NCBI GenBank assembly: GCA_001602435.1
Contig: CP012156.1
Span: forward strand, 3,417,898 to 3,481,897
Direction of reading: 5' to 3'
Origin: Hyphomonadaceae bacterium UKL13-1
GTDB lineage: Bacteria > Pseudomonadota > Alphaproteobacteria > Caulobacterales > Aquidulcibacteraceae
Length of the DNA: 64,000 nt
The translations under genes and the position numbers were made by a program. The notes below the pieces were generated by a model, which was not told the DNA's origin, made no database searches, and saw nothing but the letters and a program-made list of their open reading frames with translations. Below are positions 1 through 64,000 of this stretch, piece by piece. How positions within the stretch are numbered: position 1 is the stretch's first letter; every line of letters begins with the position of its first letter.

Positions 1-1
1 T

Positions 2-310
2 CATCCCGAAGCGATTGAAAGCGTCGGTGCCGCCTTGGCGCACAAGGGCTATGGCCTCACGCTCGGGTGCCATACCCGCCTCGACAGCTTTGTTGAAGAG
101 GTGGCAGCAGCCGTTCCCGCTGGCAATTATTACGTCAACCGCACCATGACGGGTGCCGTGGTCGGCGTGCAACCTTTTGGTGGCGAGGGCCTATCCGGCA
201 CCGGCCCAAAGGCAGGCGGCCCCCACTATCTCCACCGCTTTGCCACCGAACGCACCAAAACCATCAACCGCGCCGCCCAAGGCGGCGACCCGCGCTTGTT
301 TAATCTATAG
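2..310 (+). CDS. putA: PutA, C-terminal end (proline dehydrogenase / P5C dehydrogenase), truncated by window edge
   Basis: The reading frame is open from the window edge and ends at TAG. The visible 102 codons match the C-terminal part of the aldehyde dehydrogenase domain of bifunctional PutA, which oxidises proline to glutamate. The diagnostic stretch is NYYVNRTMTGAVVG followed by QPFGGEGLSGTGPKAGGP and a YLHRF ending, typical of P5C dehydrogenase near its catalytic and dimerisation region. The end of the protein is conserved and complete. The proline dehydrogenase domain and any DNA-binding domain lie outside the window, so full length and regulatory function cannot be judged. Confidence 0.9.
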   Translation, partial: HPEAIESVGAALAHKGYGLTLGCHTRLDSFVEEVAAAVPAGNYYVNRTMTGAVVGVQPFGGEGLSGTGPKAGGPHYLHRFATERTKTINRAAQGGDPRLFNL

Positions 311-358
311 GGGGTGGCTTTCCACATGGAAGCGGCAGCGAAGCCGGTGAACGGCAAC

Positions 359-376
359 GCGCAGCATGAGCTGCGC
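359..376 (+). terminator. Hairpin after putA, possible terminator
   Basis: GCGCAGC, a four-base loop, then GCTGCGC form a perfect 7-bp stem, followed within a few bases by TTCTTTT. It lies 49 bases after the putA stop and could end its transcript. It also occupies the place where repeat copies B and C carry GCGCAAC/GTTGCGC hairpins, so it may simply be a degenerate member of that repeat family. Confidence 0.45.
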
Positions 377-645
377 GGTTCTTTTGGTGGGGTTTCTATC
401 TAGAAGCGTTTTGGTGATCCTTCCGGCCCACCAAACCGCTAACTCAATTGTTCTTGCGACCTCTGGGCAGTCACGTGTCCGTTTTCTCTGAAAACGGATC
501 GCTTAGCGACGCAGCAAAGCTGCGCACTTGACGACCCAGATGTCGCGGGCAAGCTCGATGACCTATTTTGGTGGAACGTAGGTTGCACCAAAATAGGTCC
601 AGATCGTCAGCACAAATTCGCCCCGCAACACCCTAGGGCTAAGGC

Positions 646-802
646 GCGCTCCCCTCTCCCTTTGGGAGAGGGGACGGGGGTGAGGGCTTACACGCGCGGA
701 TCTATAAGGCGGGTTGGCGAGCTTTTAGTTGCACAGAACAAGTAGCTTTTACGCCCGTAAGCCCTCACCCCCTACCCCTCTCCCAGCAGGAGAGGGGAGC
801 GC
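646..802. repeat. Long inverted repeat with GCGCTCCCCTCTCCC arms
   Basis: Two arms of about 45 bp (646-690 and 758-802) are near reverse complements. Each arm itself contains a short palindrome of the type CCTCTCCC/GGGAGAGG followed by a CCTCACCCCC-like tail. Copy B keeps only a single 33-bp palindrome (21403-21435) in this place, and copy C has a similar full pair (55806-55978). The whole could extrude as a cruciform or fold as a strong RNA hairpin. Confidence 0.75.
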
Positions 803-850
803 ATAGATAAAAACTTATCCCCCACCCATCAAACCCCGCATAACTTAAGG

Positions 851-1293
851 CCATCACCAACGAGAGGGCGTTGTTGCTGCAGCGGCGACACCGGTTGGGG
901 ATGATAAGCGGGATTAATCGAGGTTGAAGTGGCGACCTCGTGTTTCATTGGGATTAGCTGTCCTGATGCCCGGTGTGCTTGAGCCCGACTGCCGTGTGAA
1001 GCCCTCGGTCAAGAACTTAGGCGATGCCTTTGAGACGCCTTGGGGAAGCCTTATGTAGTTTTTGAAGCGCAAGCTTCTAGGATGAGGCCTTTACGAACTA
1101 GGCGGGGGAAATTTGAACCACCCGTGGCGTCATGAACCACCTAAGCACACAGAACTTTTCAGCCGGGGCGCACGGTTTGCGTCGTATTCCGGGCCAGTCC
1201 GTTAATCTGGCCCACCTATTTGGCGAACACCACGCGCCCCGGCCCCTCACTCAGCCGCACCCCCGGTGGTTTCCCACGCGGGGCTATGGGTGT
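851..1293 (+). repeat. Core of the three-copy repeat, copy A (candidate structured RNA or mobile element)
   Basis: About 444 bp, nearly identical to 20911-21354 and 55314-55759, which lie in the opposite orientation. Conserved pairings on this strand: CGAGGT/ACCTCG, GAAGC-GCAA-GCTTC (a GNRA-type loop), GCCGGGGCGC/GCGCCCCGGC enclosing GGGCCAG/CTGGCCC, and a terminal GTGG-TTTY-CCAC hairpin inside CCCC/GGGG. Short open frames exist but are not preserved: copy C has a one-base insertion relative to A and B near the CCCGGTGTGC segment. A non-coding role is therefore likely. Because the GNRA loop reads correctly only here, this strand is the more probable RNA sense strand. Confidence 0.7.
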
Positions 1294-1464
1294 TTCCACT
1301 CAGAGCGCCTTTGCCGCAGGCTATGCCTCCGCAAGGTCCGCTGGGCGAAGCGCAGGCCTACGCGCTAAACACAAAAATATGTCCTTGCGAACAGTGGTTA
1401 ACCCTTGCCGAATGAGGCCCTTGCGCGCATGTTTAGGTTCGGGACGGGCAAGTGGAGAGATGAG

Positions 1465-2067
1465 ATGAAAACGCTTGTAACTTTGATTGCCCTTGCTGCA
1501 ACAATGGGCCTGTCGGCCTGCGCCACGACGACGACCAAGTCTGGCCCGACGCCCTATCAAGCAGCGGCAACAGGCAAATTTGGCTTTACCGATCAACGGA
1601 TTGAGGCCAATCGCTTTCGCATTACCTTTGACGGCAATACCAAAACCACACGACAGCAGGTCGAAGATTCGCTTTTGTTGCGTGCGGCGGATGTGACCAT
1701 CGACAATGGTTTTGATTGGTTTCAGATAGCCCAGCGCTTTACCGATCCAAAAACCTATAGCCGCCCAAAAATGGGGTCGCGCTGGGCCTTTGGTGGCGGG
1801 ATTGGCTATAGTAGTTTTAGAACCTTTCACCCGCGATATGGCTGGGTGAGCTATTATGACCCCTTCTGGTCAAACGGCTTTTATGATCCGTTCTTTGATC
1901 GGTTCGACACTGAAGAAATCACCCGCTTTCAAGCCACTGCCGAGATAATTCTCGGCAAAGGCCCTAAGCCGTCTGACCGGACCGATGCGTATGATGCACG
2001 GGATGTGAAGACGAATTTAGGCGCGCGCGTCACGCCGCCACCACCTCCGCCAGCAGCAAAGTCCTGA
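1465..2067 (+). CDS. CC0125/CC1285-like lipoprotein
   Basis: A 200-residue predicted outer-membrane or periplasmic lipoprotein. The N-terminus has a hydrophobic segment ending in the lipobox LSAC (Cys19). The mature part carries YSDQ-like GFTDQRIEANRFRITF and VEDSLLLRAADVTIDNGFDWF, which I recognise as the Caulobacter CC0125/CC1285 family; its biochemical role is unknown. The C-terminus ends in a proline run. I chose the ATG at 1465 because it is preceded by GTGGAGAG and gives a normal lipoprotein signal; an upstream in-frame start at 1405 would bury the signal. The stop overlaps the next start (TGATG), suggesting co-translation with the cupin gene. Confidence 0.8.
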   Translation: MKTLVTLIALAATMGLSACATTTTKSGPTPYQAAATGKFGFTDQRIEANRFRITFDGNTKTTRQQVEDSLLLRAADVTIDNGFDWFQIAQRFTDPKTYSRPKMGSRWAFGGGIGYSSFRTFHPRYGWVSYYDPFWSNGFYDPFFDRFDTEEITRFQATAEIILGKGPKPSDRTDAYDARDVKTNLGARVTPPPPPPAAKS

Positions 2068-2423
2068 TGCGGATCATTTTGTTCCGAGGTTCGGAAGTGC
2101 CTGTTGAGCCTTGGCAACCAGAGCCTGATCGGGTTGTGGTGGCCGGGGCCAAAGGCGGCACGCAGAATTTGTATGAAAGTGGCGATGGCCGAGTCTATGC
2201 CGGCATCTGGCACGCGACGCGCGGCGCTTGGCGGGTCACCTATGACGAGATGGAATATTGCCACATCACCAAGGGCCGCGCCCGCCTCACCGCGTTAGAC
2301 GGCGAGGTGACAGAGGTTCAAGCGGGTGATGGCTTTGTCATTCCAAATGGCTTTGAAGGCGTTTGGGACGTGCTGGAAGATATGGAAAAGCACTATGTGA
2401 TCGTGTTGCCGCTGCAGCTTTAG
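2067..2423 (+). CDS. Cupin-domain protein
   Basis: A 118-residue single-domain cupin, without signal peptide. The pattern EMEYCHITKGRARL followed by DGFVIPNGFEGVWDV matches the cupin_3 / DUF861 type, where enzymes acting on small metabolites (for example ureidoglycine aminohydrolase) are found. The substrate cannot be read from the sequence. The start codon overlaps the preceding lipoprotein stop by one base, so the two genes probably share a transcript. The typical His metal ligands are only partly present (one His in the first motif), so catalysis is uncertain; it could be a binding or stress protein. Confidence 0.75.
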   Translation: MRIILFRGSEVPVEPWQPEPDRVVVAGAKGGTQNLYESGDGRVYAGIWHATRGAWRVTYDEMEYCHITKGRARLTALDGEVTEVQAGDGFVIPNGFEGVWDVLEDMEKHYVIVLPLQL

Positions 2424-2451
2424 CGGGGGTACTTGTTTCGATTTGCTTGGA

Positions 2452-2487
2452 CATGGTTTTGGTGACTTTTGGGTCCCCAAAACCATG
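2452..2487. repeat. TTTTGG/CCAAAA hairpin, divergent relative of the mosaic repeat
   Basis: Perfect 11-bp arms CATGGTTTTGG (2452-2462) and CCAAAACCATG (2477-2487) with a 14-base loop. The TTTTGG...CCAAAA design matches hairpins in copies A, B and C, suggesting a diverged member of the same family downstream of the cupin gene. Confidence 0.55.
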
Positions 2488-2502
2488 GTCTCGATTGTTT
2501 AG

Positions 2503-2593
2503 CAGTGACTTCGCGGGTCAAGGTCGCAGCTTTGCCGCGTCGCGGTGCGACAGATTTCCAAAGGAAATCTGACCTTGACGCGTAAAGTCACTG
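2503..2593. repeat. 91-bp nested palindrome
   Basis: Outer arms CAGTGACTT with GTCAAGGTC (2503-2525) pair with GACCTTGAC with AAGTCACTG (2571-2593). Inside sit CAGATTTCC-AAA-GGAAATCTG (2551-2571) and a GCAGCTTTGCCGC segment that resembles the GCAGCTTTGC part of copies A-C. The arrangement parallels the palindromic module next to the core repeat. No coding capacity is seen. Confidence 0.6.
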
Positions 2594-2609
2594 ATACAGA
2601 ATCAAAGAA

Positions 2610-2643
2610 GGCCGTTGGTGAGGCATAGCCGTCACCAACGGCC
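2610..2643 (-). terminator. Terminator of the superoxide dismutase gene
   Basis: GGCCGTTGGTGA (2610-2621) and TCACCAACGGCC (2632-2643) form a perfect 12-bp stem with a ten-base loop. On the minus strand it is followed by TTCTTTG. It lies 35 bases beyond the sod stop, the expected place for a Rho-independent terminator. Confidence 0.7.
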
Positions 2644-2678
2644 GTCCAGATAGAAAACTCGGATGAAGAGACAGGGGC

Positions 2679-3416
2679 CTACGGCTTTACCGCCTCCGCA
2701 TAAAGCTTGGAGACTTGGTTCCAATTGATCACGCTCCACCAGGCATCGACATAGTCGGCGCGCTTATTCTGATATTTCAGATAATAGGCGTGCTCCCACA
2801 CATCATTGCCAAGGATCGGCTTGCCGCGGAAATCACCGACATCCATCAAAGGATTGTCCTGATTAGGGGTGGAGCCGACGGCCAGTTTGCCGTCTGGCTT
2901 GACGATCAGCCACGACCAACCCGAGCCAAAGCGGCCCATCGACGTGGCGCGGAATTGGGTCTTGAAGGCATCGAGGGAGCCAAAGTCGCGGTTGATTGCG
3001 GCGGTCAGCTCTGGCGAGGGTGCACCACCGGTGCCCAAGGGGGCCATGATCTTCCAGTAGAAGCTATGGTTCCAATGCCCGCCGGCATTGTTGCGGATGG
3101 CGGCTGGGGCGGTCGAAGCAGAAGCTAAAAGCGCCTCAAGGCTCTTCCCCGCATAGGTTGGGTTAGCGACGATGGCTGCGTTCAGGCCCGAGACTTGCGC
3201 GCCATGGTGGCGTTCAAAGTGGATGCGCATGGTGGCTTCATCGACGATGGGCTCTAACGCACCATAGGCATAGGGCAGGGCTGCTTGCGTGAAAGCGGGC
3301 GCGGCTGGTGTCGCGGCGACGGCAGGTGTTGTTTGTGCCGTAGGGGCAGTCAGGGTTTGGGCGAATGCGGCTGAAGACAACAAGCTTAAGGCGGAAAGGG
3401 TCAGGGCTAGGCGCAT
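2679..3416 (-). CDS. Secreted Fe/Mn superoxide dismutase
   Basis: A 245-residue enzyme that dismutates superoxide. The N-terminus MRLALTLSALSLLSSAAFAQ is a clear Sec signal peptide, so it probably acts in the periplasm. Expected metal ligands are His66, His117 (in HWNHSFYW), Asp205 and His209 (in DVWEHAYYL). The Gly-Gly before HWNH and Gln186 in TPNQDNPL are features associated with manganese rather than iron enzymes, an inference from family rules. An Ala/Pro/Thr-rich linker (21-45) separates signal and enzyme. I chose the ATG at 3416, which starts directly at the signal peptide, over an upstream start at 3467. It stands alone, divergent from slyX. Confidence 0.9.
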   Translation of the reverse strand: MRLALTLSALSLLSSAAFAQTLTAPTAQTTPAVAATPAAPAFTQAALPYAYGALEPIVDEATMRIHFERHHGAQVSGLNAAIVANPTYAGKSLEALLASASTAPAAIRNNAGGHWNHSFYWKIMAPLGTGGAPSPELTAAINRDFGSLDAFKTQFRATSMGRFGSGWSWLIVKPDGKLAVGSTPNQDNPLMDVGDFRGKPILGNDVWEHAYYLKYQNKRADYVDAWWSVINWNQVSKLYAEAVKP

Positions 3417-3550
3417 GAATTCTACTTTCGTAAAGATGTGGCTGGAACATGGTCTGCGGCGTGGCAAGAAACAAGTCTGAGCGTGCTGACAATAATGTCA
3501 CCAAGCCAGCCATCTTGCTTTAATATCAGTGCATAAAGAGGGCACGAAGT

Positions 3551-3754
3551 ATGGAAGAACGCGTTGAAGCTTTAGAAGTTCATGTGATGCATTTGATGCG
3601 CACAGTCGAAGAGCTTTCGGATCTGTCTCATCAACAAGCCGATGAGATTAAGCGCCTCAACCGCCGGCTGGAATTGATGCTGGAACGTGAAGCACAGCGC
3701 CAGCATGACAGCTCAGAACCGCCGCCTCCGGATCAAAAGCCACCTCATTATTGA
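3551..3754 (+). CDS. slyX: SlyX family protein
   Basis: A 67-residue protein, almost entirely a predicted coiled coil (residues 1-50, with leucines spaced in heptads: LEVHVMHLMRTVEELSDL, IKRLNRRLELML). It ends in the proline-rich PPPPDQKPPHY tail typical of SlyX. SlyX proteins are widespread in proteobacteria but their function is not established. The start is an ATG 10 bases after an AGAGGG-like ribosome binding site. It converges with the DUF2332 gene with 12 bases between them. Confidence 0.9.
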   Translation: MEERVEALEVHVMHLMRTVEELSDLSHQQADEIKRLNRRLELMLEREAQRQHDSSEPPPPDQKPPHY

Positions 3755-3766
3755 AGTGGCATGCGC

Positions 3767-4840
3767 CTAGGCCCCATGCCAGTGGACAAAGCGGCCATGG
3801 GGATCAAGGTCGGCCAGCACACGCCTGCGACCATACGGCCATTCGATCAGCTCCAAGATCATACTGGCACCCTTCTGCTCATGTCCCAGAATGCCGCCGG
3901 GTTCAAAGCGCAACCAAGCTAACGGGGCCTCAGCCGTGGCGCGTGCCCCTTCGGTCTCGATGGCGAGCGTGATCGCATCGCGCACGGCTTGGGGCGGATA
4001 TTGGAAGAAGACCGAGTGATAGATCACGGTAAGCGCATCTTTGGCGCGGGTTGCAAGCTTTGCCTTGATCCAGTCGGCCGCATCACCGGCATCGGATGTG
4101 ATCGACTGGGATCGGGCGATTTCCATGGCCGCATTGACGCGCTCTAACCGCTCGGGCTGGTCAGGCCAGATGTAGGCGCGTAGGCGCAGGCGATCTTCAG
4201 GCAGGGCGGCATTCAACGGCTTCTGGTCACATGCCGCGCGGTGGCGGATGGCGGCGTGTGCCGGGAAACGGGGCGGCGGGCCGCTCCACTGCGTCGACAG
4301 AGCAACGCGCGGTCCAGCGACGGGGCTGTCCCACGTCCATGTGCCACCATCATAGTGAAAGCGGTCCATGCTGAGATTAAGCCCTGCCGACGCCCCAAGC
4401 TCAAGCACGTCCATAGGCCCGTCAAAGGCTTCGGCGGCGGCGCATAGGCCGGGCCAGAGCCCCACAGCGCGGCGTACTTCATTGGTCTGTGGTGGAGATT
4501 TCAAGAAGTCGCGCACCCAGTGCTCCCGCGCTCGCAGGCTTTCCACCGCCACGGGCCAGGCCTCTGCCATAGACCAAGCACGACCTTGCTGCGGCCAGAC
4601 TTGGGCCAAGCGGCCTTCGGGTTCGGTAAGGGCGATGGCATGGAGTGCGCCTGCCAAGCGCAGCGCCAAAGCGTCTTGGACTGGATGGGTTATCCACCCC
4701 CCAGTCAAGTCAGCGATAATGCCACCCGCTTCAAAATCGTCGGCCATGGTTTCGCACAACTCGGCCGTAAAGGGAGAGTCAAACGCTTTGCACCAAATCG
4801 CTTGTTGCCGAAGGGCTTGGGGGACCCCGACGTCCACCAT
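3767..4840 (-). CDS. DUF2332 family protein
   Basis: A 357-residue cytoplasmic protein of the DUF2332 family, recognised from the N-terminal QQAIWCKAFDSPFTAELC and the internal LELGASAGLNLSMDRFHY. The latter resembles the glycine-rich motif I of SAM-dependent methyltransferases (LELGASAGLN), so a methyltransferase-like fold is plausible but unproven. Near the C-terminus HSVFFQYPP and GHEQKGASMILEL are conserved-looking segments. Its ATG overlaps the stop of the upstream CoA-transferase (TGATG), making it the last gene of the run that starts with vapB. Its part in CoA chemistry, if any, is unknown. Confidence 0.8.
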   Translation of the reverse strand: MVDVGVPQALRQQAIWCKAFDSPFTAELCETMADDFEAGGIIADLTGGWITHPVQDALALRLAGALHAIALTEPEGRLAQVWPQQGRAWSMAEAWPVAVESLRAREHWVRDFLKSPPQTNEVRRAVGLWPGLCAAAEAFDGPMDVLELGASAGLNLSMDRFHYDGGTWTWDSPVAGPRVALSTQWSGPPPRFPAHAAIRHRAACDQKPLNAALPEDRLRLRAYIWPDQPERLERVNAAMEIARSQSITSDAGDAADWIKAKLATRAKDALTVIYHSVFFQYPPQAVRDAITLAIETEGARATAEAPLAWLRFEPGGILGHEQKGASMILELIEWPYGRRRVLADLDPHGRFVHWHGA

Positions 4841-6009
4841 CAGATGGCACCCCGCTCTTTCAAGGCAGCAATGGCGCTGGCATCAAGGCCGGCCTCTGCC
4901 GCCAAGCTTTCAGAATCTGCGCCATAATCTGGCAAGCTCAAGCGCGCCTGCCCCGGCTCATCGCGGAAGCGGATGGGAATGCCCAAATGCTTGTTGCCGT
5001 CTTCATCGGTCAATACCATGCCGCGCGAGATCGTATAGGGGTCTTCCATCGCATCTTTTAGGCTGCGGACAGGGGCCCAGCACAGATCGACATCTTTTAG
5101 GAAGGCGCTCCATTCGTCGAGGGTCCTGCTGGCAAAGGTCTCTTCGAAATAACGCTTTAGTGGGTCTTGGCCGGGGCCGGGCTCCAGCTTGGCATAGTCA
5201 AAAAGATCGGGCCTGCCTAAAGCGTCGAGCAAGTTTTTGGCAAAGTGATGCTCTGACCCACCCAATACCAAGAACTTCCCATCCTTGGTCTCATAAGGCC
5301 GATACATGGCCGCTCCACCAAAGGGTCGCATCTCTTTCGCCACTGGATGGGCGTTATCAGCAAATACGGGACCCAGGACATTGGGCGTCCAAGCCAGAAG
5401 TGCCTCATACATGGACAGGTCGATATAATCGCCCTTGCCCGTCTCGGCCCGGCGATAGAGCGCCATCATGATGGCGGCAAAGGCCATGAGGCTGGCAGCC
5501 ATGTCCGCTGCAGGTATGGAAGGGCTGGCAGGCTTATTGTCGGTCAGGCCTCGGTTCAGATCGACCAGACCTGCCATGGCCTCCATGGTGAGATCATGAC
5601 CGGGCTTATTCACGTATTTGCCGTCTTGGCCAAAGCCCGCGATGGAGCAATAGACGATGCGCGGATTGATCGCGGCGATGGCATCATAATCCACGCCCAA
5701 GCGCTTCACGACGCCGGGCCGGAAGGCTTCGACAATCACGTCAGCCTCTGCGGCGAGCTTCAAAAACAACGCCCGTGCTTCGGGGTCTTTCAGATTGATC
5801 TTCAGGCTGCGCTTGCCGCGGGCAATGTTGCGAAACCAGACCGATACGCCGTCCTCAGTCTTATAGCCAATCACGCGGGTTGGTTCGCCCACGCCATTGG
5901 CAGGTTCCACCATCACCACATCGGCCCCATGGTCTGCCATCATCATCGTCATATGCGGGCCGGGCAAAAAGGCCGAGAGGTCCAGAACTTTGAGGCCTTG
6001 GAGTTTCAT
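4840..6009 (-). CDS. CaiB/BaiF family CoA-transferase (first of two)
   Basis: A 389-residue family III CoA-transferase, which moves CoA between carboxylic acids through an aspartyl-CoA intermediate. Recognisable segments are LKVLDLSAFLPGPHMTMMMADHGADVV, ARGKRSLKINLKDPEA, VIVEAFRPGVVKRLG and the likely catalytic Asp in PAADMAASLMAF. The substrate is unknown. It is separated by only three bases from the second CaiB-type gene upstream and overlaps DUF2332 downstream. The two transferases differ widely in sequence, so they are not a recent duplication; they may act on different acids or as a heteromer. Confidence 0.9.
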   Translation of the reverse strand: MKLQGLKVLDLSAFLPGPHMTMMMADHGADVVMVEPANGVGEPTRVIGYKTEDGVSVWFRNIARGKRSLKINLKDPEARALFLKLAAEADVIVEAFRPGVVKRLGVDYDAIAAINPRIVYCSIAGFGQDGKYVNKPGHDLTMEAMAGLVDLNRGLTDNKPASPSIPAADMAASLMAFAAIMMALYRRAETGKGDYIDLSMYEALLAWTPNVLGPVFADNAHPVAKEMRPFGGAAMYRPYETKDGKFLVLGGSEHHFAKNLLDALGRPDLFDYAKLEPGPGQDPLKRYFEETFASRTLDEWSAFLKDVDLCWAPVRSLKDAMEDPYTISRGMVLTDEDGNKHLGIPIRFRDEPGQARLSLPDYGADSESLAAEAGLDASAIAALKERGAI

Positions 6010-6012
6010 GGC

Positions 6013-7146
6013 TTAATGCTCTCCCATTTTGGGGGCGCGCTTTCCAGCGGGGCGCTTGCCATTGACTTTGATCGGGCTGGCCAACATTTGCAAGCGGCCG
6101 TTCTTCGCATCCGGATGGTCGACGGCGTCGGTCATGCCGATAGCCTTCACGTGAGCGCTGTCGAGGGCTTGGCCGATGTTGTAAATCGGTGCGACAGGAA
6201 CATGACCGCCCAAAAGCGCGATCCATTCGGCCGTCGATTGGGTGCTCAACAGCGCATCAAGGACTTCCGTCAAGGCGACCAGATTGGCCCGTCTGGCTGG
6301 GATGCTGCTAAAGCGAGGATCGGCCAACAGGTCTGGGCGACCCGTCTTGGCACAAAAAATCTCCCAGAATTTTGGCGTTTGGCACATCAACATCAGCCAA
6401 CCATCTTGCGTCTTGAAAGCTTGGCTGGGCGCGATGGAGGGATGGGCCCCGCGTGGCAGGCGGCCCACTTCCACGCCCTCATTCAGATACCAGGTGGCCG
6501 GATAGGAGAGTTGATGCAGGGCCGTATCGAACAAAGCCACATCAATGTCGCAGCCTTGCCCCGTCCGTTGGGCGCCCAAAATCCCGGCCAGCAGACCGAC
6601 TGCCAATTGGCTGCCCGTATGAAAATCGATGATCGACAGGCCGCAACGAACCGGTGGGCCGTCTGGCTCGCCACTCATCGACATCAAGCCTGCCTCGGCC
6701 TGCATCAGATAATCATAGCCCGGCCAGGAAGCGCGATCATTGTCGCGTCCGTAGGCGGAGAGATGGGCGCAGACAATCTTGGGATTGATGGATTTGAGGT
6801 CGTCATAAGTGACCGCCATCTTGGCAGGCTGATCGCCGCGCAGATTGTTCGCCACCGCGTCTGCTTCTTTGACCAAAGCCTCAAACTGGGCGCGGCCTTC
6901 TGGGCTTTTAATCTCCAGCGCGATGGAGGATTTGCCGCGCGAGAAGGTCTGATAGAATTGGCTGTCTTGCGCACCCAAAAAATAGGGGCCGGTGGCCCGG
7001 CTGACATCGCCCCCCATGCTGGGGGCTTCGATCTTGATGATTTCAGCCCCCAAATCCGCCAACAACATGGTGCCATAAGGGCCTGCGCCATATTGCTCAA
7101 TCGAGAGGATTTTGATGCCTTTAAGGGGAAGCCCAGTTGTCTGCAT
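6013..7146 (-). CDS. CaiB/BaiF family CoA-transferase (second of two)
   Basis: A 377-residue family III CoA-transferase. Family features are IKILSIEQYGAGPYGTMLLADLGAEIIKIE at the N-terminus, SRGKSSIALEIKSPEGRA, VANNLRGDQPAKM and the likely catalytic Asp in LSIIDFHTGSQLA. Homologues include mesaconyl-CoA transferases and succinyl-CoA-dependent transferases, but the acid used here cannot be read. Its ATG overlaps the lipocalin stop (TAATG), so translation is probably coupled. A 600-codon frame on the opposite strand across this gene and its neighbour is a shadow. Confidence 0.9.
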   Translation of the reverse strand: MQTTGLPLKGIKILSIEQYGAGPYGTMLLADLGAEIIKIEAPSMGGDVSRATGPYFLGAQDSQFYQTFSRGKSSIALEIKSPEGRAQFEALVKEADAVANNLRGDQPAKMAVTYDDLKSINPKIVCAHLSAYGRDNDRASWPGYDYLMQAEAGLMSMSGEPDGPPVRCGLSIIDFHTGSQLAVGLLAGILGAQRTGQGCDIDVALFDTALHQLSYPATWYLNEGVEVGRLPRGAHPSIAPSQAFKTQDGWLMLMCQTPKFWEIFCAKTGRPDLLADPRFSSIPARRANLVALTEVLDALLSTQSTAEWIALLGGHVPVAPIYNIGQALDSAHVKAIGMTDAVDHPDAKNGRLQMLASPIKVNGKRPAGKRAPKMGEH

Positions 7147-7703
7147 TAGGGTTGAACCGTGTCTTTGAGCAGGTCGGTACGAAAGCCATTTTGCTCTGCG
7201 GCGGCATTCAGCGCAGCCCGCTGTTCAGTCGTGAGCGTCTTGGTGCGCGCCAAGAGCCACAGATAGGAGCCATTCGGGCTGCCCACCAAGGCGGTTTGAT
7301 AATTGGGATCCAGATACAGCACCCAATAATTGCCTTGCCCCTTTGGCAAAGGAATGGGTGCGAAGTTCACCGCAAGCTTTGCATTATTCGAGCCATCAAT
7401 GACGGCAGCCACCCCTTGTGCACTGCGCGGCTTGCCGTCGCTGGTACCCGTCGCACAGGTATTGGTGACCCCAACGCGACCATCGGGGCGCAGGGCGTAT
7501 TCGGCTGTGACGCCTTCGCATTTCTTCTGGAAACTGTTGGGATAGCGTGCAATCTCATACCACTTGCCAGCATATCGGTTAAGGTCAACAGAGGCGACCG
7601 TGATCGGGGGCGCAGCATCTTTTGCTCGCCCCATGGTTCCGGACATGCAGCCCGATAACGCGATGCAACCAATCAATGCGCTGGCATAGAGTGAAATTTT
7701 CAT
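7146..7703 (-). CDS. Lipocalin-family lipoprotein (Blc-like)
   Basis: A 185-residue bacterial lipocalin with a lipoprotein signal (lipobox LSGC, Cys19), so probably anchored in the outer membrane. The lipocalin signature is LNRYAGKWYEIARYPNSFQKKCEGVTAEYAL, with the conserved GxW, and a later YLDPNYQTALVGSPNGSYLWLLARTKTL. Blc-type lipocalins bind fatty acids or lysophospholipids, which would fit the neighbouring acyl-CoA genes, but this is inference. The ATG overlaps the stop of the GFA gene by four bases (ATGA) and the stop overlaps the next CoA-transferase start. Confidence 0.9.
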   Translation of the reverse strand: MKISLYASALIGCIALSGCMSGTMGRAKDAAPPITVASVDLNRYAGKWYEIARYPNSFQKKCEGVTAEYALRPDGRVGVTNTCATGTSDGKPRSAQGVAAVIDGSNNAKLAVNFAPIPLPKGQGNYWVLYLDPNYQTALVGSPNGSYLWLLARTKTLTTEQRAALNAAAEQNGFRTDLLKDTVQP

Positions 7704-8113
7704 CCTGTTTCCCCTTTCATGGGAGGAGAAGACTTATGCGCCAATTTGGCGGCATTGGCTTCCCAGTTCTGACCATCAAACGGCACAATCGAGAGGACGG
7801 GCGCTTGACCAACGTCAAAGCAATTGGCGTTGACGCTGACCCCATCGGGATTGGACCTTGGTGTGTAGAACGCTTTCACACCACATTTGGTACAAAAGGT
7901 ATGATTGGCAACGCCGGTATTGAACCGATAGGAGGTGAGCTTATCAGCCCCTGCCGTCAGTTCGAAATCGTCCATCGGCACAATCAAATGCACAAAGCCT
8001 GTCCGTGCGCAGATGGAGCAATTGCAGGCCTCCACCTCCACTTCATCTGGGGTCCGAACCGCAAAGCGCACATCGCCACAATGGCACGAGCCTGTTCGCC
8101 AAATCTTCACCAT
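7700..8113 (-). CDS. GFA-family zinc protein
   Basis: A 137-residue protein of the GFA / CENP-V family (named after the glutathione-dependent formaldehyde-activating enzyme). The zinc ligands are visible: CHC at 10-12, CNCSIC at 30-35, and FCTKCG further on. Many family members do not act on formaldehyde, so the substrate is open. It overlaps vapC by seven bases upstream and the lipocalin by four bases downstream, placing it inside one tightly packed operon. Confidence 0.85.
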   Translation of the reverse strand: MVKIWRTGSCHCGDVRFAVRTPDEVEVEACNCSICARTGFVHLIVPMDDFELTAGADKLTSYRFNTGVANHTFCTKCGVKAFYTPRSNPDGVSVNANCFDVGQAPVLSIVPFDGQNWEANAAKLAHKSSPPMKGETG

Positions 8114-8499
8114 CCAAGCACCTGTAGCCCTGTTACTTCTTCAAAGTCTTGCGGATTGAGGGTCACCAAAGTGGCACTTGCATTGAGCGCTTGGGCGGCA
8201 ATCATGCGGTCGAGGATTTTGCGGCGTGAGAACCCACAAGATTGCAGAATACTACCATATCGGTCGGCATCTTCCTCCTCAAAAGGGAGTACGGGCATAT
8301 GGGAAAGAAACACATCAAGTCGCTGACGCCTCAGAGTGGCAGAGGATGCCTCCCGATGAACGCCACCCTCCAGTTCCACCCGAGTGATCACAGAAATCGC
8401 AAACCTTCCGCTCAGGCCTTCCAGCTTACCAAGAATGGCTTGGCTGCGATCCCGAACTTCAATCGCGACACTGGTATCGAGCAAATAAAGCCCACTCAT
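8107..8499 (-). CDS. vapC: VapC-type PIN-domain ribonuclease toxin
   Basis: A 130-residue PIN-domain protein, the toxin half of a type II toxin-antitoxin pair that cleaves RNA with Mg2+. The acidic residues expected in the active site are Asp8 (LLDTSVAIE), Glu42 (RVELEGG), Asp97 (ILDRMIAAQAL) and Asp118 (LNPQDFE). All are present, so it should be active. The start overlaps the vapB stop by four bases, the usual arrangement. Unusually, its own stop overlaps the start of the GFA gene, joining the pair to five more genes downstream. Confidence 0.9.
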   Translation of the reverse strand: MSGLYLLDTSVAIEVRDRSQAILGKLEGLSGRFAISVITRVELEGGVHREASSATLRRQRLDVFLSHMPVLPFEEEDADRYGSILQSCGFSRRKILDRMIAAQALNASATLVTLNPQDFEEVTGLQVLGW

Positions 8500-8747
8500 A
8501 GCCCCTCACGCTCGGGAAAAATGTCAGTGTCGCGCACTTCAATGTCGGTGACGTCAGGCAGTTTGCGCAGTTCAGCCATCATTTGCTTGAAACTGATTTT
8601 TCCGGATCGCAATGTCGGCCGCAGGGTAATGACGTCCCCATCGCGCTCCATTTCCAACTCCGTGCCCTCAGGAAAGGCCAACGCCTTTGGCAAGCGCACC
8701 GCTTGGCTATTGCCGCTCTTGAACGTTTTGGTTTTGTGCGTCGCCAT
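8496..8747 (-). CDS. vapB: VapB-type antitoxin (AbrB/MazE-like DNA binding)
   Basis: An 83-residue antitoxin. The N-terminal half KTKTFKSGNSQAVRLPKALAFPEGTELEM is a swapped-hairpin AbrB/SpoVT domain that binds DNA; the acidic C-terminal half (LPDVTDIEVRDTDIFPEREGL) should wrap around VapC. I chose the ATG at 8747, preceded by AGGACAGGA. An in-frame ATG at 8777 sits in the middle of the operator palindrome and would add ten residues unlike the family. It is the first gene of the seven-gene run and is likely autoregulated with VapC. Confidence 0.9.
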   Translation of the reverse strand: MATHKTKTFKSGNSQAVRLPKALAFPEGTELEMERDGDVITLRPTLRSGKISFKQMMAELRKLPDVTDIEVRDTDIFPEREGL

Positions 8748-8765
8748 CGTCCTGTCCTTAGTTGA

Positions 8766-8787
8766 CCGTATATACATGTATATACGG
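8766..8787. promoter_or_regulatory. Probable VapBC operator
   Basis: A perfect 22-bp palindrome made of two GTATATAC half-sites (each itself palindromic) separated by AT and framed by CC/GG. It lies 19 bases upstream of the vapB start. Toxin-antitoxin complexes of this family bind such repeats at their own promoter. Position and symmetry support the call; binding is not shown. Confidence 0.75.
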
Positions 8788-8837
8788 CCATGATCGAGGT
8801 TTCAATCAGATTTCAAACCAAGGTCGGTCTGATCCCC

Positions 8838-10034
8838 CTAAATCGGGTTGCGGGCCACCAATTGCTTGGCGATGATGATGCGTTGCATTTCATTGGTGCC
8901 TTCGCCGATGCACATCAGGGGGGCGTCGCGATAGAGACGCTCGATGACATATTCCTTGGAATAGCCATAGCCGCCATGGATGCGCATGGCTTCCAGCGAG
9001 ACTTCCACGGCAGTTTCCGAGGCGAAGAATTTGGCCATGCCGGCTTCCATGTCGATCCGCTCACCCCGGTCAAAGGCGGCAGCCGCATCTTGGGTCAGAA
9101 GTTCTGCGGCGCGGGTCTTGGCGGCCATTTCGCCCAGTTTAAGCTGAATGGCCTGATGTTCGCAGATTGGCTTGCCCATCGTCTTGCGCATTTGGGCATA
9201 TTTGACGCTCTCGGCCAAAGCGCGCTTAGCAATGCCGACCGAGCGGGCGGCGATATTGACGCGGCCAATCTCGAGGCCGCCAGTGGCCATGATAAAGCCC
9301 TTGCCTTCTTCGCCGCCGACCAAGCTCTTCTTGGCATCAACTTCATAATCTTCGAAGATGAACTCACCAGAATCAATGCCCTTATAGCCGAGCTTCTCCA
9401 GCTTCTTGCCATTCTTGACGCCCTTAAGCGGCACCTTGGTTTCAGGGTCGATCTTGGGCACGATCAGCATGCTCATGCCCTTATGGCGGGGCTGGGCATC
9501 GGGGTCGGTTTTGACCAGCAAGGCTACGCAATGGCCTTCAATAGCGTTGGAGATCCAGGTCTTGGTGCCATTGACGATATAATTGTCGCCTTGACGGCGC
9601 GCGACGGTGCGGATGCCTTGCAAGTCAGTACCGGCATCGGGTTCTGTCAGACCCAGACCGCCACGCATTTCACCGGTGGCGAACTTGGGCAGCCAATATT
9701 CCTTCTGATAATCCGTGCCAAAGCGCTGCACGACGGTGGCCATCATCAAATGCGAGTTGAAGATACCCGTCAGGCTCATCCATTCTTGCGAGATCATGGT
9801 CACGATCTTGGAATAGGTGGTGGCCGACAGGCCAAGGCCGCCGTAATCGGGATGGATGATCGCGCCGAACAGGCCGAGCTCTGCCATGTCATTGACGAGG
9901 TCAGCTGGCCATTCGTTATCATGCTCCAGCTTCATCGCCACGGGGGCGACTTTCTTCTCAATCCATTTCTGGATGGCGTCCAGCATCTGGCGCTCATCTG
10001 CTTCGCTGATATGTCCAAAATTTCCGTCTGCCAT
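8838..10034 (-). CDS. Acyl-CoA dehydrogenase
   Basis: A 398-residue FAD-dependent acyl-CoA dehydrogenase that puts a 2,3-double bond into an acyl-CoA and passes electrons to ETF. Motifs: GLGLTEPDAGTDLQGI (FAD/substrate loop), NGTKTWISNAIEG, and RIHGGYGYSKEYVIERLYRDAP. The expected catalytic Glu sits in CIGEGTNEMQRIII near the C-terminus. Chain length preference cannot be read. It is the last gene of the operon citE-like, maoC-like, small membrane protein, acyl-CoA dehydrogenase, with an 11-base gap to the small protein. The same gene trio is known from the mycobacterial Rv2498c-Rv2500c region. Confidence 0.92.
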   Translation of the reverse strand: MADGNFGHISEADERQMLDAIQKWIEKKVAPVAMKLEHDNEWPADLVNDMAELGLFGAIIHPDYGGLGLSATTYSKIVTMISQEWMSLTGIFNSHLMMATVVQRFGTDYQKEYWLPKFATGEMRGGLGLTEPDAGTDLQGIRTVARRQGDNYIVNGTKTWISNAIEGHCVALLVKTDPDAQPRHKGMSMLIVPKIDPETKVPLKGVKNGKKLEKLGYKGIDSGEFIFEDYEVDAKKSLVGGEEGKGFIMATGGLEIGRVNIAARSVGIAKRALAESVKYAQMRKTMGKPICEHQAIQLKLGEMAAKTRAAELLTQDAAAAFDRGERIDMEAGMAKFFASETAVEVSLEAMRIHGGYGYSKEYVIERLYRDAPLMCIGEGTNEMQRIIIAKQLVARNPI

Positions 10035-10044
10035 GATGATGATC

Positions 10045-10263
10045 CTAGTCTTTCATGTTTTCTTTGAGTTTTTTGGCGGCAAGCAGGTCGGCAACCACAT
10101 AGGTGACGAGCGCCAGAGTGAGAGAAGGGGTAGCGGCATCCAAGATCCGGCCGATAACAACCAATGGGCCGGCACCGCCATGGTCGCTCCCCATCATGAC
10201 CATCATTCCGCCAATCCCTTCTAGGGCGGCGAGCACAGCGAGAATGCGGAGCAACAGAACCAT
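10045..10263 (-). CDS. Small membrane protein, unknown function
   Basis: A 72-residue protein with two likely membrane helices (MVLLLRILAVLAALEGIGGMMV and LVVIGRILDA through LALVTYVVADLLAA) and a charged tail KKLKENMKD. I do not recognise a family. It is supported as a real gene by a start codon that overlaps the maoC stop (TGATG), by an 11-base gap to the next gene and by a protein-like composition. It could anchor or regulate the acyl-CoA enzymes around it, but nothing in the sequence shows that. Confidence 0.6.
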   Translation of the reverse strand: MVLLLRILAVLAALEGIGGMMVMMGSDHGGAGPLVVIGRILDAATPSLTLALVTYVVADLLAAKKLKENMKD

Positions 10264-10784
10264 CAGTAATTGCCCACCTTATCCTCGACGGCATGGCCGC
10301 GAGCGGGGATCAGCATGTTGCGCTTGAAGGTGCACACCATGACGCCATCTTGGTTGAAGCCCTTGGTGACGATGGTCACAATGCCTTGACCGGGGCGCGA
10401 CGCGCTTTCGCGTTTGGCGAGGACTTCGCTCTCCGAATAAAGCGTGTCACCTGCAAAGACGGGGGCGGTGAACTTCACTTCATCCATGCCCAGATTGGCG
10501 ATCGCCTTCTGGCTGGTGTCGGTCACGCTCATGCCGATGCAAAGCGCCAACGTGTAGGGCGAGACGACGAGGTTCTTTTTGAACTCGCTCGCGGCGGCAA
10601 ATTGCGCGTCAAAGTGCATCGGGTGGGTGTTCATCGTCATCAGCGTGAACATGTGGTTGTCATACTCGGTGATCGTCTTGCCGGGGCGGTGCTCATAGAC
10701 ATCGCCGACGACGAAATCCTCAAAATAGCGACCAAATGTCTCGCGGTAGCGCTGGGGGCCAACTTCTTTCACGTTTCGGACCAT
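10263..10784 (-). CDS. MaoC-family enoyl-CoA hydratase
   Basis: A 173-residue hot-dog-fold hydratase. GKTITEYDNHMFTLMTMNTHPMHFDAQFA carries the hydratase-2 pattern (Asp and His of the DxxxxH type), followed by VVSPYTLAL and VKFTAPVFAGDTLYSESEVL. The TMNTHPMHFDA form resembles mesaconyl-CoA and itaconyl-CoA hydratases rather than long-chain enzymes, a suggestion only. It lies two bases from the CitE-like lyase gene, which fits hydration followed by C-C cleavage of a branched dicarboxyl-CoA. Confidence 0.88.
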   Translation of the reverse strand: MVRNVKEVGPQRYRETFGRYFEDFVVGDVYEHRPGKTITEYDNHMFTLMTMNTHPMHFDAQFAAASEFKKNLVVSPYTLALCIGMSVTDTSQKAIANLGMDEVKFTAPVFAGDTLYSESEVLAKRESASRPGQGIVTIVTKGFNQDGVMVCTFKRNMLIPARGHAVEDKVGNY

Positions 10785-10786
10785 GG

Positions 10787-11650
10787 TTAGAACTCAATTC
10801 CTGCTTTAGACAAAATACGCTCTGCGCGCAGATAGACGGGGATGTCGAGCATTTTGCCATCAAGTAAAACGGCGCGGCCATCCTGCGATTTGAAAGCTTC
10901 ACTTACGCGCTTGGCCCAGTCTAACTCAGCTTCAGAAGGCGAGAATACTTCATTAACAATGGCGACTTGGCTGGGGTGGATGCAGGCCTTACCGTCAAAA
11001 CCCAAGGCCTTCACGCGCACACATTCCGCCCGCAAGCCTTCTTCGTCCTTCACGTTCAGATAGGGCACATCCATCAAGGTTCCGTTGGTGACGCGCGCCT
11101 CGGTAGCCAAGGTTGAGCGAGCGTGAAACAGCGCCTCCCAGTCCATCCCGGTGCCAATGGCAAGTGAGTAGTCGGCCCCACCGAACAAGACGCCACCGCG
11201 CGAGCCGCAGGTTCCGGCTATTTCAGACGCACTTTTTAGCCCCGCCACGGTTTCGATCACGGCCCAAAGCGCCACGCGCTTCTGATTTAGGTCGCGCAAA
11301 TGTAGCAATTGCTGGAAGTTGGCGAGGGCTGAATAGGACGAGGCCTTTGGGATCATGAAGAAATTTGGGCGGGCCTCGGTCTCACTAAAGGCGATGATGT
11401 CCTTGAGGCCATCCAAAGTGTCGAGGCCATTCATGCGCACGCCAATCGCGCAAGCCGGATAGCTCTCGGCGTTGACCTCCAGCCAGCCAATTACCCTAGC
11501 GCGAGCGGCGGCTTTATCTTGCGGCGGCACAGCGTCCTCAAGGTCAATGCAAATGGAATCAGCCCCCGCCGCCAGTGCCTTTTCAAAGCGGTCTGGCCGG
11601 GAGCCCGGGACAAAGAGGAGTGATCGAAACGTTTTCATTTGTCCGGACAT
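10787..11650 (-). CDS. CitE/HpcH-family CoA-ester lyase
   Basis: A 287-residue TIM-barrel lyase/aldolase of the citrate lyase beta / malyl-CoA lyase group. Motifs are FRSLLFVPGSRPDRFEKAL, ICIDLEDAVPP (metal-binding Glu and Asp), VRMNGLDT, FMIPKAS and GGADYSLAIGTGMDW; the C-terminal GFDGKACIHPSQV is also typical. Such enzymes cleave 3-hydroxyacyl-CoAs (malyl-, methylmalyl-, citramalyl- or HMG-CoA). It is the first gene of its operon. The start at 11650 (ATGTCCGG) is preceded by AGG; an ATG 12 bases inside is an alternative. Confidence 0.88.
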   Translation of the reverse strand: MSGQMKTFRSLLFVPGSRPDRFEKALAAGADSICIDLEDAVPPQDKAAARARVIGWLEVNAESYPACAIGVRMNGLDTLDGLKDIIAFSETEARPNFFMIPKASSYSALANFQQLLHLRDLNQKRVALWAVIETVAGLKSASEIAGTCGSRGGVLFGGADYSLAIGTGMDWEALFHARSTLATEARVTNGTLMDVPYLNVKDEEGLRAECVRVKALGFDGKACIHPSQVAIVNEVFSPSEAELDWAKRVSEAFKSQDGRAVLLDGKMLDIPVYLRAERILSKAGIEF

Positions 11651-11729
11651 TTAACCTGATATAAGCTGACGTCAATTCGAAACCGCGCGACGGTGTGACT
11701 TTGGGTCGGCAAGCAGGGGAATTTAGGTT

Positions 11730-12308
11730 ATGTATCAACCGATGAGACTTGGTTTAGTAAGCGTTTTGATCGGGCTTCTCACAATGTCTGCGGCTCCTGC
11801 ACTCGCCCAGCACGCGGTCCCCGCACAAACTTCCGACGCCGCTTACAATGGCTCCTATTATAAGCGCCAGCTCTATGTCGTTACCGATATGGAGCGGGCC
11901 TTGACCCTTTGGCGCGACGTGCTTGGCCTCCAACCTGGGGCAATCACCACTTCGGGTCCCAATTCTTATTCGCGCGAAGTATTCAATATTCCCACTGAAG
12001 CGCAGATGCGCTTTTGTACCTTGAGTGCCGGGCCGACGCAGGTGCGCACCTTGGCCTTGCTGGAAGTCAAAGGCGTAACCCTGCCACCCAAGACCGGCAT
12101 TCGCACGACCGGCGCTGTCATTAATGCCAATGGCCGTTTGGCCGAGATCATCGCCAAGGCCCAAGCCATGGGTTTGACCGTATTTGGCCCACGCGTCTTG
12201 GCGTCTGTCGGTCAAGGCGACGGGACCGAGCAAGGCTTCCTCGACTGGGACGGCAATGTGATCGTGCTCTATGAATATCCCACGTCTGACGCACCGAGTG
12301 TTCGGTAG
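11730..12308 (+). CDS. Secreted VOC (glyoxalase-like) domain protein
   Basis: A 192-residue protein with a signal peptide (hydrophobic to ALAQ at about residue 26). A vicinal-oxygen-chelate domain follows: YKRQLYVVTDMERALTLWRDVLGL at its start and EQGFLDWDGNVIVLYEYP at its end. VOC proteins are usually cytoplasmic dioxygenases, isomerases or resistance proteins, so an exported one is less common. Metal ligands are not complete by eye: no His at the first position, but a Glu near the end of the domain. It is divergent from the CoA-lyase gene and convergent with pheT. Substrate unknown. Confidence 0.78.
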   Translation: MYQPMRLGLVSVLIGLLTMSAAPALAQHAVPAQTSDAAYNGSYYKRQLYVVTDMERALTLWRDVLGLQPGAITTSGPNSYSREVFNIPTEAQMRFCTLSAGPTQVRTLALLEVKGVTLPPKTGIRTTGAVINANGRLAEIIAKAQAMGLTVFGPRVLASVGQGDGTEQGFLDWDGNVIVLYEYPTSDAPSVR

Positions 12309-12337
12309 GGCGCTTTGCCAAGTTAAAGCCGATGTGC

Positions 12338-14725
12338 CTAACGCAGGCGCGCGCCTAGCTTCACCGCGGCTGCAATGATCTTTGTACTGACGGCTTCGAT
12401 CTCCGCATCGGTCAAGGTTCGTTCGCGTGGTTGTAGCGCCACTTCTAGGCCCAGCGAGACTTCCCCCTCTGCGACGCCTTGGCCTTGATAGCGGTCAAAC
12501 AGACTTACGTCTAAAATCAAAGTCTTATCGACTTGCGCCACAGCGCGGATAAGGTCCCCTGCAGGCAGCTCAGCCTTAGCGACAAAGGCAAAGTCGCGGG
12601 TCAATGGCATGAAGGCAGAAGCCTCCAGCTTGGCCTTCGTCTTGCCAGCTTTCACTTTGGCTGGTGGCAAAGCGTCTAAGAATAACTCAAAGCCATAGAC
12701 TGGCCCATCGACGCCCAATTCCTTCAGTACGCGGGGATGAAGTTCACCAAACTCGGCCAAAATCGTCTTTGGGCCCAGTTTGAACGTGCCAGAGCGGCCA
12801 GGGTGCCACCACGCGCGCGCGCCTTGCACCGTCTGCATCCCGCCGGTTGATGCGCCCATCGCATCCAACATGGCCAAGACATCCGCCTTCACGGTGAAGA
12901 CATCTGGTTTCTCGGTGCCGCTCCAATGGCGGATGGCCCCGCGTGTGACGCCAGCAATGACCATTTCCTGATCCTTGGGGCCATCGCCTTTATAGATCGG
13001 ACCGGCTTCAAACAAAGCCAAGTCGCCAAAGCCACGGTCGGCATTGCGTTGGGCAGCGAGAAGCAAGTGGATCAGCGCGCTAGGCCGCATACAATCGAGA
13101 TCTGACGCAATCGGGTTTGCCAAGACCAAGGCCCCGCCACCTTGGGCCGCGCCAAACAATTCACATGTCGCGCGGCTGGCAAAGCTCCAAGTCACCGCCT
13201 CCATCCAGCCGCGAGCGGCCAGACTGCGACGGCCAACGCGCACGCGGTTTTGCGCCGGGGTCAATAAGGGCTCTTTCCGGCCTTTGCGCTCTGGCAATTT
13301 CGCCGTGGGCAAGCGGTCAAAGCCTGCGATGCGGGCAATATCTTCAACCAAATCTGCAGAGCCGACCACATCGCGGCGCCAACTGGGCACGCCCACCTTG
13401 CGGGTGCCCACACCAGTTACTTCTGGTGAAAAGCCCAAGGCGGACAAGATGGTGTCAATCTCGCCATCACTAAGGTCCAAGCCCGTCAGGCGATGTGCTT
13501 CCTTGGTGGCAAAGGGCACGGCTTCAGGCGGCGCAGGAACTTCGCCCGCAACGACGACTTCTGAAGCCGTTCCGCCGCAAAACTCAAGGATCATGGCGGT
13601 GGCAAGTTCTAGCCCATCGACCATGAAGCCCGAATCCACGCCGCGCTCAAACCGGTATTTCGCGTCGGATTGAATGCTCAAGGCACGCGCTGTTTGGGCG
13701 ATGTTAAGTGGCGCAAACAAGGCGCTTTCAACAAAAACGTCGACAGTGTCATCTGAGCAGCCTGACGATACGCCCCCCATAATCCCGCCCAAGCCCAAGG
13801 CACCGGAGTTATCGCCAATCACGCACATGGCGGAGCTCAACTCATAGCTTTTGCCATCAAGGGCGACAAAGCTTTCGCCCGTCTGGCCCATGCGGGCGAC
13901 AATGCCGCCTGAAAGCTTAGCCGCATCATAGACGTGCAGCGGGCGGGCTCGGTCATAGGAAATGAAATTGGTAATATCGACCAAAGTGTTGATCGGGCGC
14001 AGGCCAATAGCGCGCAAGCGGTCAGCCAACCATTTCGGGCTGGGGCCATTCTTCACGCCTTTGATCAGGCGACCAGCAAAAGCGGGGCAAGCCTCTGGCG
14101 ATTGGATGGTGACCGTCACGGGGCAAGGAAAGCTGCCTGCCACCGCTTTGACTGAATGATCTTTCAGTTGACCAAGGCCTGCTGCCGCCAGTTCGCGCGC
14201 AATGCCCACCACGCCCAGCCAATCGGGCCGGTTCGGCGTGACTTCAAAGTCGATAACGGCGTCTGCGAGACCGAGCGCAGCCGCTGCTGGCGTGCCGACG
14301 GCCAAGCTATCGTCCAGCTCAAGGATGCCATCACTGTCTTCGGCGGTTTCAAGCTCCGCTGCCGAGCAGAGCATGCCGTTGGACACCACACCGCGCACTG
14401 CCCGTGGCTCCAAAGTAATCCCGCTACCGGGAATATAGGTGCCCAAAGGCGCATAAACGGTGGTCAGGCCCGGCCGCGCATTGGGTGCGCCGCAGACGAT
14501 TTCCTTCATACCTTCAAAGGTTTCGACTTGGCAGACCTGCAAACGATCCGCATTCGGGTGCCGTTCTGCCGAGATAATCTTTGCGACTGAAAAAGCTTTC
14601 AGTTTGTCAGCTGGGTCTTCCCAGTGCTCAACCTCTAGGCCCGCCATGGTCATGGCGTCCAACACGGCGGATAGAGGGGCGTCGGTGGCCAAATGATCCT
14701 GCAGCCAAGACAAAGTGAATTTCAT
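12338..14725 (-). CDS. pheT: Phenylalanyl-tRNA synthetase beta subunit
   Basis: A 795-residue beta chain of the alpha2-beta2 synthetase that charges tRNA-Phe. Order of domains: N-terminal helix and EMAP-like tRNA-binding domain (about 40-150, with [10 protein letters not shown] and [12 protein letters not shown]), B3/B4 editing domain (about 210-380), B5 domain (about 400-475), the catalytic-like domain, and the C-terminal anticodon-binding FDX-ACB domain (about 700-795). Length is normal. Usually pheS lies directly upstream; here the upstream neighbour is polA, 30 bases away, and pheS is not in the window. Confidence 0.95.
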
Positions 14726-14755
14726 CGGTACAAATCCCTGAGGGAGCTAATCGGT

Positions 14756-17665
14756 TTAGTGGGCCTCAGCCCAATTCAGTGCGGCGCGCGCCTCTACCAC
14801 CAAAGGAACAGACAAAGCCACTGCTGATAGAGCAGCCTTCTCCATCACTTGGGCAACCAGAGCGCATGTCGCATCCGCTTGGCTTGAAGGCGCTTCAAAT
14901 ACAAGCTCGTCATGCACTTGCAGCAACATTCGAGCCTGTAATCCGGCGTCTTCCAGCGCTTTTGGCAAGCGGATCATGGCCCGCTTGATGATGTCGGCAG
15001 CTGCCCCTTGCAAGGGCGCATTGATGGCTTGGCGTTCGGCAAAGGCCTGTTCGGCTTGGCTTTTGGCATTTATGCCCGGCACCCAGCAGCGGCGGCCAAA
15101 GATGGTTTCGACATAGGCCTTTTCCCGCGCCATGGCCTTCATCTGATCCATATAGGCCTGAATGCCGGGGAAGCGTTGCTTATAGGTGGCGATATAGTCG
15201 CGCGCTTCACCTTGTGGAATCGACAATTGTCGCGCGAGGCCAAAGGCCGAAATACCATAAATGATGCCGAAGTTGATTGCCTTGGCCTTGCGCCGGACCA
15301 TCGGGTCCATGCCTTCCAGTGGCACACCAAACATTTCCGACGCCGTCATGGCGTGAATGTCATAGCCCTCAATAAAGGCCTTCTTCAGCTGGGGAATATC
15401 GCCGACATGGGCGAGGAGGCGCAGTTCAATCTGGCTATAGTCAGCGGAGATCAAAACGTGGTCAGCCTCTGCCACAAAGGCGCGGCGGATCCTGCGCCCC
15501 TCTTCGGTACGGATCGGGATGTTCTGCAAATTGGGGTCGGTTGAGGACAGCCGCCCTGTGGCGGCACCCACCATATTGTAAGAGGTATGCACCCGCCCGG
15601 TTGTGGGGTCGATCGCATCCTTCAGATTGTCGGTATAGGTGCTCTTGAGCTTGGCCAATGTCCGCCAATCAACCAAGGTGCGCGGCAATTCATGGCCTTG
15701 GGCGGCGAGATCTTCCAAAGCATCGGCCCCCGTCGCCCATTGACCGGTCGCTGTTTTCTTGCCGCCGGGCAATGCCATTTTGCCAAACAAAATGTCACCC
15801 AATTGCTTGGGACTGCCCAGATTAAACACTTCGCCTGCTTGTTCATGGGCTTGGGCTTCAAGGCCAATCATGCGCTGGGCAAAGTCGAGGGAAAGGCGGG
15901 AAAGCTCTGCCACATCGACCTTGACGCCCGCTTGCTCCATCCCGGCAATCACCGGCACCAAGGGCCGCTCCAGCGTTTCATAGACGGTGGTAGAGCGCTC
16001 CTGCACCAAGCGCGGCTTTAAAATGTGCCAAAGGCGCAAGGTCACATCCGCATCTTCAGCGGCATAGGCGGTAGCCCGGTCGAGGGCCACTTGATCAAAG
16101 CTGATCTGCGATTTGCCGGTGCCGCACACATCTTTGAAGGCGATGGGTTGGTGCGCCAAAAGCCGCAGCGACAAATCATCCATCCCGTGGGAATTGCGCC
16201 CAGCGTCTAAGGCGAAGCTCATCAGCATGGTGTCGTCAATCGGGCTGATGGCAATATTGTGCTGGGCCATGACGGAGACATCATATTTCAGATTCTGGCC
16301 GATCTTTAGAACCGCATCATCTTCCAGCACAGGTTTTAAACGGGCCAAAACGTCGGCTAGCTCTAATTGGTTGGGCAATTTCGCGACCGTGTCTTGCCCG
16401 CCACCAAAAAGGTCCCCCGTGACGCCCACATCGCCCGCGCCGCGATGACCGACAGGGATATAACACGCAATGCCGGGCTCTACCGCCAACGATAGACCGA
16501 CCAAGGTCCCGCTCACACTGTTGAGCGACGCAGTTTCGGTATCAAATGCGACATAGCCTTGCGCTTGTATGCGGGCGATCCAGTCGTCGAGACGCGCAAG
16601 GCTTGTGATGGTTTCATAGGCCTTAGTGTCGATCGGCGCAAAAACCGCCGGGGGGATGGTCGCCTGACCTGTTGGCGCACCATCCGTGGTCGACACAGAA
16701 ACGGCTGCAGCTGTGGCGATGCCGGCAGGCGCTGCGTCGCCATGATCGGCTTTGTCGGCAACATAGCCATCGCGGCGAAGCCCAGCCTCAACCCGGCCCG
16801 TCAGCGTGCGCAATTCCATCTTGCGCAAGAAGTCGAGCAAGACAGTCGGTTCAGGTTCCCGCACCCCAAAATGCTCCAGATGCTCTAGCACCGGAACATT
16901 ATCCATCAAGGTGACGAGACGCTTAGAGATTTCGATCTGTTCCCGGAATTGGATCAAGGTCTCACGCCGCTTGGGCTGTTTGATTTCGCTGGCGCGGTCC
17001 AGAAGTGTTTCCAGATTGCCATAAATGCCCAGCAATTCTGCCGCGGTCTTCACGCCGATCCCGGGTGCGCCAGGCACATTGTCGGTGCTGTCCCCAGCCA
17101 AGGATTGGACGTCAATTACTTGTTCAGGCGCGACGCCGAATTTCTCCATCACCGCCTCCGGCCCCATAGGTCGGTCCTTCATCGGGTCATAGAGAAAGAT
17201 TTTGTCGGTGATCAGCTGCATCAAGTCTTTGTCCGAGGACAGAATACGGACCTTGGCACCTTTCTCGGCAGCCTGCCGCGCATAGGTCGCGATCAGATCA
17301 TCGGCCTCATAACCGGGTAGCTCAATCGAGGGCAGACCAAAGGCACGCGTCGCTTCCCGGATCATCGGGAATTGTGGCACCAAATCTTCCGGCGCGGGTG
17401 GCCGATTGGCCTTGTAGGCGGGATAGATGTCATTGCGAAAGGTCGGGCCGGAGGCATCAAAGATTACGGCCAAATGGGTGGGCTGATCGCCATCGCGCTC
17501 ATCGGCCAACAGTTTGAAAATCATGTTGCAAAAGCCCGACACCGCCCCAATCGGCGCACCGTCGCTTTTCCGCGTCAAAGGCGGCAGGCCGTGAAAGGCG
17601 CGGAAGATGTAACCAGAGCCGTCAACAAGGGTTACGCGGGAATCGGGGCCTACAGGATATGTCAT
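14756..17665 (-). CDS. polA: DNA polymerase I
   Basis: A 969-residue polymerase for repair and Okazaki-fragment maturation. All three domains are present and look active. The 5'-nuclease (about 1-300) has VDGSGYIFRAFHG and SSDKDLMQLI. The 3'-5' exonuclease (about 355-560) has VAFDTETASLN, GQNLKYDVSVMAQ and YAAEDADVTLR, so proofreading residues are kept. The polymerase domain has motif A SADYSQIELRLLAH, motif B RRKAKAINFGIIYG and motif C LQVHDELVFE. Motif B carries Phe at the dideoxy-discrimination site, as in E. coli. It lies just upstream of pheT on the same strand. Confidence 0.97.
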   Translation of the reverse strand: MTYPVGPDSRVTLVDGSGYIFRAFHGLPPLTRKSDGAPIGAVSGFCNMIFKLLADERDGDQPTHLAVIFDASGPTFRNDIYPAYKANRPPAPEDLVPQFPMIREATRAFGLPSIELPGYEADDLIATYARQAAEKGAKVRILSSDKDLMQLITDKIFLYDPMKDRPMGPEAVMEKFGVAPEQVIDVQSLAGDSTDNVPGAPGIGVKTAAELLGIYGNLETLLDRASEIKQPKRRETLIQFREQIEISKRLVTLMDNVPVLEHLEHFGVREPEPTVLLDFLRKMELRTLTGRVEAGLRRDGYVADKADHGDAAPAGIATAAAVSVSTTDGAPTGQATIPPAVFAPIDTKAYETITSLARLDDWIARIQAQGYVAFDTETASLNSVSGTLVGLSLAVEPGIACYIPVGHRGAGDVGVTGDLFGGGQDTVAKLPNQLELADVLARLKPVLEDDAVLKIGQNLKYDVSVMAQHNIAISPIDDTMLMSFALDAGRNSHGMDDLSLRLLAHQPIAFKDVCGTGKSQISFDQVALDRATAYAAEDADVTLRLWHILKPRLVQERSTTVYETLERPLVPVIAGMEQAGVKVDVAELSRLSLDFAQRMIGLEAQAHEQAGEVFNLGSPKQLGDILFGKMALPGGKKTATGQWATGADALEDLAAQGHELPRTLVDWRTLAKLKSTYTDNLKDAIDPTTGRVHTSYNMVGAATGRLSSTDPNLQNIPIRTEEGRRIRRAFVAEADHVLISADYSQIELRLLAHVGDIPQLKKAFIEGYDIHAMTASEMFGVPLEGMDPMVRRKAKAINFGIIYGISAFGLARQLSIPQGEARDYIATYKQRFPGIQAYMDQMKAMAREKAYVETIFGRRCWVPGINAKSQAEQAFAERQAINAPLQGAAADIIKRAMIRLPKALEDAGLQARMLLQVHDELVFEAPSSQADATCALVAQVMEKAALSAVALSVPLVVEARAALNWAEAH

Positions 17666-17729
17666 GGCGTGATCTTAGGCCAGCGTGCTACGACTTCCAA
17701 TCCCAAAGTCTTTTGGCCGCACAGGGGCT

Positions 17730-19277
17730 TTAAGGTCGCATATGCGTGCTGACAGGCCCTGTCTGTAAGACGCGGCGGGCGAGGCCTGCCCATTCGCATA
17801 AGAGCGGTCGGGTGTCGCGCGGGTCGATGATTTCTTCGGCATAGAAGCTTTCAGCGGTGCGGAACGGGCTGCGAAGGCCTTCCATCCAAGCTTTAATCTC
17901 CGCAAGCCTTGCAACCGGATCTGGATGGGCCTCCAACTCGCGGCGGAAAGCGGCCTCTACCCCGCCATCCATCGGTAAGCTGCCCCAATCACCCGACGGC
18001 CAACAGAAGCGGGCCTTGGCGCGCGAGGGGTTGAACATGGCCGAGCCCGCCAGCCCATAGGCCTTGCGCATCACCACCGCACAGAAGGGCACGCGTGCTT
18101 GATAAATCGCGCTCATCGCGCGGATGCCCGCACGGGTGACACCTGCTTGCTCATGCTTGCGACCGACTGCAAAGCCCGGACAGTCGACGAAATGGACGAT
18201 GGGCAGGTGGAAGGTGTTCGCAAGGTCGACAAAACGCTCCACCTTGCGGGCCGCATCCGCCGTCCACGCCCCGTCGAGCACATAAGGATCGCCCGCCATA
18301 ATGGCGACGGGCCAGCCATCAATCCGGGCAAGGCCCGTTATGATGGACCGCCCCCAAGCTTTGCCCATCTCAAAGAAGGTGCCGGCATCCACGCAAGCCT
18401 CGACAATCTTACGGCTTTTGTAAGGGGTCACCCGATCGCGCGGCACGATGGAAAGCAGGAATTCCTCCTTCCGATCGGCGGGGTCTAAACTGGGTGCGCG
18501 CGCTGGCAGATCATCAACTGAGCCCGGCAGATAGGACAAGAAGCGCCGCGCATAGGCCATGGCCTCGGCTTCACTCTCGACCGCCTCATCCACCACACCA
18601 TTGCGGGCCTGAATTTCCCAGCCGCCCAAGCCTTCCTTATCAATGTCCTCGCCAATGGCCCGCGCAACCGGTGGGCCAGCGACAAAGACTTGGCTGAGGC
18701 CTTTGACCATCACCGAATAATGGCTGGCGGCAACCCGGCCAGCGCCCAGTCCCGCACAGGGGCCAAGGGCGAGGGAGACCACCGGGATTTGGCCCATATT
18801 GGCGACCACAACTTCCCAGCCAGGTGTCTCTGGAATGTAGGTGCGGGGATCTTTTTCCAGCATCTTCACGCTGCCGCCGCCGCCTGTGCCATCCACCATC
18901 CGGATCAAAGGCATGCGATATTCGCCTGCGAATTTTTCGGCCTGCACCATCTTTTGCCAGATGGCAGCGTCCGCCGCTCCACCGCGCACGGTGAAGTCGT
19001 CGGCGATCACGCCAACTGGGCGGCCATCAATCCGTCCACGGCCTGTCACCATATTGGACGGCAAATAGCTTTTGAGCGAGCCATCGGGGTGATATTCCGC
19101 CACGCCAGCAATCTTACCAATCTCGTGAAAGCTGCCGGGGTCTAATAGCGCATCCACCCGCGCACGGGCAGTAGACTTGCCTTGTGCCAATTGACGGGCC
19201 ACGCGCTCTTCCCCGCCCATTTGTTCGGCAAGGGCCTCGCGGGCACGGAGGTGTTCGATCTCAGGTTTCCAGCTCAT
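17730..19277 (-). CDS. Acyl-CoA carboxylase, carboxyltransferase subunit
   Basis: A 515-residue biotin-dependent carboxyltransferase (beta chain type of propionyl-, methylcrotonyl- or geranyl-CoA carboxylases). Family segments: ARERVDALLDPG-like ARARVDALLDPGSFHEIG, VIADDFTVRGGAAD, IRMVDGTGGGGSV, GLGAGRVAASHYSVMVKG in the N-half and IVHFVDCPGFAVGRKHEQAGVTRAG in the C-half. It needs a biotin carboxylase/BCCP partner, which is not next to it. The neighbouring genes (polA, phosphatase) do not reveal the substrate. A link to the CoA-lyase operon 6 kb away is possible because both types cluster in mycobacteria. Confidence 0.88.
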   Translation of the reverse strand: MSWKPEIEHLRAREALAEQMGGEERVARQLAQGKSTARARVDALLDPGSFHEIGKIAGVAEYHPDGSLKSYLPSNMVTGRGRIDGRPVGVIADDFTVRGGAADAAIWQKMVQAEKFAGEYRMPLIRMVDGTGGGGSVKMLEKDPRTYIPETPGWEVVVANMGQIPVVSLALGPCAGLGAGRVAASHYSVMVKGLSQVFVAGPPVARAIGEDIDKEGLGGWEIQARNGVVDEAVESEAEAMAYARRFLSYLPGSVDDLPARAPSLDPADRKEEFLLSIVPRDRVTPYKSRKIVEACVDAGTFFEMGKAWGRSIITGLARIDGWPVAIMAGDPYVLDGAWTADAARKVERFVDLANTFHLPIVHFVDCPGFAVGRKHEQAGVTRAGIRAMSAIYQARVPFCAVVMRKAYGLAGSAMFNPSRAKARFCWPSGDWGSLPMDGGVEAAFRRELEAHPDPVARLAEIKAWMEGLRSPFRTAESFYAEEIIDPRDTRPLLCEWAGLARRVLQTGPVSTHMRP

Positions 19278-19323
19278 CGCTCGACTGTAACCAGACTTTT
19301 CAGGCGTGCAAACAACTAACCCA

Positions 19324-20121
19324 TCAGGTTGTCAGCAAATAGTCCGCCAAGGCGCGCTTCTTGGCGGCATCTACGCCCAGACGATCGAGATAGCCATCCA
19401 GTCCGCCATCCCGCCGTGTCATCTCGGACCATGCTTCGGCAAGGAAGTCCGGATGCACGCCGACCATCGGCATCAAAGCCTCTGGGTCAATATGCTTATC
19501 AAATTGGCTGCCCATCATCTTGGCATATTGGGCCAAGAGATTGGGGTCGTGGGCGACGTGATTGGTCAATAGATAATCATGTTCAATCCGCTCCAGATCA
19601 ACACCCAGCGCATAGAGGATCAAGCCGCACAAGATTCCGGTCCGGTCTTTGCCTGCCGCGCAATGGATGACGACCGGACCTTTCCCCTCAGCCAATCGGT
19701 CGAAGGTTTCGGTGAACAGCGTCAGATGTTGGGGCTCCCACGGGATGCGGCGATAGGATGACATCATGTGGTCATGGGTGGCTTGATGCGTCAGATCGGT
19801 ATCGCGGATGAATTGCAAATGCGGCGGCAGGGTCACCCCATCGCCATCGCCCAAATCCGACGACAGAATTTCAACCGGCAACCCGCCCAACTGGCTCGGC
19901 TGCATCTCGCGCTCATGCCCGCGACGTAGGTCGACGACGAATTTAATCCCGGTTTCTCGGAACCTCGCCCGGCCCGCCTCGGTCACTTGCGCATAATTGG
20001 CAGAGCGGAACAGCTTTCCCGCTTGCACAGTCTGGCCGGATTGGGTTGGATAGGTGCCAAAGTCGCGGAAATTGCGAACGCCTTCGACAAAAATAAATGG
20101 GGGCGGCAGAGATGAGGTCAT
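19324..20121 (-). CDS. Tyrosine-protein phosphatase (Y_phosphatase3 type)
   Basis: A 265-residue cytoplasmic protein with the catalytic P-loop HCAAGKDRTG (Cys-x5-Arg) in its middle. The N-terminal GVRNFRDFGTYPTQSGQTV and LFRSANYAQVTEAGRARF are typical of the bacterial family that includes lipid A or phosphoinositide-like phosphatases and PtpB. Substrate unknown. Its ATG is only nine bases from the divergent hydrolase start, so the two promoters must overlap each other's coding starts. Confidence 0.88.
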   Translation of the reverse strand: MTSSLPPPFIFVEGVRNFRDFGTYPTQSGQTVQAGKLFRSANYAQVTEAGRARFRETGIKFVVDLRRGHEREMQPSQLGGLPVEILSSDLGDGDGVTLPPHLQFIRDTDLTHQATHDHMMSSYRRIPWEPQHLTLFTETFDRLAEGKGPVVIHCAAGKDRTGILCGLILYALGVDLERIEHDYLLTNHVAHDPNLLAQYAKMMGSQFDKHIDPEALMPMVGVHPDFLAEAWSEMTRRDGGLDGYLDRLGVDAAKKRALADYLLTT

Positions 20122-20130
20122 CAGACGGAC

Positions 20131-20889
20131 ATGGACTACAGAACCGCGCGCTTCAAGACGTTTGACGGCCTAAATTTGGCTTGGACTGAGACTGGTTCGC
20201 CAAATGGTCGGCCGACTTTGGTTTTACATGGCTTTTTGGCCAGCGCCCAACTGAACTGGATTGAGCCCGGCTTGGCCGCTGCGATGGCCGCAACGGGCCG
20301 CCGCATCATCTTGCCAGACTTGCGCGGTCATGGGCAATCGGACGCACCGACGGATCCTGCCGCCTATCCCAAAGACGCGCTTCCCCAAGATCAAGAAGTG
20401 CTCCTGGCGCAATTGGGCATCACGGATTTTGACCTCATCGGCTATTCCTTGGGCGCGCGCACGGCGGTGCGGCTTTTGGCGCGCGGCCATGCGGGCCCAG
20501 CTAAAGTCTTTTTAGGCGGGATGGGCGAAGCGGGCATCACCACCGTCGGTACACGGAAGGATTATTTTGAAGACGGCATCCGTAATGGCGCAAATGCGAA
20601 AGACGCGCGCGCTGGAGCCTATATTCAAACAATCCTGAAGCAACGCGGGATGAGCCCAGAGGCCGCTTTAGGCGTCCTCTCCACCCAAGTCTCCACATCG
20701 CCAGAGCAATTGGCGAAAATCAAAAACCCCGTACTTGTCGTCAATGGCGATCAAGACCGCGACAATGGCGACCCGATGGCCTTGGCCGCCGCGCTGGGCA
20801 ATGCCACCTGTCAGCTGGTGCCCGGCAACCATTTGAGCGCCGTTGCAGAACCCGCCTTCCGCGACGCTTTGGTGGCCTTTTTGAGTTAG
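20131..20889 (+). CDS. Alpha/beta hydrolase
   Basis: A 252-residue single-domain hydrolase. The oxyanion-hole HG is in LVLHGFLASAQ (residues 31-40); the nucleophile elbow is GYSLG with Ser106; the likely acid is in NGDQDRDNG and the His in GNHLSAV near the C-terminus. LPDLRGHGQSDAP is the typical second motif. The triad is complete; the ester or thioester it cleaves is not evident. It is followed directly by repeat copy B. Confidence 0.88.
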   Translation: MDYRTARFKTFDGLNLAWTETGSPNGRPTLVLHGFLASAQLNWIEPGLAAAMAATGRRIILPDLRGHGQSDAPTDPAAYPKDALPQDQEVLLAQLGITDFDLIGYSLGARTAVRLLARGHAGPAKVFLGGMGEAGITTVGTRKDYFEDGIRNGANAKDARAGAYIQTILKQRGMSPEAALGVLSTQVSTSPEQLAKIKNPVLVVNGDQDRDNGDPMALAAALGNATCQLVPGNHLSAVAEPAFRDALVAFLS

Positions 20890-20910
20890 GGTGGGCGGTT
20901 CGAGGCACCC

Positions 20911-21354
20911 ACACCCATAGCCCCGCGTGGAAAACCACCGGGGGTGCGGCTGAGTGAGGGGCCGGGGCGCGTGGTATGCGCCAAATGAGGTGGGCCAGAT
21001 TAACGGACTGGCCCGGAATACGACGCAAACCGTGCGCCCCGGCTGAAAAGTTCTGTGTGCTTAGGTGGTTCATGACGCCACGGGTGGTTCAAATTTCCCC
21101 CGCCTAGTTCGTAAAGGCCTCATCCTAGAAGCTTGCGCTTCTAAAAATACATAAGGCTTCCCCAAGGCGTCTCAAAGGCATCGCCTAAGTTCTTGACCAA
21201 GGGCTTCACACGGCAGTCGGGCTCAAGCACACCGGGCATCAGGACAGCTAATCCCAATGAAACACGAGGTCGCCACTTCAACCTCGATTAGTCCCGCTTA
21301 CAATCCCCAACCGGTGTCGCCGCTGCAGCAACAACGCCCTCTCGTTGGAGATGG
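20911..21354 (-). repeat. Core of the three-copy repeat, copy B
   Basis: The 444-bp core in reverse orientation. All stems listed for copy A are kept, including AGAAGC-GCAA-GCTTCT read on the minus strand (one pair longer than in copy A) and the ten-pair GCCGGGGCGC/GCGCCCCGGC stem. Differences from copy A are scattered point changes and small indels. Confidence 0.7.
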
Positions 21355-21722
21355 CCTTAAGTTATGCGGGGTTTGATGGGTGGGGGATAAGTTTTTATCT
21401 ATGCGCTCCCCTCTCCCAAAGGGAGAGGGGAGCGCGCCTTAGCCTTAGGGTGTTGCGGGGCGAATTTGTGCTGCCGATCTGGACCTATTTTGGTGCAACC
21501 TACGTTCCACCAAAATAGATCATCGAGCATGCCCGCGACATCTGGGTCGTCAAGTGCGCAGCTTTGCAGCGTCGCTAAGCGATCCGTTTTCAGAGAAAAC
21601 GGACACGTGACTGCCCAGAGGTCGCAAGAACAATTGAGTTAGCGGTTTGGTGGGCCGGAAGGATCACCAAAACGCTTCTAGATAGAAACCCCATCAAAAG
21701 GACCGCGCAACAAAAGTTGCGC
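20911..21722 (-). repeat. Mosaic intergenic repeat, copy B (whole element)
   Basis: Reverse-complement counterpart of 359-1293, about 95 percent identical by eye over the shared parts but about 123 bp shorter. The missing piece lies inside the long inverted repeat: only a 33-bp palindrome (21403-21435) remains, as if the rest had been deleted between its arms. It fills the gap between the hydrolase and the amidase genes together with the hairpins at 21705-21815. No protein-coding potential is evident. Confidence 0.85.
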
Positions 21723-21758
21723 ATGCAAACGCGATGACAAGCGCAACTTTTGTTGCGC
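21705..21758. repeat. 54-bp REPIN-like double hairpin, copy 1
   Basis: GCGCAAC-AAAA-GTTGCGC (21705-21722) and GCGCAAC-TTTT-GTTGCGC (21741-21758) are separated by 18 bases and are reverse complements of each other, so the block can fold as two small hairpins or one long one. Two more copies of exactly the same length occur at 55240 and 56238. Confidence 0.8.
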
Positions 21759-21778
21759 GCTCCGTTCCCCCGAACGAT

Positions 21779-21815
21779 GTCATCCCCGCCGAAGCGTCAG
21801 CGAAGAGCGGGGACC
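21779..21815. repeat. GTCATCCCCGCC half element
   Basis: GTCATCCCCGCC followed by AGCGGGGACCTC forms an imperfect palindrome with CCCCGC/GCGGGG arms. It matches the first part of the 92-93 bp elements at 55061 and 56313. The rest of this gap (21816-21906) shows nothing beyond a CGCATGCG-type short palindrome. Confidence 0.6.
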
Positions 21816-21906
21816 TCAGTGAGTTTGTGCGTTCCCCTTCGCCGCCCGTGGCGGACATCGGCGCATGCGCCGAAACCCCATGAATGGCGAAGGGACTGAA
21901 GTGGTC

Positions 21907-23106
21907 TTAAGCAGCGCCCCACACTGGCAGCGCCATCGCCGGAAACACGCCCGCGAGACCCAGTGCGATGTCTTCACGATCTGGGGCTGTCATGGCGTGG
22001 AAACCGATGGGTAGGCCGTCGATCAGGCCCATGGGCGCACTGATGGCGGGCAGGTCACCGACATTGGCGTACATGGTGGCATAGGCTTGATCTATCGGCG
22101 GGCCGACGTCGTGGTCAAAGGCGACATGCGAGACAGTCGGGCTGATGATGCCCGCCAATCCCTCGCGAGCCAAACAGGCGCGCAAGCGCTCTTTAGCCAA
22201 AGCGATCGTCTCATAGGCCTGATCCACGCGGGCTTGTGGCGAATTTTTGCCATAGAGCAGCATGGCGCGAAATTCTTCTGTTAAGCCTGACTTTGGGTCG
22301 GATAGTTCGGCGGCCCATTCGCGTGCGCCTTCAATCTCGCATACCAAAAGGCTGGCCAAAACCACGTCGATATCAGAGAAGCCCAAAGCGAGATCGACTT
22401 CGACCACTTCCGCGCCCGCACTGCGGAGGCGTTGGCAGGCTGCATCAAACACCCGCTGAACCAGCCGCGGGTTGGCTACACGGTCTCGGGCGACGGCAAA
22501 GCGAAGGCCCTGCACCGAGGCAAGGGGTGCAGGTGCCCCCAAGGCTTTCGCAACCGCCCAGAGGGTTTGAGGGTCTTTTGCCAAAGGACCCACTTGATCC
22601 AAAGTCGTCGACAGCGGCACGACGCCAATTTGTGAAACCAATGTGCCCGAAGGTTTCCACCCATAAACGCCACAATAGGACGCGGGCAGACGGATGGAGC
22701 CCATCGTGTCGGAGCCTAAAGCCGCATCGACCATCCCCGCCGCAATGGCAGCCCCCGACCCACCTGACGAGCCACCGGGCGAAAAATTAGGCCGCCAAGG
22801 ATTGATACAGCGGCCATAGGCCTTGTTATCGGTCGTGGCACCCAAGGCGCCTTCATGCATATTCAGTGTACCGACGATCTGTGCACCCGCTGCCCGCAGC
22901 GTGGCTACCACTGGCGCATCTTCCGCTGCAATCGCATGTCGACGCGCCTCTGATCCTGCCGTGTTGGCGAGGCCTTTTACGGCAATATTGCCTTTGACCC
23001 CAAGCCGAAGGCCCGCCAAAGGTCCATCACCCAAGGGCGGTGTATCGTCAAAGTCGATGAAGGCTTTGAGGGCCTGATTGGCGGCAAGAAAAGTCGAATG
23101 ATCCAT
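21907..23106 (-). CDS. Amidase-signature hydrolase
   Basis: A 399-residue amidase-signature enzyme. The Ser-cisSer-Lys triad is visible: Lys38 in LGVKGNIAV, Ser113/114 in GGSSGGSGAA, and nucleophile Ser137 in SDTMGSIRLP. The last motif usually reads DTGGSIR, so Met at the second position is a small deviation in the oxyanion loop. Length is near the family minimum, like AtzF/allophanate-type or aryl-acylamidases. It is the third gene of the operon MmgE/PrpD, CoA ligase, amidase: its start overlaps the ligase stop by one base. It may release the acid that the ligase activates, or trim a pathway amide; the substrate is unknown. Confidence 0.88.
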   Translation of the reverse strand: MDHSTFLAANQALKAFIDFDDTPPLGDGPLAGLRLGVKGNIAVKGLANTAGSEARRHAIAAEDAPVVATLRAAGAQIVGTLNMHEGALGATTDNKAYGRCINPWRPNFSPGGSSGGSGAAIAAGMVDAALGSDTMGSIRLPASYCGVYGWKPSGTLVSQIGVVPLSTTLDQVGPLAKDPQTLWAVAKALGAPAPLASVQGLRFAVARDRVANPRLVQRVFDAACQRLRSAGAEVVEVDLALGFSDIDVVLASLLVCEIEGAREWAAELSDPKSGLTEEFRAMLLYGKNSPQARVDQAYETIALAKERLRACLAREGLAGIISPTVSHVAFDHDVGPPIDQAYATMYANVGDLPAISAPMGLIDGLPIGFHAMTAPDREDIALGLAGVFPAMALPVWGAA

Positions 23107-24488
23107 CAGCGGTGATCTAGCAGGCGAATGGGCTTTTGTCTGGACTCAATCTGGGTCAAAGCAGCGGTGCCACCGGGTGGCACCAATTCGACTTGCGCTT
23201 CAATGCCCAGCTTGCGCTTCAACGTCTCACGATAGGCCTCTGGATTGCCACCGCGATCTTCGCACACGACCACAAGCTCATCGCGGCCTTGGCGATCGCG
23301 CATGACTTTACAAATCCACTCACCGGCAAAGGCGGGAAGCTCGGCCAAGATCGGCCCGACAGCTTGGGGGAAGACATTGATGCCGCGCAACTTGACCATA
23401 TTGTCGGACCGGCCAAGGAAGCCCTCAATGCGCTTAAACTGCACCCCGATGGCGCTTTTGTCGGTGCGGAATGCGCTGACATCATGGGTGTTGAAGCGAA
23501 TGATTGGATAGACATCATCCTTGAACAGACAGGTGACAATGAGGTCGCCTGTTTGGCCATCGGGGACGGGTTGGGCGGTATCGAGATCGCAAATCTCCAC
23601 CCAATGCGCGTCTTCCATCACATAGTGTCCATCGCGGTCTGGCCCTTCGCCCGCGATCATGCCGGTATCGCCCACGCCGTACCAATCATAGCAGGCCGCC
23701 CCACCCCATAGGGCGGAGACTGCATCCTTATCTTCCCGACCAAATTGGCCCGAGATCATGCGGATGGGGATATCGACGCCGGGCTCTAGCCCTTCGGCAC
23801 GGGCCACTTCAGCCAGCTTTTTGATATAGTCGGTAAAGCCCAAAATGACGGTCGCGCCAAAGTCGCGCATCAAAGCCACTTGCGCTGCACTGCGCGTTTC
23901 AATCCCGGTACCCGCCGACATGAAGGTCGCGCTTGTCCAGCGGGTGACGGCCTCCCGAATATAATGGCCGCCATTGATCATGCCGTGACCATAGACCGAA
24001 TGCACCACATCGCTTGGCCGCATACCCTGCCAGCGGAACAAGCGCGCGAGCAAGAGGTTCTGCACCTCCCGCGTTTTGGCCCCGAAGAATAGCGGCTGAG
24101 GCCGTCCTGTCGTGCCACTGGTCGTGTGAAAAATCATCGGCGGCCGAGCACCATCGGGATAGGAATCCAGGCCCGCAAAGTCCCCAAAAGGCGGATGAAG
24201 CGCAATACTCTCAACAATCTCTTGCTTGCCGAAGGTGGGCAGTTTCGGCAGATCGTCGAGCGATTTGATGTCGCCTGCCTCAATCCCATGCTTGCCCCAC
24301 AGGCGCTGATAGAAATGGGTCTTGGCGGCGCGCGCCACCAGCTTTTGAAACAGGCGCTCTTGATGGGCGCGCAAATGGTCGCGACTGATGGTGGTGGCCA
24401 TCTTCACAAAGTCATCGCCAATCGGATGGTCTTTCAAAAGCGCTGGATAATCCACGCTTTGGGCAAAGCTGGTGTGTAAGTCCGTCAC
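23106..24488 (-). CDS. PaaK-like adenylate-forming CoA ligase
   Basis: A 460-residue AMP-binding ligase closest in layout to phenylacetate-CoA ligase PaaK. The P-loop is HTTSGTTGRPQP; further motifs are YDWYGVGDTGMIAGEG, GDLIVTCLF, IRFNTHDV, LGRSDNMVKLRGINVFP and a C-terminal Lys in RQKPIRLLD. It activates a carboxylic acid with ATP to an acyl-AMP and then to the thioester. GTG is the start codon and overlaps the upstream stop (GTGA), so coupling with the MmgE/PrpD gene is likely. The aromatic-acid specificity of PaaK cannot be assumed. Confidence 0.87.
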   Translation of the reverse strand: MTDLHTSFAQSVDYPALLKDHPIGDDFVKMATTISRDHLRAHQERLFQKLVARAAKTHFYQRLWGKHGIEAGDIKSLDDLPKLPTFGKQEIVESIALHPPFGDFAGLDSYPDGARPPMIFHTTSGTTGRPQPLFFGAKTREVQNLLLARLFRWQGMRPSDVVHSVYGHGMINGGHYIREAVTRWTSATFMSAGTGIETRSAAQVALMRDFGATVILGFTDYIKKLAEVARAEGLEPGVDIPIRMISGQFGREDKDAVSALWGGAACYDWYGVGDTGMIAGEGPDRDGHYVMEDAHWVEICDLDTAQPVPDGQTGDLIVTCLFKDDVYPIIRFNTHDVSAFRTDKSAIGVQFKRIEGFLGRSDNMVKLRGINVFPQAVGPILAELPAFAGEWICKVMRDRQGRDELVVVCEDRGGNPEAYRETLKRKLGIEAQVELVPPGGTAALTQIESRQKPIRLLDHR

Positions 24489-25891
24489 GATAGGATCCCT
24501 GCGGCAAGGCGGCCCAAAAGGCCGACATCGGTGAGTTCTGTCAGCTGGTCCACGGCCTCAATGAGCGCGGCCTCTAGAACCGGATTGGCCTGGCCAAAGC
24601 CGAACGCGCAACAGGCCCGAAACTTTGCCAGATGGGCTTCCCGGCTCAACGGGCGTTGAGGGGTACCCAAGAGTTGTTCGATGCTTACTTCCAGAACCCG
24701 TCCATCTTTGAGACGGGCGCGCGCAGATTGCGGCACGAAGGCCGAGGCCTCTGTTACGTCATTGACCACAACTTCGATGCGGGCGGCGATCTGGTGGATG
24801 AGCGGATCATTGAGGCGGTCGGGCGTAAAATCCGTTAGACCCACATCGCCCTTGGTCAAAGCAATCGCGCCCACATAGGGCAAGCACAAGCGGGCATAAT
24901 TGACTTCCAGTGGCGCTGGCGCGATGGGGCGACCCACCAGATGATGGATCAAGGGCGGGGCCGAAATGGTCAAGCGGTCGAGATTATCGGCGGTCAGGCC
25001 TAAACGCGCCAAGTGCTGGATCATGTCGATCCCACCGTGCGAGGCGCGCCCACTGGGGAAGGGCTTCCAGCTGACTTCTGCCGAGCGCCACGCTTTGCCT
25101 AGACTGGCCATCACGGGCGCTAAGGCGGTTTCCAGCTCAAACAGCGAGAGATAGCCAAACGGCCCATCGATGGAGCCCAATGGGCCGGGCAGGCCCGCCT
25201 CCACCAAATCGACGGCCACAAAGGCAGATCGCGCGGCCCCTGCGACGCTTGCTGCGAGCGCTGGCGTGCCCTCGACATGGGCCTGCATCGTGCCGGACGC
25301 AAAGGCCAGCGCATAGCCAAAAGCGTGGGCAGTCTGATCGGTCGTGAGGCCTCGGGCATGGGCCAAGGCAGCCACCGCACCAAACAGGCCACAGGTGGCC
25401 GGCCGGAAAAAGCGGATTTGCGATTTGGCTGCCACGCCTAGGCCTGCGGCGACATCGACCCCGACAGCGGCGGCGGAAGTAAAGCGGGCTCCGGTCATGC
25501 CTGTGCGTTGCGCTTCAGCGAGAAGGACCGGGACTACAACGGTGAATGGGTGCAGCACCGCCGCTTCATGCACACAATCAAACTCCAGCGCATGGGCCTG
25601 AAACGCATTGACGAAGGCGGCGTGCGGGGCGGGTAAAGCCTCCCCCGTGGCGAAGACATTGGCCTCTGCGCCATGGCCCCATTTGGCGGCGGCTTGGCGC
25701 ACCCCTGTGGCATAGGGAGAGCGCGTCCCCGCAATGCCCACACCGATTAAGTCCAAGGTGAAATTGCGCACCGCTTGCACTACGGGCGGCGGCAGGGTCG
25801 CTAAACTGGTCGTGGCCACATGCTGGGCGAACTTCTGGGCCGCTGTGTGTGGCGCGCCTGTCTGTATAGACTCTGAGCTTTGTCCGGACAT
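24485..25891 (-). CDS. MmgE/PrpD family protein
   Basis: A 468-residue member of the MmgE/PrpD family, which includes 2-methylcitrate dehydratase and cis-aconitate decarboxylase. Recognised segments: LDLIGVGIAGTRSPYATG, HALEFDCVHEAAVLHP (the conserved HGxDFDDxH-like region), VGVDVAAGLG, FRPATCGLFGAVAALAHARGLT and FPSGRASHGGIDM. I took the ATG at 25891; an in-frame start at 25939 would reach into the divergent gene's promoter. First gene of a three-gene operon. The acid it dehydrates, decarboxylates or isomerises is unknown. Confidence 0.87.
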   Translation of the reverse strand: MSGQSSESIQTGAPHTAAQKFAQHVATTSLATLPPPVVQAVRNFTLDLIGVGIAGTRSPYATGVRQAAAKWGHGAEANVFATGEALPAPHAAFVNAFQAHALEFDCVHEAAVLHPFTVVVPVLLAEAQRTGMTGARFTSAAAVGVDVAAGLGVAAKSQIRFFRPATCGLFGAVAALAHARGLTTDQTAHAFGYALAFASGTMQAHVEGTPALAASVAGAARSAFVAVDLVEAGLPGPLGSIDGPFGYLSLFELETALAPVMASLGKAWRSAEVSWKPFPSGRASHGGIDMIQHLARLGLTADNLDRLTISAPPLIHHLVGRPIAPAPLEVNYARLCLPYVGAIALTKGDVGLTDFTPDRLNDPLIHQIAARIEVVVNDVTEASAFVPQSARARLKDGRVLEVSIEQLLGTPQRPLSREAHLAKFRACCAFGFGQANPVLEAALIEAVDQLTELTDVGLLGRLAAGILS

Positions 25892-25899
25892 ATTGGGGA

Positions 25900-25913
25900 C
25901 ATAGCATGCTATG
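25900..25913. promoter_or_regulatory. Palindrome in the divergent promoter region, candidate GntR operator
   Basis: CATAGCATGCTATG, a perfect 14-bp palindrome, lies 9-22 bases upstream of the MmgE/PrpD start and about 50 bases upstream of the CoA-transferase start. A GntR/UTRA regulator is encoded in the same cluster. A second near-palindrome, GTCTGTATAGAC, lies at 25860-25871 just inside the MmgE/PrpD gene and looks more like HutC-type sites. Either or both could be the operator. Confidence 0.45.
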
Positions 25914-25963
25914 CGCGAAGCGCAATCACTCTGACCCATTTTGCCGAGCGAGGCCTAAAAAAC

Positions 25964-27262
25964 GTGCAGACCCCGAATGGTTCGACACCGATAACCCAGT
26001 CTAAGCGGCTTAGCTCTCTCGCAGAGGCAGCAGCGCTTTTGGCAGAACGGGCACGTGGCGGACGGGTCTTTATCCCAGCGGGGCCGGTAGAGCCTTTGGG
26101 CTTGGCAGAAGCATTTCGCGCGAACCCCGGATTGGCCGACGAGTTGAGTTTTTGCGGCCTATTCATTCCGGGCCTCAATCGTTTGGATTGGGCGGCCCTT
26201 TCGCCGAAAGCCCGGGCGGAAGTTTTTCTGCCCAGCCCCGATTTTGCCGCGACCATCGCGACAGGCCAGACCCGTATTATTCCGTCGCACTATTCGGCTG
26301 CTTGGCGCTTTTTCAGGACAGCGCCCTTTAAGGCAGCGGTGTTTCATCTCGCCGCCCCTGATGCCGAAGGCTTTTGCTCGCTGTCCTTGTCGGCCGATGC
26401 CAGCCCGGCTTTCTTTGACCGCACAATGTTCAAGCTAGGCCTGATCAATCCAAGCCTGCCCCTGGTGAAGGGCGCGCCGAAGCTGCATCTGAGCGCTCTG
26501 GATGCTTGGGTGGAGGCCGATGCCCCACCGGCGGAATTGTCGACCCAAGCTCCAACTGGTGATGTGGACGCTCTGGTGCACCATGTGACCAGCCTGATTG
26601 AGGATGGCGCGACCTTGCAGGCGGGGATTGGGAAGCTGCCCGGCGCGATCATGGCGGGGCTGACCCAGCGACGCGGCCTTTCCATTTACTCCGGCCTGAT
26701 TGGGGATTGGGTTCTGCCTCTGATCGACGCAGGGGCCTTGGCGGATCATGCGGGAAGTTTGAAGGCCGGTGTCATTCTGGGCAGCCACGCTTTACAGGAC
26801 CGCATGGCGCAAGAGGCGCGCTTAAAGCTGATCCCGATTGCCGAGACCCACGGCGCGGCCCATCTTGGCTCGATTGAGCGCTTTACCAGCCTCAATGCGG
26901 CGCTGGAGGTGGATTTGTTCGGCCAGATTAATTGCGAATTTGCGGATTCGCGGACGCTGGCAGGCGTTGGCGGCGCGGTTGACTTCTTGCGCGGTGCTCG
27001 CCTCAGCCCTGGCGGCAAGCCCATTGTGATGGTGCAAAGCCTTGGCAAGCAAGGTGAGACCCGGATTATGCCGCGGCTTAATACACCCAGTGTCTCCATT
27101 GCCCGTTCTGATGCACCTATCTTGGTGACGGAACACGGCGCAGTCGATCTAGAGCCCCTCGATACCGAAGCCCGCGCGCAGGCCATTATCTCGCTGGCCG
27201 CGCCCCAGCATCGCGCGGACCTAATGGCTGCTTGGTCGCAGCAGAGAGGTGTTAAAGCATGA
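25964..27262 (+). CDS. Acetyl-CoA hydrolase/4-hydroxybutyrate CoA-transferase family protein
   Basis: A 432-residue family I CoA-transferase of the acetyl-CoA hydrolase type. Key parts: TLQAGIGKLPGAIMAGL, SGLIGDWVLPLIDAGAL, the probable catalytic Glu in AALEVDLFGQIN, GGAVDFLRGA, and VTEHGAVDLEPLDTEARAQAII at the C-terminus. The relatives use acetate, 4-hydroxybutyrate, or itaconate as CoA acceptors. I prefer a GTG start at 25964 with GAGG ten bases upstream; a TTG at 25880 would overlap the divergent gene. Its stop overlaps the start of the GntR gene by four bases (ATGA). Confidence 0.85.
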   Translation: MQTPNGSTPITQSKRLSSLAEAAALLAERARGGRVFIPAGPVEPLGLAEAFRANPGLADELSFCGLFIPGLNRLDWAALSPKARAEVFLPSPDFAATIATGQTRIIPSHYSAAWRFFRTAPFKAAVFHLAAPDAEGFCSLSLSADASPAFFDRTMFKLGLINPSLPLVKGAPKLHLSALDAWVEADAPPAELSTQAPTGDVDALVHHVTSLIEDGATLQAGIGKLPGAIMAGLTQRRGLSIYSGLIGDWVLPLIDAGALADHAGSLKAGVILGSHALQDRMAQEARLKLIPIAETHGAAHLGSIERFTSLNAALEVDLFGQINCEFADSRTLAGVGGAVDFLRGARLSPGGKPIVMVQSLGKQGETRIMPRLNTPSVSIARSDAPILVTEHGAVDLEPLDTEARAQAIISLAAPQHRADLMAAWSQQRGVKA

Positions 27263-27975
27263 GTGCGCCAAACTCCCTCTACCGCCGTTTGGCAGACGAC
27301 CTGCGCAAGGCCATTGCCTCGGGCCATTATCCGACAGGCAGCTTACTGCCCACGGAGTCTGACTTGTGCGCGACGCACCAAGTCTCACGCCATACGGCCC
27401 GTGACGCCCTGCGCATCTTGACCGATGAAGGCCTGATTGAGCGACGGCGGGGTGCAGGCTCGGTCGTGATTGCGGCCAAGCCGATTGGTCCTTTCTCGCA
27501 GGGCTGGGGCGAGATTGGCGATATTCTCCAATATGCGCGCGATACACGCTTGGTGATCTTAAGCTATGGCCCAGCCGATCCAGCCGATCTGGCCGCCATG
27601 GGCCTTGACCTAGCGCAGAGCTGGATTGGGATTGATGGCCTGCGGGTTCGTACGACCGGTGGCAGGCCCTTGGCCCATACAAGCATTTGTGTGCGCGCCG
27701 ACCTTGCCCCACCGCGCGCCGCTTTAGACGATTGGCCCCATGCCATCGCCGAATATATCGCCCGTCATTCTGGGGTCCTAGCGGCAACGATTGAACAAGA
27801 CATTTCCGCCATCAAGCTCAGCCGAGGGCTCGCCAAAACCTTGCATGAGCACGCGGGCGATCCGGCCCTTCGCACCCGACGGCGCTATTTCGATGCTGCA
27901 GGTCATATCTATCAAGCGAGCATCAGCATCCACCCGGGCGAGCATTTCACCTATTCGATGTCGGTCAGTCGCTAG
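27259..27975 (+). CDS. GntR-family regulator with UTRA ligand domain (HutC type)
   Basis: A 238-residue repressor-type regulator. A winged helix-turn-helix fills residues 5-70 (LRKAIASGHYPTGSLLPTESDLC, VSRHTARDALRILTDEGLIERRRGAGS), followed by a UTRA ligand-binding domain (about 90-235, with RTTGGRPLAHTSICVRADLA and RTRRRYFDAAGHIYQASISIHPG). HutC-type proteins respond to a pathway substrate. It is translationally coupled to the CoA-transferase gene and probably controls the divergent promoters at 25892-25963. The stop overlaps the convergent transporter gene stop. Confidence 0.9.
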   Translation: MSAPNSLYRRLADDLRKAIASGHYPTGSLLPTESDLCATHQVSRHTARDALRILTDEGLIERRRGAGSVVIAAKPIGPFSQGWGEIGDILQYARDTRLVILSYGPADPADLAAMGLDLAQSWIGIDGLRVRTTGGRPLAHTSICVRADLAPPRAALDDWPHAIAEYIARHSGVLAATIEQDISAIKLSRGLAKTLHEHAGDPALRTRRRYFDAAGHIYQASISIHPGEHFTYSMSVSR

Positions 27976-28979
27976 CTTGCCATCATCATGAGGCCGACCC
28001 CGGCTGCGGAGATGGCGGCGATGATGGCGGTCTGGATCAGAAGGGCTCCCACCGCGCGTGGGCCTAACAGCATCACACCCTTGATCGACGTGTTCGCCCC
28101 CAAGGCGACCATGGAAACGATCAAGCAGACGCTGGACAATTTGGTCAAAGCCGCAATGCCTTCAGGCGTCAGCCAGCCCGTATTGGCGACCACAATCGCG
28201 GCGACAAAGCCCAATAGAAACACCGGCACGGTGGCTTCATTTTCTTCCTGATCGCCCTCTTTGCGGTCGCGCCAGGACAAGATCATCAACAGGCCAAAGA
28301 TCACGACCGGCATCATGGCGACGCGGATCATTTTCACCGTCGTGGCTGCAGGCGTGGCGGCTTCACCATAGACGTCCGACGCCGCCACAACTTGCGCAAC
28401 TTCGTGGATGGAGGCACCCAGAAACACCGCCGAGGGGATCATGGGGATGTTGAAGAAGTGACAAAGTGCGGGATAGGCGACCACAGCGATGGTGCCGATG
28501 ATGGTGATGCTGGCCACGGTCGCCACCACGTCACGCTCAACATTCGAATTGGGGCGGCGCGCCAAGACGGTTGCAATCGCCAAAGCCGCCGACGCCCCAC
28601 AGATGGCAACCGAAGTCGCCGTCAAGAAGGCAGTGGCGCGGGGCAGTTTCAAAGCCCGCCCTGCCAGATAGCCCAAGCAAAGTGTGCCAAAGGCAGCTGA
28701 GACCGCGATCACGGCGGGTTGCCAGCCTAAGGCTTGCAAGTCTGAAATCGTGATGCGGAAACCCATCAAGGCGACCCCAACCCGCAACAGGGGCTTGGCC
28801 AATAAATCATTGCCGGGCTTGAAGGTGGGCTTGGTCAAGACAATAGCGGCCAACATGCCGAGCAGCAGCGCAATCAACAGGGTGGGAACGCGCGTGCCCT
28901 GGGTCGGGAAATAAGCAATGGCAGCTAGAAAGAGACCCAAACCAACACCGGGGCCAAACTTTGTCAGCGATTTAAACAT
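27972..28979 (-). CDS. YeiH/UPF0324 family putative sulfate exporter
   Basis: A 335-residue inner-membrane protein with about ten hydrophobic helices. Family segments are LLRVGVALMGFRITISDLQALGW, SVAICGASAALAIATVL, GASIHEVAQVVAAS and TKLSSVCLIVSMVALGANTSIKG. The YeiH group is annotated as putative sulfate exporters, and homologues appear beside sulfonate or cysteate pathways; direct evidence of function is thin. Start ATG at 28979 (MFKSLTKFGPG); an alternative lies four codons upstream. Convergent with the GntR gene. Whether it belongs to that cluster's pathway is open. Confidence 0.85.
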   Translation of the reverse strand: MFKSLTKFGPGVGLGLFLAAIAYFPTQGTRVPTLLIALLLGMLAAIVLTKPTFKPGNDLLAKPLLRVGVALMGFRITISDLQALGWQPAVIAVSAAFGTLCLGYLAGRALKLPRATAFLTATSVAICGASAALAIATVLARRPNSNVERDVVATVASITIIGTIAVVAYPALCHFFNIPMIPSAVFLGASIHEVAQVVAASDVYGEAATPAATTVKMIRVAMMPVVIFGLLMILSWRDRKEGDQEENEATVPVFLLGFVAAIVVANTGWLTPEGIAALTKLSSVCLIVSMVALGANTSIKGVMLLGPRAVGALLIQTAIIAAISAAGVGLMMMAS

Positions 28980-29022
28980 GTGGCCCCACAATCAGGCGCG
29001 CTTACCCAACGCGCCGACACAT

Positions 29023-29286
29023 TCAGCTTAGGGCTGTTTCACCAGACTGTGCAATTGGGCTCGGTGCAGCGGCATGCTTGGTATTGCGGTGCAGGACCAT
29101 CCGGTCGTGCAGACAACAAATGGTCTGGCTGCCAGTGGACTTAAACAGGCCGGGGATCAGGCCGTGAATGATGCAGGCGAAGGCCGCACCCAACATTTGG
29201 AAGCCGAAACTAAAGGCCACACCTAAATGTTCAAAATAGCTTTCGCCGACGCTCTCTGGATGCTCGACAAATAATTTTTTGAACAT
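29023..29286 (-). CDS. DUF6356 family small membrane protein
   Basis: An 87-residue protein. HPESVGESYFEHLGVAFSFG followed by a hydrophobic helix (LGAAFACIIHGLIPGLF) and LHDRMVLHR is the DUF6356 pattern common in alphaproteobacteria; function unknown. I chose the ATG at 29286, preceded by GGGGAGA at good spacing, rather than an upstream start at 29313. It is divergent from the Lrp-type regulator. The 103-base region between them is AT-rich (for example TGGTAAATTTTCAC) as expected for an Lrp-regulated promoter. Confidence 0.8.
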   Translation of the reverse strand: MFKKLFVEHPESVGESYFEHLGVAFSFGFQMLGAAFACIIHGLIPGLFKSTGSQTICCLHDRMVLHRNTKHAAAPSPIAQSGETALS

Positions 29287-29389
29287 AGCTGCTGTCTCCC
29301 CATTTGCAGACAAAGGTTCTCACAGATTCTATGGTAAATTTTCACTTTCTTATTGAGTATCAGCACGGCTTTGGTATATTTCTTCGATC

Positions 29390-29866
29390 ATGAAGCCAGA
29401 AAATCAAAAAATTGACGAAGCGGACATTAAGCTTTTGTCCATACTTCAAACCGATGCCTCTGTATCTTTGGAGGAATTATCGTCGCGCACCGCTATGTCT
29501 GCCAACACCGCTTGGCGGCGTATCCGGCGGATGGAAGAGGCGGGCATCATCGCCAAGCGGGTTGCCTTGATCGATCCAGAGGCGGTGGGACTGGGTATGA
29601 CGGTCTTTGTCGCTATCAAGACCTCCGACCATTCCGATGAATGGCTAGAGAACTTTGCCCGCTCTGTCTCGGCCATCCCGGAAGTGGTGGAGTTTTACCG
29701 TATGAGTGGGGATACCGATTATCTGCTCAAACTCTTGGTCGCTTCCATTGCCGATTACGACCGCGTCTATAAGAAACTGATCCGCAGCGCGAAGCTCAGC
29801 GACGTAAGTTCGAGCTTTGCGATGGAGACGATCAAATTTACCACCGCTGTGCCTTTGCGAATTTAG
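29390..29866 (+). CDS. Lrp/AsnC-family regulator
   Basis: A 158-residue regulator. The N-terminal winged helix (residues 8-60: IDEADIKLLSILQTDASVSLEELSSRTAMSANTAWRRIRRMEEAGII) is followed by the RAM ligand-binding domain (about 65-150, VFVAIKT, VVEFYRMSGDTDYLLKLLVASIADYD). Such proteins sense amino acids and form octamers. Target genes cannot be named; autoregulation and control of the divergent DUF6356 gene are plausible. A 27-base gap separates it from coaBC. Confidence 0.92.
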   Translation: MKPENQKIDEADIKLLSILQTDASVSLEELSSRTAMSANTAWRRIRRMEEAGIIAKRVALIDPEAVGLGMTVFVAIKTSDHSDEWLENFARSVSAIPEVVEFYRMSGDTDYLLKLLVASIADYDRVYKKLIRSAKLSDVSSSFAMETIKFTTAVPLRI

Positions 29867-29893
29867 CTTTTGGTACAAGTTTTTATGGTCTAA

Positions 29894-31105
29894 ATGGCGG
29901 GTATGAGCTTGAAGCGCGTCCTCTTAATCGTGGGTGGAGGGATCTCTGCCTATAAGACCCCCGAACTGGTGCGGGCGCTGGAGAAGCGCGGCATCGGCTG
30001 TCGGGTTATTTTGACGCAAGCGGGTAGCCAGTTTGTGACGCCGCTGACCTTGGCCAGCCTGACCAAGGATGACGTGCATCAGGCATTGTTCAACCTGACC
30101 CATGAAGCCAAAATGGGCCATATCGAACTCTCGCGCAGTGCGGACCTCGTCCTCGTGGCCCCAGCGACAGCCGATCTCATCGGCAAAGTGGCCAATGGTT
30201 TGGCCAATGATCTGGCCTCAACGGCACTGTTGGCGACGGACAAGCCTGTTTTGATGGCACCCGCCATGAATGTGCGCATGTGGGACCATCCCGCCGTGCA
30301 GCGCAATCTGGCGACCTTGCGCGCTGACGGCGTTCATTTCATCGGCCCCGATGAAGGGGCGATGGCGTGCGGTGAATATGGGCTGGGTCGCATGGCTGAG
30401 CCTGAAGCCATTGCCGCAGGCGTTGAGGCTTTTTGGCAGAAGGCATCGGCGGAAAAACCCTTAAAGGGCAAGCGCGCGATTGTGACAGCGGGACCGACGC
30501 TTGAGGCGCTCGACCCCATCCGGTTCCTGTCCAACCGATCTTCCGGCAAACAAGGCTATGCCATTGCCCAAGCACTCGCTGAAGCTGGCGCGGAGGTGAC
30601 CTTGGTGTCGGGCCCTACGGCTTTAAACGATGTGCCGGGTGTGACCATGGCGCGGATTGAAAGTGCGCGTGAGATGTTGGCTGCCTGCCAAACCGCCTTG
30701 CCCGCCGACATTTTTATCGCCGTCGCGGCCGTTGCCGACTGGCGACCTGAGACCAAGGCAGACGTGAAGCTGAAGCTTAAGGGTGACGCGAAAGCGCCCG
30801 CGATGAATTTGGTTGAAAACCCCGATATTCTGGCGACCATCGCGCAGGCCGGACCGAACAGGCCAGAGCTGGTTATCGGCTTTGCGGCGGAAACCCATGA
30901 TGTTTTGGCCTATGCCAGTGCCAAGCGCGCTAAAAAGGGCTGCGACTGGGTCGTGGCCAACGACGTCTCGGGCGATGTCATGGGCGGGGAGAGCAACCAG
31001 ATCATGCTGGTCACCGCAGATGGTCATCAAAGCTGGCCCGAAGCGCCAAAGGCACAGATTGCGGCGCGCTTAGTCGGCGCGATTGCGGATCACTTTAAAG
31101 CGTAG
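29894..31105 (+). CDS. coaBC: Bifunctional phosphopantothenoylcysteine decarboxylase/synthase
   Basis: A 403-residue two-domain enzyme of coenzyme A synthesis. The N-terminal flavodoxin-like CoaC (about 1-190) has LLIVGGGISAYKTPELVRAL, VAPATADLIGKVANGLANDL, APAMNVRMWDHPA and the catalytic Cys in MACGEYGLGRM. The C-terminal CoaB (about 195-403) has ITAGPT-like IVTAGPTLEALDPIRFLSNRSSGKQGYAIA and a conserved AVADWRP. The first domain usually begins VTGGIAAYK; here it reads VGGGISAYK, a mild variant. A second ATG three codons in is possible. Confidence 0.95.
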   Translation: MAGMSLKRVLLIVGGGISAYKTPELVRALEKRGIGCRVILTQAGSQFVTPLTLASLTKDDVHQALFNLTHEAKMGHIELSRSADLVLVAPATADLIGKVANGLANDLASTALLATDKPVLMAPAMNVRMWDHPAVQRNLATLRADGVHFIGPDEGAMACGEYGLGRMAEPEAIAAGVEAFWQKASAEKPLKGKRAIVTAGPTLEALDPIRFLSNRSSGKQGYAIAQALAEAGAEVTLVSGPTALNDVPGVTMARIESAREMLAACQTALPADIFIAVAAVADWRPETKADVKLKLKGDAKAPAMNLVENPDILATIAQAGPNRPELVIGFAAETHDVLAYASAKRAKKGCDWVVANDVSGDVMGGESNQIMLVTADGHQSWPEAPKAQIAARLVGAIADHFKA

Positions 31106-31110
31106 CCTGA

Positions 31111-31911
31111 CTAAAGCGGCCAGAAAATCCCAAGCATCAACAGGCCTACCACGATGCGGTAATAGGCAAAGGGCGCAAAGCCCATGCGCTGCACAATGCC
31201 GATAAACAGCTTGATCACAAAGATCGCGGTGATGAAGGCAACCAAGAAGCCAATGGCGACGAGAATCAGGTCTTGCCCGCCTTGCGCCAGCAAGGCTTCG
31301 CGATTGCTCCAACCTTCATAGGCAAACACGCCCACCATCGTGGGGATGGACAAGAAGAAGCTGAACTCAGCGGCGGGTTTGCGGTCCACGCCCAACATCA
31401 TCGCGCCAATAATGGTGGCACCAGAGCGGGACATGCCGGGGATCAATGCCAAACATTGGCAAAGGCCAATCTTCAGACCCATCCCGACTGAAATATCATC
31501 CACATCGAGGACTTGCGGCTGGGGGCGGAACCGCTCGGCCAGCAGGATCAGGATGCCACCCACGACCAAAGTGACCGATACGACCACCGGGCTAAACAAA
31601 ACGCCCTTGATAAAGTCGTGCAATAAAGCGCCGAGCAACATGGAAGGGAAGAAGGCCAGAATGACGGCTGCGGCGAATTGGCGCGACGCAGGACTCGAAG
31701 GCAGGGTGATGAAAGCACCCCAAAGCTTTTCAAAATAAAGGACGACCACGGCAAGGACAGCACCCAGCTGGATCATGGTCTCGAACGTGTCCGGGACGGC
31801 TCCGGGCAGAAATTGGTCAGCCAGAATCAAATGACCGGTCGAAGAGATCGGCAAAAACTCTGTCAGGCCTTCGATGATGCCCAACAAAATGGCTACGAAA
31901 TACTCGCTCAT
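31111..31911 (-). CDS. uppP: Undecaprenyl-diphosphate phosphatase
   Basis: A 266-residue integral membrane phosphatase (BacA/UppP) that recycles the lipid carrier for peptidoglycan and other cell-wall polymers. Both conserved motifs are present: LGIIEGLTEFLPISSTGHLILADQ and LIPGMSRSGATIIGAMMLGV, the latter with the catalytic Ser/Arg. About eight membrane helices. Converges with coaBC, five bases between stops. Start ATG at 31911 or three codons upstream at 31920. Confidence 0.93.
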   Translation of the reverse strand: MSEYFVAILLGIIEGLTEFLPISSTGHLILADQFLPGAVPDTFETMIQLGAVLAVVVLYFEKLWGAFITLPSSPASRQFAAAVILAFFPSMLLGALLHDFIKGVLFSPVVVSVTLVVGGILILLAERFRPQPQVLDVDDISVGMGLKIGLCQCLALIPGMSRSGATIIGAMMLGVDRKPAAEFSFFLSIPTMVGVFAYEGWSNREALLAQGGQDLILVAIGFLVAFITAIFVIKLFIGIVQRMGFAPFAYYRIVVGLLMLGIFWPL

Positions 31912-31955
31912 GACATCCATTCAAACGTAAGCTTGATTGCGGGCCTCATGGCATG

Positions 31956-31980
31956 GCTTGGCGCGCAAAACCAGCCAAGC
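31956..31980. other. Stem-loop between uppP and gltD
   Basis: GCTTGGC (31956-31962) and GCCAAGC (31974-31980) with an eleven-base loop, in the 288-base region between the divergent uppP and gltD starts. It lies in the leader of one or both transcripts. Nothing identifies a known riboswitch. Confidence 0.4.
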
Positions 31981-32080
31981 TTACATCGGTGAAATAGGTA
32001 TGATATGTTACCAATAACGCCGCGTACTTCTTCACCACTTCGCGACCACATGGCGGGCATCTGAAGCTTCTCCGTTTTAA

Positions 32081-32100
32081 TAGGTAACAAAAAATACCTA
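32081..32100. promoter_or_regulatory. TAGGTA/TACCTA inverted repeat upstream of gltD
   Basis: TAGGTA and TACCTA arms with an eight-base A-rich spacer, 100 bases upstream of the gltD start. It sits in an AT-rich patch likely to contain the promoter. It could be an operator, for example for an Lrp- or NtrC-like protein, but the half-sites match no consensus I can name. Confidence 0.3.
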
Positions 32101-32199
32101 ATTGTGCAGTTTTGCCTTGGCAAAGGGCGGGTTTGTCTGTATCGGACCTTCGCATGGCGCGACGATTGTGCCTGTGATCTTTGGAATTGCGAGAACATC

Positions 32200-33657
32200 A
32201 TGGCCGAACGGCTCCTCAAATTCGTCAGCATCGACCCTCAAACGCCTGAGAAGCGTCCCGCTTCGACGCGCACGGCCGATTTTCATGAGATTTATGGGGA
32301 GTTCATCACCCAAAAGGCCAATGAGCAGGCTTCGCGCTGTTCACAATGCGGTGTGCCTTTCTGCCAATCGGGTTGCCCGCTGCAGAATAATATCCCCGAC
32401 TGGCTGAAAATGACGGCGGAAGGTCGCTTGGAAGAAGCCTATGCGCTGTCCTCCGCCACCAATAGCATGCCGGAAATCTGTGGCCGCATCTGCCCGCAAG
32501 ACCGTTTGTGCGAAGGTTCGTGCGTGATCGAACAGTCTGGCCATGGCTCCGTCACCATTGGCGCGGTGGAACGCTATATCACCGAGACCGCTTGGGAAAA
32601 TGGCTGGATAGAGCCGATTGTGCCGCCGAAGGAATTGGCTGAGCATGTTGGTATCATCGGTGCTGGCCCTGGCGGGATGGCGGCAGCTGAAGCCCTGCGC
32701 AATAAGGGCTATCAAGTCACCATCTATGACCGCTATGACCGCGCGGGCGGCCTTCTGATGTATGGCATCCCCGGCTTCAAGCTGGAAAAGGATGTGGTGA
32801 CCCGCCGGGTGGAGCATTTGAAGGCTTCGGGCGTAAAATTCGTGCTCAATTATGAAGTGGGTCGCGATAGGACCTTGGCTGATTTGCGGGCGACCCACGA
32901 CAGCGTGCTGATCGCCATTGGCGTTTATAAAGCGCGCGCCTTGCCTTGCCCCGGCTCTAGCGGTGCAGGTGTAGTCGAGGCGTTGGATTATTTGACCGCT
33001 TCTAATCGGACGGGCCTTGGCGATCAGGTCGCTGACTTTGATAGTGGCGCGCTCAATGCCGCTGGCAAACGCGTCGTCGTCATCGGTGGCGGCGACACGG
33101 CCATGGATTGCGTCCGCACCGCAATCCGTCAGGGCGCGGCGAAAGTCACCTGCCTCTATCGTCGCGACCGCGCCAATATGCCGGGCAGTGCACGCGAGGT
33201 CAGCAATGCCGAAGATGAAGGCGTGATGTTTGAGTGGTTGGCGGCACCCAAGGCGGTGCACTCCAACGAAGCCGGTGTCACCTCGGTTCTGGCAGCCCGC
33301 ATGCGCTTGGGCGAAGCAGACGCTTCAGGCCGTCAAAGCCCTGAAGAAGTGGCGGGTGGCGAATTTGATGTGCCCGCCGATCTGGTCATTAAGGCTTTAG
33401 GCTTTGACCCTGAAAATGTTCAGACCCTGTTTGACGAGCCTGCCCTGAAGGTCAGCCGTTGGGGCACCATTCGCGCAGATGCGATCACGGGCGAAACCTC
33501 CATCCCGAACGTGTTTGCGGCAGGCGATATTGTTCGCGGGGCCTCTTTGGTTGTTTGGGCGATTAAGGATGGCCGTGAGGCCGCTGAGCACATGCATACG
33601 GCCATGCGCAAACAGGCCCGGATGCGCGCCACCGCAGCCAAATTCGCGGCGCAATAA
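32200..33657 (+). CDS. gltD: Glutamate synthase (NADPH) small subunit
   Basis: A 485-residue beta chain of bacterial glutamate synthase. It takes electrons from NADPH through FAD and passes them to the large subunit via 4Fe-4S centres. N-terminal cysteines that can bind clusters are Cys47, 50, 55, 59 and Cys94, 98, 104, 108. The FAD site is IIGAGPGGMAAAEAL and the NADPH site VVIGGGDTAMDCVRTA; PNVFAAGDIVRGASLVV closes the FAD domain. I chose the ATG at 32200 (MAERLLKFV); an upstream start at 32104 would add 32 non-homologous residues. It is followed 57 bases later by gltB. Confidence 0.95.
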   Translation: MAERLLKFVSIDPQTPEKRPASTRTADFHEIYGEFITQKANEQASRCSQCGVPFCQSGCPLQNNIPDWLKMTAEGRLEEAYALSSATNSMPEICGRICPQDRLCEGSCVIEQSGHGSVTIGAVERYITETAWENGWIEPIVPPKELAEHVGIIGAGPGGMAAAEALRNKGYQVTIYDRYDRAGGLLMYGIPGFKLEKDVVTRRVEHLKASGVKFVLNYEVGRDRTLADLRATHDSVLIAIGVYKARALPCPGSSGAGVVEALDYLTASNRTGLGDQVADFDSGALNAAGKRVVVIGGGDTAMDCVRTAIRQGAAKVTCLYRRDRANMPGSAREVSNAEDEGVMFEWLAAPKAVHSNEAGVTSVLAARMRLGEADASGRQSPEEVAGGEFDVPADLVIKALGFDPENVQTLFDEPALKVSRWGTIRADAITGETSIPNVFAAGDIVRGASLVVWAIKDGREAAEHMHTAMRKQARMRATAAKFAAQ

Positions 33658-33714
33658 GCCGCCCTTTACCTTGCAGATAACGAGAGGGCTTCGGCCCGCC
33701 AAAGGCACCAGATC

Positions 33715-36700
33715 ATGATCACTTCTTTCCCGCCCAGCGGCTCTAGCGAAATCGACCTCTATCTCAAGAACCGGCAGATCCTGACCGATGGAAACGCCTA
33801 TAATCCTGAGGATGAAAAGGATTCTTGCGGGGTAGGCCTTGTCTGCGCCCTCGATGGCAAGCCCCGTCGCGACATTGTGGCGATGGCGCTAAAGGCGTTG
33901 AAGAACGTCTGGCATCGCGGTGCTGTGGATGCCGATGGCAAGACGGGCGATGGCGCAGGCGTGCGCGTCGACGTGCCGCAAGATTTCTTCCGTGAGCAAG
34001 TCGCACGCACAGGGCACAGCCCCACCGACGATCCAATCTGCGTGGGCATGATCTTCTTGCCGCGCACCGATTTTGGCGCGCAAGAAACCGCGCGAACGAT
34101 TGTTGAGCGCGAAATCCTGAACTTCGGTTTTTACATCTATGGCTGGCGGCAAGTGCCAGTCGATATCTCGGTCATCGGCGAAAAGGCCAATGCGACCCGG
34201 CCTGAGATTGAGCAAATCCTCTTCTACGACCCACGGGGTCGCAGTGCGGAAGAGCTGGAACGCACCTTGTTCATCTGCCGTCGCCGCATTGAAAAGCGTG
34301 CCTTGGCATCGAGCGTTTCGGGCTTTTATGTCTGCTCCTTCTCGTCCAAGTCGGTCATTTATAAGGGCATGTTCTTGGCCGAAAGCATCGATACTTTCTT
34401 CCCAGACTTGCAGAATGAGAAGTTTGTGTCGGCGGTGGCAATTTATCACCAACGCTATTCGACCAATACCTTCCCGCAATGGCACTTGGCACAACCTTTC
34501 CGAATGTTGGCCCATAATGGCGAGATCAACACCGTCAAAGGCAATATCAATTGGATGAAGAGCCATGAGATCCCGATGGCGTCTGAAGCCTTTGGCGATT
34601 ATCAGGAAGACGTAAAGCCCATCGTGCAAGCTGGCGGGTCGGACTCCGCAGCGCTCGACAATGTGTGCGAAGTCCTCGTTCGCGCGGGCCGCTCTGCCCC
34701 CATGGCCAAGGCACTCTTGGTGCCAGAGGCTTGGGCCAAGCAAGAAAACATCATGAAGCCAAGCCACATGGCGCTTTATGCCTATTGCAACGCGGTGATG
34801 GAGCCTTGGGATGGGCCTGCCGCTCTAGCGATTTATGACGGTCGTTGGGCCGTGGCCGGGATGGACCGCAATGGTCTGCGCCCCATGCGCTATTCGGTGA
34901 CGCAGGACGGCATTCTGGCCGTCGGCTCTGAAACCGGCATGTGCCCGCTCGATGGTCGCGTCATCACCAAGAAGGGCCGTGTTGGTCGGGGTGAAATGCT
35001 TGCCGTCGATATGGAAAAGGGCAAGCTCTATACCCATGAGGCGATCATCGACAAATTGGCCAGCGCCCACCCTTATGTGAAGTGGAACTCCAACGTCGTG
35101 AATTTGGAGGCCCGCATCGGACCGGGACCAGAGCCTAAGCTCTATTCGCGCCAAGAATTGCTGCGCCGCCAAGTCGCTGCCGGCTTGACCTTGGAAGAAT
35201 TGGAAGTCGTCCTCGCCCCCATGGCGGAAGAGGGCAAAGAGGCTTTGGGCTCGATGGGTGACGATTCCCCGCTGGCCGTGCTTTCCTCGCGCTATCGGCC
35301 TTTGTCGCACTTCTTCAAGCAGAACTTCAGCCAAGTCACCAACCCTCCAATCGACCCGCTTCGTGAAGAGCGGGTGATGAGCCTGAAAACGCGCTTTAAA
35401 AACCTCGGCAATATCCTAGCCCATGAGGAAACCCAGCAGGACGTGTTCGTGCTGGATAGTCCCGCCCTGACCACCGGCATGTATGACCGCATGGTCGCGA
35501 TGTTGGGCGCAGGTGTGGCCTTTATCGACTGCAGTTATGAGATGCCAGAGGACCCAGACCTCGCCGGAGCTGCCTTGCGCGAAGCGTTAGACCGGATCAA
35601 GGCGCAAGCCGAAGATGCCGTCCGCGCGGGTCAAAGCCAATTGGTGTTGAGTGATGAGCATCAAGGCCCCGGCCGGATCGCCGCACCGATGATCTTGGCC
35701 ACAGGCGGCGTACATGCGCATTTGGTTGCCAAGGGCTTGCGGTCGTATTGCTCCATCACGGTGCGTGCGGCGGAATGCGTCGACACCCATTATTTCGCCG
35801 TTCTGGTTGGCGTCGGCGCGACTTGCGTAAACGCCTATCTGGCGCAAGAGGCGATTGCGGATCGTCATGCGCGCGGTCTGTTGGGCACGCTCACGCTCAA
35901 CCAAGCCGTGGTGAATTACAAAAAGGCGGTAGAAGCGGGCCTTCTGAAAATCCTCTCTAAAATGGGGATTTCGGTCATTTCGTCCTATCGCGGCGGCTAT
36001 AATTTCGAAGCCCTTGGCCTGTCCCGCGCTTTGGTGGCGGATTTCTTCCCCGGCATGAGCTCGCGCATTTCCGGCATCGGTCTGCAGGGTATTGCGCTGA
36101 AGGCTCAAGCAATCCATGCCAAAGCGTGGGAAGAGGCCGTGGTTAGCCTTCCCATCGGTGGGCTCTACAAGGCACGCGCCTCGGGTGAGCCACACGCGCT
36201 TGAGGCCGCACAAATCCATCAGCTGCAAACCGCCTGTAACACGGGCTCTTATGCGGCTTATCAGAAATATGTCGGCCTGCTCAGTGGTCGCGCACCCATC
36301 CAATTGCGCGACCTGTTGGACTTCCAATCCACCAGCAAAGCGGTGGCTTTGGAAGAAGTTGAGAGCCTGAATGAAATCCGCAAGCGCTTCAATACGCCCG
36401 GCATGTCCTTGGGTGCTTTAAGCCCAGAAGCACATGGTACCCTGAACGTGGCGATGAACCGCATTGGCGCAAAGTCCGTTTCCGGTGAAGGCGGGGAAGA
36501 CCGTGAGCGCTATAAGCCTCTGCCCAACGGCGATAATCCCAACAGCGCGGTGAAGCAGGTCGCGTCTGGCCGCTTTGGCGTGACGGCGGAATATCTGAAC
36601 CAATGCCGCGAAATTGAGATCAAAGTCGCGCAAGGGGCCAAGCCCGGCGAAGGCGGGCAATTGCCCGGCTTTAAAGTCACCGAAATGATCGCGCGCCTGC

Positions 36701-38271
36701 GTCATGCCACACCCGGCGTAACCTTGATCAGCCCACCGCCACACCATGACATCTATTCAATCGAAGATCTGGCCCAGCTGATCTATGATCTCAAGCAGAT
36801 CAATCCTGAAGCCAAAGTCTGCGTGAAGCTCGTTGCCCAATCGGGTATTGGTGCGGTGGCCGCTGGTGTTGCGAAAGCCAAAGCCGACATCATTCTGATT
36901 GCGGGCAATGTCGGTGGTACGGGGGCATCACCTCAAACCTCGATCAAATTTGCTGGCATTCCGTGGGAATTGGGTCTCGCCGAAGCCCATCAAGTCCTGA
37001 CACTCAACAATCTACGTGACCACGTGGTGCTGCGTACCGATGGTGGCCTGCGGACGGGCCGGGATATTGTGATGGCTGCCATGTTGGGCGCAGAAGAATT
37101 TGGTATCGGGACGGCTTCTCTGGTCGCCATGGGCTGTATCATGGTACGCCAGTGCCATTCCAACACCTGCCCCGTGGGCGTGTGCGTGCAAGATGAAGCG
37201 CTGCGCAAGCGCTTCACGGGCACGCCGGAGAAAGTCGTCAATCTGATGAGTTTCATCGCCGAAGATGTGCGCGAAATCCTCGCCAGCCTCGGCTTTAAGA
37301 CTTTGAACGAAGTGGTAGGCCGCACCGACCTGTTGCGCCAAGTCAGCCGCGGGGCTGCTAATCTCGACGACCTCGACTTGAACCCGCTGCTGGTGCGCGT
37401 CGAAGGGGCCAAGCCAACCCGCTTTGGCACTGATAAGCCGCGCGTTGAAGTGCCCGACACGCTCGACGCACAAATCCTGCGCGATGCGGCTCCCTTCTTT
37501 GAGCGCGGCGAAAAGATGCAACTGGCTTACGGCGTGCGTAACGTACAGCGCGCCATTGGCACACGTTCTTCCAGCGCCATCGTGCGCAAGTTTGGCATGG
37601 CCGCACTGCCCGAAGGCCGCTTAACGGTCCGCCTTGAAGGGTCGTGCGGGCAATCCTTGGGTGCCTTTGGCGTCCAAGGCCTGACCTTGGACGTGGTGGG
37701 CGACGCCAATGATTATGTCGGCAAAGGCCTATCAGGTGCGACGATTGTGTTGCGCCCACCTTCAGGCTCTGGCCTGAAACCCGAAGAAAACGCCATCATC
37801 GGCAATACGTGCCTCTACGGCGCAACTTCCGGCACGCTGTTGGCGTCTGGCCAAGCGGGCGAGCGGTTTGCCGTGCGCAACTCTGGTGCGTCGGCTGTCG
37901 TGGAAGGCATGGAGGCCAATGGCTGCGAATATATGACGGGAGGCCTCGTGATTTCGCTAGGGCCCGTTGGCGACAATTTCGCGGCGGGTATGACGGGCGG
38001 TATGGCCTTCGTCTGGGACCCAGCCAACCGTTTGCCCAAGCTGATCAATCCCGACAGCGTCGTTTGGCGTCGCATCGGTAGCCCGCATTGGGAAAGCCAA
38101 TTCACCGGCTTGCTGGAACGCCATGTCCAAGCCACTGGCTCGCCCTTAGGGCGGCGGATCTTGGATGATTTGGCCAATGAAATCGGTCATGTCTGGCAGG
38201 TCGTGCCAAAGGAAATGCTAACCCGCTTGGCAGAGCCCTTGGACGCCGAAGCTGCTTTGGCAAGCGCTTAG
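33715..38271 (+). CDS. gltB: Glutamate synthase large subunit
   Basis: A 1518-residue alpha chain that converts glutamine plus 2-oxoglutarate to two glutamates. A 37-residue propeptide precedes Cys38 (KDSCGVG), the expected N-terminal nucleophile of the glutaminase domain (38-430). The central domain and FMN-binding synthase domain (about 840-1210; GEGGEDRERY, KPGEGGQLPG, GNVGGTGASPQTS) follow, with the 3Fe-4S cysteines in RQCHSNTCPVGVC. The C-terminal beta-helix GXG domain (about 1260-1518) is complete. gltD precedes gltB here, the reverse of E. coli. The stop overlaps the convergent galT stop by four bases. Confidence 0.97.
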   Translation: MITSFPPSGSSEIDLYLKNRQILTDGNAYNPEDEKDSCGVGLVCALDGKPRRDIVAMALKALKNVWHRGAVDADGKTGDGAGVRVDVPQDFFREQVARTGHSPTDDPICVGMIFLPRTDFGAQETARTIVEREILNFGFYIYGWRQVPVDISVIGEKANATRPEIEQILFYDPRGRSAEELERTLFICRRRIEKRALASSVSGFYVCSFSSKSVIYKGMFLAESIDTFFPDLQNEKFVSAVAIYHQRYSTNTFPQWHLAQPFRMLAHNGEINTVKGNINWMKSHEIPMASEAFGDYQEDVKPIVQAGGSDSAALDNVCEVLVRAGRSAPMAKALLVPEAWAKQENIMKPSHMALYAYCNAVMEPWDGPAALAIYDGRWAVAGMDRNGLRPMRYSVTQDGILAVGSETGMCPLDGRVITKKGRVGRGEMLAVDMEKGKLYTHEAIIDKLASAHPYVKWNSNVVNLEARIGPGPEPKLYSRQELLRRQVAAGLTLEELEVVLAPMAEEGKEALGSMGDDSPLAVLSSRYRPLSHFFKQNFSQVTNPPIDPLREERVMSLKTRFKNLGNILAHEETQQDVFVLDSPALTTGMYDRMVAMLGAGVAFIDCSYEMPEDPDLAGAALREALDRIKAQAEDAVRAGQSQLVLSDEHQGPGRIAAPMILATGGVHAHLVAKGLRSYCSITVRAAECVDTHYFAVLVGVGATCVNAYLAQEAIADRHARGLLGTLTLNQAVVNYKKAVEAGLLKILSKMGISVISSYRGGYNFEALGLSRALVADFFPGMSSRISGIGLQGIALKAQAIHAKAWEEAVVSLPIGGLYKARASGEPHALEAAQIHQLQTACNTGSYAAYQKYVGLLSGRAPIQLRDLLDFQSTSKAVALEEVESLNEIRKRFNTPGMSLGALSPEAHGTLNVAMNRIGAKSVSGEGGEDRERYKPLPNGDNPNSAVKQVASGRFGVTAEYLNQCREIEIKVAQGAKPGEGGQLPGFKVTEMIARLRHATPGVTLISPPPHHDIYSIEDLAQLIYDLKQINPEAKVCVKLVAQSGIGAVAAGVAKAKADIILIAGNVGGTGASPQTSIKFAGIPWELGLAEAHQVLTLNNLRDHVVLRTDGGLRTGRDIVMAAMLGAEEFGIGTASLVAMGCIMVRQCHSNTCPVGVCVQDEALRKRFTGTPEKVVNLMSFIAEDVREILASLGFKTLNEVVGRTDLLRQVSRGAANLDDLDLNPLLVRVEGAKPTRFGTDKPRVEVPDTLDAQILRDAAPFFERGEKMQLAYGVRNVQRAIGTRSSSAIVRKFGMAALPEGRLTVRLEGSCGQSLGAFGVQGLTLDVVGDANDYVGKGLSGATIVLRPPSGSGLKPEENAIIGNTCLYGATSGTLLASGQAGERFAVRNSGASAVVEGMEANGCEYMTGGLVISLGPVGDNFAAGMTGGMAFVWDPANRLPKLINPDSVVWRRIGSPHWESQFTGLLERHVQATGSPLGRRILDDLANEIGHVWQVVPKEMLTRLAEPLDAEAALASA

Positions 38272-39284
38272 TCGACCAAAACAGCCCGTAAGCGCTCAGC
38301 GGCGGCCTCCGGCGTGAGGTCGCGCTGGGCCATGGCCAGCATTTCGAAGCCCACCATGAATTTGCGCACCGTGGCAGAGCGTAAAAGCGGCGGGTAGAAA
38401 TGCATGTGGAACACAAAGCCCGGTGCAGGGCTTTGTGTCGGGCGTTGGTGCAAGCCCATTGTGTAAGGGAAAGGCGCGGCAAACAGGCGGTCAAAGCTGG
38501 CGGTCAAGCGCCGCAGAATGTCCGCCAGATCCCCTTGTTCCTCAGCGCTCAAGTCATCCAAGGCCGCAACTGCGCGACGGGGCAAAACTAAGGTCTCAAA
38601 TGGCCAAGCTGCCCAAAACGGCACCAAAGCAACGAAATGGGCATTGGCACACAGGATGCGGCTGCCGTCTGCCAGCTCACGTTCCAAATAATCTATCAAA
38701 AGAGGCGAACCGTTCTTTTCGAACCAAGCGGCCTGCCGTTCGACCTCAATCGCGAGTTCGTTTGGAACGCTAGAGGTCGCCCAAATCTGACCATGGGGAT
38801 GGGGGTTGCTGGCCCCCATCATCGCGCCTCGGTTCTCAAAGATGGTGACGGAGGCCAAGTCCGGACGGGCCGATAATTCTTGCCATTGCGCCGTCCAGAC
38901 GTGCACGACGGAGGCAATCTCGGCCTGCGTCATGCTGGCCATGGTTTTGGAATGATCCGGCGTATAGCAAATGACGCGGCAAACGCCGGTCTCAGGCTCT
39001 GCCACCAGGACGGAATCGGCGGGCGGGCCAGCCTCGCCATCTGGTGCCAAGAGTGCGGGGAAGTCGTTATCGAATACCCACACACCCTCATAGGCGGGAT
39101 TGACCACCCCGCCGACGCGCGTATTGCCGGCGCAGAGATAACAAGCCGGATCATAGGCCAAAGCGGCGGAGGGTGCGCTTACCCCCGTCTCGCCCTGCCA
39201 CGGCCGACCCATCCGATGGGGGGAGACCAGCACCCATTCGCCTGTCAGCAAATTCTGCCGCCGATGCGGCTTTTGGTCGGTCAT
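38268..39284 (-). CDS. galT: Galactose-1-phosphate uridylyltransferase
   Basis: A 338-residue Leloir-pathway enzyme that exchanges UMP between UDP-glucose and galactose-1-phosphate. The active-site His triad is NPHPHGQIWA, with the second His forming the UMP intermediate. Zinc ligands are likely in CYLCAGNTR. N-terminal RRQNLLTGEWVLVSPHR is typical. Its start overlaps the galK stop by four bases, so galK-galT form an operon read leftward, divergent from the GH42 gene. Confidence 0.95.
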   Translation of the reverse strand: MTDQKPHRRQNLLTGEWVLVSPHRMGRPWQGETGVSAPSAALAYDPACYLCAGNTRVGGVVNPAYEGVWVFDNDFPALLAPDGEAGPPADSVLVAEPETGVCRVICYTPDHSKTMASMTQAEIASVVHVWTAQWQELSARPDLASVTIFENRGAMMGASNPHPHGQIWATSSVPNELAIEVERQAAWFEKNGSPLLIDYLERELADGSRILCANAHFVALVPFWAAWPFETLVLPRRAVAALDDLSAEEQGDLADILRRLTASFDRLFAAPFPYTMGLHQRPTQSPAPGFVFHMHFYPPLLRSATVRKFMVGFEMLAMAQRDLTPEAAAERLRAVLVD

Positions 39285-40399
39285 ACCACTTCCCCTGCAC
39301 CAGCCGCTGCCCGCACCACAAAGGCCCCGGGCCGTTGGCCCAGATAGGCGGAATAGGTTTCCAGAATGGCTTCCAGTGCCGCAGCGGCCAAATCGGGGTC
39401 AACCAAAGCGATGATGGAGCCGCCAAAGCCGCCACCCATCATGCGCGCACCATAAACGCCTTCGGTGGCTTGGGCCAAAGCCGTCAAGCGATCCACTTCA
39501 GGCGTTGAGACTTCCATATCAGCCGACAGACTGGCATGGCTGGCGTTGAGAAGGCGACCAAGTTCCATCAAATCACCTTGCACCAAGGCGATTTCGGCCC
39601 GTTGGGTGCGGTCGATCTCGGTCAGCACATGGCGCGCGCGCTTTAGCGGGTTGCCGCTCAAATGGTCGAGTGCGGCGAGATCTGTCACCTCAGCCAATAA
39701 AGTCAAGTCCAAAATGGCTGCCGCCGCTTCACAATCGGCGCGTCGACTGGCATAGCCGCCACTGGTGTGCTGGTGCTTCACCCCTGAATCAATGATCAAA
39801 AAGCAAGCCGTGGCAGGTAGTGGGATGGGCTGATAGGCCAAGGTCGCGCAATCCAGCATCAAGGCATGGCCTTCCACGCCGCAGGCGCTCGCGAATTGGT
39901 CCATAATGCCGCACGCCATGCCGACATAGGTGTTTTCTGCTGCTTGGGCGATCAGTGCGAGGTCTTTCCCCGTCACAGCCCCGCCACTGAGCGCCAGACC
40001 GACTGCGACTTCGAGGGCGGCAGAGGATGAAACGCCCGCCCCCATTGGCACGTCAGAGGCAATGGCGAGATCATAGCCCTGCACCGCATGGCCCGCATCG
40101 CGGAGTGCAAACGCGACCCCCGCGACATAATCGCGCCAGTCGCCCTGTTTGGTGAACTGGTCCAACGACAGCTCGCTTTGGCCCAAATCACTGCTGACCC
40201 TGAGAACGTCTAGCCCATTCGGGCGGGCCGCCACCCAACAGGCGAAGTCGATTGCGGCGGGCATGACCTTGCCGCCCGCATAATCCACATGCTCGCCAAT
40301 GATATTGATCCGCCCCGGCGCACGAAAAAGCCTTGGCGTGCCGCTAAAAGCATCCTTAAAGCGTGCGAGTGCGATCTGGGACTGTGATGGGTTCGTCAT
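39281..40399 (-). CDS. galK: Galactokinase
   Basis: A 372-residue GHMP kinase. The galactokinase signature GRINIIGEHVDYAGG is near the N-terminus; the ATP-binding motif is PMGAGVSSSAALEVAVGLAL; the third motif is ARMMGGGFGGSIIALV. It phosphorylates galactose with ATP. The ATG at 40399 (MTNPSQS) starts the conserved protein; an in-frame start 12 codons upstream lies too close to the divergent gene. GalE, mutarotase and a galactose transporter are not in the window. Confidence 0.95.
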   Translation of the reverse strand: MTNPSQSQIALARFKDAFSGTPRLFRAPGRINIIGEHVDYAGGKVMPAAIDFACWVAARPNGLDVLRVSSDLGQSELSLDQFTKQGDWRDYVAGVAFALRDAGHAVQGYDLAIASDVPMGAGVSSSAALEVAVGLALSGGAVTGKDLALIAQAAENTYVGMACGIMDQFASACGVEGHALMLDCATLAYQPIPLPATACFLIIDSGVKHQHTSGGYASRRADCEAAAAILDLTLLAEVTDLAALDHLSGNPLKRARHVLTEIDRTQRAEIALVQGDLMELGRLLNASHASLSADMEVSTPEVDRLTALAQATEGVYGARMMGGGFGGSIIALVDPDLAAAALEAILETYSAYLGQRPGAFVVRAAAGAGEVV

Positions 40400-40449
40400 A
40401 GGAACACCGCTAGGTTTATTTCGGCGCGCTGCCAAGATGGGACACGGAC

Positions 40450-42390
40450 ATGAAGTTGGGCGTTTGCTATTATCCTGAACATTGGCCGGAAGCTATGTGG
40501 GCCGAAGATGCCAAGCGCATGGCCGAGATTGGTATCCGCCAAGTGCGGATCGGCGAATTCGCATGGAGCCGCATTGAGCCTTCGCCGGGTATCTTCGAGT
40601 GGGGCTGGCTGGATCGGGCGATTGAGACCTTGCATCAAGCTGGCTTGCACATTGTTTTGGGCACACCGACCGCAACGCCACCCAAATGGCTAATTGACGC
40701 CCATCCAGATGTTTTGGCCGTGGACGCGCATGGCAGGCCGCGCCATTTCGGCTCTCGCCGTCATTATTGTTTCTCGAGCCTGACGTATCGCGCCGAATGT
40801 GCCCGGATTGTGGAGGTGTTGGCCCGGCGCTATGGCAATCACCCAGCAATTGCCGCGTGGCAGACCGACAATGAATATGGCTGTCACGACACGATTATCT
40901 CTTATTCCAACGCCGCCCGAGCAGGCTTTCGGACGTGGCTTGCCGCGAAATATAGCCAAATCGACGCGCTCAATACCGCTTGGGGAAATGTGTTCTGGAG
41001 CATGGAATATCGCAGCTTTGACGAGATCGACCCCCCCGTCGAGACCGTCACCGAAGCCAATCCCGCCCATCGCCAAGACTGGGCACGCTTTGCCAGTGAT
41101 GAAGTGGCAGCCTTTGACCGCGTACAAACCGACATTTTGCGTGCCCACAGCCCGGGTCGTGACGTACTGCACAATTATATGGGCATGTTCACCGCCTTTG
41201 ATCATTTCAAATTGGGTGAGCAGCTCGATGTCGCTGCTTGGGATTCCTATCCTTTAGGTTTTCTGGAACAGGCTTGGTGGCCCGAGGCGACCAAGGAACG
41301 CTTTCTGCGCCAAGGCCATCCAGACTTTACCGCTTTTCACCACGACCTCTATCGCGGGGTTGGTCGCGGTCGCTGGCAGGTGATTGAGCAACAACCGGGG
41401 CCTGTGAATTGGGCGCCTTGGAACCCGGCCCCTTTGCCCGGCATGGTGCGCGCTTGGACTTGGGAGGCTTTGGCCCATGGTGCTGAATGCGTCTCTTATT
41501 TCCGCTGGCGACAAGCGCCGTTCGCGCAAGAACAAATGCATGCGGGCCTGTTGCGACCCGACAGCGTGGAAGCCGAAGCGGCAGGTGAAGCCCGTCAAGT
41601 CGCTGCTGAACTTGCAGCCGTCGCCGGGGCTACAACGACGAAAGCCCCCGTCGCGCTTTTGTTTGATTATGAGGCCATTTGGGCCAGTCAAATCCAGCCG
41701 CAAGGCAAGGATTATCGTGGCCTTGAACTTCTGATCCACTTTTATAGCGCCGCGCGCCGCTTGGGCCTATCGGTTGATGTGGTGCATCCAAGCGCCGAAT
41801 TAAGCGGCTATCAACTGATCCTCTGTCCCTTGCAGATTTTCTGGCCAGAGGGACTGAGCGCGAAGATCAAAGCCAGTGGAGCCGTTTGCGTGCTCGGTCC
41901 ACGGACGGGGTCGAAGACCGATGATTTCCAAATCCCCGCCAATCTTGCGCCGGGTCTGGCGCAAGAGCTGATCCCGCTGGTGGTTGGTCGCGTGGAAAGC
42001 CTGCGTCCGGGCCATGTCGAACAAGCTGGCCCCTATAAAGTGACGCGCTGGCTGGAACATATCCAATCAGACCTTGTGCCCGAAGCCTATACGGCCAGCG
42101 GTCATGGCATTTGGTATCAGACAGACAAGGTCGACTATCTGGCCTGCTGGCCGGAGGCAGAACTATTGGACGCTGTGCTGAGGCGGCGGTGCGAAGCGCT
42201 GGGCCTTGCCACCTTAAGCCTGCCGGACGGATTGCGCTTGCGCCAACGGGGCGCGTTTATGTTCGCGATCAATTATGAAGCCGAGCCCTTAGACTTATGT
42301 GACCATATCCTCGGTGCTGACAGTCTGGATTACGTCATCGGTGGGCCAGACTTGCCCGCAGCAGGCGTGGCGGCGTGGCGGATCAATTAA
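40450..42390 (+). CDS. Beta-galactosidase, glycoside hydrolase family 42
   Basis: A 646-residue cytoplasmic GH42 enzyme; no signal peptide. MKLGVCYYPEHWPEAMWAED starts the TIM barrel (about 1-380). The acid/base is Glu142 in QTDNEYGC, and the nucleophile is Glu313 in VIEQQPGPVNW, at nearly the positions known from the Thermus A4 enzyme. A trimerisation domain (about 395-590) and a small beta domain follow. It splits beta-galactosides, so its product galactose would feed the divergent galK-galT. Only 50 bases separate the two starts, so the promoters are interleaved and probably co-regulated, though no regulator gene is adjacent. Confidence 0.93.
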   Translation: MKLGVCYYPEHWPEAMWAEDAKRMAEIGIRQVRIGEFAWSRIEPSPGIFEWGWLDRAIETLHQAGLHIVLGTPTATPPKWLIDAHPDVLAVDAHGRPRHFGSRRHYCFSSLTYRAECARIVEVLARRYGNHPAIAAWQTDNEYGCHDTIISYSNAARAGFRTWLAAKYSQIDALNTAWGNVFWSMEYRSFDEIDPPVETVTEANPAHRQDWARFASDEVAAFDRVQTDILRAHSPGRDVLHNYMGMFTAFDHFKLGEQLDVAAWDSYPLGFLEQAWWPEATKERFLRQGHPDFTAFHHDLYRGVGRGRWQVIEQQPGPVNWAPWNPAPLPGMVRAWTWEALAHGAECVSYFRWRQAPFAQEQMHAGLLRPDSVEAEAAGEARQVAAELAAVAGATTTKAPVALLFDYEAIWASQIQPQGKDYRGLELLIHFYSAARRLGLSVDVVHPSAELSGYQLILCPLQIFWPEGLSAKIKASGAVCVLGPRTGSKTDDFQIPANLAPGLAQELIPLVVGRVESLRPGHVEQAGPYKVTRWLEHIQSDLVPEAYTASGHGIWYQTDKVDYLACWPEAELLDAVLRRRCEALGLATLSLPDGLRLRQRGAFMFAINYEAEPLDLCDHILGADSLDYVIGGPDLPAAGVAAWRIN

Positions 42391-43663
42391 GGGGCGGACC
42401 CTCAGCCAAGACATCGCCTGCCAGATAGAGCGAGCCGCAGATGAGCACGCGCGCAGGCCCGCCGGTCTGCGCCAAGGCAAGCTTTAACCCTTCTAGTGGC
42501 GTATCTGCAGGCTTGGCGTCAAAGCCCATTGCGCGTGCCAGCTCTGCCAATTCGGCGGGCGCACGCCCTGCATCCGAGGTGCGGATCGGAACCGTGATGA
42601 CTTCTGGCTTCAACGCTTGAAAGGCCTCAAAAAAGCCCGTCGGGTCTTTGGTGGCCAATTGGCCGGTGATCAGCACGAAGCGGCGCGGGTCCTTGGCTTG
42701 CAGGTTCGCGATATAGGATGCCGCCGCCGCTGCACCATGGGGGTTATGTCCGCCATCAAGCCATAATTCTGCCCCTGCTCCGGTCGCCATGTCTGCAAAA
42801 GGCCCGGCCTGCAGGCGCTGCATCCGAGCAGGCCAGCTGACGTTCTGCACGCCCGTGGCGATGGTAGCTTCATCCAAGCCATAAAGCGTCATGGCCACGA
42901 CGGCTGCACCGGCATTCTCCTGCTGGTGGTGACCGGCAAGGCCCGGCAAAGGCAAGTCCAGCAAGCGGTCTTGAGTTTGCACAATCAGTCGCCCGCGCTC
43001 GGCATAGCAATCCCAGTCGCGGCCAAACACCACGAGCGGCGCGCCCAAGGCTTCAGCACGACGCTCAATCACGGCTAAAGCTTCATCGGCTTGGCGGGAG
43101 ACAACGCACGGGATGTGCGGCTTTAAGATGCCGGCCTTCTCGCCAGCAATCTTGGCCAAGGTGTCGCCCAGCATCTCCTTATGGTCGAAATCAACCGGGG
43201 TGATTATGGTCAGCTTTGGCTTGGTGACGATATTGGTGGCATCTAATCGGCCACCTAGGCCGACTTCCAGCAAAGTCAGATCCGCCATGGTCTCGCTGAA
43301 GGCGACAAAGGCTGCGACTGTTTCGGCTTCAAAAACCGTCAGCGGGATTTGATTGCTCAAGGCTTGGATCCGGTGACCAATCTCCAAGAGCGCCTCTTCC
43401 TCGATGAAGCGCCCTGCGACCCGCCAGCGCTCGTGGATCGAGACCAGATGCGGCGAGGTATAAGCATGCACTGAAAGGCCCGCTGCCTCGGCCATCGCCC
43501 GCAAAAACGCGACCGTCGAGCCTTTGCCATTGGTGCCCGCGACATGAATGACTGGCGGGATCAAATCTTGCGGGCGGCCCAAAGCCTCCAAAGCCGCTGC
43601 AACGCGGGCAAGCCCCAGATCAATCTTGCGGGGGAAATTATAAAACAGGTCAGCGGCATTCAT
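42383..43663 (-). CDS. folC: Bifunctional folylpolyglutamate / dihydrofolate synthase
   Basis: A 426-residue Mur-ligase-type enzyme that adds glutamate to dihydropteroate and to folates. The P-loop is VAGTNGKGSTVAFLRAM; other motifs are YTSPHLVSIHERWRV, LLEVGLGGRLDATNIV, ITPVDFDHKEMLGDTLAKIAGEKAGIL, and LDGGHNPHGA. Length and order are normal. Usually accD lies upstream in proteobacteria; here the upstream gene is a PKHD hydroxylase. The stop overlaps the convergent GH42 stop by eight bases. Confidence 0.93.
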   Translation of the reverse strand: MNAADLFYNFPRKIDLGLARVAAALEALGRPQDLIPPVIHVAGTNGKGSTVAFLRAMAEAAGLSVHAYTSPHLVSIHERWRVAGRFIEEEALLEIGHRIQALSNQIPLTVFEAETVAAFVAFSETMADLTLLEVGLGGRLDATNIVTKPKLTIITPVDFDHKEMLGDTLAKIAGEKAGILKPHIPCVVSRQADEALAVIERRAEALGAPLVVFGRDWDCYAERGRLIVQTQDRLLDLPLPGLAGHHQQENAGAAVVAMTLYGLDEATIATGVQNVSWPARMQRLQAGPFADMATGAGAELWLDGGHNPHGAAAAASYIANLQAKDPRRFVLITGQLATKDPTGFFEAFQALKPEVITVPIRTSDAGRAPAELAELARAMGFDAKPADTPLEGLKLALAQTGGPARVLICGSLYLAGDVLAEGPPLN

Positions 43664-43667
43664 GGGA

Positions 43668-44327
43668 TTAGGATCGGCTCAACAGGCGTATCAGATTGGC
43701 TTCGGCCTTCTGTAGCGTCAGGCGCACCATCGGATCAACCTCGGGAATGTGGGCGAGGCTGGCGCGAACTTGGGCCAAATCAAACAGAGCTTCGCGGCCT
43801 TCGGCGGACAAGACCCGGCTCTCAATCCAACCAACCACGGCCAAGCGTTCCCCGCGCGTGACAAGCTCTACTTCATGCAAGCTGGTGGAGGGATAGAGCA
43901 CGAGGCTGCCTGCAGGCAATTTGATCGATTGGCGACCAGCAGCCTGCTCAACACACAAGGCACCACCATCATAGCTATCGGGCTCGGACAGGAAGAGGGT
44001 GAAGGACAGGTCAGAGCGAACGCCATTCATATAGGCATTGTCGACATGCAGGCCGTACGCCATGCCGGGTTGATAGCGCGAGATCAGGATCGGCCCATAG
44101 GTCTTCACTTGCGCAGCGGCTTGAAACACATCGTGACGCTCAATCGCGCGCTGAACAAATTCGATCACAGCGTCGGCCGCCGCCCCGCTGGCCTGCTGGT
44201 TGTTTTTGACCGTCTTGGCCAGCGCACCGGCCGTGGCTTTGCCATCGATAAAGACGAGCGCCTCTACCTCCGCATGGACGCGCTCAAGGTCTTCAGTTCC
44301 CAGTATCTGGTCGATCGTAATTAACAT
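43668..44327 (-). CDS. PKHD-type Fe(II)/2-oxoglutarate hydroxylase (PiuC/YbiX-like)
   Basis: A 219-residue oxygenase. The iron site HxD is in YGLHVDNAY and the distal His and 2-oxoglutarate-binding Arg in SLHEVELVTRGERLAVVGW. LKVFVDG-like ALVFIDGKATAG and PILISRYQPGM are family features. PiuC/YbiX genes typically accompany siderophore receptors and are iron-repressed; the inverted repeat at 44340 just upstream fits that. Start ATG at 44327; a GTG two codons earlier is an alternative. Only four bases separate it from folC, so both may be one transcript. Confidence 0.9.
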   Translation of the reverse strand: MLITIDQILGTEDLERVHAEVEALVFIDGKATAGALAKTVKNNQQASGAAADAVIEFVQRAIERHDVFQAAAQVKTYGPILISRYQPGMAYGLHVDNAYMNGVRSDLSFTLFLSEPDSYDGGALCVEQAAGRQSIKLPAGSLVLYPSTSLHEVELVTRGERLAVVGWIESRVLSAEGREALFDLAQVRASLAHIPEVDPMVRLTLQKAEANLIRLLSRS

Positions 44328-44339
44328 CAGCACCCTACC

Positions 44340-44360
44340 TGCAAACGACTTGCATTTTCA
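44340..44360. promoter_or_regulatory. Fur-like inverted repeat
   Basis: TGCAA-ACGAC-TTGCA followed by TTTTCA, lying between the divergent PKHD hydroxylase and the lipoprotein genes, 13 bases upstream of the hydroxylase start. TGCAA/TTGCA repeats resemble iron-regulator boxes of alphaproteobacteria. The neighbouring PiuC-type gene makes this plausible; no binding data. Confidence 0.45.
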
Positions 44361-44413
44361 TCTAGCCTCGGCCACACTCACAAAACAGTGATTTTCGCAG
44401 CAAGGAAGTAGAT

Positions 44414-45268
44414 ATGATTGAGTTCAAGCCCCGCATGTGGACCTTGATGGGTGTCAGCGCAATGGCCTTGGTCGGTGTCGCCGCGTGCCAACCGGGCGGC
44501 GAGGGCGGAACCGCCGCAGCAGATGGCGAGAAGGCTGCAGCCTCTAGCAAAGCAGGTGAAGGTGAAGGCGAGGGGGCGAAACCCGCGCCCGCCCCGGCAG
44601 CCGCTAGCGCAGGCGGGGAAAGTGGCGAAGCCGGTGCCGCGAACGCTTATTCGAATGTTGACGCCGCCTCTTGGCTCGGCCTGCGAGTTACGCATTTGAG
44701 TGGCTTCTTGCTGATCGCGCAAAAATCCTTTGCTGCGGGACAGGTGGATGAAGCCTCGATCCTCATTTCCCAAGGCTTGTTGGAAGTCTATCAGCCAGAT
44801 GCGGCAGAACTGGATAGCAAAGTCAAAGACTTAAAGCCCGCCTATGACGCCGTCGTCGCCGCGATTGATGGCAAGAAGAACAAGGCCGAAATCGAAGCCG
44901 CCTTTACAAAAGCCTTTAAAGTGACCCAAGCCGCGCAAACCAGTGCGGCCGCATCTGACAGCGACGTGATTAAAGGCATGCTGGGCATTGCATCGGGCCT
45001 CTATAGCGGTGTGGTTCATCCAGACGGCAATGATCCAACCGAGTATCAGCATTCTTACGGCGCTGTGCTCGCTGCCGATCAGGCCTTCAAATCTGCGCAA
45101 AGCAAGCTGGTCGGCAAGGATGAGAAGCGTACGGCGCAATTGGCCAAGGATATCGCCGCGTTGGTGGCTCTTTTCCCCAGCGTGACGATTCCAGACGCGC
45201 CAGCGGCCACAGCTACGGTGACGGCGGCTGCTTCGCGTGCCGAATTGGCTTTGTCGGGCATTCGCTAG
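44414..45268 (+). CDS. Lipoprotein of unknown function
   Basis: A 284-residue predicted lipoprotein. The signal ends in the lipobox VAAC (Cys25), then a 50-residue low-complexity linker rich in Gly, Ala, Glu and Pro, then a helical domain (about 80-280) starting ASWLGLRVTHLSGFLLIAQKSF. The domain is alanine- and lysine-rich without motifs I can assign. AAGGAAG precedes the ATG. Position opposite a probable Fur-like site suggests an iron-linked, perhaps EfeO/imelysin-like, envelope role, but this is inference from context and there is no HxxE metal motif I can point to. Confidence 0.7.
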   Translation: MIEFKPRMWTLMGVSAMALVGVAACQPGGEGGTAAADGEKAAASSKAGEGEGEGAKPAPAPAAASAGGESGEAGAANAYSNVDAASWLGLRVTHLSGFLLIAQKSFAAGQVDEASILISQGLLEVYQPDAAELDSKVKDLKPAYDAVVAAIDGKKNKAEIEAAFTKAFKVTQAAQTSAAASDSDVIKGMLGIASGLYSGVVHPDGNDPTEYQHSYGAVLAADQAFKSAQSKLVGKDEKRTAQLAKDIAALVALFPSVTIPDAPAATATVTAAASRAELALSGIR

Positions 45269-45304
45269 CCTCTTTTACTTCGGGTTCGGCCTCCCCATAT
45301 CGGG

Positions 45305-45718
45305 ATGATGCAGAATTTCGCTTTTACTTATCCGCGTGAACCCAGCCTTGATGATCTCTCTCTTCTGGCAGACGAGGCGTTTGCGCGCCTGCCAGAGCCG
45401 TTTCGCGTGGCGTGCGGGCGAGTGGTGTTTCGGGTGGCTGAGGGCGCAGACCCTGCCACCTTGCATGGATTAGGGCTGCGCCATCCCTTGCAATTGGCTG
45501 GCCTTTACCGGGGTGCCAGTGTGCGCGCAGATTTAGCCAACTCTGGCTTTCTGCCACCGCCTGAAGTCTGGCTCTACCGGGCAGCCATTGTGAATGAATG
45601 GCGCGCACGCGGCGATGTGAGCTTGGAAGATATGGTCAGCCACGTGCTGGTGCATGAGATTGGCCATCATATGGGCTTGTCCGATGCGGATATGGAGCGT
45701 TTGGAGGCGGAAGCTTAA
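45305..45718 (+). CDS. Minimal zincin metallopeptidase-family protein
   Basis: A 137-residue protein of the small 'metallopeptidase family' (zincin-like, PF06262 type). The zinc motif HEIGHHMGL (HExxHH) lies near the C-terminus, and N-terminal LSLLADEAFARLPEPF is characteristic. Activity of these small proteins is unproven. Two ATGs in tandem (45305 and 45308) may serve as start. It follows the lipoprotein gene by 36 bases and converges with the MFS gene. Confidence 0.85.
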   Translation: MMQNFAFTYPREPSLDDLSLLADEAFARLPEPFRVACGRVVFRVAEGADPATLHGLGLRHPLQLAGLYRGASVRADLANSGFLPPPEVWLYRAAIVNEWRARGDVSLEDMVSHVLVHEIGHHMGLSDADMERLEAEA

Positions 45719-45728
45719 ACTCGGTAGC

Positions 45729-46994
45729 CTAAACGCCGGGCTGATCTGGCGGGCTTTCTTCCATGGGGGCACCGACCAAGTGCTTGCTGGTGAGGCCATA
45801 GACCGCCAATAGGAACAGCACCAAGGCGCACAGCACAAAGGGCGCTTGATGGCTGACCAGCGCATAAAGGCCGGCCCCGAAAATGGGTGCGACCACAAAT
45901 CCCGCGCCATTTGCGGCCACGACAAGGCCAGCGACGCTGCCTTGGTCATCCTGACTAACCGCCAAGGAAGCGCCACCCGTAAAGCCCGGACGCGCCAGAC
46001 CAAAGCCCAGCCCCACCAAAGCTTGCGCGACCGATAAAGTCCCAAAACTATCGCCAAAGGCCGTCAAAGCAGCGCCGGAACCGGTGACGATACAGCCCCA
46101 TACAATCAATCCACGCGGCGATAGACTGAGGCGCGGAATCAAAACCAGTTGCGCGATGATTTGCGCCATGGCCCCCAGCGCCAAGGCGACAGCGGTTAAG
46201 GTCGCGCCTTCACGCGGGCTCACCCCCAGCCGGTCGATGAAATAGAATGAGACTTGCTGAAACATCACCGCCGTCACCGCGGACAAGGCGACCCCAAACA
46301 TCAACCAAGGCCGCACCGAAGGGTTGAGAGCCAACCGCCACACCGAGGAGGGTGCCGCAGACCTTTTGGCCGATGGCGTGATATCGATGCTCGGCAGGAA
46401 AAAGCGTGCCGAAAGTGCACCAATGATCGCCAAGGTCGTGGTGGCAAATAAGGGTGCAAGTAAGCCCATATTCGCAATCATGCCGGCGGCCAAGGCAGGG
46501 CCAGCTGCCGAGCCGAAGGCAAAGGCAGAGGTCACGGCTGCAATCTCTCGCGTGCGAATTTCAGGCGTCGTCGTGTCGGCGACATAGGCTTGGGCCGCTG
46601 GATTTGTGGCCGAGCCAAAGGCCCCGAAAATCAAGCGCGCCGTGGCCAAACTTAGAAACAACGTCAGCCAATGAAAATGATCCATCAAGCCAATTGCCGC
46701 AATCAAGGTGAAGGAACCGGTTGACAGCGCATAAGCGCTCAGCCCCATCACAATCATCGGCTTGCGGCCTTTGCTGTCACTCAAGCGCCCCCAAACTGGG
46801 CTCGTCAGCACCCAAAGGACAGCAGACAAAGTGAAAATGGCTGAGACTGACCAATCCGGCATGCCAGTTTCTCGGGCGATTGGCGGTAGAACCGCAAACA
46901 ACATTGAATTGCCAATGCCGACAATCGCCAGGCACGCAAACAAAAGCCGATAAGTTTGTTTGGGAACGTGTGGACTGTGACTGTTTTCGGCCAT
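45729..46994 (-). CDS. MFS transporter
   Basis: A 421-residue transporter with twelve predicted helices. The loop 2-3 motif appears as VWGRLSDSKGRKPMIVMGLSAY, the major facilitator signature, and a partial repeat lies in the second half (SLSPRGLIVWGC). The pattern resembles DHA1-type drug or tetracycline exporters, but the cargo is not known. It is divergent from motA across 247 bases; a TATAAT at 47057-47062 could serve as -10 for one of them, though no matching -35 is seen. Confidence 0.88.
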   Translation of the reverse strand: MAENSHSPHVPKQTYRLLFACLAIVGIGNSMLFAVLPPIARETGMPDWSVSAIFTLSAVLWVLTSPVWGRLSDSKGRKPMIVMGLSAYALSTGSFTLIAAIGLMDHFHWLTLFLSLATARLIFGAFGSATNPAAQAYVADTTTPEIRTREIAAVTSAFAFGSAAGPALAAGMIANMGLLAPLFATTTLAIIGALSARFFLPSIDITPSAKRSAAPSSVWRLALNPSVRPWLMFGVALSAVTAVMFQQVSFYFIDRLGVSPREGATLTAVALALGAMAQIIAQLVLIPRLSLSPRGLIVWGCIVTGSGAALTAFGDSFGTLSVAQALVGLGFGLARPGFTGGASLAVSQDDQGSVAGLVVAANGAGFVVAPIFGAGLYALVSHQAPFVLCALVLFLLAVYGLTSKHLVGAPMEESPPDQPGV

Positions 46995-47241
46995 GGGCGA
47001 GAGCTCGTCTGGGTTTGCAATTTATCGGATTAGAGCGGGCCAAGGCCACGATTGGTTATAATTCCATGCGACGTTTTTCGACAAAGGCCAAGTAAATTCG
47101 GCATTTGATTGATCTTGGAAAGACTTCAAAAACCTTTTTTGCACCGCCTGTTAAGTCTTGTCCTGTAAGGGTAGCGGCAAGCAGTTTGAGTGTCTGGTGC
47201 GGCTTAGCACCTTTCGATTACTCCAGAATGGGTTTCGCACT

Positions 47242-48111
47242 ATGTTTCTCGTCGTCGGTCTTCTGATCGTTTTTGGCATGGTCTTTGGTGGGTTTGCGCT
47301 CGCAGGCGGCCACTTTGACGTGATTATCCATGCCGCACCTCTCGAATTTATGATGATTTTCGGTGCCGCTATCGGTGCCTTCGTGATTGGCAACTCGATT
47401 GAGACCATCAAGGCCACGGGCGCAGGCATTGGCAAGATTGCCGGTGGTCCTAAATGGAAAGCACAAGACTATCAGGATCTGTTGGTCTTGTTATTCGCGC
47501 TAACCAAAACGATGAAGGCCAAAGGCGTTGTGGCTTTGGAAGCTCACATCGAGAAGCCAGAAGATAGCGCCATTTTCAAGCGTTATCCCAAGATTTTGAA
47601 AGATCACCACGCAACGGACTTCATTTGCGACACTTTGCGCATGATGACGATGAACTTGGATGATCCCCATCAGGTCGAAGCCGCGATGGAAAAGCAGCTG
47701 GAAAAGCACCATCACGAAGCGCATGGCGCGTCACACGCCTTGCAATCCATGGCTGACGGTTTGCCGGCTCTTGGGATTGTGGCCGCCGTGTTGGGGATCG
47801 TGAAAACCATGGGCGCGATCACCGAGCCTCCCGCCGTCTTGGGTGGGATGATTGGTAAAGCGCTCGTCGGTACCTTCTTGGGCGTGTTCTTGGCGTACGG
47901 CATCGTGGGCCCGATGGCGACGCGCTTGGTCCAAGTCTTGGATGAAGAGCATCAATTCTACAAAATCATCATGGATGTTTTGGTCGCCCACTTGCATGGC
48001 AATGCCGCCCAGGTATCGGTAGAAATCGGCCGCGGCAGTGTTCCAAGCTCGCTCGCCCCTTCGTTTGCGAAGCTGGAAGAAGCTTTAAACAACATGCCTA
48101 ACGACGCATAA
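47242..48111 (+). CDS. motA: Flagellar motor stator protein MotA
   Basis: A 289-residue stator subunit that with MotB forms the proton channel driving flagellar rotation. Helices 1-2 (FLVVGLLIVFGMVFGGFALAGG, LEFMMIFGAAIGAFVIGNS) and 3-4 (LPALGIVAAVLGIVKTMGAI, LVGTFLGVFLAYGIVGPMATRL) are in place, with the large charged cytoplasmic loop between (about 70-190). I chose the ATG at 47242; an in-frame start at 47158 adds 28 unlike residues. motB is not adjacent, as in Caulobacter where the two genes are unlinked. It suggests a motile organism. Confidence 0.93.
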   Translation: MFLVVGLLIVFGMVFGGFALAGGHFDVIIHAAPLEFMMIFGAAIGAFVIGNSIETIKATGAGIGKIAGGPKWKAQDYQDLLVLLFALTKTMKAKGVVALEAHIEKPEDSAIFKRYPKILKDHHATDFICDTLRMMTMNLDDPHQVEAAMEKQLEKHHHEAHGASHALQSMADGLPALGIVAAVLGIVKTMGAITEPPAVLGGMIGKALVGTFLGVFLAYGIVGPMATRLVQVLDEEHQFYKIIMDVLVAHLHGNAAQVSVEIGRGSVPSSLAPSFAKLEEALNNMPNDA

Positions 48112-48407
48112 GTGATCGAAAACATCAGGAAAACTAGATTTACTTGCGATGATTTCGGCCTATGTTGTTGTCAGTTAACATCGGCGTTCTAAGCTTAAGC
48201 AGTTGATATTGCTTTTAGTTAACAAGGATTTCCACCCGCAGCAGCTATGCCGTTGCGGGTATGGACACGCCTTTGTTACGGCGAAATCGCATAGCAGGCT
48301 TAGCAAAAGTTGCTGATGTAACGCTATTGCTTCATGACGAGACACCTTCTAATGAACCCGTCACTGCGCCCGAGACGAGGCGTTCAGGGCAAAGAAGGAA
48401 TTATACA

Positions 48408-48686
48408 ATGATCGAGCTCAAGAAGCTTTTCGCAGCAGCAGCAGTTGTTGCAGTTCTCGGCGTTTCCGCATGCGGCAAGCCAGCTGAAACCACCAACACC
48501 GTTGACGCAGCTGCAACTGAAGCAGCTAACGTTGTTGACGCAGCAGCTACCGAAGCAACCAACGCAGTTGACGCAGCAGCTACCGAAGCAACCAACGCAG
48601 TTGACGCAGCAGCTACCGAAGCAACCAACACCGTTGACGCGGCTGCTGGTGCAGCTGTGAACGCAGTCACCGAAGAAAAGAAGTAA
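48408..48686 (+). CDS. Small lipoprotein made of 11-residue repeats
   Basis: A 92-residue lipoprotein. The signal MIELKKLFAAAAVVAVLGVSAC ends in a lipobox (VSAC, Cys22). The mature part is five tandem 11-residue units of the form VDAAATEATNA, ending in a charged tail EEKK. Alanine-rich 11-mers suggest a long amphipathic helix or right-handed coiled coil, as in Lpp-like or LEA-like proteins. AAGAAGGA lies nine bases before the ATG, and a strong terminator follows, so it is a separate unit. In the 296 bases upstream I see two GTTAAC hexamers but no defined promoter. Function unknown. Confidence 0.8.
   Translation: MIELKKLFAAAAVVAVLGVSACGKPAETTNTVDAAATEAANVVDAAATEATNAVDAAATEATNAVDAAATEATNTVDAAAGAAVNAVTEEKK
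48501..48665 (+). repeat. Five 33-bp tandem repeats inside the lipoprotein gene
   Basis: Units start at 48501, 48534, 48567, 48600 and 48633. Units two and three are identical, unit four differs at its end, and units one and five are diverged. The 33-base length keeps the frame, so copy number can vary by slippage without breaking the gene. Confidence 0.9.
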
Positions 48687-48692
48687 GTCACT

Positions 48693-48714
48693 TACTTTCG
48701 CTTGAGCGAAAGTA
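48693..48714 (+). other. Hairpin just after the repeat lipoprotein
   Basis: TACTTTCGCT-TG-AGCGAAAGTA, a perfect ten-pair stem seven bases after the stop codon. It may protect the 3' end of a stable mRNA or serve as a first pause before the terminator. Confidence 0.6.
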
Positions 48715-48723
48715 GATGCGCGA

Positions 48724-48749
48724 AAGGCCGCCCACTGGGCGGCCTTTTT
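48724..48749 (+). terminator. Rho-independent terminator
   Basis: AAGGCCGCCC, a three-base loop, GGGCGGCCTT and a T tract (48724-48749). This is a textbook intrinsic terminator and ends the lipoprotein transcript before mnmC. Confidence 0.92.
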
Positions 48750-48804
48750 GCGTTAGTCTTGCCTGAAGCCATGATGCCGATCGAGTAGGGAGAGTCGAAA
48801 AGTC

Positions 48805-50658
48805 GTGATCATCCCTGCCGCGCGCTTACCGCCTGAAGCCGACATTCGTTTCGATGATACAGGCCTGATCATCGGTGAGGCCTTTAACGACAGTTATTTT
48901 TCGCGCGACAATGGCCTCGAAGAAACGCGCAAAGTTTTTTTGGAAGGCTGCGGCCTGCCCGAGGCTTGGTTAGGACGGGCAAGCTTTACGATAGCTGAGC
49001 TTGGCTTCGGAACTGGGCTGAACGTTCTCGCGACTTGGGACTTATGGTGCAAGCATCGGCAAGCGGGCCAAACCCTTCACTTCATCACCACCGAAGCCTT
49101 CCTGATGGCTGCTATGCATGCCGCGAAGGCACACGCGCACTGGCCGGAACTGGCCGAACTATCCCGGCGCTTACTGGCACGCTGGCCTGTGCGGGCTTTT
49201 GGCTCTCAACGCATCTGGTTTGCGGAAGATGGCTTCTGCCTGACGATCTTGATCGGACCTGCACTGCGGTGCCTGCAAGCCATGGATTTTAAGGCCGATG
49301 CCTGGTTCCTTGATGGGTTTGCGCCCAGCCGGAATGACGACATGTGGTCGCCGGAGCTTTTGCAAGAAGTAGCGCGGTTATGTGCGCCCGGAGCCCGGCT
49401 CGCCACTTACTCTGTTGCGGGCGCGGTCCGCCGTGGTCTTGAAACCTGTGGCTTTGCCGTCAGCCGCATGCCGGGCTTTGGCTCCAAGCGTCAAAGATTG
49501 GAAGCGGTTTGGCCGGGTGAGCGGGCAGGCGCTCCTGCCAAGCCAGCCTCTGTGTTGCTGATTGGGGGCGGTATTGCTGGGGCAGCGACCGCTCATGCGT
49601 TTGCCCGCAGAGGTATTCGGGTTGCGTTATTGGACGGAGACCCTTGCGGCCAGTCCAAGGCTAGCCACAATCCTGCAGCTCTGGTTATGCCCCGCTTAGA
49701 CCGCGGCGACACACGCGAAGCGCGCTTCTTCCGCGCGGCTTATCTTTCTGCCACCAGCCTCTATCACAGTCTGGGCGACGAGGTTTTCGCGCCGATACAG
49801 GTTCAGGAATTAGCCGGCGATGACCGCGACAACTTACGGCTCGGCGACTTGGCTGAAAATCCGCCATTGCCACCTGAGCTATTGAGCCAGATCGAAGGCG
49901 GTGGGTTGCTGCATCGGACGGGTGGTTTGGTTTATCCAGACCGGCTTTTGCCCCGTCTCACTCAAAATGCGAGGCGTCACCCTGTGACCGCCGTCGCCCT
50001 GCGCTTTTTAGATGGCCAATGGCAGGCCCTAAATGACCTTGGTGACATTGTGGCCCAAGCCGAAATTTGTGTGGTTGCCTCGGGGACGCAACTGACCCGT
50101 TTTGTGAAACTGGAGACTGAGTTAGAGGGGCGTGCCGGCCAGATCAGTCTGGCCCAAATCGACGGCCCCCTGCCCGAAACGGCCTTAGCCGGCGGACCCT
50201 ATGCAGCGGCGTTTCATGGCCAACTTCTATTCGGCGCGACGTTTGACCCATGGGATCTCGCGCGATCTGACAAGCCAGAGGTCACGGTCTCGGGCCATTC
50301 CCAGAACGTCGAAACCTTGTCCGAGATTGCGCCAGAGCTTGCGGCCCGCATTGAGCTCAAAACCGCTTTTGGCCGCGCCAGCGTGCGGGTGGCGGCCAAG
50401 GATCGTTTGCCGATTGCCGGGGCGACCCTATCGAAGGCTGGCGAGGATGGTGCTGGCCTGTTTGTGCTGGGTGCGCTTGGCTCACGTGGATTTACCACCG
50501 CCCATTGGCTTGCCGAGCATGTCGCGTCTCTTGCTTGTGATGAGCCTAGTCCTCTGGAGCGCGAGGTGGCGGCGGCTGTGTCGCCACAACGCTTTGAGCT
50601 GCGCCGCCATAAGGGCCTGACGCAACAACCCCGCCCGGCGGATAAGCCGACAGCGTAA
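48805..50658 (+). CDS. mnmC: Bifunctional tRNA wobble-uridine enzyme MnmC
   Basis: A 617-residue enzyme completing mnm5s2U34 in tRNAs. The N-terminal SAM methyltransferase (about 1-240) has FTIAELGFGTGLNVLATWDL and AWFLDGFAPSRNDDMWS. The C-terminal FAD oxidase (about 250-600) has LLIGGGIAGAATAHAFARRG. Both domains are complete. It starts with GTG at 48805, with AGGGAGAG upstream. Its last 113 bases overlap the convergent tetR gene. Confidence 0.92.
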   Translation: MIIPAARLPPEADIRFDDTGLIIGEAFNDSYFSRDNGLEETRKVFLEGCGLPEAWLGRASFTIAELGFGTGLNVLATWDLWCKHRQAGQTLHFITTEAFLMAAMHAAKAHAHWPELAELSRRLLARWPVRAFGSQRIWFAEDGFCLTILIGPALRCLQAMDFKADAWFLDGFAPSRNDDMWSPELLQEVARLCAPGARLATYSVAGAVRRGLETCGFAVSRMPGFGSKRQRLEAVWPGERAGAPAKPASVLLIGGGIAGAATAHAFARRGIRVALLDGDPCGQSKASHNPAALVMPRLDRGDTREARFFRAAYLSATSLYHSLGDEVFAPIQVQELAGDDRDNLRLGDLAENPPLPPELLSQIEGGGLLHRTGGLVYPDRLLPRLTQNARRHPVTAVALRFLDGQWQALNDLGDIVAQAEICVVASGTQLTRFVKLETELEGRAGQISLAQIDGPLPETALAGGPYAAAFHGQLLFGATFDPWDLARSDKPEVTVSGHSQNVETLSEIAPELAARIELKTAFGRASVRVAAKDRLPIAGATLSKAGEDGAGLFVLGALGSRGFTTAHWLAEHVASLACDEPSPLEREVAAAVSPQRFELRRHKGLTQQPRPADKPTA

Positions 50659-51223
50659 TCCGTACTGCCTCGTCGGCAATCTGCTCACGCGCACCTGAAT
50701 TTTTGGAGGCGGGACTAACCAAAAGCCCGTACCAAATCGTCTGATGTTCGATGTAAGCACTGAGCAGGCGAAAAGCTTCCTTGATCTGTTGCCGATCCAG
50801 CAGCCCCACCTCAGCACAGGCCTGAAGGGGCGGCATGCATAATTGTTCAAGCGCGGACCTGATCTGTCGACACATAGAGCGCCGAAACATCAAAGGAATA
50901 TTGTTGTGCTCGATCGGCGCACGGATCAGGTCCCGAAAAAGAGCCGAGTCACAAAGCGCGTGATAGCGATCTGAAGCTTGCAACAATTGATTGATCGGGT
51001 CTCCCGCTTCAATCGGAGGCTTCGCCAGAATCTTGAGTTTCTCTATGCCCCAAGCCAAAACAGCCCGGAATAGGGCATCCTTGGACTCAAAAGCCTTATA
51101 AATGGAGGCCGTGGAGATTTCGCTGCGGGCGGCAATCTCACTGACTTTGGCATTCCAGAACCCCAATTCAAAAAAAAGGTCGCCAGCCACATCAAGGATT
51201 TGTTGTACCTGTTGGGATTGCAT
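50546..51223 (-). CDS. TetR-family regulator
   Basis: A 225-residue regulator. The helix-turn-helix is VSEIAARSEISTASIYKAFESKDALFRAVLAWG (about residues 28-60), followed by a ligand-binding helical domain. The start is the ATG at 51223 (MQSQQVQQILD); longer upstream frames are non-homologous. The C-terminal 37 or so residues (proline/glycine-rich) are encoded antisense to the end of mnmC and look like an extension created by loss of an earlier stop. It is divergent from the WecG-type gene and may control it through the palindrome at 51264-51281. Confidence 0.88.
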   Translation of the reverse strand: MQSQQVQQILDVAGDLFFELGFWNAKVSEIAARSEISTASIYKAFESKDALFRAVLAWGIEKLKILAKPPIEAGDPINQLLQASDRYHALCDSALFRDLIRAPIEHNNIPLMFRRSMCRQIRSALEQLCMPPLQACAEVGLLDRQQIKEAFRLLSAYIEHQTIWYGLLVSPASKNSGAREQIADEAVRITLSAYPPGGVVASGPYGGAAQSVVATQPPPPRAPED

Positions 51224-51263
51224 AAATTTTTCCACATGAGGACTAGGCGCAATCTTGCACAAC

Positions 51264-51281
51264 CCTTGGTAACTATCAAGG
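51264..51281. promoter_or_regulatory. 18-bp palindrome, candidate TetR operator
   Basis: CCTTGGTA-AC-TATCAAGG, seven of eight positions symmetric, 41 bases upstream of tetR and about 85 bases upstream of the glycosyltransferase start. It lies in an AT-rich stretch (51224-51365) that contrasts with the GC-rich genes and must hold both promoters. Confidence 0.5.
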
Positions 51282-51365
51282 CACCAATCTGTCAATTTAT
51301 AGTTATTTAAAGTTGATATTATTGAATTGTAATTGGTTGGAAAGAAGTTTCTGCGATTTAGACCT

Positions 51366-52184
51366 ATGACAAATTTGGCATTTCCCCAGAACGAAAAGGA
51401 CTCCGGCGACGCGGTTGAGGATGTGCTTTTTCTTGATCGCCGCCAAGAAGGCCGCGCCCAAGCCTTTTTGGGGGTCCATTTTTCTGGCTTCAGCCCGCAA
51501 GATCTTCTCAGGCGCGTCGACGAAGTTGGGCGTGCCAAGCGTGCTTTCGTCTATCTCTGCACGCCCAATGTGGATCATCTGGTGCGCTTGGACAGAGAGC
51601 CGGATTTGCACGCGCTTTATGCGCACGCTTGGGCGTCTGTGAATGATAGCCGTATTTTGGAAACCTTAGCGAATCTCTCTGGTCTATCTTTACCCGCGTG
51701 CCCGGGGTCCGACCTAACGCAGGCCCTGTTTGAGACCTGTATCGATCCTGCTGAGACCGTCGTTGTGATCGGGGGCACTCAGGATATGATTGAAAGCGTT
51801 CGTGCCCGCTATGGCTTAACCGATCTGCGTTGGCATGCGCCCCCTTTCGGCTTGCGCACCAATCCAGAAGCGATGGCGGAGGCAGCAGCCTTCGTGGTAG
51901 CTAATCCGGCGCGCTTCACCTTCCTTTGTGTCGGCGCGCCCCAACAAGAAATGCTGGCCTACACAATTGCGAAACAAGGCCAAGCAGTGGGTATTGGCCT
52001 CTGCGTCGGGGCCTCCATCGACTTTTTGTCGGGCAATCGCAAGCGCGCGCCGCAATGGATGCAGCAAGCGCGCCTCGAATGGTTGTTCCGCCTGTTGGAT
52101 GAACCTCAGAAGCTGTGGCGGCGCTATTTGATTGAGGGACCTAAGATCTTTCGCATTTGGCTGGCTTGGCGCAAGCGCCGCTAA
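51366..52184 (+). CDS. WecG/TagA/CpsF-family glycosyltransferase
   Basis: A 272-residue GT26-type glycosyltransferase that usually adds ManNAc or a related sugar to an undecaprenyl-linked intermediate for a surface polysaccharide. Family parts: FVYLCTPNVDHLVRLDREPDLHALY, PACPGSDLTQALFE, VVVIGGTQDMIESVRARYG, FLCVGAPQQEMLAY and IGLCVGASIDFLSGNRKRAPQWMQQARLEWLFRLLDEP. The last motif is strongly conserved. VNDSRILETL replaces the usual acidic motif (PDGxGV), so the catalytic Asp position needs a check. The start ATG is 51366. No other polysaccharide genes are adjacent. Confidence 0.87.
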   Translation: MTNLAFPQNEKDSGDAVEDVLFLDRRQEGRAQAFLGVHFSGFSPQDLLRRVDEVGRAKRAFVYLCTPNVDHLVRLDREPDLHALYAHAWASVNDSRILETLANLSGLSLPACPGSDLTQALFETCIDPAETVVVIGGTQDMIESVRARYGLTDLRWHAPPFGLRTNPEAMAEAAAFVVANPARFTFLCVGAPQQEMLAYTIAKQGQAVGIGLCVGASIDFLSGNRKRAPQWMQQARLEWLFRLLDEPQKLWRRYLIEGPKIFRIWLAWRKRR

Positions 52185-52187
52185 AAC

Positions 52188-53384
52188 TTACAGAAAGCCG
52201 TGTTCGCCCATCCAGTCTTGGATCGTTGAAACCGCTTCAGCGACCTTGGCAGGTTGACCCAGATAATAATGCGTCGCGCCATCTATGGCATGAAAGCGCG
52301 GGGTGACTTGGGTAAAGCCCGCCTTTATCCGCGCCGCATGCGACGGCGTACACGCGTCGTCAGCCAAATTTTCCACCACCAAAGCTGGCACGGTGACATG
52401 GGCGGCACAAGCTGGCCCGTCGGCCCGGCTCTCCTCGGACCATTGCGACAGCCAAGACCTCAGACTTGAATAGCGCGCCAGATGGGCGGGGCTCATATTC
52501 ACCGTCTTTGGATCGCCCATATAGCACCAGTTTGGTCGCCTTTGGTTTGGGTCAATCGCGGGGTCTAGCCAGCGGAGGTCCGCCATGGTGCCGTGCACCA
52601 CAAAGCAATGCTCGCGATTGACCTCGCCCTGCTTCTGAAAGTCCTCCAGCCTCTGGCGCACATCGGCCGTGATGCGGGCGATGCGGTCGCGCTGGGCCTT
52701 GCGAAACATCAGCTGGAAAGCTTCTGAATAGGGTGGCTGATGAGGCGCGTCTGGCGCATAAATATCCAGGGCAGGATCGCGCTTATCCGGATTGAGCTCG
52801 TCCACAATGGCCGGGTCAATCCATTCCGACAGAGTGATCGCGCGGCTGACATGGGCGGCCAATTGCATCACCCCGTCTGCCGGGATCAGGCCCGCACCCA
52901 GAATATCGACCGGATCACCCGCAGGCGTGACCTCTATCGTCGGGTTCTCCGCTTGAGCCTGATAAAAGAGCGACAGCGACCCACCCCCTGACCAACCCGC
53001 CAGCACCACCTTCTCAAAGCCCAAGACGGTCTTGGCGTGGCGGACATAGCGGCCCAAATCAATCAGCACCTTCTCCATGATCAAGGCGGTATCATTATGG
53101 GGATAGCGCGACCCGCATGTCATGACCGGAATGCCCGCATGGGCCAAAGCAATCGGCATGGGCAGATAATTCATCGTGCCCGACGGGTGCATGAACAGCA
53201 CAATGGTCTTACATGGCGGGCCATCCTTGGGCTTTAAGAACTGCCCTTCACACAAAACCCAGTCCTGATTGCCGCCATAGGTTTCTTTGAAGCCTGACTG
53301 GTCCTGAAACATTAAGGTGACCGGCAAACGGTCGATAGGGTAACGGGTCACGATCTCGCCTTTCTTGCAACCAAGGTACGACAT
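52188..53384 (-). CDS. Alpha/beta hydrolase
   Basis: A 398-residue cytoplasmic hydrolase. The nucleophile elbow is AGWSGGGSLSLF (Ser132), the oxyanion HP is in LFMHPSGTMN, an acid in ENLADDAC and a catalytic His in DGATHYYLGQP. A 100-residue insert (about 170-280) may be a lid. The elbow GWSGGG resembles polyhydroxyalkanoate-depolymerase-like or DUF1749 families. Substrate unknown. Convergent with the glycosyltransferase and divergent from the following secreted protein. Confidence 0.8.
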   Translation of the reverse strand: MSYLGCKKGEIVTRYPIDRLPVTLMFQDQSGFKETYGGNQDWVLCEGQFLKPKDGPPCKTIVLFMHPSGTMNYLPMPIALAHAGIPVMTCGSRYPHNDTALIMEKVLIDLGRYVRHAKTVLGFEKVVLAGWSGGGSLSLFYQAQAENPTIEVTPAGDPVDILGAGLIPADGVMQLAAHVSRAITLSEWIDPAIVDELNPDKRDPALDIYAPDAPHQPPYSEAFQLMFRKAQRDRIARITADVRQRLEDFQKQGEVNREHCFVVHGTMADLRWLDPAIDPNQRRPNWCYMGDPKTVNMSPAHLARYSSLRSWLSQWSEESRADGPACAAHVTVPALVVENLADDACTPSHAARIKAGFTQVTPRFHAIDGATHYYLGQPAKVAEAVSTIQDWMGEHGFL

Positions 53385-53461
53385 AGTCTAACGCCTCGCG
53401 GGAAAGACCTCGCAGGCTTTGAGGCTTGCAGGGAGAAGCGCGCACAGGCAAGAACAATCTC

Positions 53462-54049
53462 ATGCAACGCTTTCCTTTTTTCTTTGCGCTGATGGTCGTT
53501 TTGGCAGCGGCACTGGTTGGCATCGCGGCCGCGCCCTTGGCGATGCCACAGGGCCAAGCCGTCGATGGGCGGCAGACGAATTTGGGCTGGGTGGTCGAAG
53601 GCGCAGAATTGGCGCAAGTTCGACCTGCCCCCGGCTTCCCAATCATGGCTCCACCCGGCCCAAGGGGCGACCTTGAAGGCGTGCGCATGACGGCGACCAG
53701 CGCTTTGGCCCCAGACGCCCGCTTTTCCAAAGGCGTCCGCCTCAGCTTTGGTGACGCCTTGGCCACGCATGTCGCAGGCGGTGCCACGACTGTGCGCATG
53801 ATCGTCAAGTCCACTGCACGTCTGCCCGCCAAATCCATGGCAATTGGCTTTGTCACCGAAGGCCCCGTTAGCTGGAGCGAGCAGGCCATTGGCCCTGCCT
53901 TCACCAGCGTGACTTTCACCCTACCCCCTACCAAGGCCAAGCCCCGCGCGCTGGCAATCTGGCCCAGTGTGCAAGGCGGCGAAGGCGGCATCGAAGTCAA
54001 GGCCATCATTTTCGCCAAGCCCGACGCGGCCCCCGCACTTCCGAACTAG
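53462..54049 (+). CDS. Secreted or membrane-anchored protein, unknown function
   Basis: A 195-residue protein with an N-terminal hydrophobic helix (QRFPFFFALMVVLAAALVGIAAA), either a cleavable signal or a membrane anchor. The rest is a beta-rich domain with no motif I recognise (for example GVRLSFGDALATHVAGGATTVRMIVKS). I chose the ATG at 53462 over an in-frame start 12 codons upstream. It lies 27 bases upstream of the kdsD-type gene and may be co-transcribed, hinting at an envelope role. Confidence 0.6.
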   Translation: MQRFPFFFALMVVLAAALVGIAAAPLAMPQGQAVDGRQTNLGWVVEGAELAQVRPAPGFPIMAPPGPRGDLEGVRMTATSALAPDARFSKGVRLSFGDALATHVAGGATTVRMIVKSTARLPAKSMAIGFVTEGPVSWSEQAIGPAFTSVTFTLPPTKAKPRALAIWPSVQGGEGGIEVKAIIFAKPDAAPALPN

Positions 54050-54076
54050 AAAATCCAGCACGAAAGCTTCCACCAC

Positions 54077-55039
54077 ATGAGCCAATCGCCCGCCATTGCT
54101 GCTGCCCACCGCGTTCTGGACGTGGAGATGGAGGGTCTGCGCCGCCTGCAAGCCTCCATCGGGACGGAGTTTGCCGCCATCGTCGAAAAAGTCGGCACGA
54201 TGAAGGGCCGCCTAATCTGCGCGGGCGTCGGCAAGTCTGGCCATGTGGCGCGCAAGATCACCGCGACCTTGGCCTCTACCGGCACACCCAGCCAATTCAT
54301 CCACCCGACCGAGGCCAGCCATGGCGATATGGGCATGATTGGCACGGACGATATCTTGCTGATCCTCTCCAAGTCTGGCGAAGTGCCCGAATTGTCGGAC
54401 ATGATCGCCTATGGCAAACGCTTCAAAATCCCCATCATCGCCATGACCGCCAATGCCGACTCCGTGCTGGGCAAGGCCGGCGACTATCTGATGCTCTTGC
54501 CCGATGCGCCTGAAGCCTGTGGCGAGACGCGCGCGCCGACCACCTCGACCACCATGCAGATCGCCTATGGTGACGCTCTGGCGGTTGCCCTGCTTGAGCG
54601 GCGCGGCTTCACCGCCAGCGACTTCCGCGTCTATCACCCTGGCGGGAAATTAGGCGCGATGCTGAAGTCGGTTGCCGACCTCATGCATAAGGCCGACGAA
54701 CTGCCCTTGGTGCGCGAGACCACGCCGATGATGGAAGCCCTCCTGATCATGACCGCCAAGCGCTTTGGCTGCACGGGTGTCATCGACGCCCAAGACCGCT
54801 TGATCGGCATCGTCACCGATGGCGACGTGCGCCGCAAAGCCGGGGCCGACTTCGCCCACTTGAAAGTCGGCGACGTCATGACCGCCAGCCCCATGGTCGT
54901 CAGCCCACATGCCCTTGCCGCCGAAGCCCTCGCCGAACTCAACCAATCCGGCCGCTCGGTCGTGTTTGCGGTTGATGATCAAGAGAAGCCCGTTGGAATC
55001 TTGCATTTGCATGATTTGTTGCGGGCGGGGGTGATGTAG
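54077..55039 (+). CDS. kdsD: Arabinose-5-phosphate isomerase (KdsD/KpsF/GutQ)
   Basis: A 320-residue isomerase that makes arabinose-5-phosphate for Kdo, hence lipopolysaccharide. The SIS domain (about 35-180) has GRLICAGVGKSGHVARKI, THPTEASHGD-like HPTEASHGDMGMI and LILSKSGEVPEL. Two CBS domains follow (about 200-320; LVRETTPMMEALLIM and VGDVMTASPMVVSPH). YHPGGKLGAML joins them. Length is normal. GutQ or KpsF paralogues catalyse the same reaction, so the symbol is by role. Confidence 0.92.
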   Translation: MSQSPAIAAAHRVLDVEMEGLRRLQASIGTEFAAIVEKVGTMKGRLICAGVGKSGHVARKITATLASTGTPSQFIHPTEASHGDMGMIGTDDILLILSKSGEVPELSDMIAYGKRFKIPIIAMTANADSVLGKAGDYLMLLPDAPEACGETRAPTTSTTMQIAYGDALAVALLERRGFTASDFRVYHPGGKLGAMLKSVADLMHKADELPLVRETTPMMEALLIMTAKRFGCTGVIDAQDRLIGIVTDGDVRRKAGADFAHLKVGDVMTASPMVVSPHALAAEALAELNQSGRSVVFAVDDQEKPVGILHLHDLLRAGVM

Positions 55040-55060
55040 GGGCTACCCCACCCCCACGCT

Positions 55061-55153
55061 GTCATCCCCGCCGAAGCGAAGTGGAGAGCGGGGACCTCAG
55101 GGGACCTTGCGGCACAAGGTCTGGGACTCGGCTGTGCCGTCTGGGATGACGTC
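55061..55153. repeat. 93-bp GTCATCCCCGCC...GATGAC element, copy 1
   Basis: Begins GTCATCCCCGCC and ends CTGGGATGACGTC, so the ends are inverted, with an internal GCGGGGACCTC and a shared GGTCTGGGACTCGGCTG stretch. A second copy lies at 56313-56404 and a half copy at 21779. It has the look of a REP-type palindrome family. Confidence 0.75.
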
Positions 55154-55239
55154 GTTTCAGGTTTTTCCATCTGGACCCATTTTGGTGGAAACCCTGTTTC
55201 ACCAAAACGCGTCTAGATAGAAAGCCCAACAAATGGATC

Positions 55240-55293
55240 GCGCAACAACAGTTGCGCTTGTCAGTGCGTCGACAGGCGCAACTGTTGTTGCGC
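55240..55293. repeat. 54-bp REPIN-like double hairpin, copy 2
   Basis: GCGCAAC-AACA-GTTGCGC (55240-55257) and GCGCAAC-TGTT-GTTGCGC (55276-55293), 18 bases apart. Loops AACA and TGTT are complementary, so the two halves are perfect reverse complements over 18 bases. Confidence 0.8.
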
Positions 55294-55313
55294 GCTCCTC
55301 TCCCCCCTCACCC

Positions 55314-55759
55314 ACACCCATAGCCCCGTGTGGAAAACCACCGGGGGTGCGGCTGGGTGAGGGGCCGGGGCGCGTGGTATGCGCCAAATGAGGTGGGCCA
55401 GATTAACGGACTGGCCCGGAATACGACGCAAACCGTGCGCCCCGGCTAAATAAGTCTGTGTGCTTAGGTGGTTCATGACGCCACGGGTGGTTCAAATTTC
55501 CCCCGCCTAGTTCGTAAAGGCCTCATTTTAGAAGCTTGCGCTTCCAAAACTACATAAGGCTTCCCCAAGGCGTCTCAAAGGCATCGCCTAAGTTCTTGAC
55601 CAAGGGCTTCACACGGCAGTCGGGCACAAGCACACTCGGGCATCAGGACAGCTAATCCCAATGAAACACGAGGTCGCCACTTCAACCTCGATTAATCCCG
55701 CTTACCATCCCCAACCGGTGTCGCCGCTGCAGCAACAACGCCCTCTCGTTGGAGATGGG
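55314..55759 (-). repeat. Core of the three-copy repeat, copy C
   Basis: The core, reverse orientation, most diverged of the three. It keeps the stems seen in copy A: the ten-pair GCCGGGGCGC/GCGCCCCGGC, the GGGCCAG/CTGGCCC hairpin, GGAAGC-GCAA-GCTTCT and the CGAGGT/ACCTCG hairpin. A one-base insertion relative to A and B, in the segment read as CCCGAGTGTGC, breaks any shared reading frame. Confidence 0.7.
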
Positions 55760-55805
55760 TATAAAATATCTGAGGTTTTGAGAGTGAGGATAAGTATTGT
55801 TTTAT

Positions 55806-55978
55806 GCGCTCCCCTCGCCCTTTGGGGTCGACCTATAGGTCGACAGGAAAGGGGTGAGGGCTTGTCGGGCGCAAAAGCTCATTATTCCTAGAGATTTAGA
55901 TTGGCCCATCCGCCCTCAATTATGGTGACTGCAAGCCCTCACCCCCGTCCCCTCTCCCAAAGGGAGAGGGGAGAGCGC
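55806..55978. repeat. Long inverted repeat in copy C
   Basis: GCGCTCCCCTCGCCC at the left and GGGAGAGGGGAGAGCGC at the right, with GGGTGAGGGCTTG/CAAGCCCTCACCCC inside, enclose a spacer containing GTCGACCTATAGGTCGAC, a perfect 18-bp palindrome. It corresponds to 646-802 of copy A. Confidence 0.65.
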
Positions 55979-56237
55979 TTGCGCATTAGGTTCGCGGACT
56001 GACGGGAGTTTCCATCTGGACCCATCTTGGTGGAAACCCTGTTTCACCAAAATGGATCATCGAGGATGGCCGCGACCTCTGGGACGTCAAGTGTCCGTTT
56101 TCTGCGAAAACGGATCGCGTCGCGACGCAGCAAAGCTGCGCACTTGACCACTAAGATGTCGCAAGAACAATTTCGGTAGCGGTTTGGTGAACCGGAAGGG
56201 TCACCAAACCGGGTCCAGATAAAAATCAAAATGGATC

Positions 56238-56291
56238 GCGCAACAACAGTTGCGCTTGTCTGCGCGTCTACAGGCGCAACTTTTGTTGCGC
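56238..56291. repeat. 54-bp REPIN-like double hairpin, copy 3
   Basis: GCGCAAC-AACA-GTTGCGC (56238-56255) and GCGCAAC-TTTT-GTTGCGC (56274-56291), again 18 bases apart. The two loops are mismatched, unlike copies 1 and 2. Confidence 0.8.
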
Positions 56292-56312
56292 GCTCCTTCC
56301 TCCTCGAACCTT

Positions 56313-56404
56313 GTCATTCCCGCCAGAGCGAAGCGCAGGGTGGGGACCTCATCAGATTTTGCAGCACAAGGTCTGGGACTCGGCTGCGCCATCGGGGATG
56401 ACGT
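56313..56404. repeat. 92-bp GTCATTCCCGCC...GATGAC element, copy 2
   Basis: About 80 percent identical by eye to 55061-55153, with the same GCACAAGGTCTGGGACTCGG middle part and GGGGATGACGTCGTTTC end. Both copies flank copy C. Confidence 0.75.
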
Positions 56405-56578
56405 CGTTTCAGGGTGTTTTCGGTTTGAGCCATTTGGTGGTCTGGGGCGGTGTCGGGTTGCTTCTTTATGAAGCCAATTTAACCTAGTCGAGGATTGACC
56501 TTCCGCCATGATCGCCGCCAGATTCTGTCTGGCTTAAAAACATCATTGGATGGTCAATCAGAGCTTGTGAGGTGGCAA

Positions 56579-57004
56579 ATGGGTGCGTGTTCAAAGCGAA
56601 CTTTGGGCTTGGGTTTAATGGCGGCGGTTGGATTGGCATCGGTTTCGCCAAGTCAGGCGCATGCAGCGTCGCCTAAGGCCGCATCGTTTGAGTTGACGTT
56701 TCTCAAGGCAAGTGAGGGCAATGTTGCGTCACTTTGCCAATTCATCAAAGAGAATTGGTTCGAGATGGACAGGATCGCTGTCGAACAGGGCCTGATGACA
56801 GAGTATCGGTTTTTGCGCTCAACGGGGGCTGATCCGGATTGGGATGTTCTGGTTATCGTTGGCTATCCCAATGTGGATGGCTATTCCGGCATCACCAAAG
56901 AGTTTGAGGCCATAAGGGCTGCCCACACCACCGTGCCCGTGAATGGCAAGACCTTGCGGCAATTGGGTACGATTGTATCCAGCAGAAGACTTGTGCCGGG
57001 GTGA
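56579..57004 (+). CDS. Small secreted protein, possible ABM/NIPSNAP-like fold
   Basis: A 141-residue protein. A signal peptide (TLGLGLMAAVGLASVSPSQAHA) is followed by a compact domain of about 105 residues: SFELTFLKASEGNVASLCQFIKENWFEMDRIAVEQGLMTEYRFLRS and WDVLVIVGYPNVDGYSGI. The alternating strand-helix pattern suggests a ferredoxin-like ABM or NIPSNAP-type fold, an impression only. I chose the ATG at 56579, with GAGGTGG six bases upstream. It converges with dapB with 22 bases between stops. Function unknown. Confidence 0.65.
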   Translation: MGACSKRTLGLGLMAAVGLASVSPSQAHAASPKAASFELTFLKASEGNVASLCQFIKENWFEMDRIAVEQGLMTEYRFLRSTGADPDWDVLVIVGYPNVDGYSGITKEFEAIRAAHTTVPVNGKTLRQLGTIVSSRRLVPG

Positions 57005-57026
57005 CGGAAATCTCGCTTGCCGCCCC

Positions 57027-57833
57027 CTACAACCCCAACACATCCGACATGGCATAGAGGCCGGGGCTTTGGCCTGCGGCCCAGCGGGCGGCGGCCAGTG
57101 CGCCTTTGGCAAAGATGGCGCGGTTGAGGGCGGAATGGCTGAAGCGGATGACTTCATCCTCGCTGGCAAACATCACTTCATGCTCGCCAATAATGCCGCC
57201 ACCACGGGCGACGGCATAGCCGATCTCGCCCGCTTTGCGGGCAGCAGTCACGCCGTGACGGTCATAGACAGCAATCTCGGTGTGAGAAACCCCGCGGCCA
57301 TCGGCGGCGGCTTGGCCCAGCATCAAGGCGGTGCCTGAAGGTGCATCGACTTTCCGGCGATGATGGGCTTCGAAGATTTCGATATCCCAATCCGGCCCTA
57401 AACGTTCAGCGGCCTGTTTCACAAGGCCCATCAATAAATTGATGCCGAGCGAGAAATTGCCACTGCGTACGATGCAGAAGTGCTGGGCGGCTTCGGCGAT
57501 CTGGGCTTCTTGGGCAGGCTCAAACCCCGTCGTGCCCAGCACGATGGCCTTCACGCTGGTGGCTTTGAGGGCGCTCAGTGCCGCGAGCGAGGCCGCAGGT
57601 GTGGTGAAGTCAATCCAGACTTGGGCGGTCTTGGCTGCTGCAAGCGGGCTATCGACACAAGATACGCCCAAAGCTTCCCCGCCCGCCAATAGGCCCAGAT
57701 CGCTGCCCAGTGACGGGCTGCCCGCCCGCTCACTGCCGCCAACAAGTTGAAGGCCCGCGTCGTCGCCTGCTGCGGCGATCAAAGCCCGACCCATGCGACC
57801 GGCCGCCCCGGCTATGGCTAGTTGAATGCTCAT
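57027..57833 (-). CDS. dapB: 4-hydroxy-tetrahydrodipicolinate reductase
   Basis: A 268-residue enzyme of lysine and diaminopimelate synthesis. The NAD(P) site is IAGAAGRMGRALIAAA at the N-terminus; VLGTTGF, the catalytic region FEAHHRRKVDAPSGTALMLG with its His and Lys, and VARGGGIIGEHEVMFA follow. Length is normal. It stands alone, divergent from the TonB-dependent receptor. Confidence 0.95.
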   Translation of the reverse strand: MSIQLAIAGAAGRMGRALIAAAGDDAGLQLVGGSERAGSPSLGSDLGLLAGGEALGVSCVDSPLAAAKTAQVWIDFTTPAASLAALSALKATSVKAIVLGTTGFEPAQEAQIAEAAQHFCIVRSGNFSLGINLLMGLVKQAAERLGPDWDIEIFEAHHRRKVDAPSGTALMLGQAAADGRGVSHTEIAVYDRHGVTAARKAGEIGYAVARGGGIIGEHEVMFASEDEVIRFSHSALNRAIFAKGALAAARWAAGQSPGLYAMSDVLGL

Positions 57834-57863
57834 GCTCCACCGATAGTCTGAGCGGGGTCAGGG

Positions 57864-57880
57864 ATGCAAGGGCCTTGCAT
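57864..57880. promoter_or_regulatory. 17-bp palindrome upstream of dapB
   Basis: ATGCAAGG-G-CCTTGCAT, perfectly symmetric around one base, 31-47 bases upstream of the dapB start. It could be an operator or a small hairpin in the dapB leader. No regulator is assigned. Confidence 0.4.
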
Positions 57881-58059
57881 GTCCGCGCTCGACCAGCGGC
57901 GGAAGGCCAGTCCGCACGGTGAGGTTTTCGACCGGGATTGCCCTCACCACGACCTACCCGCGCGTTTAGAATGGCGCCTCACGCAATTGTGACGGAAAAG
58001 TGGCAATTACATGACATTTTGCCTGTTTCGTGTTGGCAGTGCCTGTGTCAGTTGGACGA

Positions 58060-58076
58060 TGCAAACTAAGTTGCGA
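58060..58076. promoter_or_regulatory. TGCAA/TTGCG repeat upstream of the TonB receptor
   Basis: TGCAA-ACTAAG-TTGCG lies about 66 bases upstream of the receptor start. It resembles the Fur-like site at 44340 (TGCAAACGACTTGCA) but the second half is imperfect and the spacer one base longer. Confidence 0.25.
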
Positions 58077-58141
58077 ACCCTGCCTCTTCCGGCGGGTATT
58101 CGCATAGGTTGCATAATTCTCTTCCCGGGGGCTATCCAGTA

Positions 58142-60811
58142 ATGAACACGAATAAGAATTGGTTACATAAGCAACTATTGCTCACAAGCGGCCTTGTGTC
58201 GGCTTTTGCGCTCTTCACAGGGCCAGCATTTGCGCAAGGCACAACCAGCCCTGCAGCCGAGGCACAACCTAAAGAGGTTGAGACCGTCGTGGTTTTGGGC
58301 ACCCGACGGACCGACCGTTCTGTTGCAACTTCGGCTTCGCCTGTTGACGTGATCAGCGCGTCTGAAATCGCCAGCCAATCGAGCGTCAGCGTGATTGATG
58401 CGGTCAAAAACGTCGTTCCATCCTTCTTTGCCAGCCAGAACACGATTGCCGATGCCGGTACCTTTGTACGCTCGCCAAACTTGCGCGGCCTGCCAGGTGA
58501 TCAGGTTCTTGTCATGATGAATGGCAAGCGCTTCAACCGCTCGGCCTTGGTGCAGACCTTCGTTGGCGGCGATACCGCTTTGTCCTTTGGTTCGCACGGC
58601 CCAGACATTTCGTCGATCCCGTCAATTGCCATCAAGAACCTGCAGATCCTGCGCGATGGCGCAACCTCGCAATATGGCTCTGACGCTATTGCCGGGGTTA
58701 TGAACTTTGGCCTGCGCGACAATGCCGATGGTCTGGAAGTTCTCGCACGCTATGGAAAAAGCCTCGACGCCGATGATGGCGAGAGTGCCCAAATCGGCAT
58801 CAACTGGGGCCTTGGTCTCGGTGAAAACGGCTTCGTCAACATCAGCGCCGAGTATTTTGATGACCAAGGCACCAGCCGTGGTGCGCGCCGCCCGGCTGCC
58901 ATTCTGTTCGAGCAACAAAATCCAAGCCTCGCCAACCGTTTGCCAAACTATCCAGGTCCAGACCAAATCTGGGGCTCTTCACCAACCAATGGCTGGAAAG
59001 CCGTTGTCAATACAGGCTACGACCTGTCAGACAAAGTTAGCCTCTATGCCTTTTTGAATGCTTCCAGCAGCGAGGGCGATCAGAGCTTTAACTTCCGCCA
59101 AACCAACACGGGGACAGCTGTGAACGCCGCAGGCGTCACCGTAAACCTGCCGGCCGCAAACGCCGCATTCCGCAACACCTTCTTCACCACCCCTTGCCCA
59201 ACCAATAACGCGACCTGCCCAGCTGGTGGCTTTATCTTGGACAATAACCGGTTTGACTTCCGGTCTATCTATCCAGCTGGCTTCACGCCACGCTTTGTCG
59301 GTGTGACGGAATCCTTGACCGCCGTTGCTGGCGTCAAAGGGGAGGCCACCTCCGGCCTGACCTATGATGTGTCGGCTACGATTTCGGAAAATTCGCTTGA
59401 ATTGTCGATGTATGACTCGTTGAACGCGTCGTTCGGCCCGCAGTCCAAGACGAGCTTCGAATATGGCGCGTTTAAGCAGAAGTTGGAGAACTTCAACGTC
59501 GATCTGACCTATCCCATGGATGTTGGCCTTGCTGGCCCACTGACTTTGGCGGGTGGTTTTGAGTGGCGCAAGGAATCCTACACCGTCCCAACCGGTGAGC
59601 TTCAGTCCTATGCGGCTGGCCCTTATGCAACCGTGCAACGCTTGTTCACCCAAACGGCCCCTGGTGTGTTCGCTCCCGTGACCACCTTGCCAACGGGCGT
59701 AACCAACATTGCGGTGCCGCCTGCGTCGAGCGGCTATGCCGGTGCACCACCATCCAGCGCTGGGACTTGGGACCAGAGCAATTATGCCATCTATATCGAC
59801 CTAGAAGCCGATCTGACCGACCGCTTGAGTGGCGGTATCGCAGCCCGCTTTGAGGAATATGATACCTTTGGCACGGCAACAGTTGGCAAGATCAGTGCGC
59901 TCTATAAGGCAACCGAGACCCTGTCGCTGCGTGGTTCGGTGGGTACGGGCTTCCAAGCCCCATCGCCCGGCCAGTCAAACCTGCAAAACGTGACCACGAA
60001 CTTCGTGGCCGGAAATCAGGTTCAAGAAGGGATTTTCCCGGTCGCCAGCGGTGTCGCGCGCTATTATGGTGCGGTGCCTCTTAAGCCTGCTGACGCAACC
60101 AATTATGGTGTCGGCTTCATTCTGCGGCCATTTACCGGAACCTCGCTGACGGTTGATGCCTATCAGATCGACGTGCAGAACCGGATCTTCATCACCCGTC
60201 CGTTTCTTGTGACAGCGGCGGATCTGCTGGTTCAGCCTAGCCTTTCCTTGGTTGGTGCTGGTGCGAACATCCGCTACTTCACAAACGGCCTCGACACCTC
60301 GACCAAGGGTATCGACATCGTGGCTACGCATTCGACCAAGCTGTTGGGCGCGCGCGTGAACTTCACCATGGCCTATAACCGGAACGAAAATGAAGTGACC
60401 AAGTCGCGCTCGACCGTGATCAGCAATGCCCAGATCATCACGATCGAAAATGTTGCGCCAAAGGACCGCTTGAACCTGTCGAGCAATTGGTCGTGGGGTG
60501 AATGGTCCGTCAATGCGCGCGCCAACTACTTCGGCGAGTGGCGCAATGAGCAAGACTATCCGGGCCAAGTGTTTGGGGCCAAGACGACGGTTGATCTCGA
60601 CGTGAGCTATACGTTTGCTGAGAAATACACGGTCACGATTGGCGCGCAGAACCTGTTCAGCACCTATCCAGACAAGATTGCTCAATCCTCTACCATCAAT
60701 GTGTTCCCAATCAGCGGCGGTCTTGCCGATGGTCAGGTCTATCCCCGCAGCGGTGGTCCATTCGGCATGAATGGCGGCTTTGGCTATGTCAGCTTGAAGG
60801 CCAACTTCTAA
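58142..60811 (+). CDS. TonB-dependent outer-membrane receptor
   Basis: An 889-residue receptor. A signal peptide (LLLTSGLVSAFALFTGPAFAQ) is followed by a plug domain (about 50-200: VETVVVLGTRRTDRSVATSASPVDVISASEI, LRGLPGDQVLVMMNGKRFNRSALV, IKNLQILRDGATSQYGSDAIAGVMNF) and a beta-barrel to the C-terminus, which ends YVSLKANF with the terminal Phe needed for outer-membrane insertion. The ligand is not evident; no siderophore, B12 or sugar genes are adjacent. The ATG at 58142 is chosen; an in-frame start 11 codons upstream is weaker. A strong terminator follows. Confidence 0.92.
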   Translation: MNTNKNWLHKQLLLTSGLVSAFALFTGPAFAQGTTSPAAEAQPKEVETVVVLGTRRTDRSVATSASPVDVISASEIASQSSVSVIDAVKNVVPSFFASQNTIADAGTFVRSPNLRGLPGDQVLVMMNGKRFNRSALVQTFVGGDTALSFGSHGPDISSIPSIAIKNLQILRDGATSQYGSDAIAGVMNFGLRDNADGLEVLARYGKSLDADDGESAQIGINWGLGLGENGFVNISAEYFDDQGTSRGARRPAAILFEQQNPSLANRLPNYPGPDQIWGSSPTNGWKAVVNTGYDLSDKVSLYAFLNASSSEGDQSFNFRQTNTGTAVNAAGVTVNLPAANAAFRNTFFTTPCPTNNATCPAGGFILDNNRFDFRSIYPAGFTPRFVGVTESLTAVAGVKGEATSGLTYDVSATISENSLELSMYDSLNASFGPQSKTSFEYGAFKQKLENFNVDLTYPMDVGLAGPLTLAGGFEWRKESYTVPTGELQSYAAGPYATVQRLFTQTAPGVFAPVTTLPTGVTNIAVPPASSGYAGAPPSSAGTWDQSNYAIYIDLEADLTDRLSGGIAARFEEYDTFGTATVGKISALYKATETLSLRGSVGTGFQAPSPGQSNLQNVTTNFVAGNQVQEGIFPVASGVARYYGAVPLKPADATNYGVGFILRPFTGTSLTVDAYQIDVQNRIFITRPFLVTAADLLVQPSLSLVGAGANIRYFTNGLDTSTKGIDIVATHSTKLLGARVNFTMAYNRNENEVTKSRSTVISNAQIITIENVAPKDRLNLSSNWSWGEWSVNARANYFGEWRNEQDYPGQVFGAKTTVDLDVSYTFAEKYTVTIGAQNLFSTYPDKIAQSSTINVFPISGGLADGQVYPRSGGPFGMNGGFGYVSLKANF

Positions 60812-60836
60812 ACCCATCTGACCTTTGGTCAAAAGA

Positions 60837-60869
60837 AAGGCGGGAAAGCTTCGGCTTTCCCGCCTTTTT
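60837..60869 (+). terminator. Rho-independent terminator
   Basis: AAGGCGGGAAAGC-TTCG-GCTTTCCCGCCTT followed by TTT: a 13-pair stem with a stable TTCG tetraloop, 26 bases after the receptor stop. It may also end the leftward hydrolase transcript on the other strand, where it is preceded by the stop at 60901. Confidence 0.95.
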
Positions 60870-60900
60870 GTTGGCGATCTGAAGGGCTGCTAGCCCCGTC

Positions 60901-62688
60901 TCACTCAAAGGTGATGGTGATCACGACGCGGCGGTTCAAGGGCTCCTGTGCGCCAGAGGTTTGCGGTACGGCAGGTTGTTCGGCGCCAGCGGCCTCAATC
61001 TGGATCATCGAAGGCGAGAGGCCTCGCATGATCATGGCATCACGCACCGCTTCGGCACGGGCTTGGGCCAGTTTCAGGTTTGAGGTGACACGGCCGCTTT
61101 GGTCGGTATGGCCTGCCAGTTTGATCGATTTTACGGGGCAGCCCTGATCAAGCCGACCTAAAAGAACTTCTACCTTTGCCACTTCTTGCGGGGAGAGTTC
61201 GGCCGAGCCTAGGCCGAAATATACCGTCTCTGTCACGCTGCGACACACTTGCATGGGCGGTGGAGGCGGTGGAGGCGGCGGTGGAGGCGGCGGAGGAGGA
61301 GGTGGAGGTGGCGGCGGTGGCCGTGGAGGTGGTGACGAAGGCATAGGTCGTGGCGGCGGTGCCGATGTTGGAGGTGCTGAGCCTCTGGGCGGCGCTGCGG
61401 ACTCCGGCGTTTCAGATGACACGGGCACCGTTTTGCGCGTCAGGCTGCATTCGCTATCAGAGGATTGTAAGCCAGCTTCCAAATCATAATAGGGCAGGCC
61501 ATCCCCTTTGCGGCGGGTGAGCTTTAGCGCGCGATCGCGCAACGGCAGGTCCAAAAGCGTGCAGCGGATATCATTGAGAATGAAAGGTCTGTCGGAATAA
61601 TAGCCATGACCCAGACCAAATAATTCGGTTGCGACGTTAGACGCGTCAATCGTCGTGAAGCGCTGATCCTTTCGGATATAAGGTGCGCCATTATTTGCAT
61701 CCCCCAATCGATGTTCGACATTCCAATTGAGTGGCCAGCCCTGAACCAAACGCGAGGCAACCAAGGCGCGGTCACCGCTTGAGGCATAGATCACCACATT
61801 GGGCTCAATGGCCTCAAACTTGCCAACCGCTAAGTCAAACACCGTGGTTTCAACATCGGCAGCGGCCAGAATGACGCGGAACTCAATCTTATGATCTGGA
61901 TGGGTCTTCAGATAATCAGCGGCAAAGTCTTGCAAGGCGCGGGTGAGCACGCGGTTGCCCATCGAGTGGGCCAGAATATTCACCCGCCGCAGTTTGGGAT
62001 TTGCGGTGATCATGTCGAGGAACTCAGCCAGTCGCGGCGCGGCACCCAGAGAGTCTTTGCGGTCTGAATAATAATGCCAAGGTGCCACTTGACCGTCCGA
62101 CGGCCAGCTGAACAAGATGGGCGCACCCGGTCGGAAGGGCGTTGCTTCATTGGGGTTGGCGAGATCGACATAAAGCTGGGCGGCATTGATCAGGGCGTCA
62201 TCAAACTTCACATTAAAGCCATGCACGAACAACAGGATGCTATCATCCTCATCGGCCACCGCACGGGCAAGCTCTGTTGTAAAAGCTTGTGTCTCCGTAG
62301 CCGTGATCCGCGTGACAAATACGTATTTTTCCAGCTCGCTTTGCTCTTTTGGAGGCGTGCCAGTAAGTTTTGGCATCGTGCCACGCTCACGCGTGCCACC
62401 CTTCTCCTTTAGGATGGGCAGCCACACATCGGCCCGACCAACAACCAATTGATCGCCCGCCTCATTGGAAAATGCGGCGACATCCCGCGCTTGTCCGGCT
62501 GCGTCTGGTGCTTTGGTTTGAGTCAGGATCGCGCGGTTGGTGCCGTAAAAGACGCGGACACAGTCGACATTGGCTTCCAGCGCCTGACAATCCTTTGGAA
62601 ATTCAGGGTGGCGCGTGACGCTGGCACATCCTGCTAGGACTACGAGAAGGGCAAGGCCCGCGATTTTGGCTGCAAACTTCATCATCAT
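60901..62688 (-). CDS. Fusion lipoprotein: DUF900-type alpha/beta hydrolase, 22-proline linker, OmpA domain
   Basis: A 595-residue predicted lipoprotein. The signal ends in LAGC (Cys21). Residues about 45-400 form an alpha/beta hydrolase of the DUF900 type: DCVRVFYGTNRA, ILLFVHGFNVKFDDALINAAQL (oxyanion region), LFSWPSDGQ and nucleophile Ser242 in ILAHSMGNRVL. A Pro/Ser-rich stretch then leads to 22 consecutive prolines (457-478). The C-terminal OmpA domain (about 485-595) has IKLAGHTDQSGRVTSNLKLAQARAEAVRDAM and NRRVVITITFE, the peptidoglycan-binding signature. So a hydrolase would be fixed between outer membrane and cell wall. Start: one of three tandem ATGs at 62682-62688; a longer frame to 62820 is unlikely. 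It follows an AraC gene on the same strand. Confidence 0.88.
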   Translation of the reverse strand: MMMKFAAKIAGLALLVVLAGCASVTRHPEFPKDCQALEANVDCVRVFYGTNRAILTQTKAPDAAGQARDVAAFSNEAGDQLVVGRADVWLPILKEKGGTRERGTMPKLTGTPPKEQSELEKYVFVTRITATETQAFTTELARAVADEDDSILLFVHGFNVKFDDALINAAQLYVDLANPNEATPFRPGAPILFSWPSDGQVAPWHYYSDRKDSLGAAPRLAEFLDMITANPKLRRVNILAHSMGNRVLTRALQDFAADYLKTHPDHKIEFRVILAAADVETTVFDLAVGKFEAIEPNVVIYASSGDRALVASRLVQGWPLNWNVEHRLGDANNGAPYIRKDQRFTTIDASNVATELFGLGHGYYSDRPFILNDIRCTLLDLPLRDRALKLTRRKGDGLPYYDLEAGLQSSDSECSLTRKTVPVSSETPESAAPPRGSAPPTSAPPPRPMPSSPPPRPPPPPPPPPPPPPPPPPPPPPPMQVCRSVTETVYFGLGSAELSPQEVAKVEVLLGRLDQGCPVKSIKLAGHTDQSGRVTSNLKLAQARAEAVRDAMIMRGLSPSMIQIEAAGAEQPAVPQTSGAQEPLNRRVVITITFE

Positions 62689-62706
62689 AGGCCCGGCAAT
62701 CAGTGG

Positions 62707-62736
62707 CACTGGTGTAACCATCAAGCTACACCAGTG
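62707..62736. promoter_or_regulatory. 10-bp inverted repeat upstream of the fusion lipoprotein
   Basis: CACTGGTGTA (62707-62716) and TACACCAGTG (62727-62736) are perfect arms with ten bases between, 20-50 bases upstream of the start codon. The half-site spacing of 20 bp (two helical turns) suits a dimeric regulator; it could also be a leader hairpin. The AraC gene upstream is a candidate partner by position only. Confidence 0.45.
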
Positions 62737-62876
62737 TTGTTGGCTTGCAATGGGTGAATGCTGTTGCGAGAACGGCATCCTTGGGTTGGCTGGGCCCGTG
62801 ATGGGACGCCAGGCTGTCAATTAGAGGGATGGCTAAGGCTGTCTTCGTGGAACGTGTCAAAGCACGCCCCCCCCCT

Positions 62877-63827
62877 TCACCCCGCGCGCATTTTCCAAGG
62901 CGAGGCCTGATCCAGCTTGGCCTGACGGCGGAAGTCACTGGGGGATTGGCCGACGATTTTTTTGAAGACTTTGGAGAAGCTGAAGGCGTCACTGAACCCC
63001 ACGGCGCGCGCGACATGCTCCAGCGTGTGGTCAGCTTCGGATAGGAGGGTCATGGCCTTTTGCACGCGCAAGGTTCGCAAATAGCTTAAAGGCGTGTCGC
63101 CCATCGTGCGGCGAAACCGCTCGGCCAACAGGGTGCGCGACAGGCCAGCGTGCTTCGCAAGTTCTTCCAGAGTCCAAGCATAGGCGGGATCTTCATGCAT
63201 CACGGTCACCGCTTTGCGGATCTGTAGATCGGCGACCCCTTGGCTCCAGCCTGCGCGGGCATGGCCCTGTTGGTCCACCATCTCGCGCACCAGATAGGTG
63301 AAGATCACATCGAGCAAGCCATAAATGATGGTCTGCCCACCCATGGATGGCTTGCTCAATTCCTCGTCCAACAGGCCAATCGTCAAGGTGAGGGGGTGGA
63401 ATTTGGACAGGCTTTGGCCGTCCAGCACAAACCAAGCAGGGATTTCGCGAAACAGAGCGTGGACTGGGTCGTGCCAGAATTGATAGGCCCCACTGATCAG
63501 CGTGCTGGTGCCGGGCGAGGGGCTGTAGGCCAAGGGTATCGCCGCCAAGTCGCCCGTAACGGAACGGACTTGGGCTGGGTCATAGTTGGGCGAGGTGCTG
63601 AGCACATGGGTGCACCCGCGCGCCATCAGGACAACCGAGCCTGCCTCCAGCGCAATGGGTTCTTGCAAGCTGGCCGAGTGAATATAGGCCCGCCCACGCG
63701 TGACAACATGCAGGCCCATGCTCTTCTCGCACGGAAACTGCAGCGGTGTTTGCGCGTCTAAACTGCGGAGGTCCAACAGGCGGCGTTTCAGGCCCGCTTC
63801 ATGCAAAATGTCGGTTAGAAGGTCCAT
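62877..63827 (-). CDS. AraC-family regulator with N-terminal cupin domain
   Basis: A 316-residue regulator. The cupin_6 / AraC-binding domain (about 1-190: FPCEKSMGLHVVTRGRAYIHSASLQEPIALEAGSVVLMARGCTHVL) is followed by two helix-turn-helix units (about 215-310: LEELAKHAGLSRTLLAERFRRTMGDTPLSYLRTLRVQKAMTLL and VARAVGFSDAFSFSKVFKKIVGQSPSDFRR). Relatives control oxidoreductases or hydrolases in response to small molecules. Divergent from the NAD(P)-binding protein at the window end, which is its likely target, across 125 bases. Confidence 0.92.
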   Translation of the reverse strand: MDLLTDILHEAGLKRRLLDLRSLDAQTPLQFPCEKSMGLHVVTRGRAYIHSASLQEPIALEAGSVVLMARGCTHVLSTSPNYDPAQVRSVTGDLAAIPLAYSPSPGTSTLISGAYQFWHDPVHALFREIPAWFVLDGQSLSKFHPLTLTIGLLDEELSKPSMGGQTIIYGLLDVIFTYLVREMVDQQGHARAGWSQGVADLQIRKAVTVMHEDPAYAWTLEELAKHAGLSRTLLAERFRRTMGDTPLSYLRTLRVQKAMTLLSEADHTLEHVARAVGFSDAFSFSKVFKKIVGQSPSDFRRQAKLDQASPWKMRAG

Positions 63828-63952
63828 CGTCTTTGCCTTTTCACGCGTGTACCCTTCATATCTCCGGACGCATTGACATGAAATTCAGTATATTCGCCAT
63901 TCTTCATCCCATTCTGGGCGACTAAATGCAAGTCACCAACTCAGGAAGGGAA

Positions 63953-64000
63953 ATGAAAATGTCCAAGATACTTGTGATCGGTGCCAATGGAACGGTCGGT
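63953..64000 (+). CDS. NAD(P)-binding (NmrA/SDR-like) protein, N-terminus only
   Basis: The first 16 codons are visible before the window ends: MKMSKILVIGANGTVG. GANGTVG is the Rossmann glycine motif (GxxGxxG) of atypical short-chain dehydrogenases and NmrA-like proteins. AGGAAGGG precedes it; either the ATG at 63953 or the one at 63959 could start translation. It is divergent from the AraC regulator, a common pairing. Confidence 0.75.
   Translation, partial: MKMSKILVIGANGTVG

What the first reader, a model, noticed from the sequence alone, without database searches (positions are those of the whole stretch)
359..1293. A large mosaic non-coding repeat present three times in 64 kb
Copies A (359-1293), B (20911-21722, reversed) and C (about 55165-56225, reversed) share the same order of palindromic modules and a core of about 444 bp. 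Such long, multi-part intergenic repeats are unusual for a compact alphaproteobacterial genome, and none matches an insertion sequence I know. Three copies in one window predict dozens in the genome. Each follows the end of a gene (putA, hydrolase, kdsD).
Basis: partly seen in the sequence, partly recalled or inferred. Interest (0 to 1): 0.65.

Follow-up and report, generated by a model that had tools for sequence, protein, structure and literature searches.

The report
Dispersed structured-RNA repeats in Aquidulcibacter
A freshwater bacterium carries about two dozen scattered copies of a roughly 490-letter folded RNA sequence, each usually joined to a chain of DNA palindromes; one extra copy forms the tail of a small gene, and the copies mark the places where the chromosome has been flipped and rearranged.

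Summary
The core (851-1293) has 24 near-full copies in the 3.5-Mb genome, median 98% identical. Relatives occur in 7 of 9 Aquidulcibacter species and nowhere else found. Each dispersed copy joins two unlike parts. The 5' part, 370-620 bp in most copies, is a mosaic of palindromes. They vary alike on both strands (DNA-level, MITE/REP-like) and also occur without the core. The 3' part (about 804-1293) behaves as an RNA: 99% of pair cells are kept across 5 species, 15 pairs change on both sides, and the structural signal is strongest on the core + strand. It matches no Rfam family. In five species one copy forms the 3' end of a 123-126-codon gene. Codons 1-84 are under protein selection; codons 85-126 are not, and the dispersed copies begin near that border. 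A near-empty site in the closest sister suggests gain of the core in this lineage. Copies A, B and C lie exactly at inversion breakpoints between species. I found no Y1 transposase in this genome and no reverse transcriptase in four of the seven carriers. Best reading: a lineage-specific amplifying repeat with an RNA-active core, moved in trans or by recombination. How it moves and what the RNA does remain inferred.

The parts
359..381 (+). Copy A: remnant of module M3 (GCGCAAC/GTTGCGC-type palindrome; full form GGACCGCGCAACAAAAGTTGCGC...GCGCAACTTTTGTTGCGCGGTCC in other copies)
   Evidence: direct reading of aligned copies; repeat families
382..600 (+). Copy A: module M2, palindromic DNA module with TTTC(C/T)ATCTGGA-type ends, TTTTGGTG..CACCAAAA hairpins and a 22-bp stem GCGACATCTGGGTAGTCAAGTG/CACTTGACGACCCAGATGTCGC; also found without the core elsewhere in the genome
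   Evidence: no strand asymmetry
641..803 (+). Copy A: module M1, about 160-bp palindrome GCGCTCCCCTCTCCC...GGGAGAGGGGAGCGC; also found without the core elsewhere
   Evidence: inverted repeat I13; genome copies; no strand asymmetry
804..1293 (+).
1161..1247 (+). Most conserved long hairpin of the core (GCCGGGGCGC...GGGCCAG TCCGTTAAT CTGGCCC...GCGCCCCGGC)
   Evidence: alignment A2 and model R2
20911..21401 (-). Copy B: RNA-like core
   Evidence: I1, I6; G000:C1:3438808-3439251
21402..21892 (-). Copy B: 5' palindrome mosaic (shortened M1, M2 at about 21481-21688, M3 at about 21689-21771, further modules)
55314..55805 (-). Copy C: RNA-like core
   Evidence: I3, I4, I7; G000:C1:3473211-3473655
55806..56440 (-). 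Copy C: 5' palindrome mosaic (M1, M2 at about 56018-56225, M3 at about 56226-56300, REP-like tail)
55164..55306 (-). Copy C, 3' side: a second short M2 and M3, so that M3 flanks the core on both sides as a direct repeat
   Evidence: families D3 and D5; comparison with the G006 site

Best explanation
A genus-specific, recently amplified intergenic repeat made of two layers. Layer 1: a mosaic of DNA palindromes (MITE/REP-like modules) that also exist alone. Layer 2: a core of about 490 nt that is an RNA-coding unit with a conserved multi-helix fold. In five species one copy of the RNA forms the 3' end of a small gene (protein-constrained part about 84 codons) and begins inside the reading frame near codon 85. 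The dispersed copies start near that point and lack the gene. Shown here: copy number, genus restriction, RNA-type selection on the core but not on the modules, shared sequence and border with the gene tail, presence/absence difference of the core at one site, and breakpoints of block inversions at the copies. Inferred: the dispersed copies descend from the gene-linked form; the RNA works by binding a dedicated partner, perhaps the small helical protein; new copies arise by a trans-acting recombinase or by homologous recombination between the shared palindromes, not by a self-encoded reverse transcriptase or transposase; and recombination between copies keeps them alike and flips chromosome segments.
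For: Copies and range. RNA-type constraint: 92 pairs, 99.0% of cells paired, 15 pairs and 40 cells changed on both sides (shuffles 6.8 and 10.8, 0 of 500 as high), slid controls 39-49% paired. Consensus energy z -9.6 against column shuffles. With gene-linked copies removed, + strand z -7.5, - strand -3.2, strand difference z -4.1. In pairs common to both strands' folds, G-U occurs in 20 and A-C in 3. Modules M1 and M2: G-U against A-C pairs 7:8 and 5:6. Gene link: one ORF in each of 5 carriers with the RNA directly after it; dN/dS 0.12-0.28 for codons 1-84 and mostly 0.4-1.7 (one pair 2.8) with lowered pS for codons 85-126; the dispersed 5' border CAGCAGGGAYAAAAC matches the ORF near codon 85. 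Predicted protein confident only over helices 21-88. Core absent in G006 (flanks 92-96% identical) and G003 at site C. Block order: G004 is G000 with block X (1405-20889) inverted between A and B; G007 has block Y (21907-55039) inverted between B and C.
Against: No transcription data. No transposase, reverse transcriptase or target-site duplication was tied to the element. A single copy's fold is not unusually stable (z -1.04). The G-U to A-C contrast weakens with another alignment (11:3) and without gene-linked copies (5:2). Direction is open: the element could have inserted into the end of the gene instead. The full ORF was not found in carriers G003 and G007. No site with clean target duplications was found; the G006 site itself holds palindrome modules.
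Confidence: 0.55

Rival explanations
1. A host-serving regulatory RNA or 3'-UTR module: the RNA stabilises, terminates or regulates the transcripts behind which it sits, and copies are kept because they are useful, spread passively by recombination.
For: Copies sit just behind stop codons; the RNA fold and an invariant inner hairpin are conserved. Related idea in print: bcr10 and bcr18 repeats of Bacillus cereus are transcribed as UTR parts and have conserved secondary structure (PMC3446304).
Against: Positions turn over: at site C the core is absent from the closest sister and from G003. The core lies in either orientation relative to neighbours. Copies cluster partly by genome in the tree.
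Confidence: 0.25
2. An ordinary MITE/REP mosaic without RNA function; the core is only another palindromic module.
For: Flanked by palindromes that vary like DNA; mosaic order and allele mixing; intergenic, gene-end position.
Against: Strand asymmetry and covariation of the core, constraint shift inside the ORF at the border, multi-branched fold, and no Y1 transposase in the genome.
Confidence: 0.12
3. The link with the ORF is incidental: an element inserted once into the 3' end of an ancestral gene (as Rickettsia palindromic elements do) and supplied its tail; the gene has nothing to do with the RNA.
For: Codons 85-126 show no protein-level selection and low model confidence; dispersed copies are far more numerous.
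Against: The gene-linked copy of G000 carries no 5' palindrome mosaic, the ORF was found only with the RNA and only in carriers, and G005 and G007 dispersed copies carry the ORF-type tail sequence.
Confidence: 0.3
4. A derivative of an RNA-based mobile element of known type (group II intron, retron or DGR RNA, TnpB/IscB guide RNA, IS110 bridge RNA).
For: A structured RNA at the 3' end of an ORF, overlapping it, with RNA-only dispersed copies, resembles the layout described for TnpB with its guide RNA (own knowledge).
Against: No Rfam match up to E=10 beyond spurious ones; the ORF has no Pfam, PHROG, NCBIfam or PDB relative; no reverse transcriptase in carriers G002, G004, G006 and G007; no Y1 transposase in G000. 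TnpB and IS110 proteins were not searched for.
Confidence: 0.07

Closest known systems
Bacillus cereus group repeats bcr1-bcr18, especially bcr10 and bcr18 (PMC3446304, PMC6542083)
   Same: Lineage-restricted interspersed repeats; bcr10 and bcr18 have conserved predicted RNA structure and are transcribed in UTRs; bcr1-3 resemble MITEs.
   Different: Those are 100-400 bp; nothing I read links them to the 3' end of a gene. Here a core of about 490 nt is joined to separate DNA palindromes, and copies mark inversion breakpoints.
Rhizobium-specific intergenic mosaic elements (RIME) and E. coli BIMEs
   Same: Intergenic mosaics of palindromic modules in varied combinations (own knowledge; cited in PMC2873474).
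   Different: No module homology was tested; those mosaics are, to my knowledge, small and palindromic throughout, without a large RNA-like core.
REP elements with RAYT (Y1) transposases (PMC2817692)
   Same: Small palindromes at gene ends in many copies.
   Different: No Y1 transposase was found in this genome, and the core is not a simple palindrome.
TnpB with guide RNA overlapping its 3' end (for example RAGATH-18-derived RNAs of IS607, PMC11061315)
   Same: Layout: ORF followed by, and overlapping, a structured RNA; RNA-only copies can exist.
   Different: The ORF here is 123-126 codons with no nuclease relative; no Rfam match to RAGATH or HEARO families; no sequence relation.

Membership tests
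REP/BIME mobilised by RAYT | Y1 (RAYT) transposase in the genome, flanked by the repeats | tested here: not met
   PF01797 search of the own genome: 0 matches, while controls ring in 5 genomes
MITE | Terminal inverted repeats, target-site duplication, short non-coding element mobilised in trans | tested here: inconclusive
   Palindromic modules M1 and M2 look MITE-like; the core has weak end similarity only in some alleles; no clean target duplication
Group II intron or retroelement | Reverse transcriptase encoded in the genome, and match to intron RNA models | tested here: not met
   No RVT_1 in four carriers; two distant RT-like hits in G000 not examined for linkage; no Rfam intron match
TnpB/IscB guide-RNA element | TnpB or IscB-type nuclease ORF, and RNA of a known guide family | tested here: inconclusive
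   Linked ORF is not nuclease-like and no Rfam match; the rest of the genome was not searched for TnpB
Repeat with conserved functional RNA (bcr10/bcr18-like kind) | Multi-copy repeat with covariation-supported RNA fold | tested here: met
Repeat with conserved functional RNA (bcr10/bcr18-like kind) | Transcription | not testable with these tools
   no RNA data held
Integrated phage or plasmid segment | Matches in phage, viral or plasmid collections | tested here: not met

The most novel reading that the evidence does not exclude
An unrecorded kind of RNA-based mobile element: a small gene whose protein and 3'-terminal structured RNA act together as a particle that places copies of the RNA sequence behind host genes, without a self-encoded reverse transcriptase or known transposase.
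Probability: 0.15. Interest if true: 0.88.

Novelty: new variant of a known kind. Interest (0 to 1): 0.62.

Why it matters
It is a large, previously unrecorded structured RNA family in which an RNA-type selection signal can be separated from neighbouring DNA palindromes by strand asymmetry. It lies at the end of a small gene whose protein constraint stops where the RNA begins. It offers a test case for whether bacterial repeats can spread on account of an RNA they encode, and it shows repeats marking block inversions between species. It also helps explain why draft genomes of this genus break into contigs at these sites.

Tried and rejected
Known RNA families: Rfam at gathering and permissive thresholds gave only spurious miRNA-like hits to the M1 hairpin and two chance hits. 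RAYT mobilisation: no Y1 transposase. Phage or plasmid origin: no matches. Wider distribution: covariance models of two core domains over 348 genomes of the order found only the genus; one weak hit in another genus (G053, E 6.8e-4) lacks the conserved sequence and is taken as chance. Domain search, PDB profile search and fold search of the small protein gave nothing. Single-sequence folding is not informative. A first attempt to enter a structure string had the wrong length and was redone. Literature on Aquidulcibacter holds no report of this repeat that I found.

Full report
Check of the observation. The repeat exists as described. Inverted-repeat search gives A-B matches of 443 nt at 98% and A-C matches of 245 and 153 nt at 96% and 90%. 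The whole genome (one contig, 3,501,508 bases) holds 24 matches of at least 398 nt to 851-1293; the 23 not linked to the ORF have a median pairwise identity of 98%. Homology among copies runs from 370-620 bp before the core in most copies (1,000 in one) to a short distance after it; the gene-linked copy has none before it.

Range. Seven of nine genus members carry the core, none of 51 other members of the family, and covariance models of two domains found it only in this genus among 348 genomes of the order, apart from one chance-like hit.

Two layers. The 5' part is a chain of palindromic modules in fixed order (M3, M2, linker, M1), with alternative alleles mixed between copies. M1 and M2 also occur without the core. 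For M1 and M2 the folds of the two strands are equally good and wobble changes are balanced (G-U against A-C pairs 7:8 and 5:6), as expected for DNA palindromes. The core differs. Seventeen copies from five species give 92 helix pairs with 99.0% of cells paired; 15 pairs change on both sides against 6.8 in shuffles and 2-7 in slid controls. The consensus fold is far better than column shuffles (z -9.6). With the three gene-linked copies removed, the + strand is at z -7.5, the - strand at -3.2, and the strand difference at z -4.1. In pairs common to both strands' folds, G-U appears in 20 and A-C in 3; this ratio is weaker with another alignment and with fewer sequences. I take this as selection on an RNA read in the core's + direction. 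Its most conserved part is the hairpin at 1161-1247, nearly invariant in sequence. Rfam has no such family.

The gene-linked copy. In G000, G002, G004, G005 and G006 one copy of the RNA directly follows and overlaps an ORF of 123-126 codons. Its neighbours differ in G000, G002 and G006. Codons 1-84 show dN/dS 0.12-0.28, while codons 85-126 mostly show 0.4-1.7, with lowered synonymous change, so the constraint switches from protein to RNA inside the frame. The 5' border of dispersed copies that lack M1 (CAGCAGGGAYAAAAC...) falls near this switch, and some dispersed copies in G005 and G007 keep the ORF-type tail. The predicted protein is confident only over helices 21-66 and 71-88, and has no relative in Pfam, PHROGs, NCBIfam or the PDB. 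Descent of the dispersed copies from this form is the simplest reading but is not proven; insertion of an element into the gene's end is a serious rival.

Turnover. At site C (kdsD to the next gene) the closest sister G006, with flanks 92-96% identical, has palindrome modules but no core, and G003 also lacks the core, so gain in this lineage is likeliest. After the hydrolase gene both G000 and G006 have an element in the same orientation, but of different subfamily, although that gene is 93% identical. Copies cluster partly by genome in the tree. This fits recent amplification or conversion within each lineage. No Y1 transposase is present in G000, and no reverse transcriptase was found in four carriers, so a self-encoded mover of these kinds is not supported. 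At C the core is flanked by directly repeated M3 modules, which would allow gain or loss by homologous recombination; this is inference.

Effect on the chromosome. Two blocks of this window, X (1405-20889) and Y (21907-55039), are internally almost unchanged across species, while their order and orientation differ exactly at A, B and C. G004 equals this genome with X inverted between A and B, which are inverted copies. G007 has Y inverted between B and C. G001, which lacks the core, has a third arrangement.

Verdict. A new variant of the known kind 'multi-copy intergenic repeat with conserved RNA structure' (compare bcr10 and bcr18, PMC3446304). It is unusual in size, in combining an RNA-type core with DNA-type palindromes, in the gene-end overlap, and in marking inversions. 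Transcription, function and the way it moves are untested.

Noticed in passing
window 1405-20889 and 21907-55039, against G004:C70, G007:C77, G001:C4: Two conserved gene blocks are flipped or reordered between species with breakpoints at the repeat copies.
   Followed up: yes
M2 modules of L167, L173 and copy C compared with copy A: The inside of the 22-bp M2 stem (ACGGA hairpin plus GCAGC hairpin) occurs in both orientations in different copies, as if flipped between its stem arms.
   Followed up: no
window 48486-48683: Tandem 33-bp repeats inside a 141-codon ORF (11-residue repeat rich in A, T, E, N, V, D).
   Followed up: no
G000:C1:2191456-2192031 and 2117129-2117530 (L201, L203): Two distant reverse-transcriptase-like ORFs in this genome, absent from most genus members; not near any listed repeat copy by coordinates.
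   Followed up: partly
G002 (contigs CAMDDL010000002, CAMDDL010000006 and others): A MAG labelled Maricaulis salignorans falls in the same genus as the window and carries the Aquidulcibacter repeats; the label looks wrong.
   Followed up: partly
G002 to G007 contig ends: Many draft contigs end inside the core or its modules, so these repeats are a main cause of assembly breaks in the genus.
   Followed up: partly

Follow-up and report, generated by a model that had tools for sequence, protein, structure and literature searches.

A GntR-associated gene cluster around an amidase, a PaaK-like ligase and an MmgE/PrpD protein as a candidate arm of a catabolic pathway

The five genes at 21907-27975 of the window (the whole 64,000-nucleotide stretch of DNA that was analysed) belong to a cluster of catabolic type whose genes are co-conserved and include a dedicated GntR regulator, a proposal of the sequence-only reading that was supported by comparison with other genomes. 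Gene content, conservation, co-occurrence, a common operator-like site and residue changes were computed. Whether this set and the genes at 3767-11650 are the two arms of a single catabolic pathway under GntR control, with the whole scheme as set out below, is in our judgement about evenly balanced. The best reading is an inducible route for a substituted succinate- or maleate-type acid, arriving as an amide or cyclic imide and split as a CoA ester; the pathway substrate is probably nitrogen-containing. The conserved site, the regulator and the co-travelling genes in many Proteobacteria point to a widespread natural substrate, and the gene set is amenable to knockout and feeding of candidate compounds.

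Two gene blocks and a common operator-like site

The genes, strands, overlaps of one and four bases and 72-base gap described earlier were borne out, and the five open reading frames are intact, with no internal stops.

21907-23106, minus strand: amidase-signature hydrolase (Pfam Amidase, 235.6 bits)
23106-24488, minus strand: PaaK-like adenylate-forming acid-CoA ligase, GTG start (best PDB match 4r1l, phenylacetate-CoA ligase, E 6e-45)
24485-25891, minus strand: MmgE/PrpD protein of the ligase-adjacent subtype, MmgE2 (Pfam; Foldseek on model)
25881-25890: TGTCCGGACA, an operator-like palindrome that overlaps the start codon of MmgE2
25892-25963: divergent promoter region of 72 bases, between MmgE2 and the CoA-transferase-fold gene
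25900-25913: second palindrome CATAGCATGCTATG, inside the divergent promoter region
25964-27262, plus strand: Cat2/4-hydroxybutyrate CoA-transferase-family (4HB-CoA-transferase/RipA-fold) protein, GTG start (Gly244 at the catalytic Glu position)
27259-27975, plus strand: GntR/UTRA (HutC-subfamily-like) regulator (Pfam GntR and UTRA)

The ligase and amidase genes overlap by 1 base, and the MmgE/ligase and CoA-transferase-fold/GntR pairs by 4 bases each; a ligase/amidase overlap of 1 or 4 bases is common in the loci of other genomes. The MmgE reading frame stays open to 25939 with a further ATG, and the GTG start of the CoA-transferase-fold gene is uncertain, as locus L034 has an in-frame ATG 9 bases further downstream. 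The five-gene unit is real, but the whole system is about twice as large and is split in two within the window, the second block lying 11 kilobases from the first.

3767-4840, minus strand: DUF2332 protein (Pfam DUF2332, 306.7 bits), near the cluster in several relatives
4840-6009, minus strand: CaiB family III CoA-transferase, second copy (Pfam CoA_transf_3, 341.4 bits)
6013-7146, minus strand: CaiB family III CoA-transferase (Pfam CoA_transf_3, 368.5 bits)
7146-7703, minus strand: Blc-like lipocalin, 1-base overlap with the adjoining CaiB gene; similar gene in L075
7700-8113, minus strand: GFA-family protein (Pfam GFA, 62.5 bits), also in the L075 cluster
8838-10034, minus strand: acyl-CoA dehydrogenase, 85% identical to a cluster member
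10045-10263, minus strand: putative membrane protein of 72 aa, 1-base overlap with the MaoC gene; no Pfam family above cut-off
10263-10784, minus strand: MaoC-type hydratase, Ich/RipB relative (RipB_Ich, 233.6 bits)
10787-11650, minus strand: CitE-like C-C lyase, Ccl/RipC relative (best PDB match 3qll, E 2e-47; RipC_Ccl, 216 bits)
11640-11649: second perfect copy of TGTCCGGACA, which overlaps the CitE-like start codon

In relatives, e.g., L046 and L075, the two blocks form one contiguous stretch. The window MaoC shares 86% identity with its cluster orthologue in L048, and the DUF2332 family also occurs in L037, L093, L107, L110 and L111. In its families, the second block is similar to the itaconate/methylsuccinate pathway, with scores under the curated cut-offs (340 bits for RipB/Ich and 375 bits for RipC/Ccl).

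The regulator carries GntR (65.4 bits) and UTRA (56.2 bits) domains; HutC, the histidine-utilisation repressor, was rejected as its name, the curated model giving 87.4 bits against a cut-off of 220. The 80 loci hold 72 operator-like sites where 1.5 would be expected; 51 loci carry a site, namely 46 of the 48 with a GntR gene and 5 of the 32 without one. The whole genome holds four perfect sites, which is not above the control (six), and placement alone stands out; site counts in the window or whole genome being uninformative, placement and conservation were used as the criteria. The GntR protein looks as if it acts on both blocks through the common site, and ATTTGTCCGGACAAAT is its putative target sequence. 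The block of this genome that encodes the PuuE-like hydrolase, SDR and methyltransferase contains no copy of the site.

Co-occurrence across genomes

Genes in GC-rich loci were called by codon usage, longest-ORF calls having given many shadow ORFs, and loci were counted by tblastn, some (L065, L088) being poorly called. A search for the same gene set in other genomes, as had been suggested from the sequence, showed that 46 of 48 full-flank loci combine amidase, ligase and MmgE, and that 24 of the 48 also hold CitE, MaoC, acyl-CoA dehydrogenase and CaiB genes. Among the 80 loci, MmgE is missing in five and the amidase in four, in some cases because contigs end; the downstream genes of L098 were judged unrelated from sequence starts alone. 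Carriers that can be cultured include Brevundimonas bacteroides DSM 4726, Niveispirillum irakense, Caulobacter endophyticus and Stenotrophomonas humi.

With kinship ignored, MaoC was present in 59/59 ligase-positive versus 6/339 ligase-negative genomes of the order (398 genomes), and the PuuE-like hydrolase in 57/59 versus 1/339. The methyltransferase and SDR each track the ligase in the same manner (40/40 versus 1/40 genomes, kinship again ignored). The CoA-transferase homologue was discarded as a pathway marker, since 145 of the 398 genomes have one at E 1e-30 and other contexts are mixed in among these. The PuuE-like hydrolase is encoded elsewhere in this genome and scores 229.4 bits against the curated PuuE allantoinase cut-off of 424.6; the closest named solved relative of its L046 orthologue is PuuE (E 1e-55).

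Several further genes adjoin the clusters. Enoyl-CoA hydratase is beside many of them, and also beside Glu-less CoA-transferase homologues elsewhere. LeuCD-like and PrpB-like genes, reminiscent of dimethylmaleate hydratase and dimethylmalate lyase, flank Caulobacter clusters; REDY-like HapK and CpeT/CpcT-family genes are neighbours in some relatives, and TonB, TRAP and sodium-symporter genes are found nearby.

Conserved and altered residues

The amidase keeps Lys38, cis-Ser113 and Ser137, which we take from the family motif to be the Ser-cisSer-Lys triad of the Amidase signature family, in 76/76 sequences; of the NCBIfam models it matches indoleacetamide hydrolase best, at 192.8 bits (cut-off 532). 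In the ligase, AMP-binding_C_2 scores 28.9 bits and the AMP-binding N domain 22.2, under its cut-off of 29.9. The ligase P-loop, Asp336, Arg360 and Lys452 are kept in 78/78 sequences, the P-loop and C-terminal catalytic Lys characteristic of ANL enzymes being placed by the family motifs. The curated PaaK equivalog gives 140.5 bits (cut-off 646.3).

The automatic names appear to hide two functional shifts. The first concerns MmgE2, which has both family domains (MmgE_PrpD_N 155.2 bits, the other 92.5 bits) and a predicted structure (pLDDT 89.6) closest in Foldseek to cis-aconitate decarboxylase (CAD; TMq 0.83). The catalytic His (CAD His103) corresponds to His114 and is kept in 71/71 ligase-adjacent copies. 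In contrast, CAD His159 and Lys207, both described as conserved across the family, are replaced by Phe162 and Leu212, and ligase-adjacent copies have F and L at these positions in 69/71 each, whereas an upstream MmgE paralogue, absent from the window genome, has H and K in 43/43. MmgE2 therefore lacks the His and Lys with which methylsuccinate isomerase binds its dicarboxylate, so it may act on something other than a dicarboxylate. It appears to be a subtype of MmgE in which residues for substrate binding have changed. The methylcitrate-like chemistry once guessed from family membership was not supported, given these two missing residues and a score of 31.3 bits against the curated PrpD (2-methylcitrate dehydratase) cut-off of 950; no PrpC/AcnD-type neighbour was recognised, and the methylcitrate cycle was rejected.

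The second shift concerns a large group of "CoA-transferases" that lack the catalytic glutamate. The window protein has the class I fold (AcetylCoA_hyd_C 121.7 bits; model pLDDT 88.1; Foldseek 3gk7, TMq 0.86 at 26% identity, and RipA 3qli, TMq 0.87) but not the Glu that forms the glutamyl-CoA thioester. Because this Glu is Gly in 41/41 cluster homologues (Gly244 in the window and 40/40 other cluster loci), the function first assigned, CoA transfer, is probably wrong; of 11 copies sampled away from the cluster, 10 likewise have Gly. By analogy with IpdAB, the COCHEA-CoA hydrolase of steroid catabolism and a CoA-transferase homologue with Gly57 for the catalytic Glu (PMC5380842), hydrolysis or binding of a CoA ester is the protein's more likely role. 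No steroid genes were recognised around the cluster; a steroid ring-cleavage pathway was dropped and the Glu-to-Gly parallel alone retained.

A possible pathway, its alternatives and known systems

The reactions, their order, the repression and the substrate are what we infer. The precursor would be a nitrogen-bearing cyclic imide or half-amide of a C-substituted succinate- or maleate-type acid, opened by the PuuE-like hydrolase and then deamidated by the amidase. The acid would become a CoA ester through the PaaK-like ligase and/or the CaiB transferases, while MmgE2 might isomerise the free acid or half-amide via C2 proton abstraction. Acyl-CoA dehydrogenase would introduce a double bond that MaoC then hydrates, the CitE-like lyase would cleave the hydrated compound to give an acyl-CoA plus a 2-oxo acid, and the Glu-less protein could hydrolyse or bind a CoA ester in an IpdAB-like manner. 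Bound at TGTCCGGACA, GntR would keep both operons repressed until its UTRA domain binds a pathway intermediate. The methylsuccinate route (PMC12290011) supplies the enzyme logic, and HxnM/HxnN (PMC9304392) provide a precedent for an imide hydrolase with an amidase. Against the scheme, it offers no step for the obligate methyltransferase and the SDR, a ligase plus CaiB transferases is redundant, and the altered MmgE2 residues, the loci lacking MmgE or the amidase and the site-free PuuE-like/SDR/methyltransferase block also count against it.

One bolder version is that this is the first bacterial pathway for substituted maleimide- or succinimide-type cyclic imides, e.g., from tetrapyrrole (chlorophyll, haem, bilin) breakdown, in which the PuuE-like enzyme would open the imide, the amidase free the diacid and an itaconate-like thioester route with the Glu-less hydrolase cleave it. 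Hints are the near-perfect co-occurrence of an imide-hydrolase-type gene, the LeuCD-like/PrpB-like, CpeT/CpcT-family, REDY-like HapK and Blc-like lipocalin genes, and TonB receptors; we nevertheless regard this version as quite improbable.

Comparison lends some support to the itaconate-like chemistry guessed earlier: in relatives the set is fused to Ccl/Ich/Mcd/CaiB-type genes, and the window has such genes with the same site, but the curated cut-offs are missed. It is unlikely, however, that the cluster is simply a diverged itaconate/methylsuccinate cluster with a few extra genes acting on the same C5 acids. All five families of that pathway (CaiB-type Ict, MaoC Ich, CitE Ccl, acyl-CoA dehydrogenase Mcd and MmgE Msi; PMC12290011) are present and linked in 3767-11650 plus 24485-25891, and RipB/Ich and RipC/Ccl are the best curated models. 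Nonetheless, their scores fall well short, MmgE2 lacks the His and Lys of described isomerases, and the near-invariant ligase, amidase, PuuE-like, SDR and methyltransferase genes would be superfluous for C5 acids.

An arylacetate-type or alicyclic pathway, in which the amidase and ligase make arylacetyl-CoA from an arylacetamide and the Glu-less protein opens a ring as IpdAB does, seems improbable. The phenylacetate-CoA ligases as best solved ligase relatives, the indoleacetamide hydrolase model, the Gly shared with IpdAB (PMC5380842) and the adjoining enoyl-CoA hydratases favour it, but neither oxygenases nor thiolases turned up among the families recognised in the conserved neighbourhood, every family score lies far under its equivalog cut-off, and the CitE/MaoC/MmgE module is left unexplained. 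That the ligase, methyltransferase, amidase and CoA-ester enzymes instead make a metabolite is doubtful to a greater degree: the obligate methyltransferase orthologue (40/40) and the HapK and CpeT/CpcT neighbours would fit, whereas none of the conserved neighbours examined was recognised as a carrier protein, a condensing enzyme or an exporter, and uptake and catabolism are the typical setting of CitE/MaoC/acyl-CoA dehydrogenase/CaiB genes that come with GntR and have TonB, TRAP and sodium-symporter genes nearby. A chance or hitch-hiking neighbourhood without common function would suit the dispersal of the blocks in this genome but is scarcely credible given the same operator-like site at both blocks and the near-perfect co-occurrence across genomes.

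Compared with known systems, MmgE2 shares the fold (TMq 0.82-0.83) and catalytic His of CAD and iminodisuccinate epimerase, and differs in its Phe and Leu. In the RipABC itaconate cluster of Yersinia, RipA is structurally near the Glu-less protein and 3qll, which we take to be RipC, is nearest to the CitE-like lyase; unlike the window protein, RipA keeps Glu (E249), the identity is 24%, and the window has extra genes. IpdAB, like the window protein, has Gly for the catalytic Glu (PMC5380842), but comprises two subunits of the glutaconate CoA-transferase type, whereas the window protein is a single-chain Cat2-type protein. In Aspergillus nicotinate catabolism, HxnM and HxnN likewise combine a PuuE/PgdA-like cyclic imide hydrolase with a subsequent amidase-signature amidase (PMC9304392), in another pathway; in our cluster, the linkage is known from genomes alone. 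A literature search on the gene set found no description, and the earlier view that no named pathway has this set holds for the five genes but not for the larger set, which overlaps the itaconate/methylsuccinate pathway. The Ict-Ich-Ccl-Mcd-Msi cluster of Pseudomonas and Cupriavidus (PMC12290011) has the same five families, in one operon in many relatives of our cluster, which differs in its additional ligase, amidase, Glu-less CoA-transferase-fold protein, PuuE-like hydrolase, SDR, methyltransferase and GntR regulator.

Conservation of the gene set and its larger unit

The five genes were confirmed, with their placement, as the sequence-only reading had described them; their overlaps measure 1, 4 and 4 bases, the divergent gap 72 bases. 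The source genome (3.50 Mb, one contig) contains only one MmgE copy. The features discussed are as follows.

21907-27975: amidase, PaaK-like ligase and MmgE/PrpD protein (-); Cat2/4-hydroxybutyrate CoA-transferase-family protein and GntR/UTRA regulator (+)
27972-28991 (-): YeiH-family putative exporter, convergent with GntR, ends overlapping by 4 bases
3767-11650 (-): separate operon with CitE-like lyase, MaoC hydratase, acyl-CoA dehydrogenase and two CaiB CoA-transferases
8107-8777 (-): MazE/VapB-like antitoxin gene paired with a PIN-domain toxin gene, an insertion that separates the operon's acyl-CoA dehydrogenase gene from its GFA gene
11730-12308 (+): weakly glyoxalase-like protein, divergent from the CitE-like gene
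25881-25890 and 11640-11649: operator-like palindrome TGTCCGGACA, overlapping the start codons of MmgE and the CitE-like gene, respectively
25900-25913: palindrome of 14 bases, CATAGCATGCTATG, within the divergent promoter, present with small changes in L032-L035 and L037

Among 398 genomes of the order, 85 had a ligase match at E 1e-30; 59 of these were orthologues (at least 63% identity; E < 1e-140), and the remainder were PaaK-type paralogues of about 30% identity. From the 292 relatives returned by a scan of the genome collection, the best 80 (L032-L111) were taken for comparison. Their hosts were Alphaproteobacteria and some Beta- and Gammaproteobacteria (e.g., Stenotrophomonas), and the nearest loci belonged to Aquidulcibacter, a genus assigned to Caulobacterales, and its close relatives. 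Full 10-kb flanks were present in 48 of the 80 loci; MmgE, ligase and amidase occurred jointly in 46 of these, this triad plus the CoA-transferase-fold gene in 25; 32 of the 48 had two MmgE genes. Of the full set of 80 loci, 75 had MmgE and 76 the amidase, some absences being explained by contig ends. The YeiH-family neighbour was confined to L032-L037.

The five-gene set makes up one half of a larger cluster. In relatives including L038, L039, L046, L075 and L091, the set runs on into the CitE-like, MaoC, acyl-CoA dehydrogenase and two CaiB genes, and in such relatives an SDR and a PuuE-like hydrolase often lie upstream. All four families accompanied the triad in 24/48 full-flank loci. In the window, pheT and polA are among the genes separating the two blocks; in L075 the blocks are contiguous, similar GFA-family and lipocalin genes included. 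A different small two-gene insert lies between the CaiB genes of L041.

Companion genes also occur elsewhere in the same genome, with PuuE-like, SDR and methyltransferase genes grouped at one locus (L118) and an isochorismatase beside another PuuE-like gene at a second (L119). A MaoC orthologue (E 1e-60) was present in 59/59 ligase-positive versus 6/339 ligase-negative genomes (Fisher 4e-64, relatedness ignored), and a PuuE-like gene (E 1e-80) in 57/59 versus 1/339 (Fisher 2e-65, relatedness ignored). In a subset of 40 of the 59 and 40 of the 339 genomes, the methyltransferase was found in 40/40 and 1/40, respectively, with the same counts for the SDR. The single ligase-negative exception (G246, 87% complete) also has CitE, MaoC and PuuE-like genes, and a same-genus genome without the ligase (G018) has no close MaoC or CitE orthologue either, and neither the PuuE-like gene nor the methyltransferase nor the SDR. 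The methyltransferase (L118, 10379-11647; 422 aa) is SAM-methyltransferase-like, its top curated model being the corrinoid protein-associated CpaM, far under cut-off.

A palindrome shared by the two operons

Because TGTCCGGACA overlaps both start codons, the MmgE and CitE-like proteins both start with MSGQ. The palindrome occurred in 72 copies in 51 of the 80 loci versus 1.5 expected from composition, mostly adjoining MmgE, CoA-transferase and CitE starts. It ranked first by number of loci among all 1024 palindromic 10-mers; palindromes of its composition averaged 1.7 loci (maximum 18). Of the 48 loci with a cluster-type GntR, 46 had the site and the other two held one-mismatch copies, versus 5/32 loci lacking the regulator. 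The whole genome contains four perfect sites, not above a reversed-pattern control (six), and with one mismatch allowed the number in the window equals chance; therefore, it is where the sites lie, and how they are conserved, that carries the argument. The two further genomic sites lie 5' of an acyl-CoA dehydrogenase gene and of a DUF1838 gene, the latter related to a DUF1838 gene adjoining the cluster in relatives; the PuuE-like/SDR block has no site. We infer that GntR binds TGTCCGGACA.

Active-site residues

The Lys, cis-Ser and Ser of the amidase were conserved in 76/76 sequences and the ligase motifs in 78/78 (window included in both). The window MmgE retains the catalytic His and one Lys, and has Phe and Leu at the equivalents of His159 and Lys207 of cis-aconitate decarboxylase (CAD). 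After exclusion of short genes (1/72 ligase-adjacent, 3/46 upstream), Phe stood at the first site in 69/71 ligase-adjacent copies and Leu at the second in 69/71; the others had one H and one gap at the first site and one K and one X at the second. The upstream paralogue retained both CAD residues in 43/43 and differed at another site, the first His being replaced by Asn, Ala or Ser in 43/43. Excerpts of one paper describe residues at these two sites as binding the shared 1,4-dicarboxylate (PMC12290011). Given their change, the substrate of the window MmgE is probably another one, perhaps a compound in which an amide or thioester masks a carboxylate.

The predicted model of the CoA-transferase-fold protein (pLDDT 88.1) matched 4HB-CoA-transferase and RipA structures. 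In the alignment, its catalytic Glu position is Gly244, with Gly in 40/40 cluster homologues. Outside the cluster, Gly was found in 10/11 sampled copies and Glu in one ordinary homologue; the subfamily is therefore wider than the cluster. Several of these Glu-less outside homologues (L120-L129, from other genomes of the order) adjoin a gene for an enoyl-CoA hydratase, a CaiB or a CitE protein. The protein is like IpdAB, a ring-cleaving CoA-ester hydrolase of steroid catabolism, in which Gly likewise replaces the catalytic Glu, according to excerpts of its description (PMC5380842).

Proposed route and comparison with known systems

On the most economical reading, the genes may encode an itaconate/methylsuccinate-like thioester route extended at its front by C-N hydrolases. 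The PuuE-like hydrolase would open an imide, followed by deamidation, activation and isomerisation, and then by dehydrogenation, hydration and C-C cleavage; the methyltransferase and SDR are assigned no step.

The boldest proposal is that the cluster serves to break down maleimides derived from tetrapyrroles; it appears improbable and is drawn solely from neighbouring genes: CpeT/CpcT, REDY-like HapK, LeuC/LeuD-like, PrpB-like, lipocalin and TonB receptor genes. CpeT/CpcT is a phycobilin lyase family; its members lie near the cluster in six loci (L040, L041, L042, L044, L048 and L068), adjoining a TonB receptor in five of them. REDY-like HapK occurs in 11 loci. Near the cluster, Caulobacter loci (L061, L066, L069, L077, L078, L080 and L090) carry genes resembling LeuC, LeuD and PrpB, with two PuuE-like genes after them; the set recalls dimethylmaleate hydratase and dimethylmalate lyase.

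Scores against the curated Ich, Ccl, PaaK, PrpD, HutC and PuuE models fell far short of the cut-off in every case, and therefore none of these names was given to the proteins. Full-text literature searches returned no description of the gene set, which is weak evidence of absence with most subscription journals outside their scope; a search for TGTCCGGACA likewise returned no description, the matches listed being papers on other subjects. For the thioester route with a hydrolytic front end, there are precedents in the imide hydrolase and amidase pair HxnM/HxnN (PMC9304392) and, for the thioester part, in Ict-Ich-Ccl-Mcd-Msi (PMC12290011). The system would partly resemble the itaconate/methylsuccinate pathway in its working, as a putative rather than an established member.
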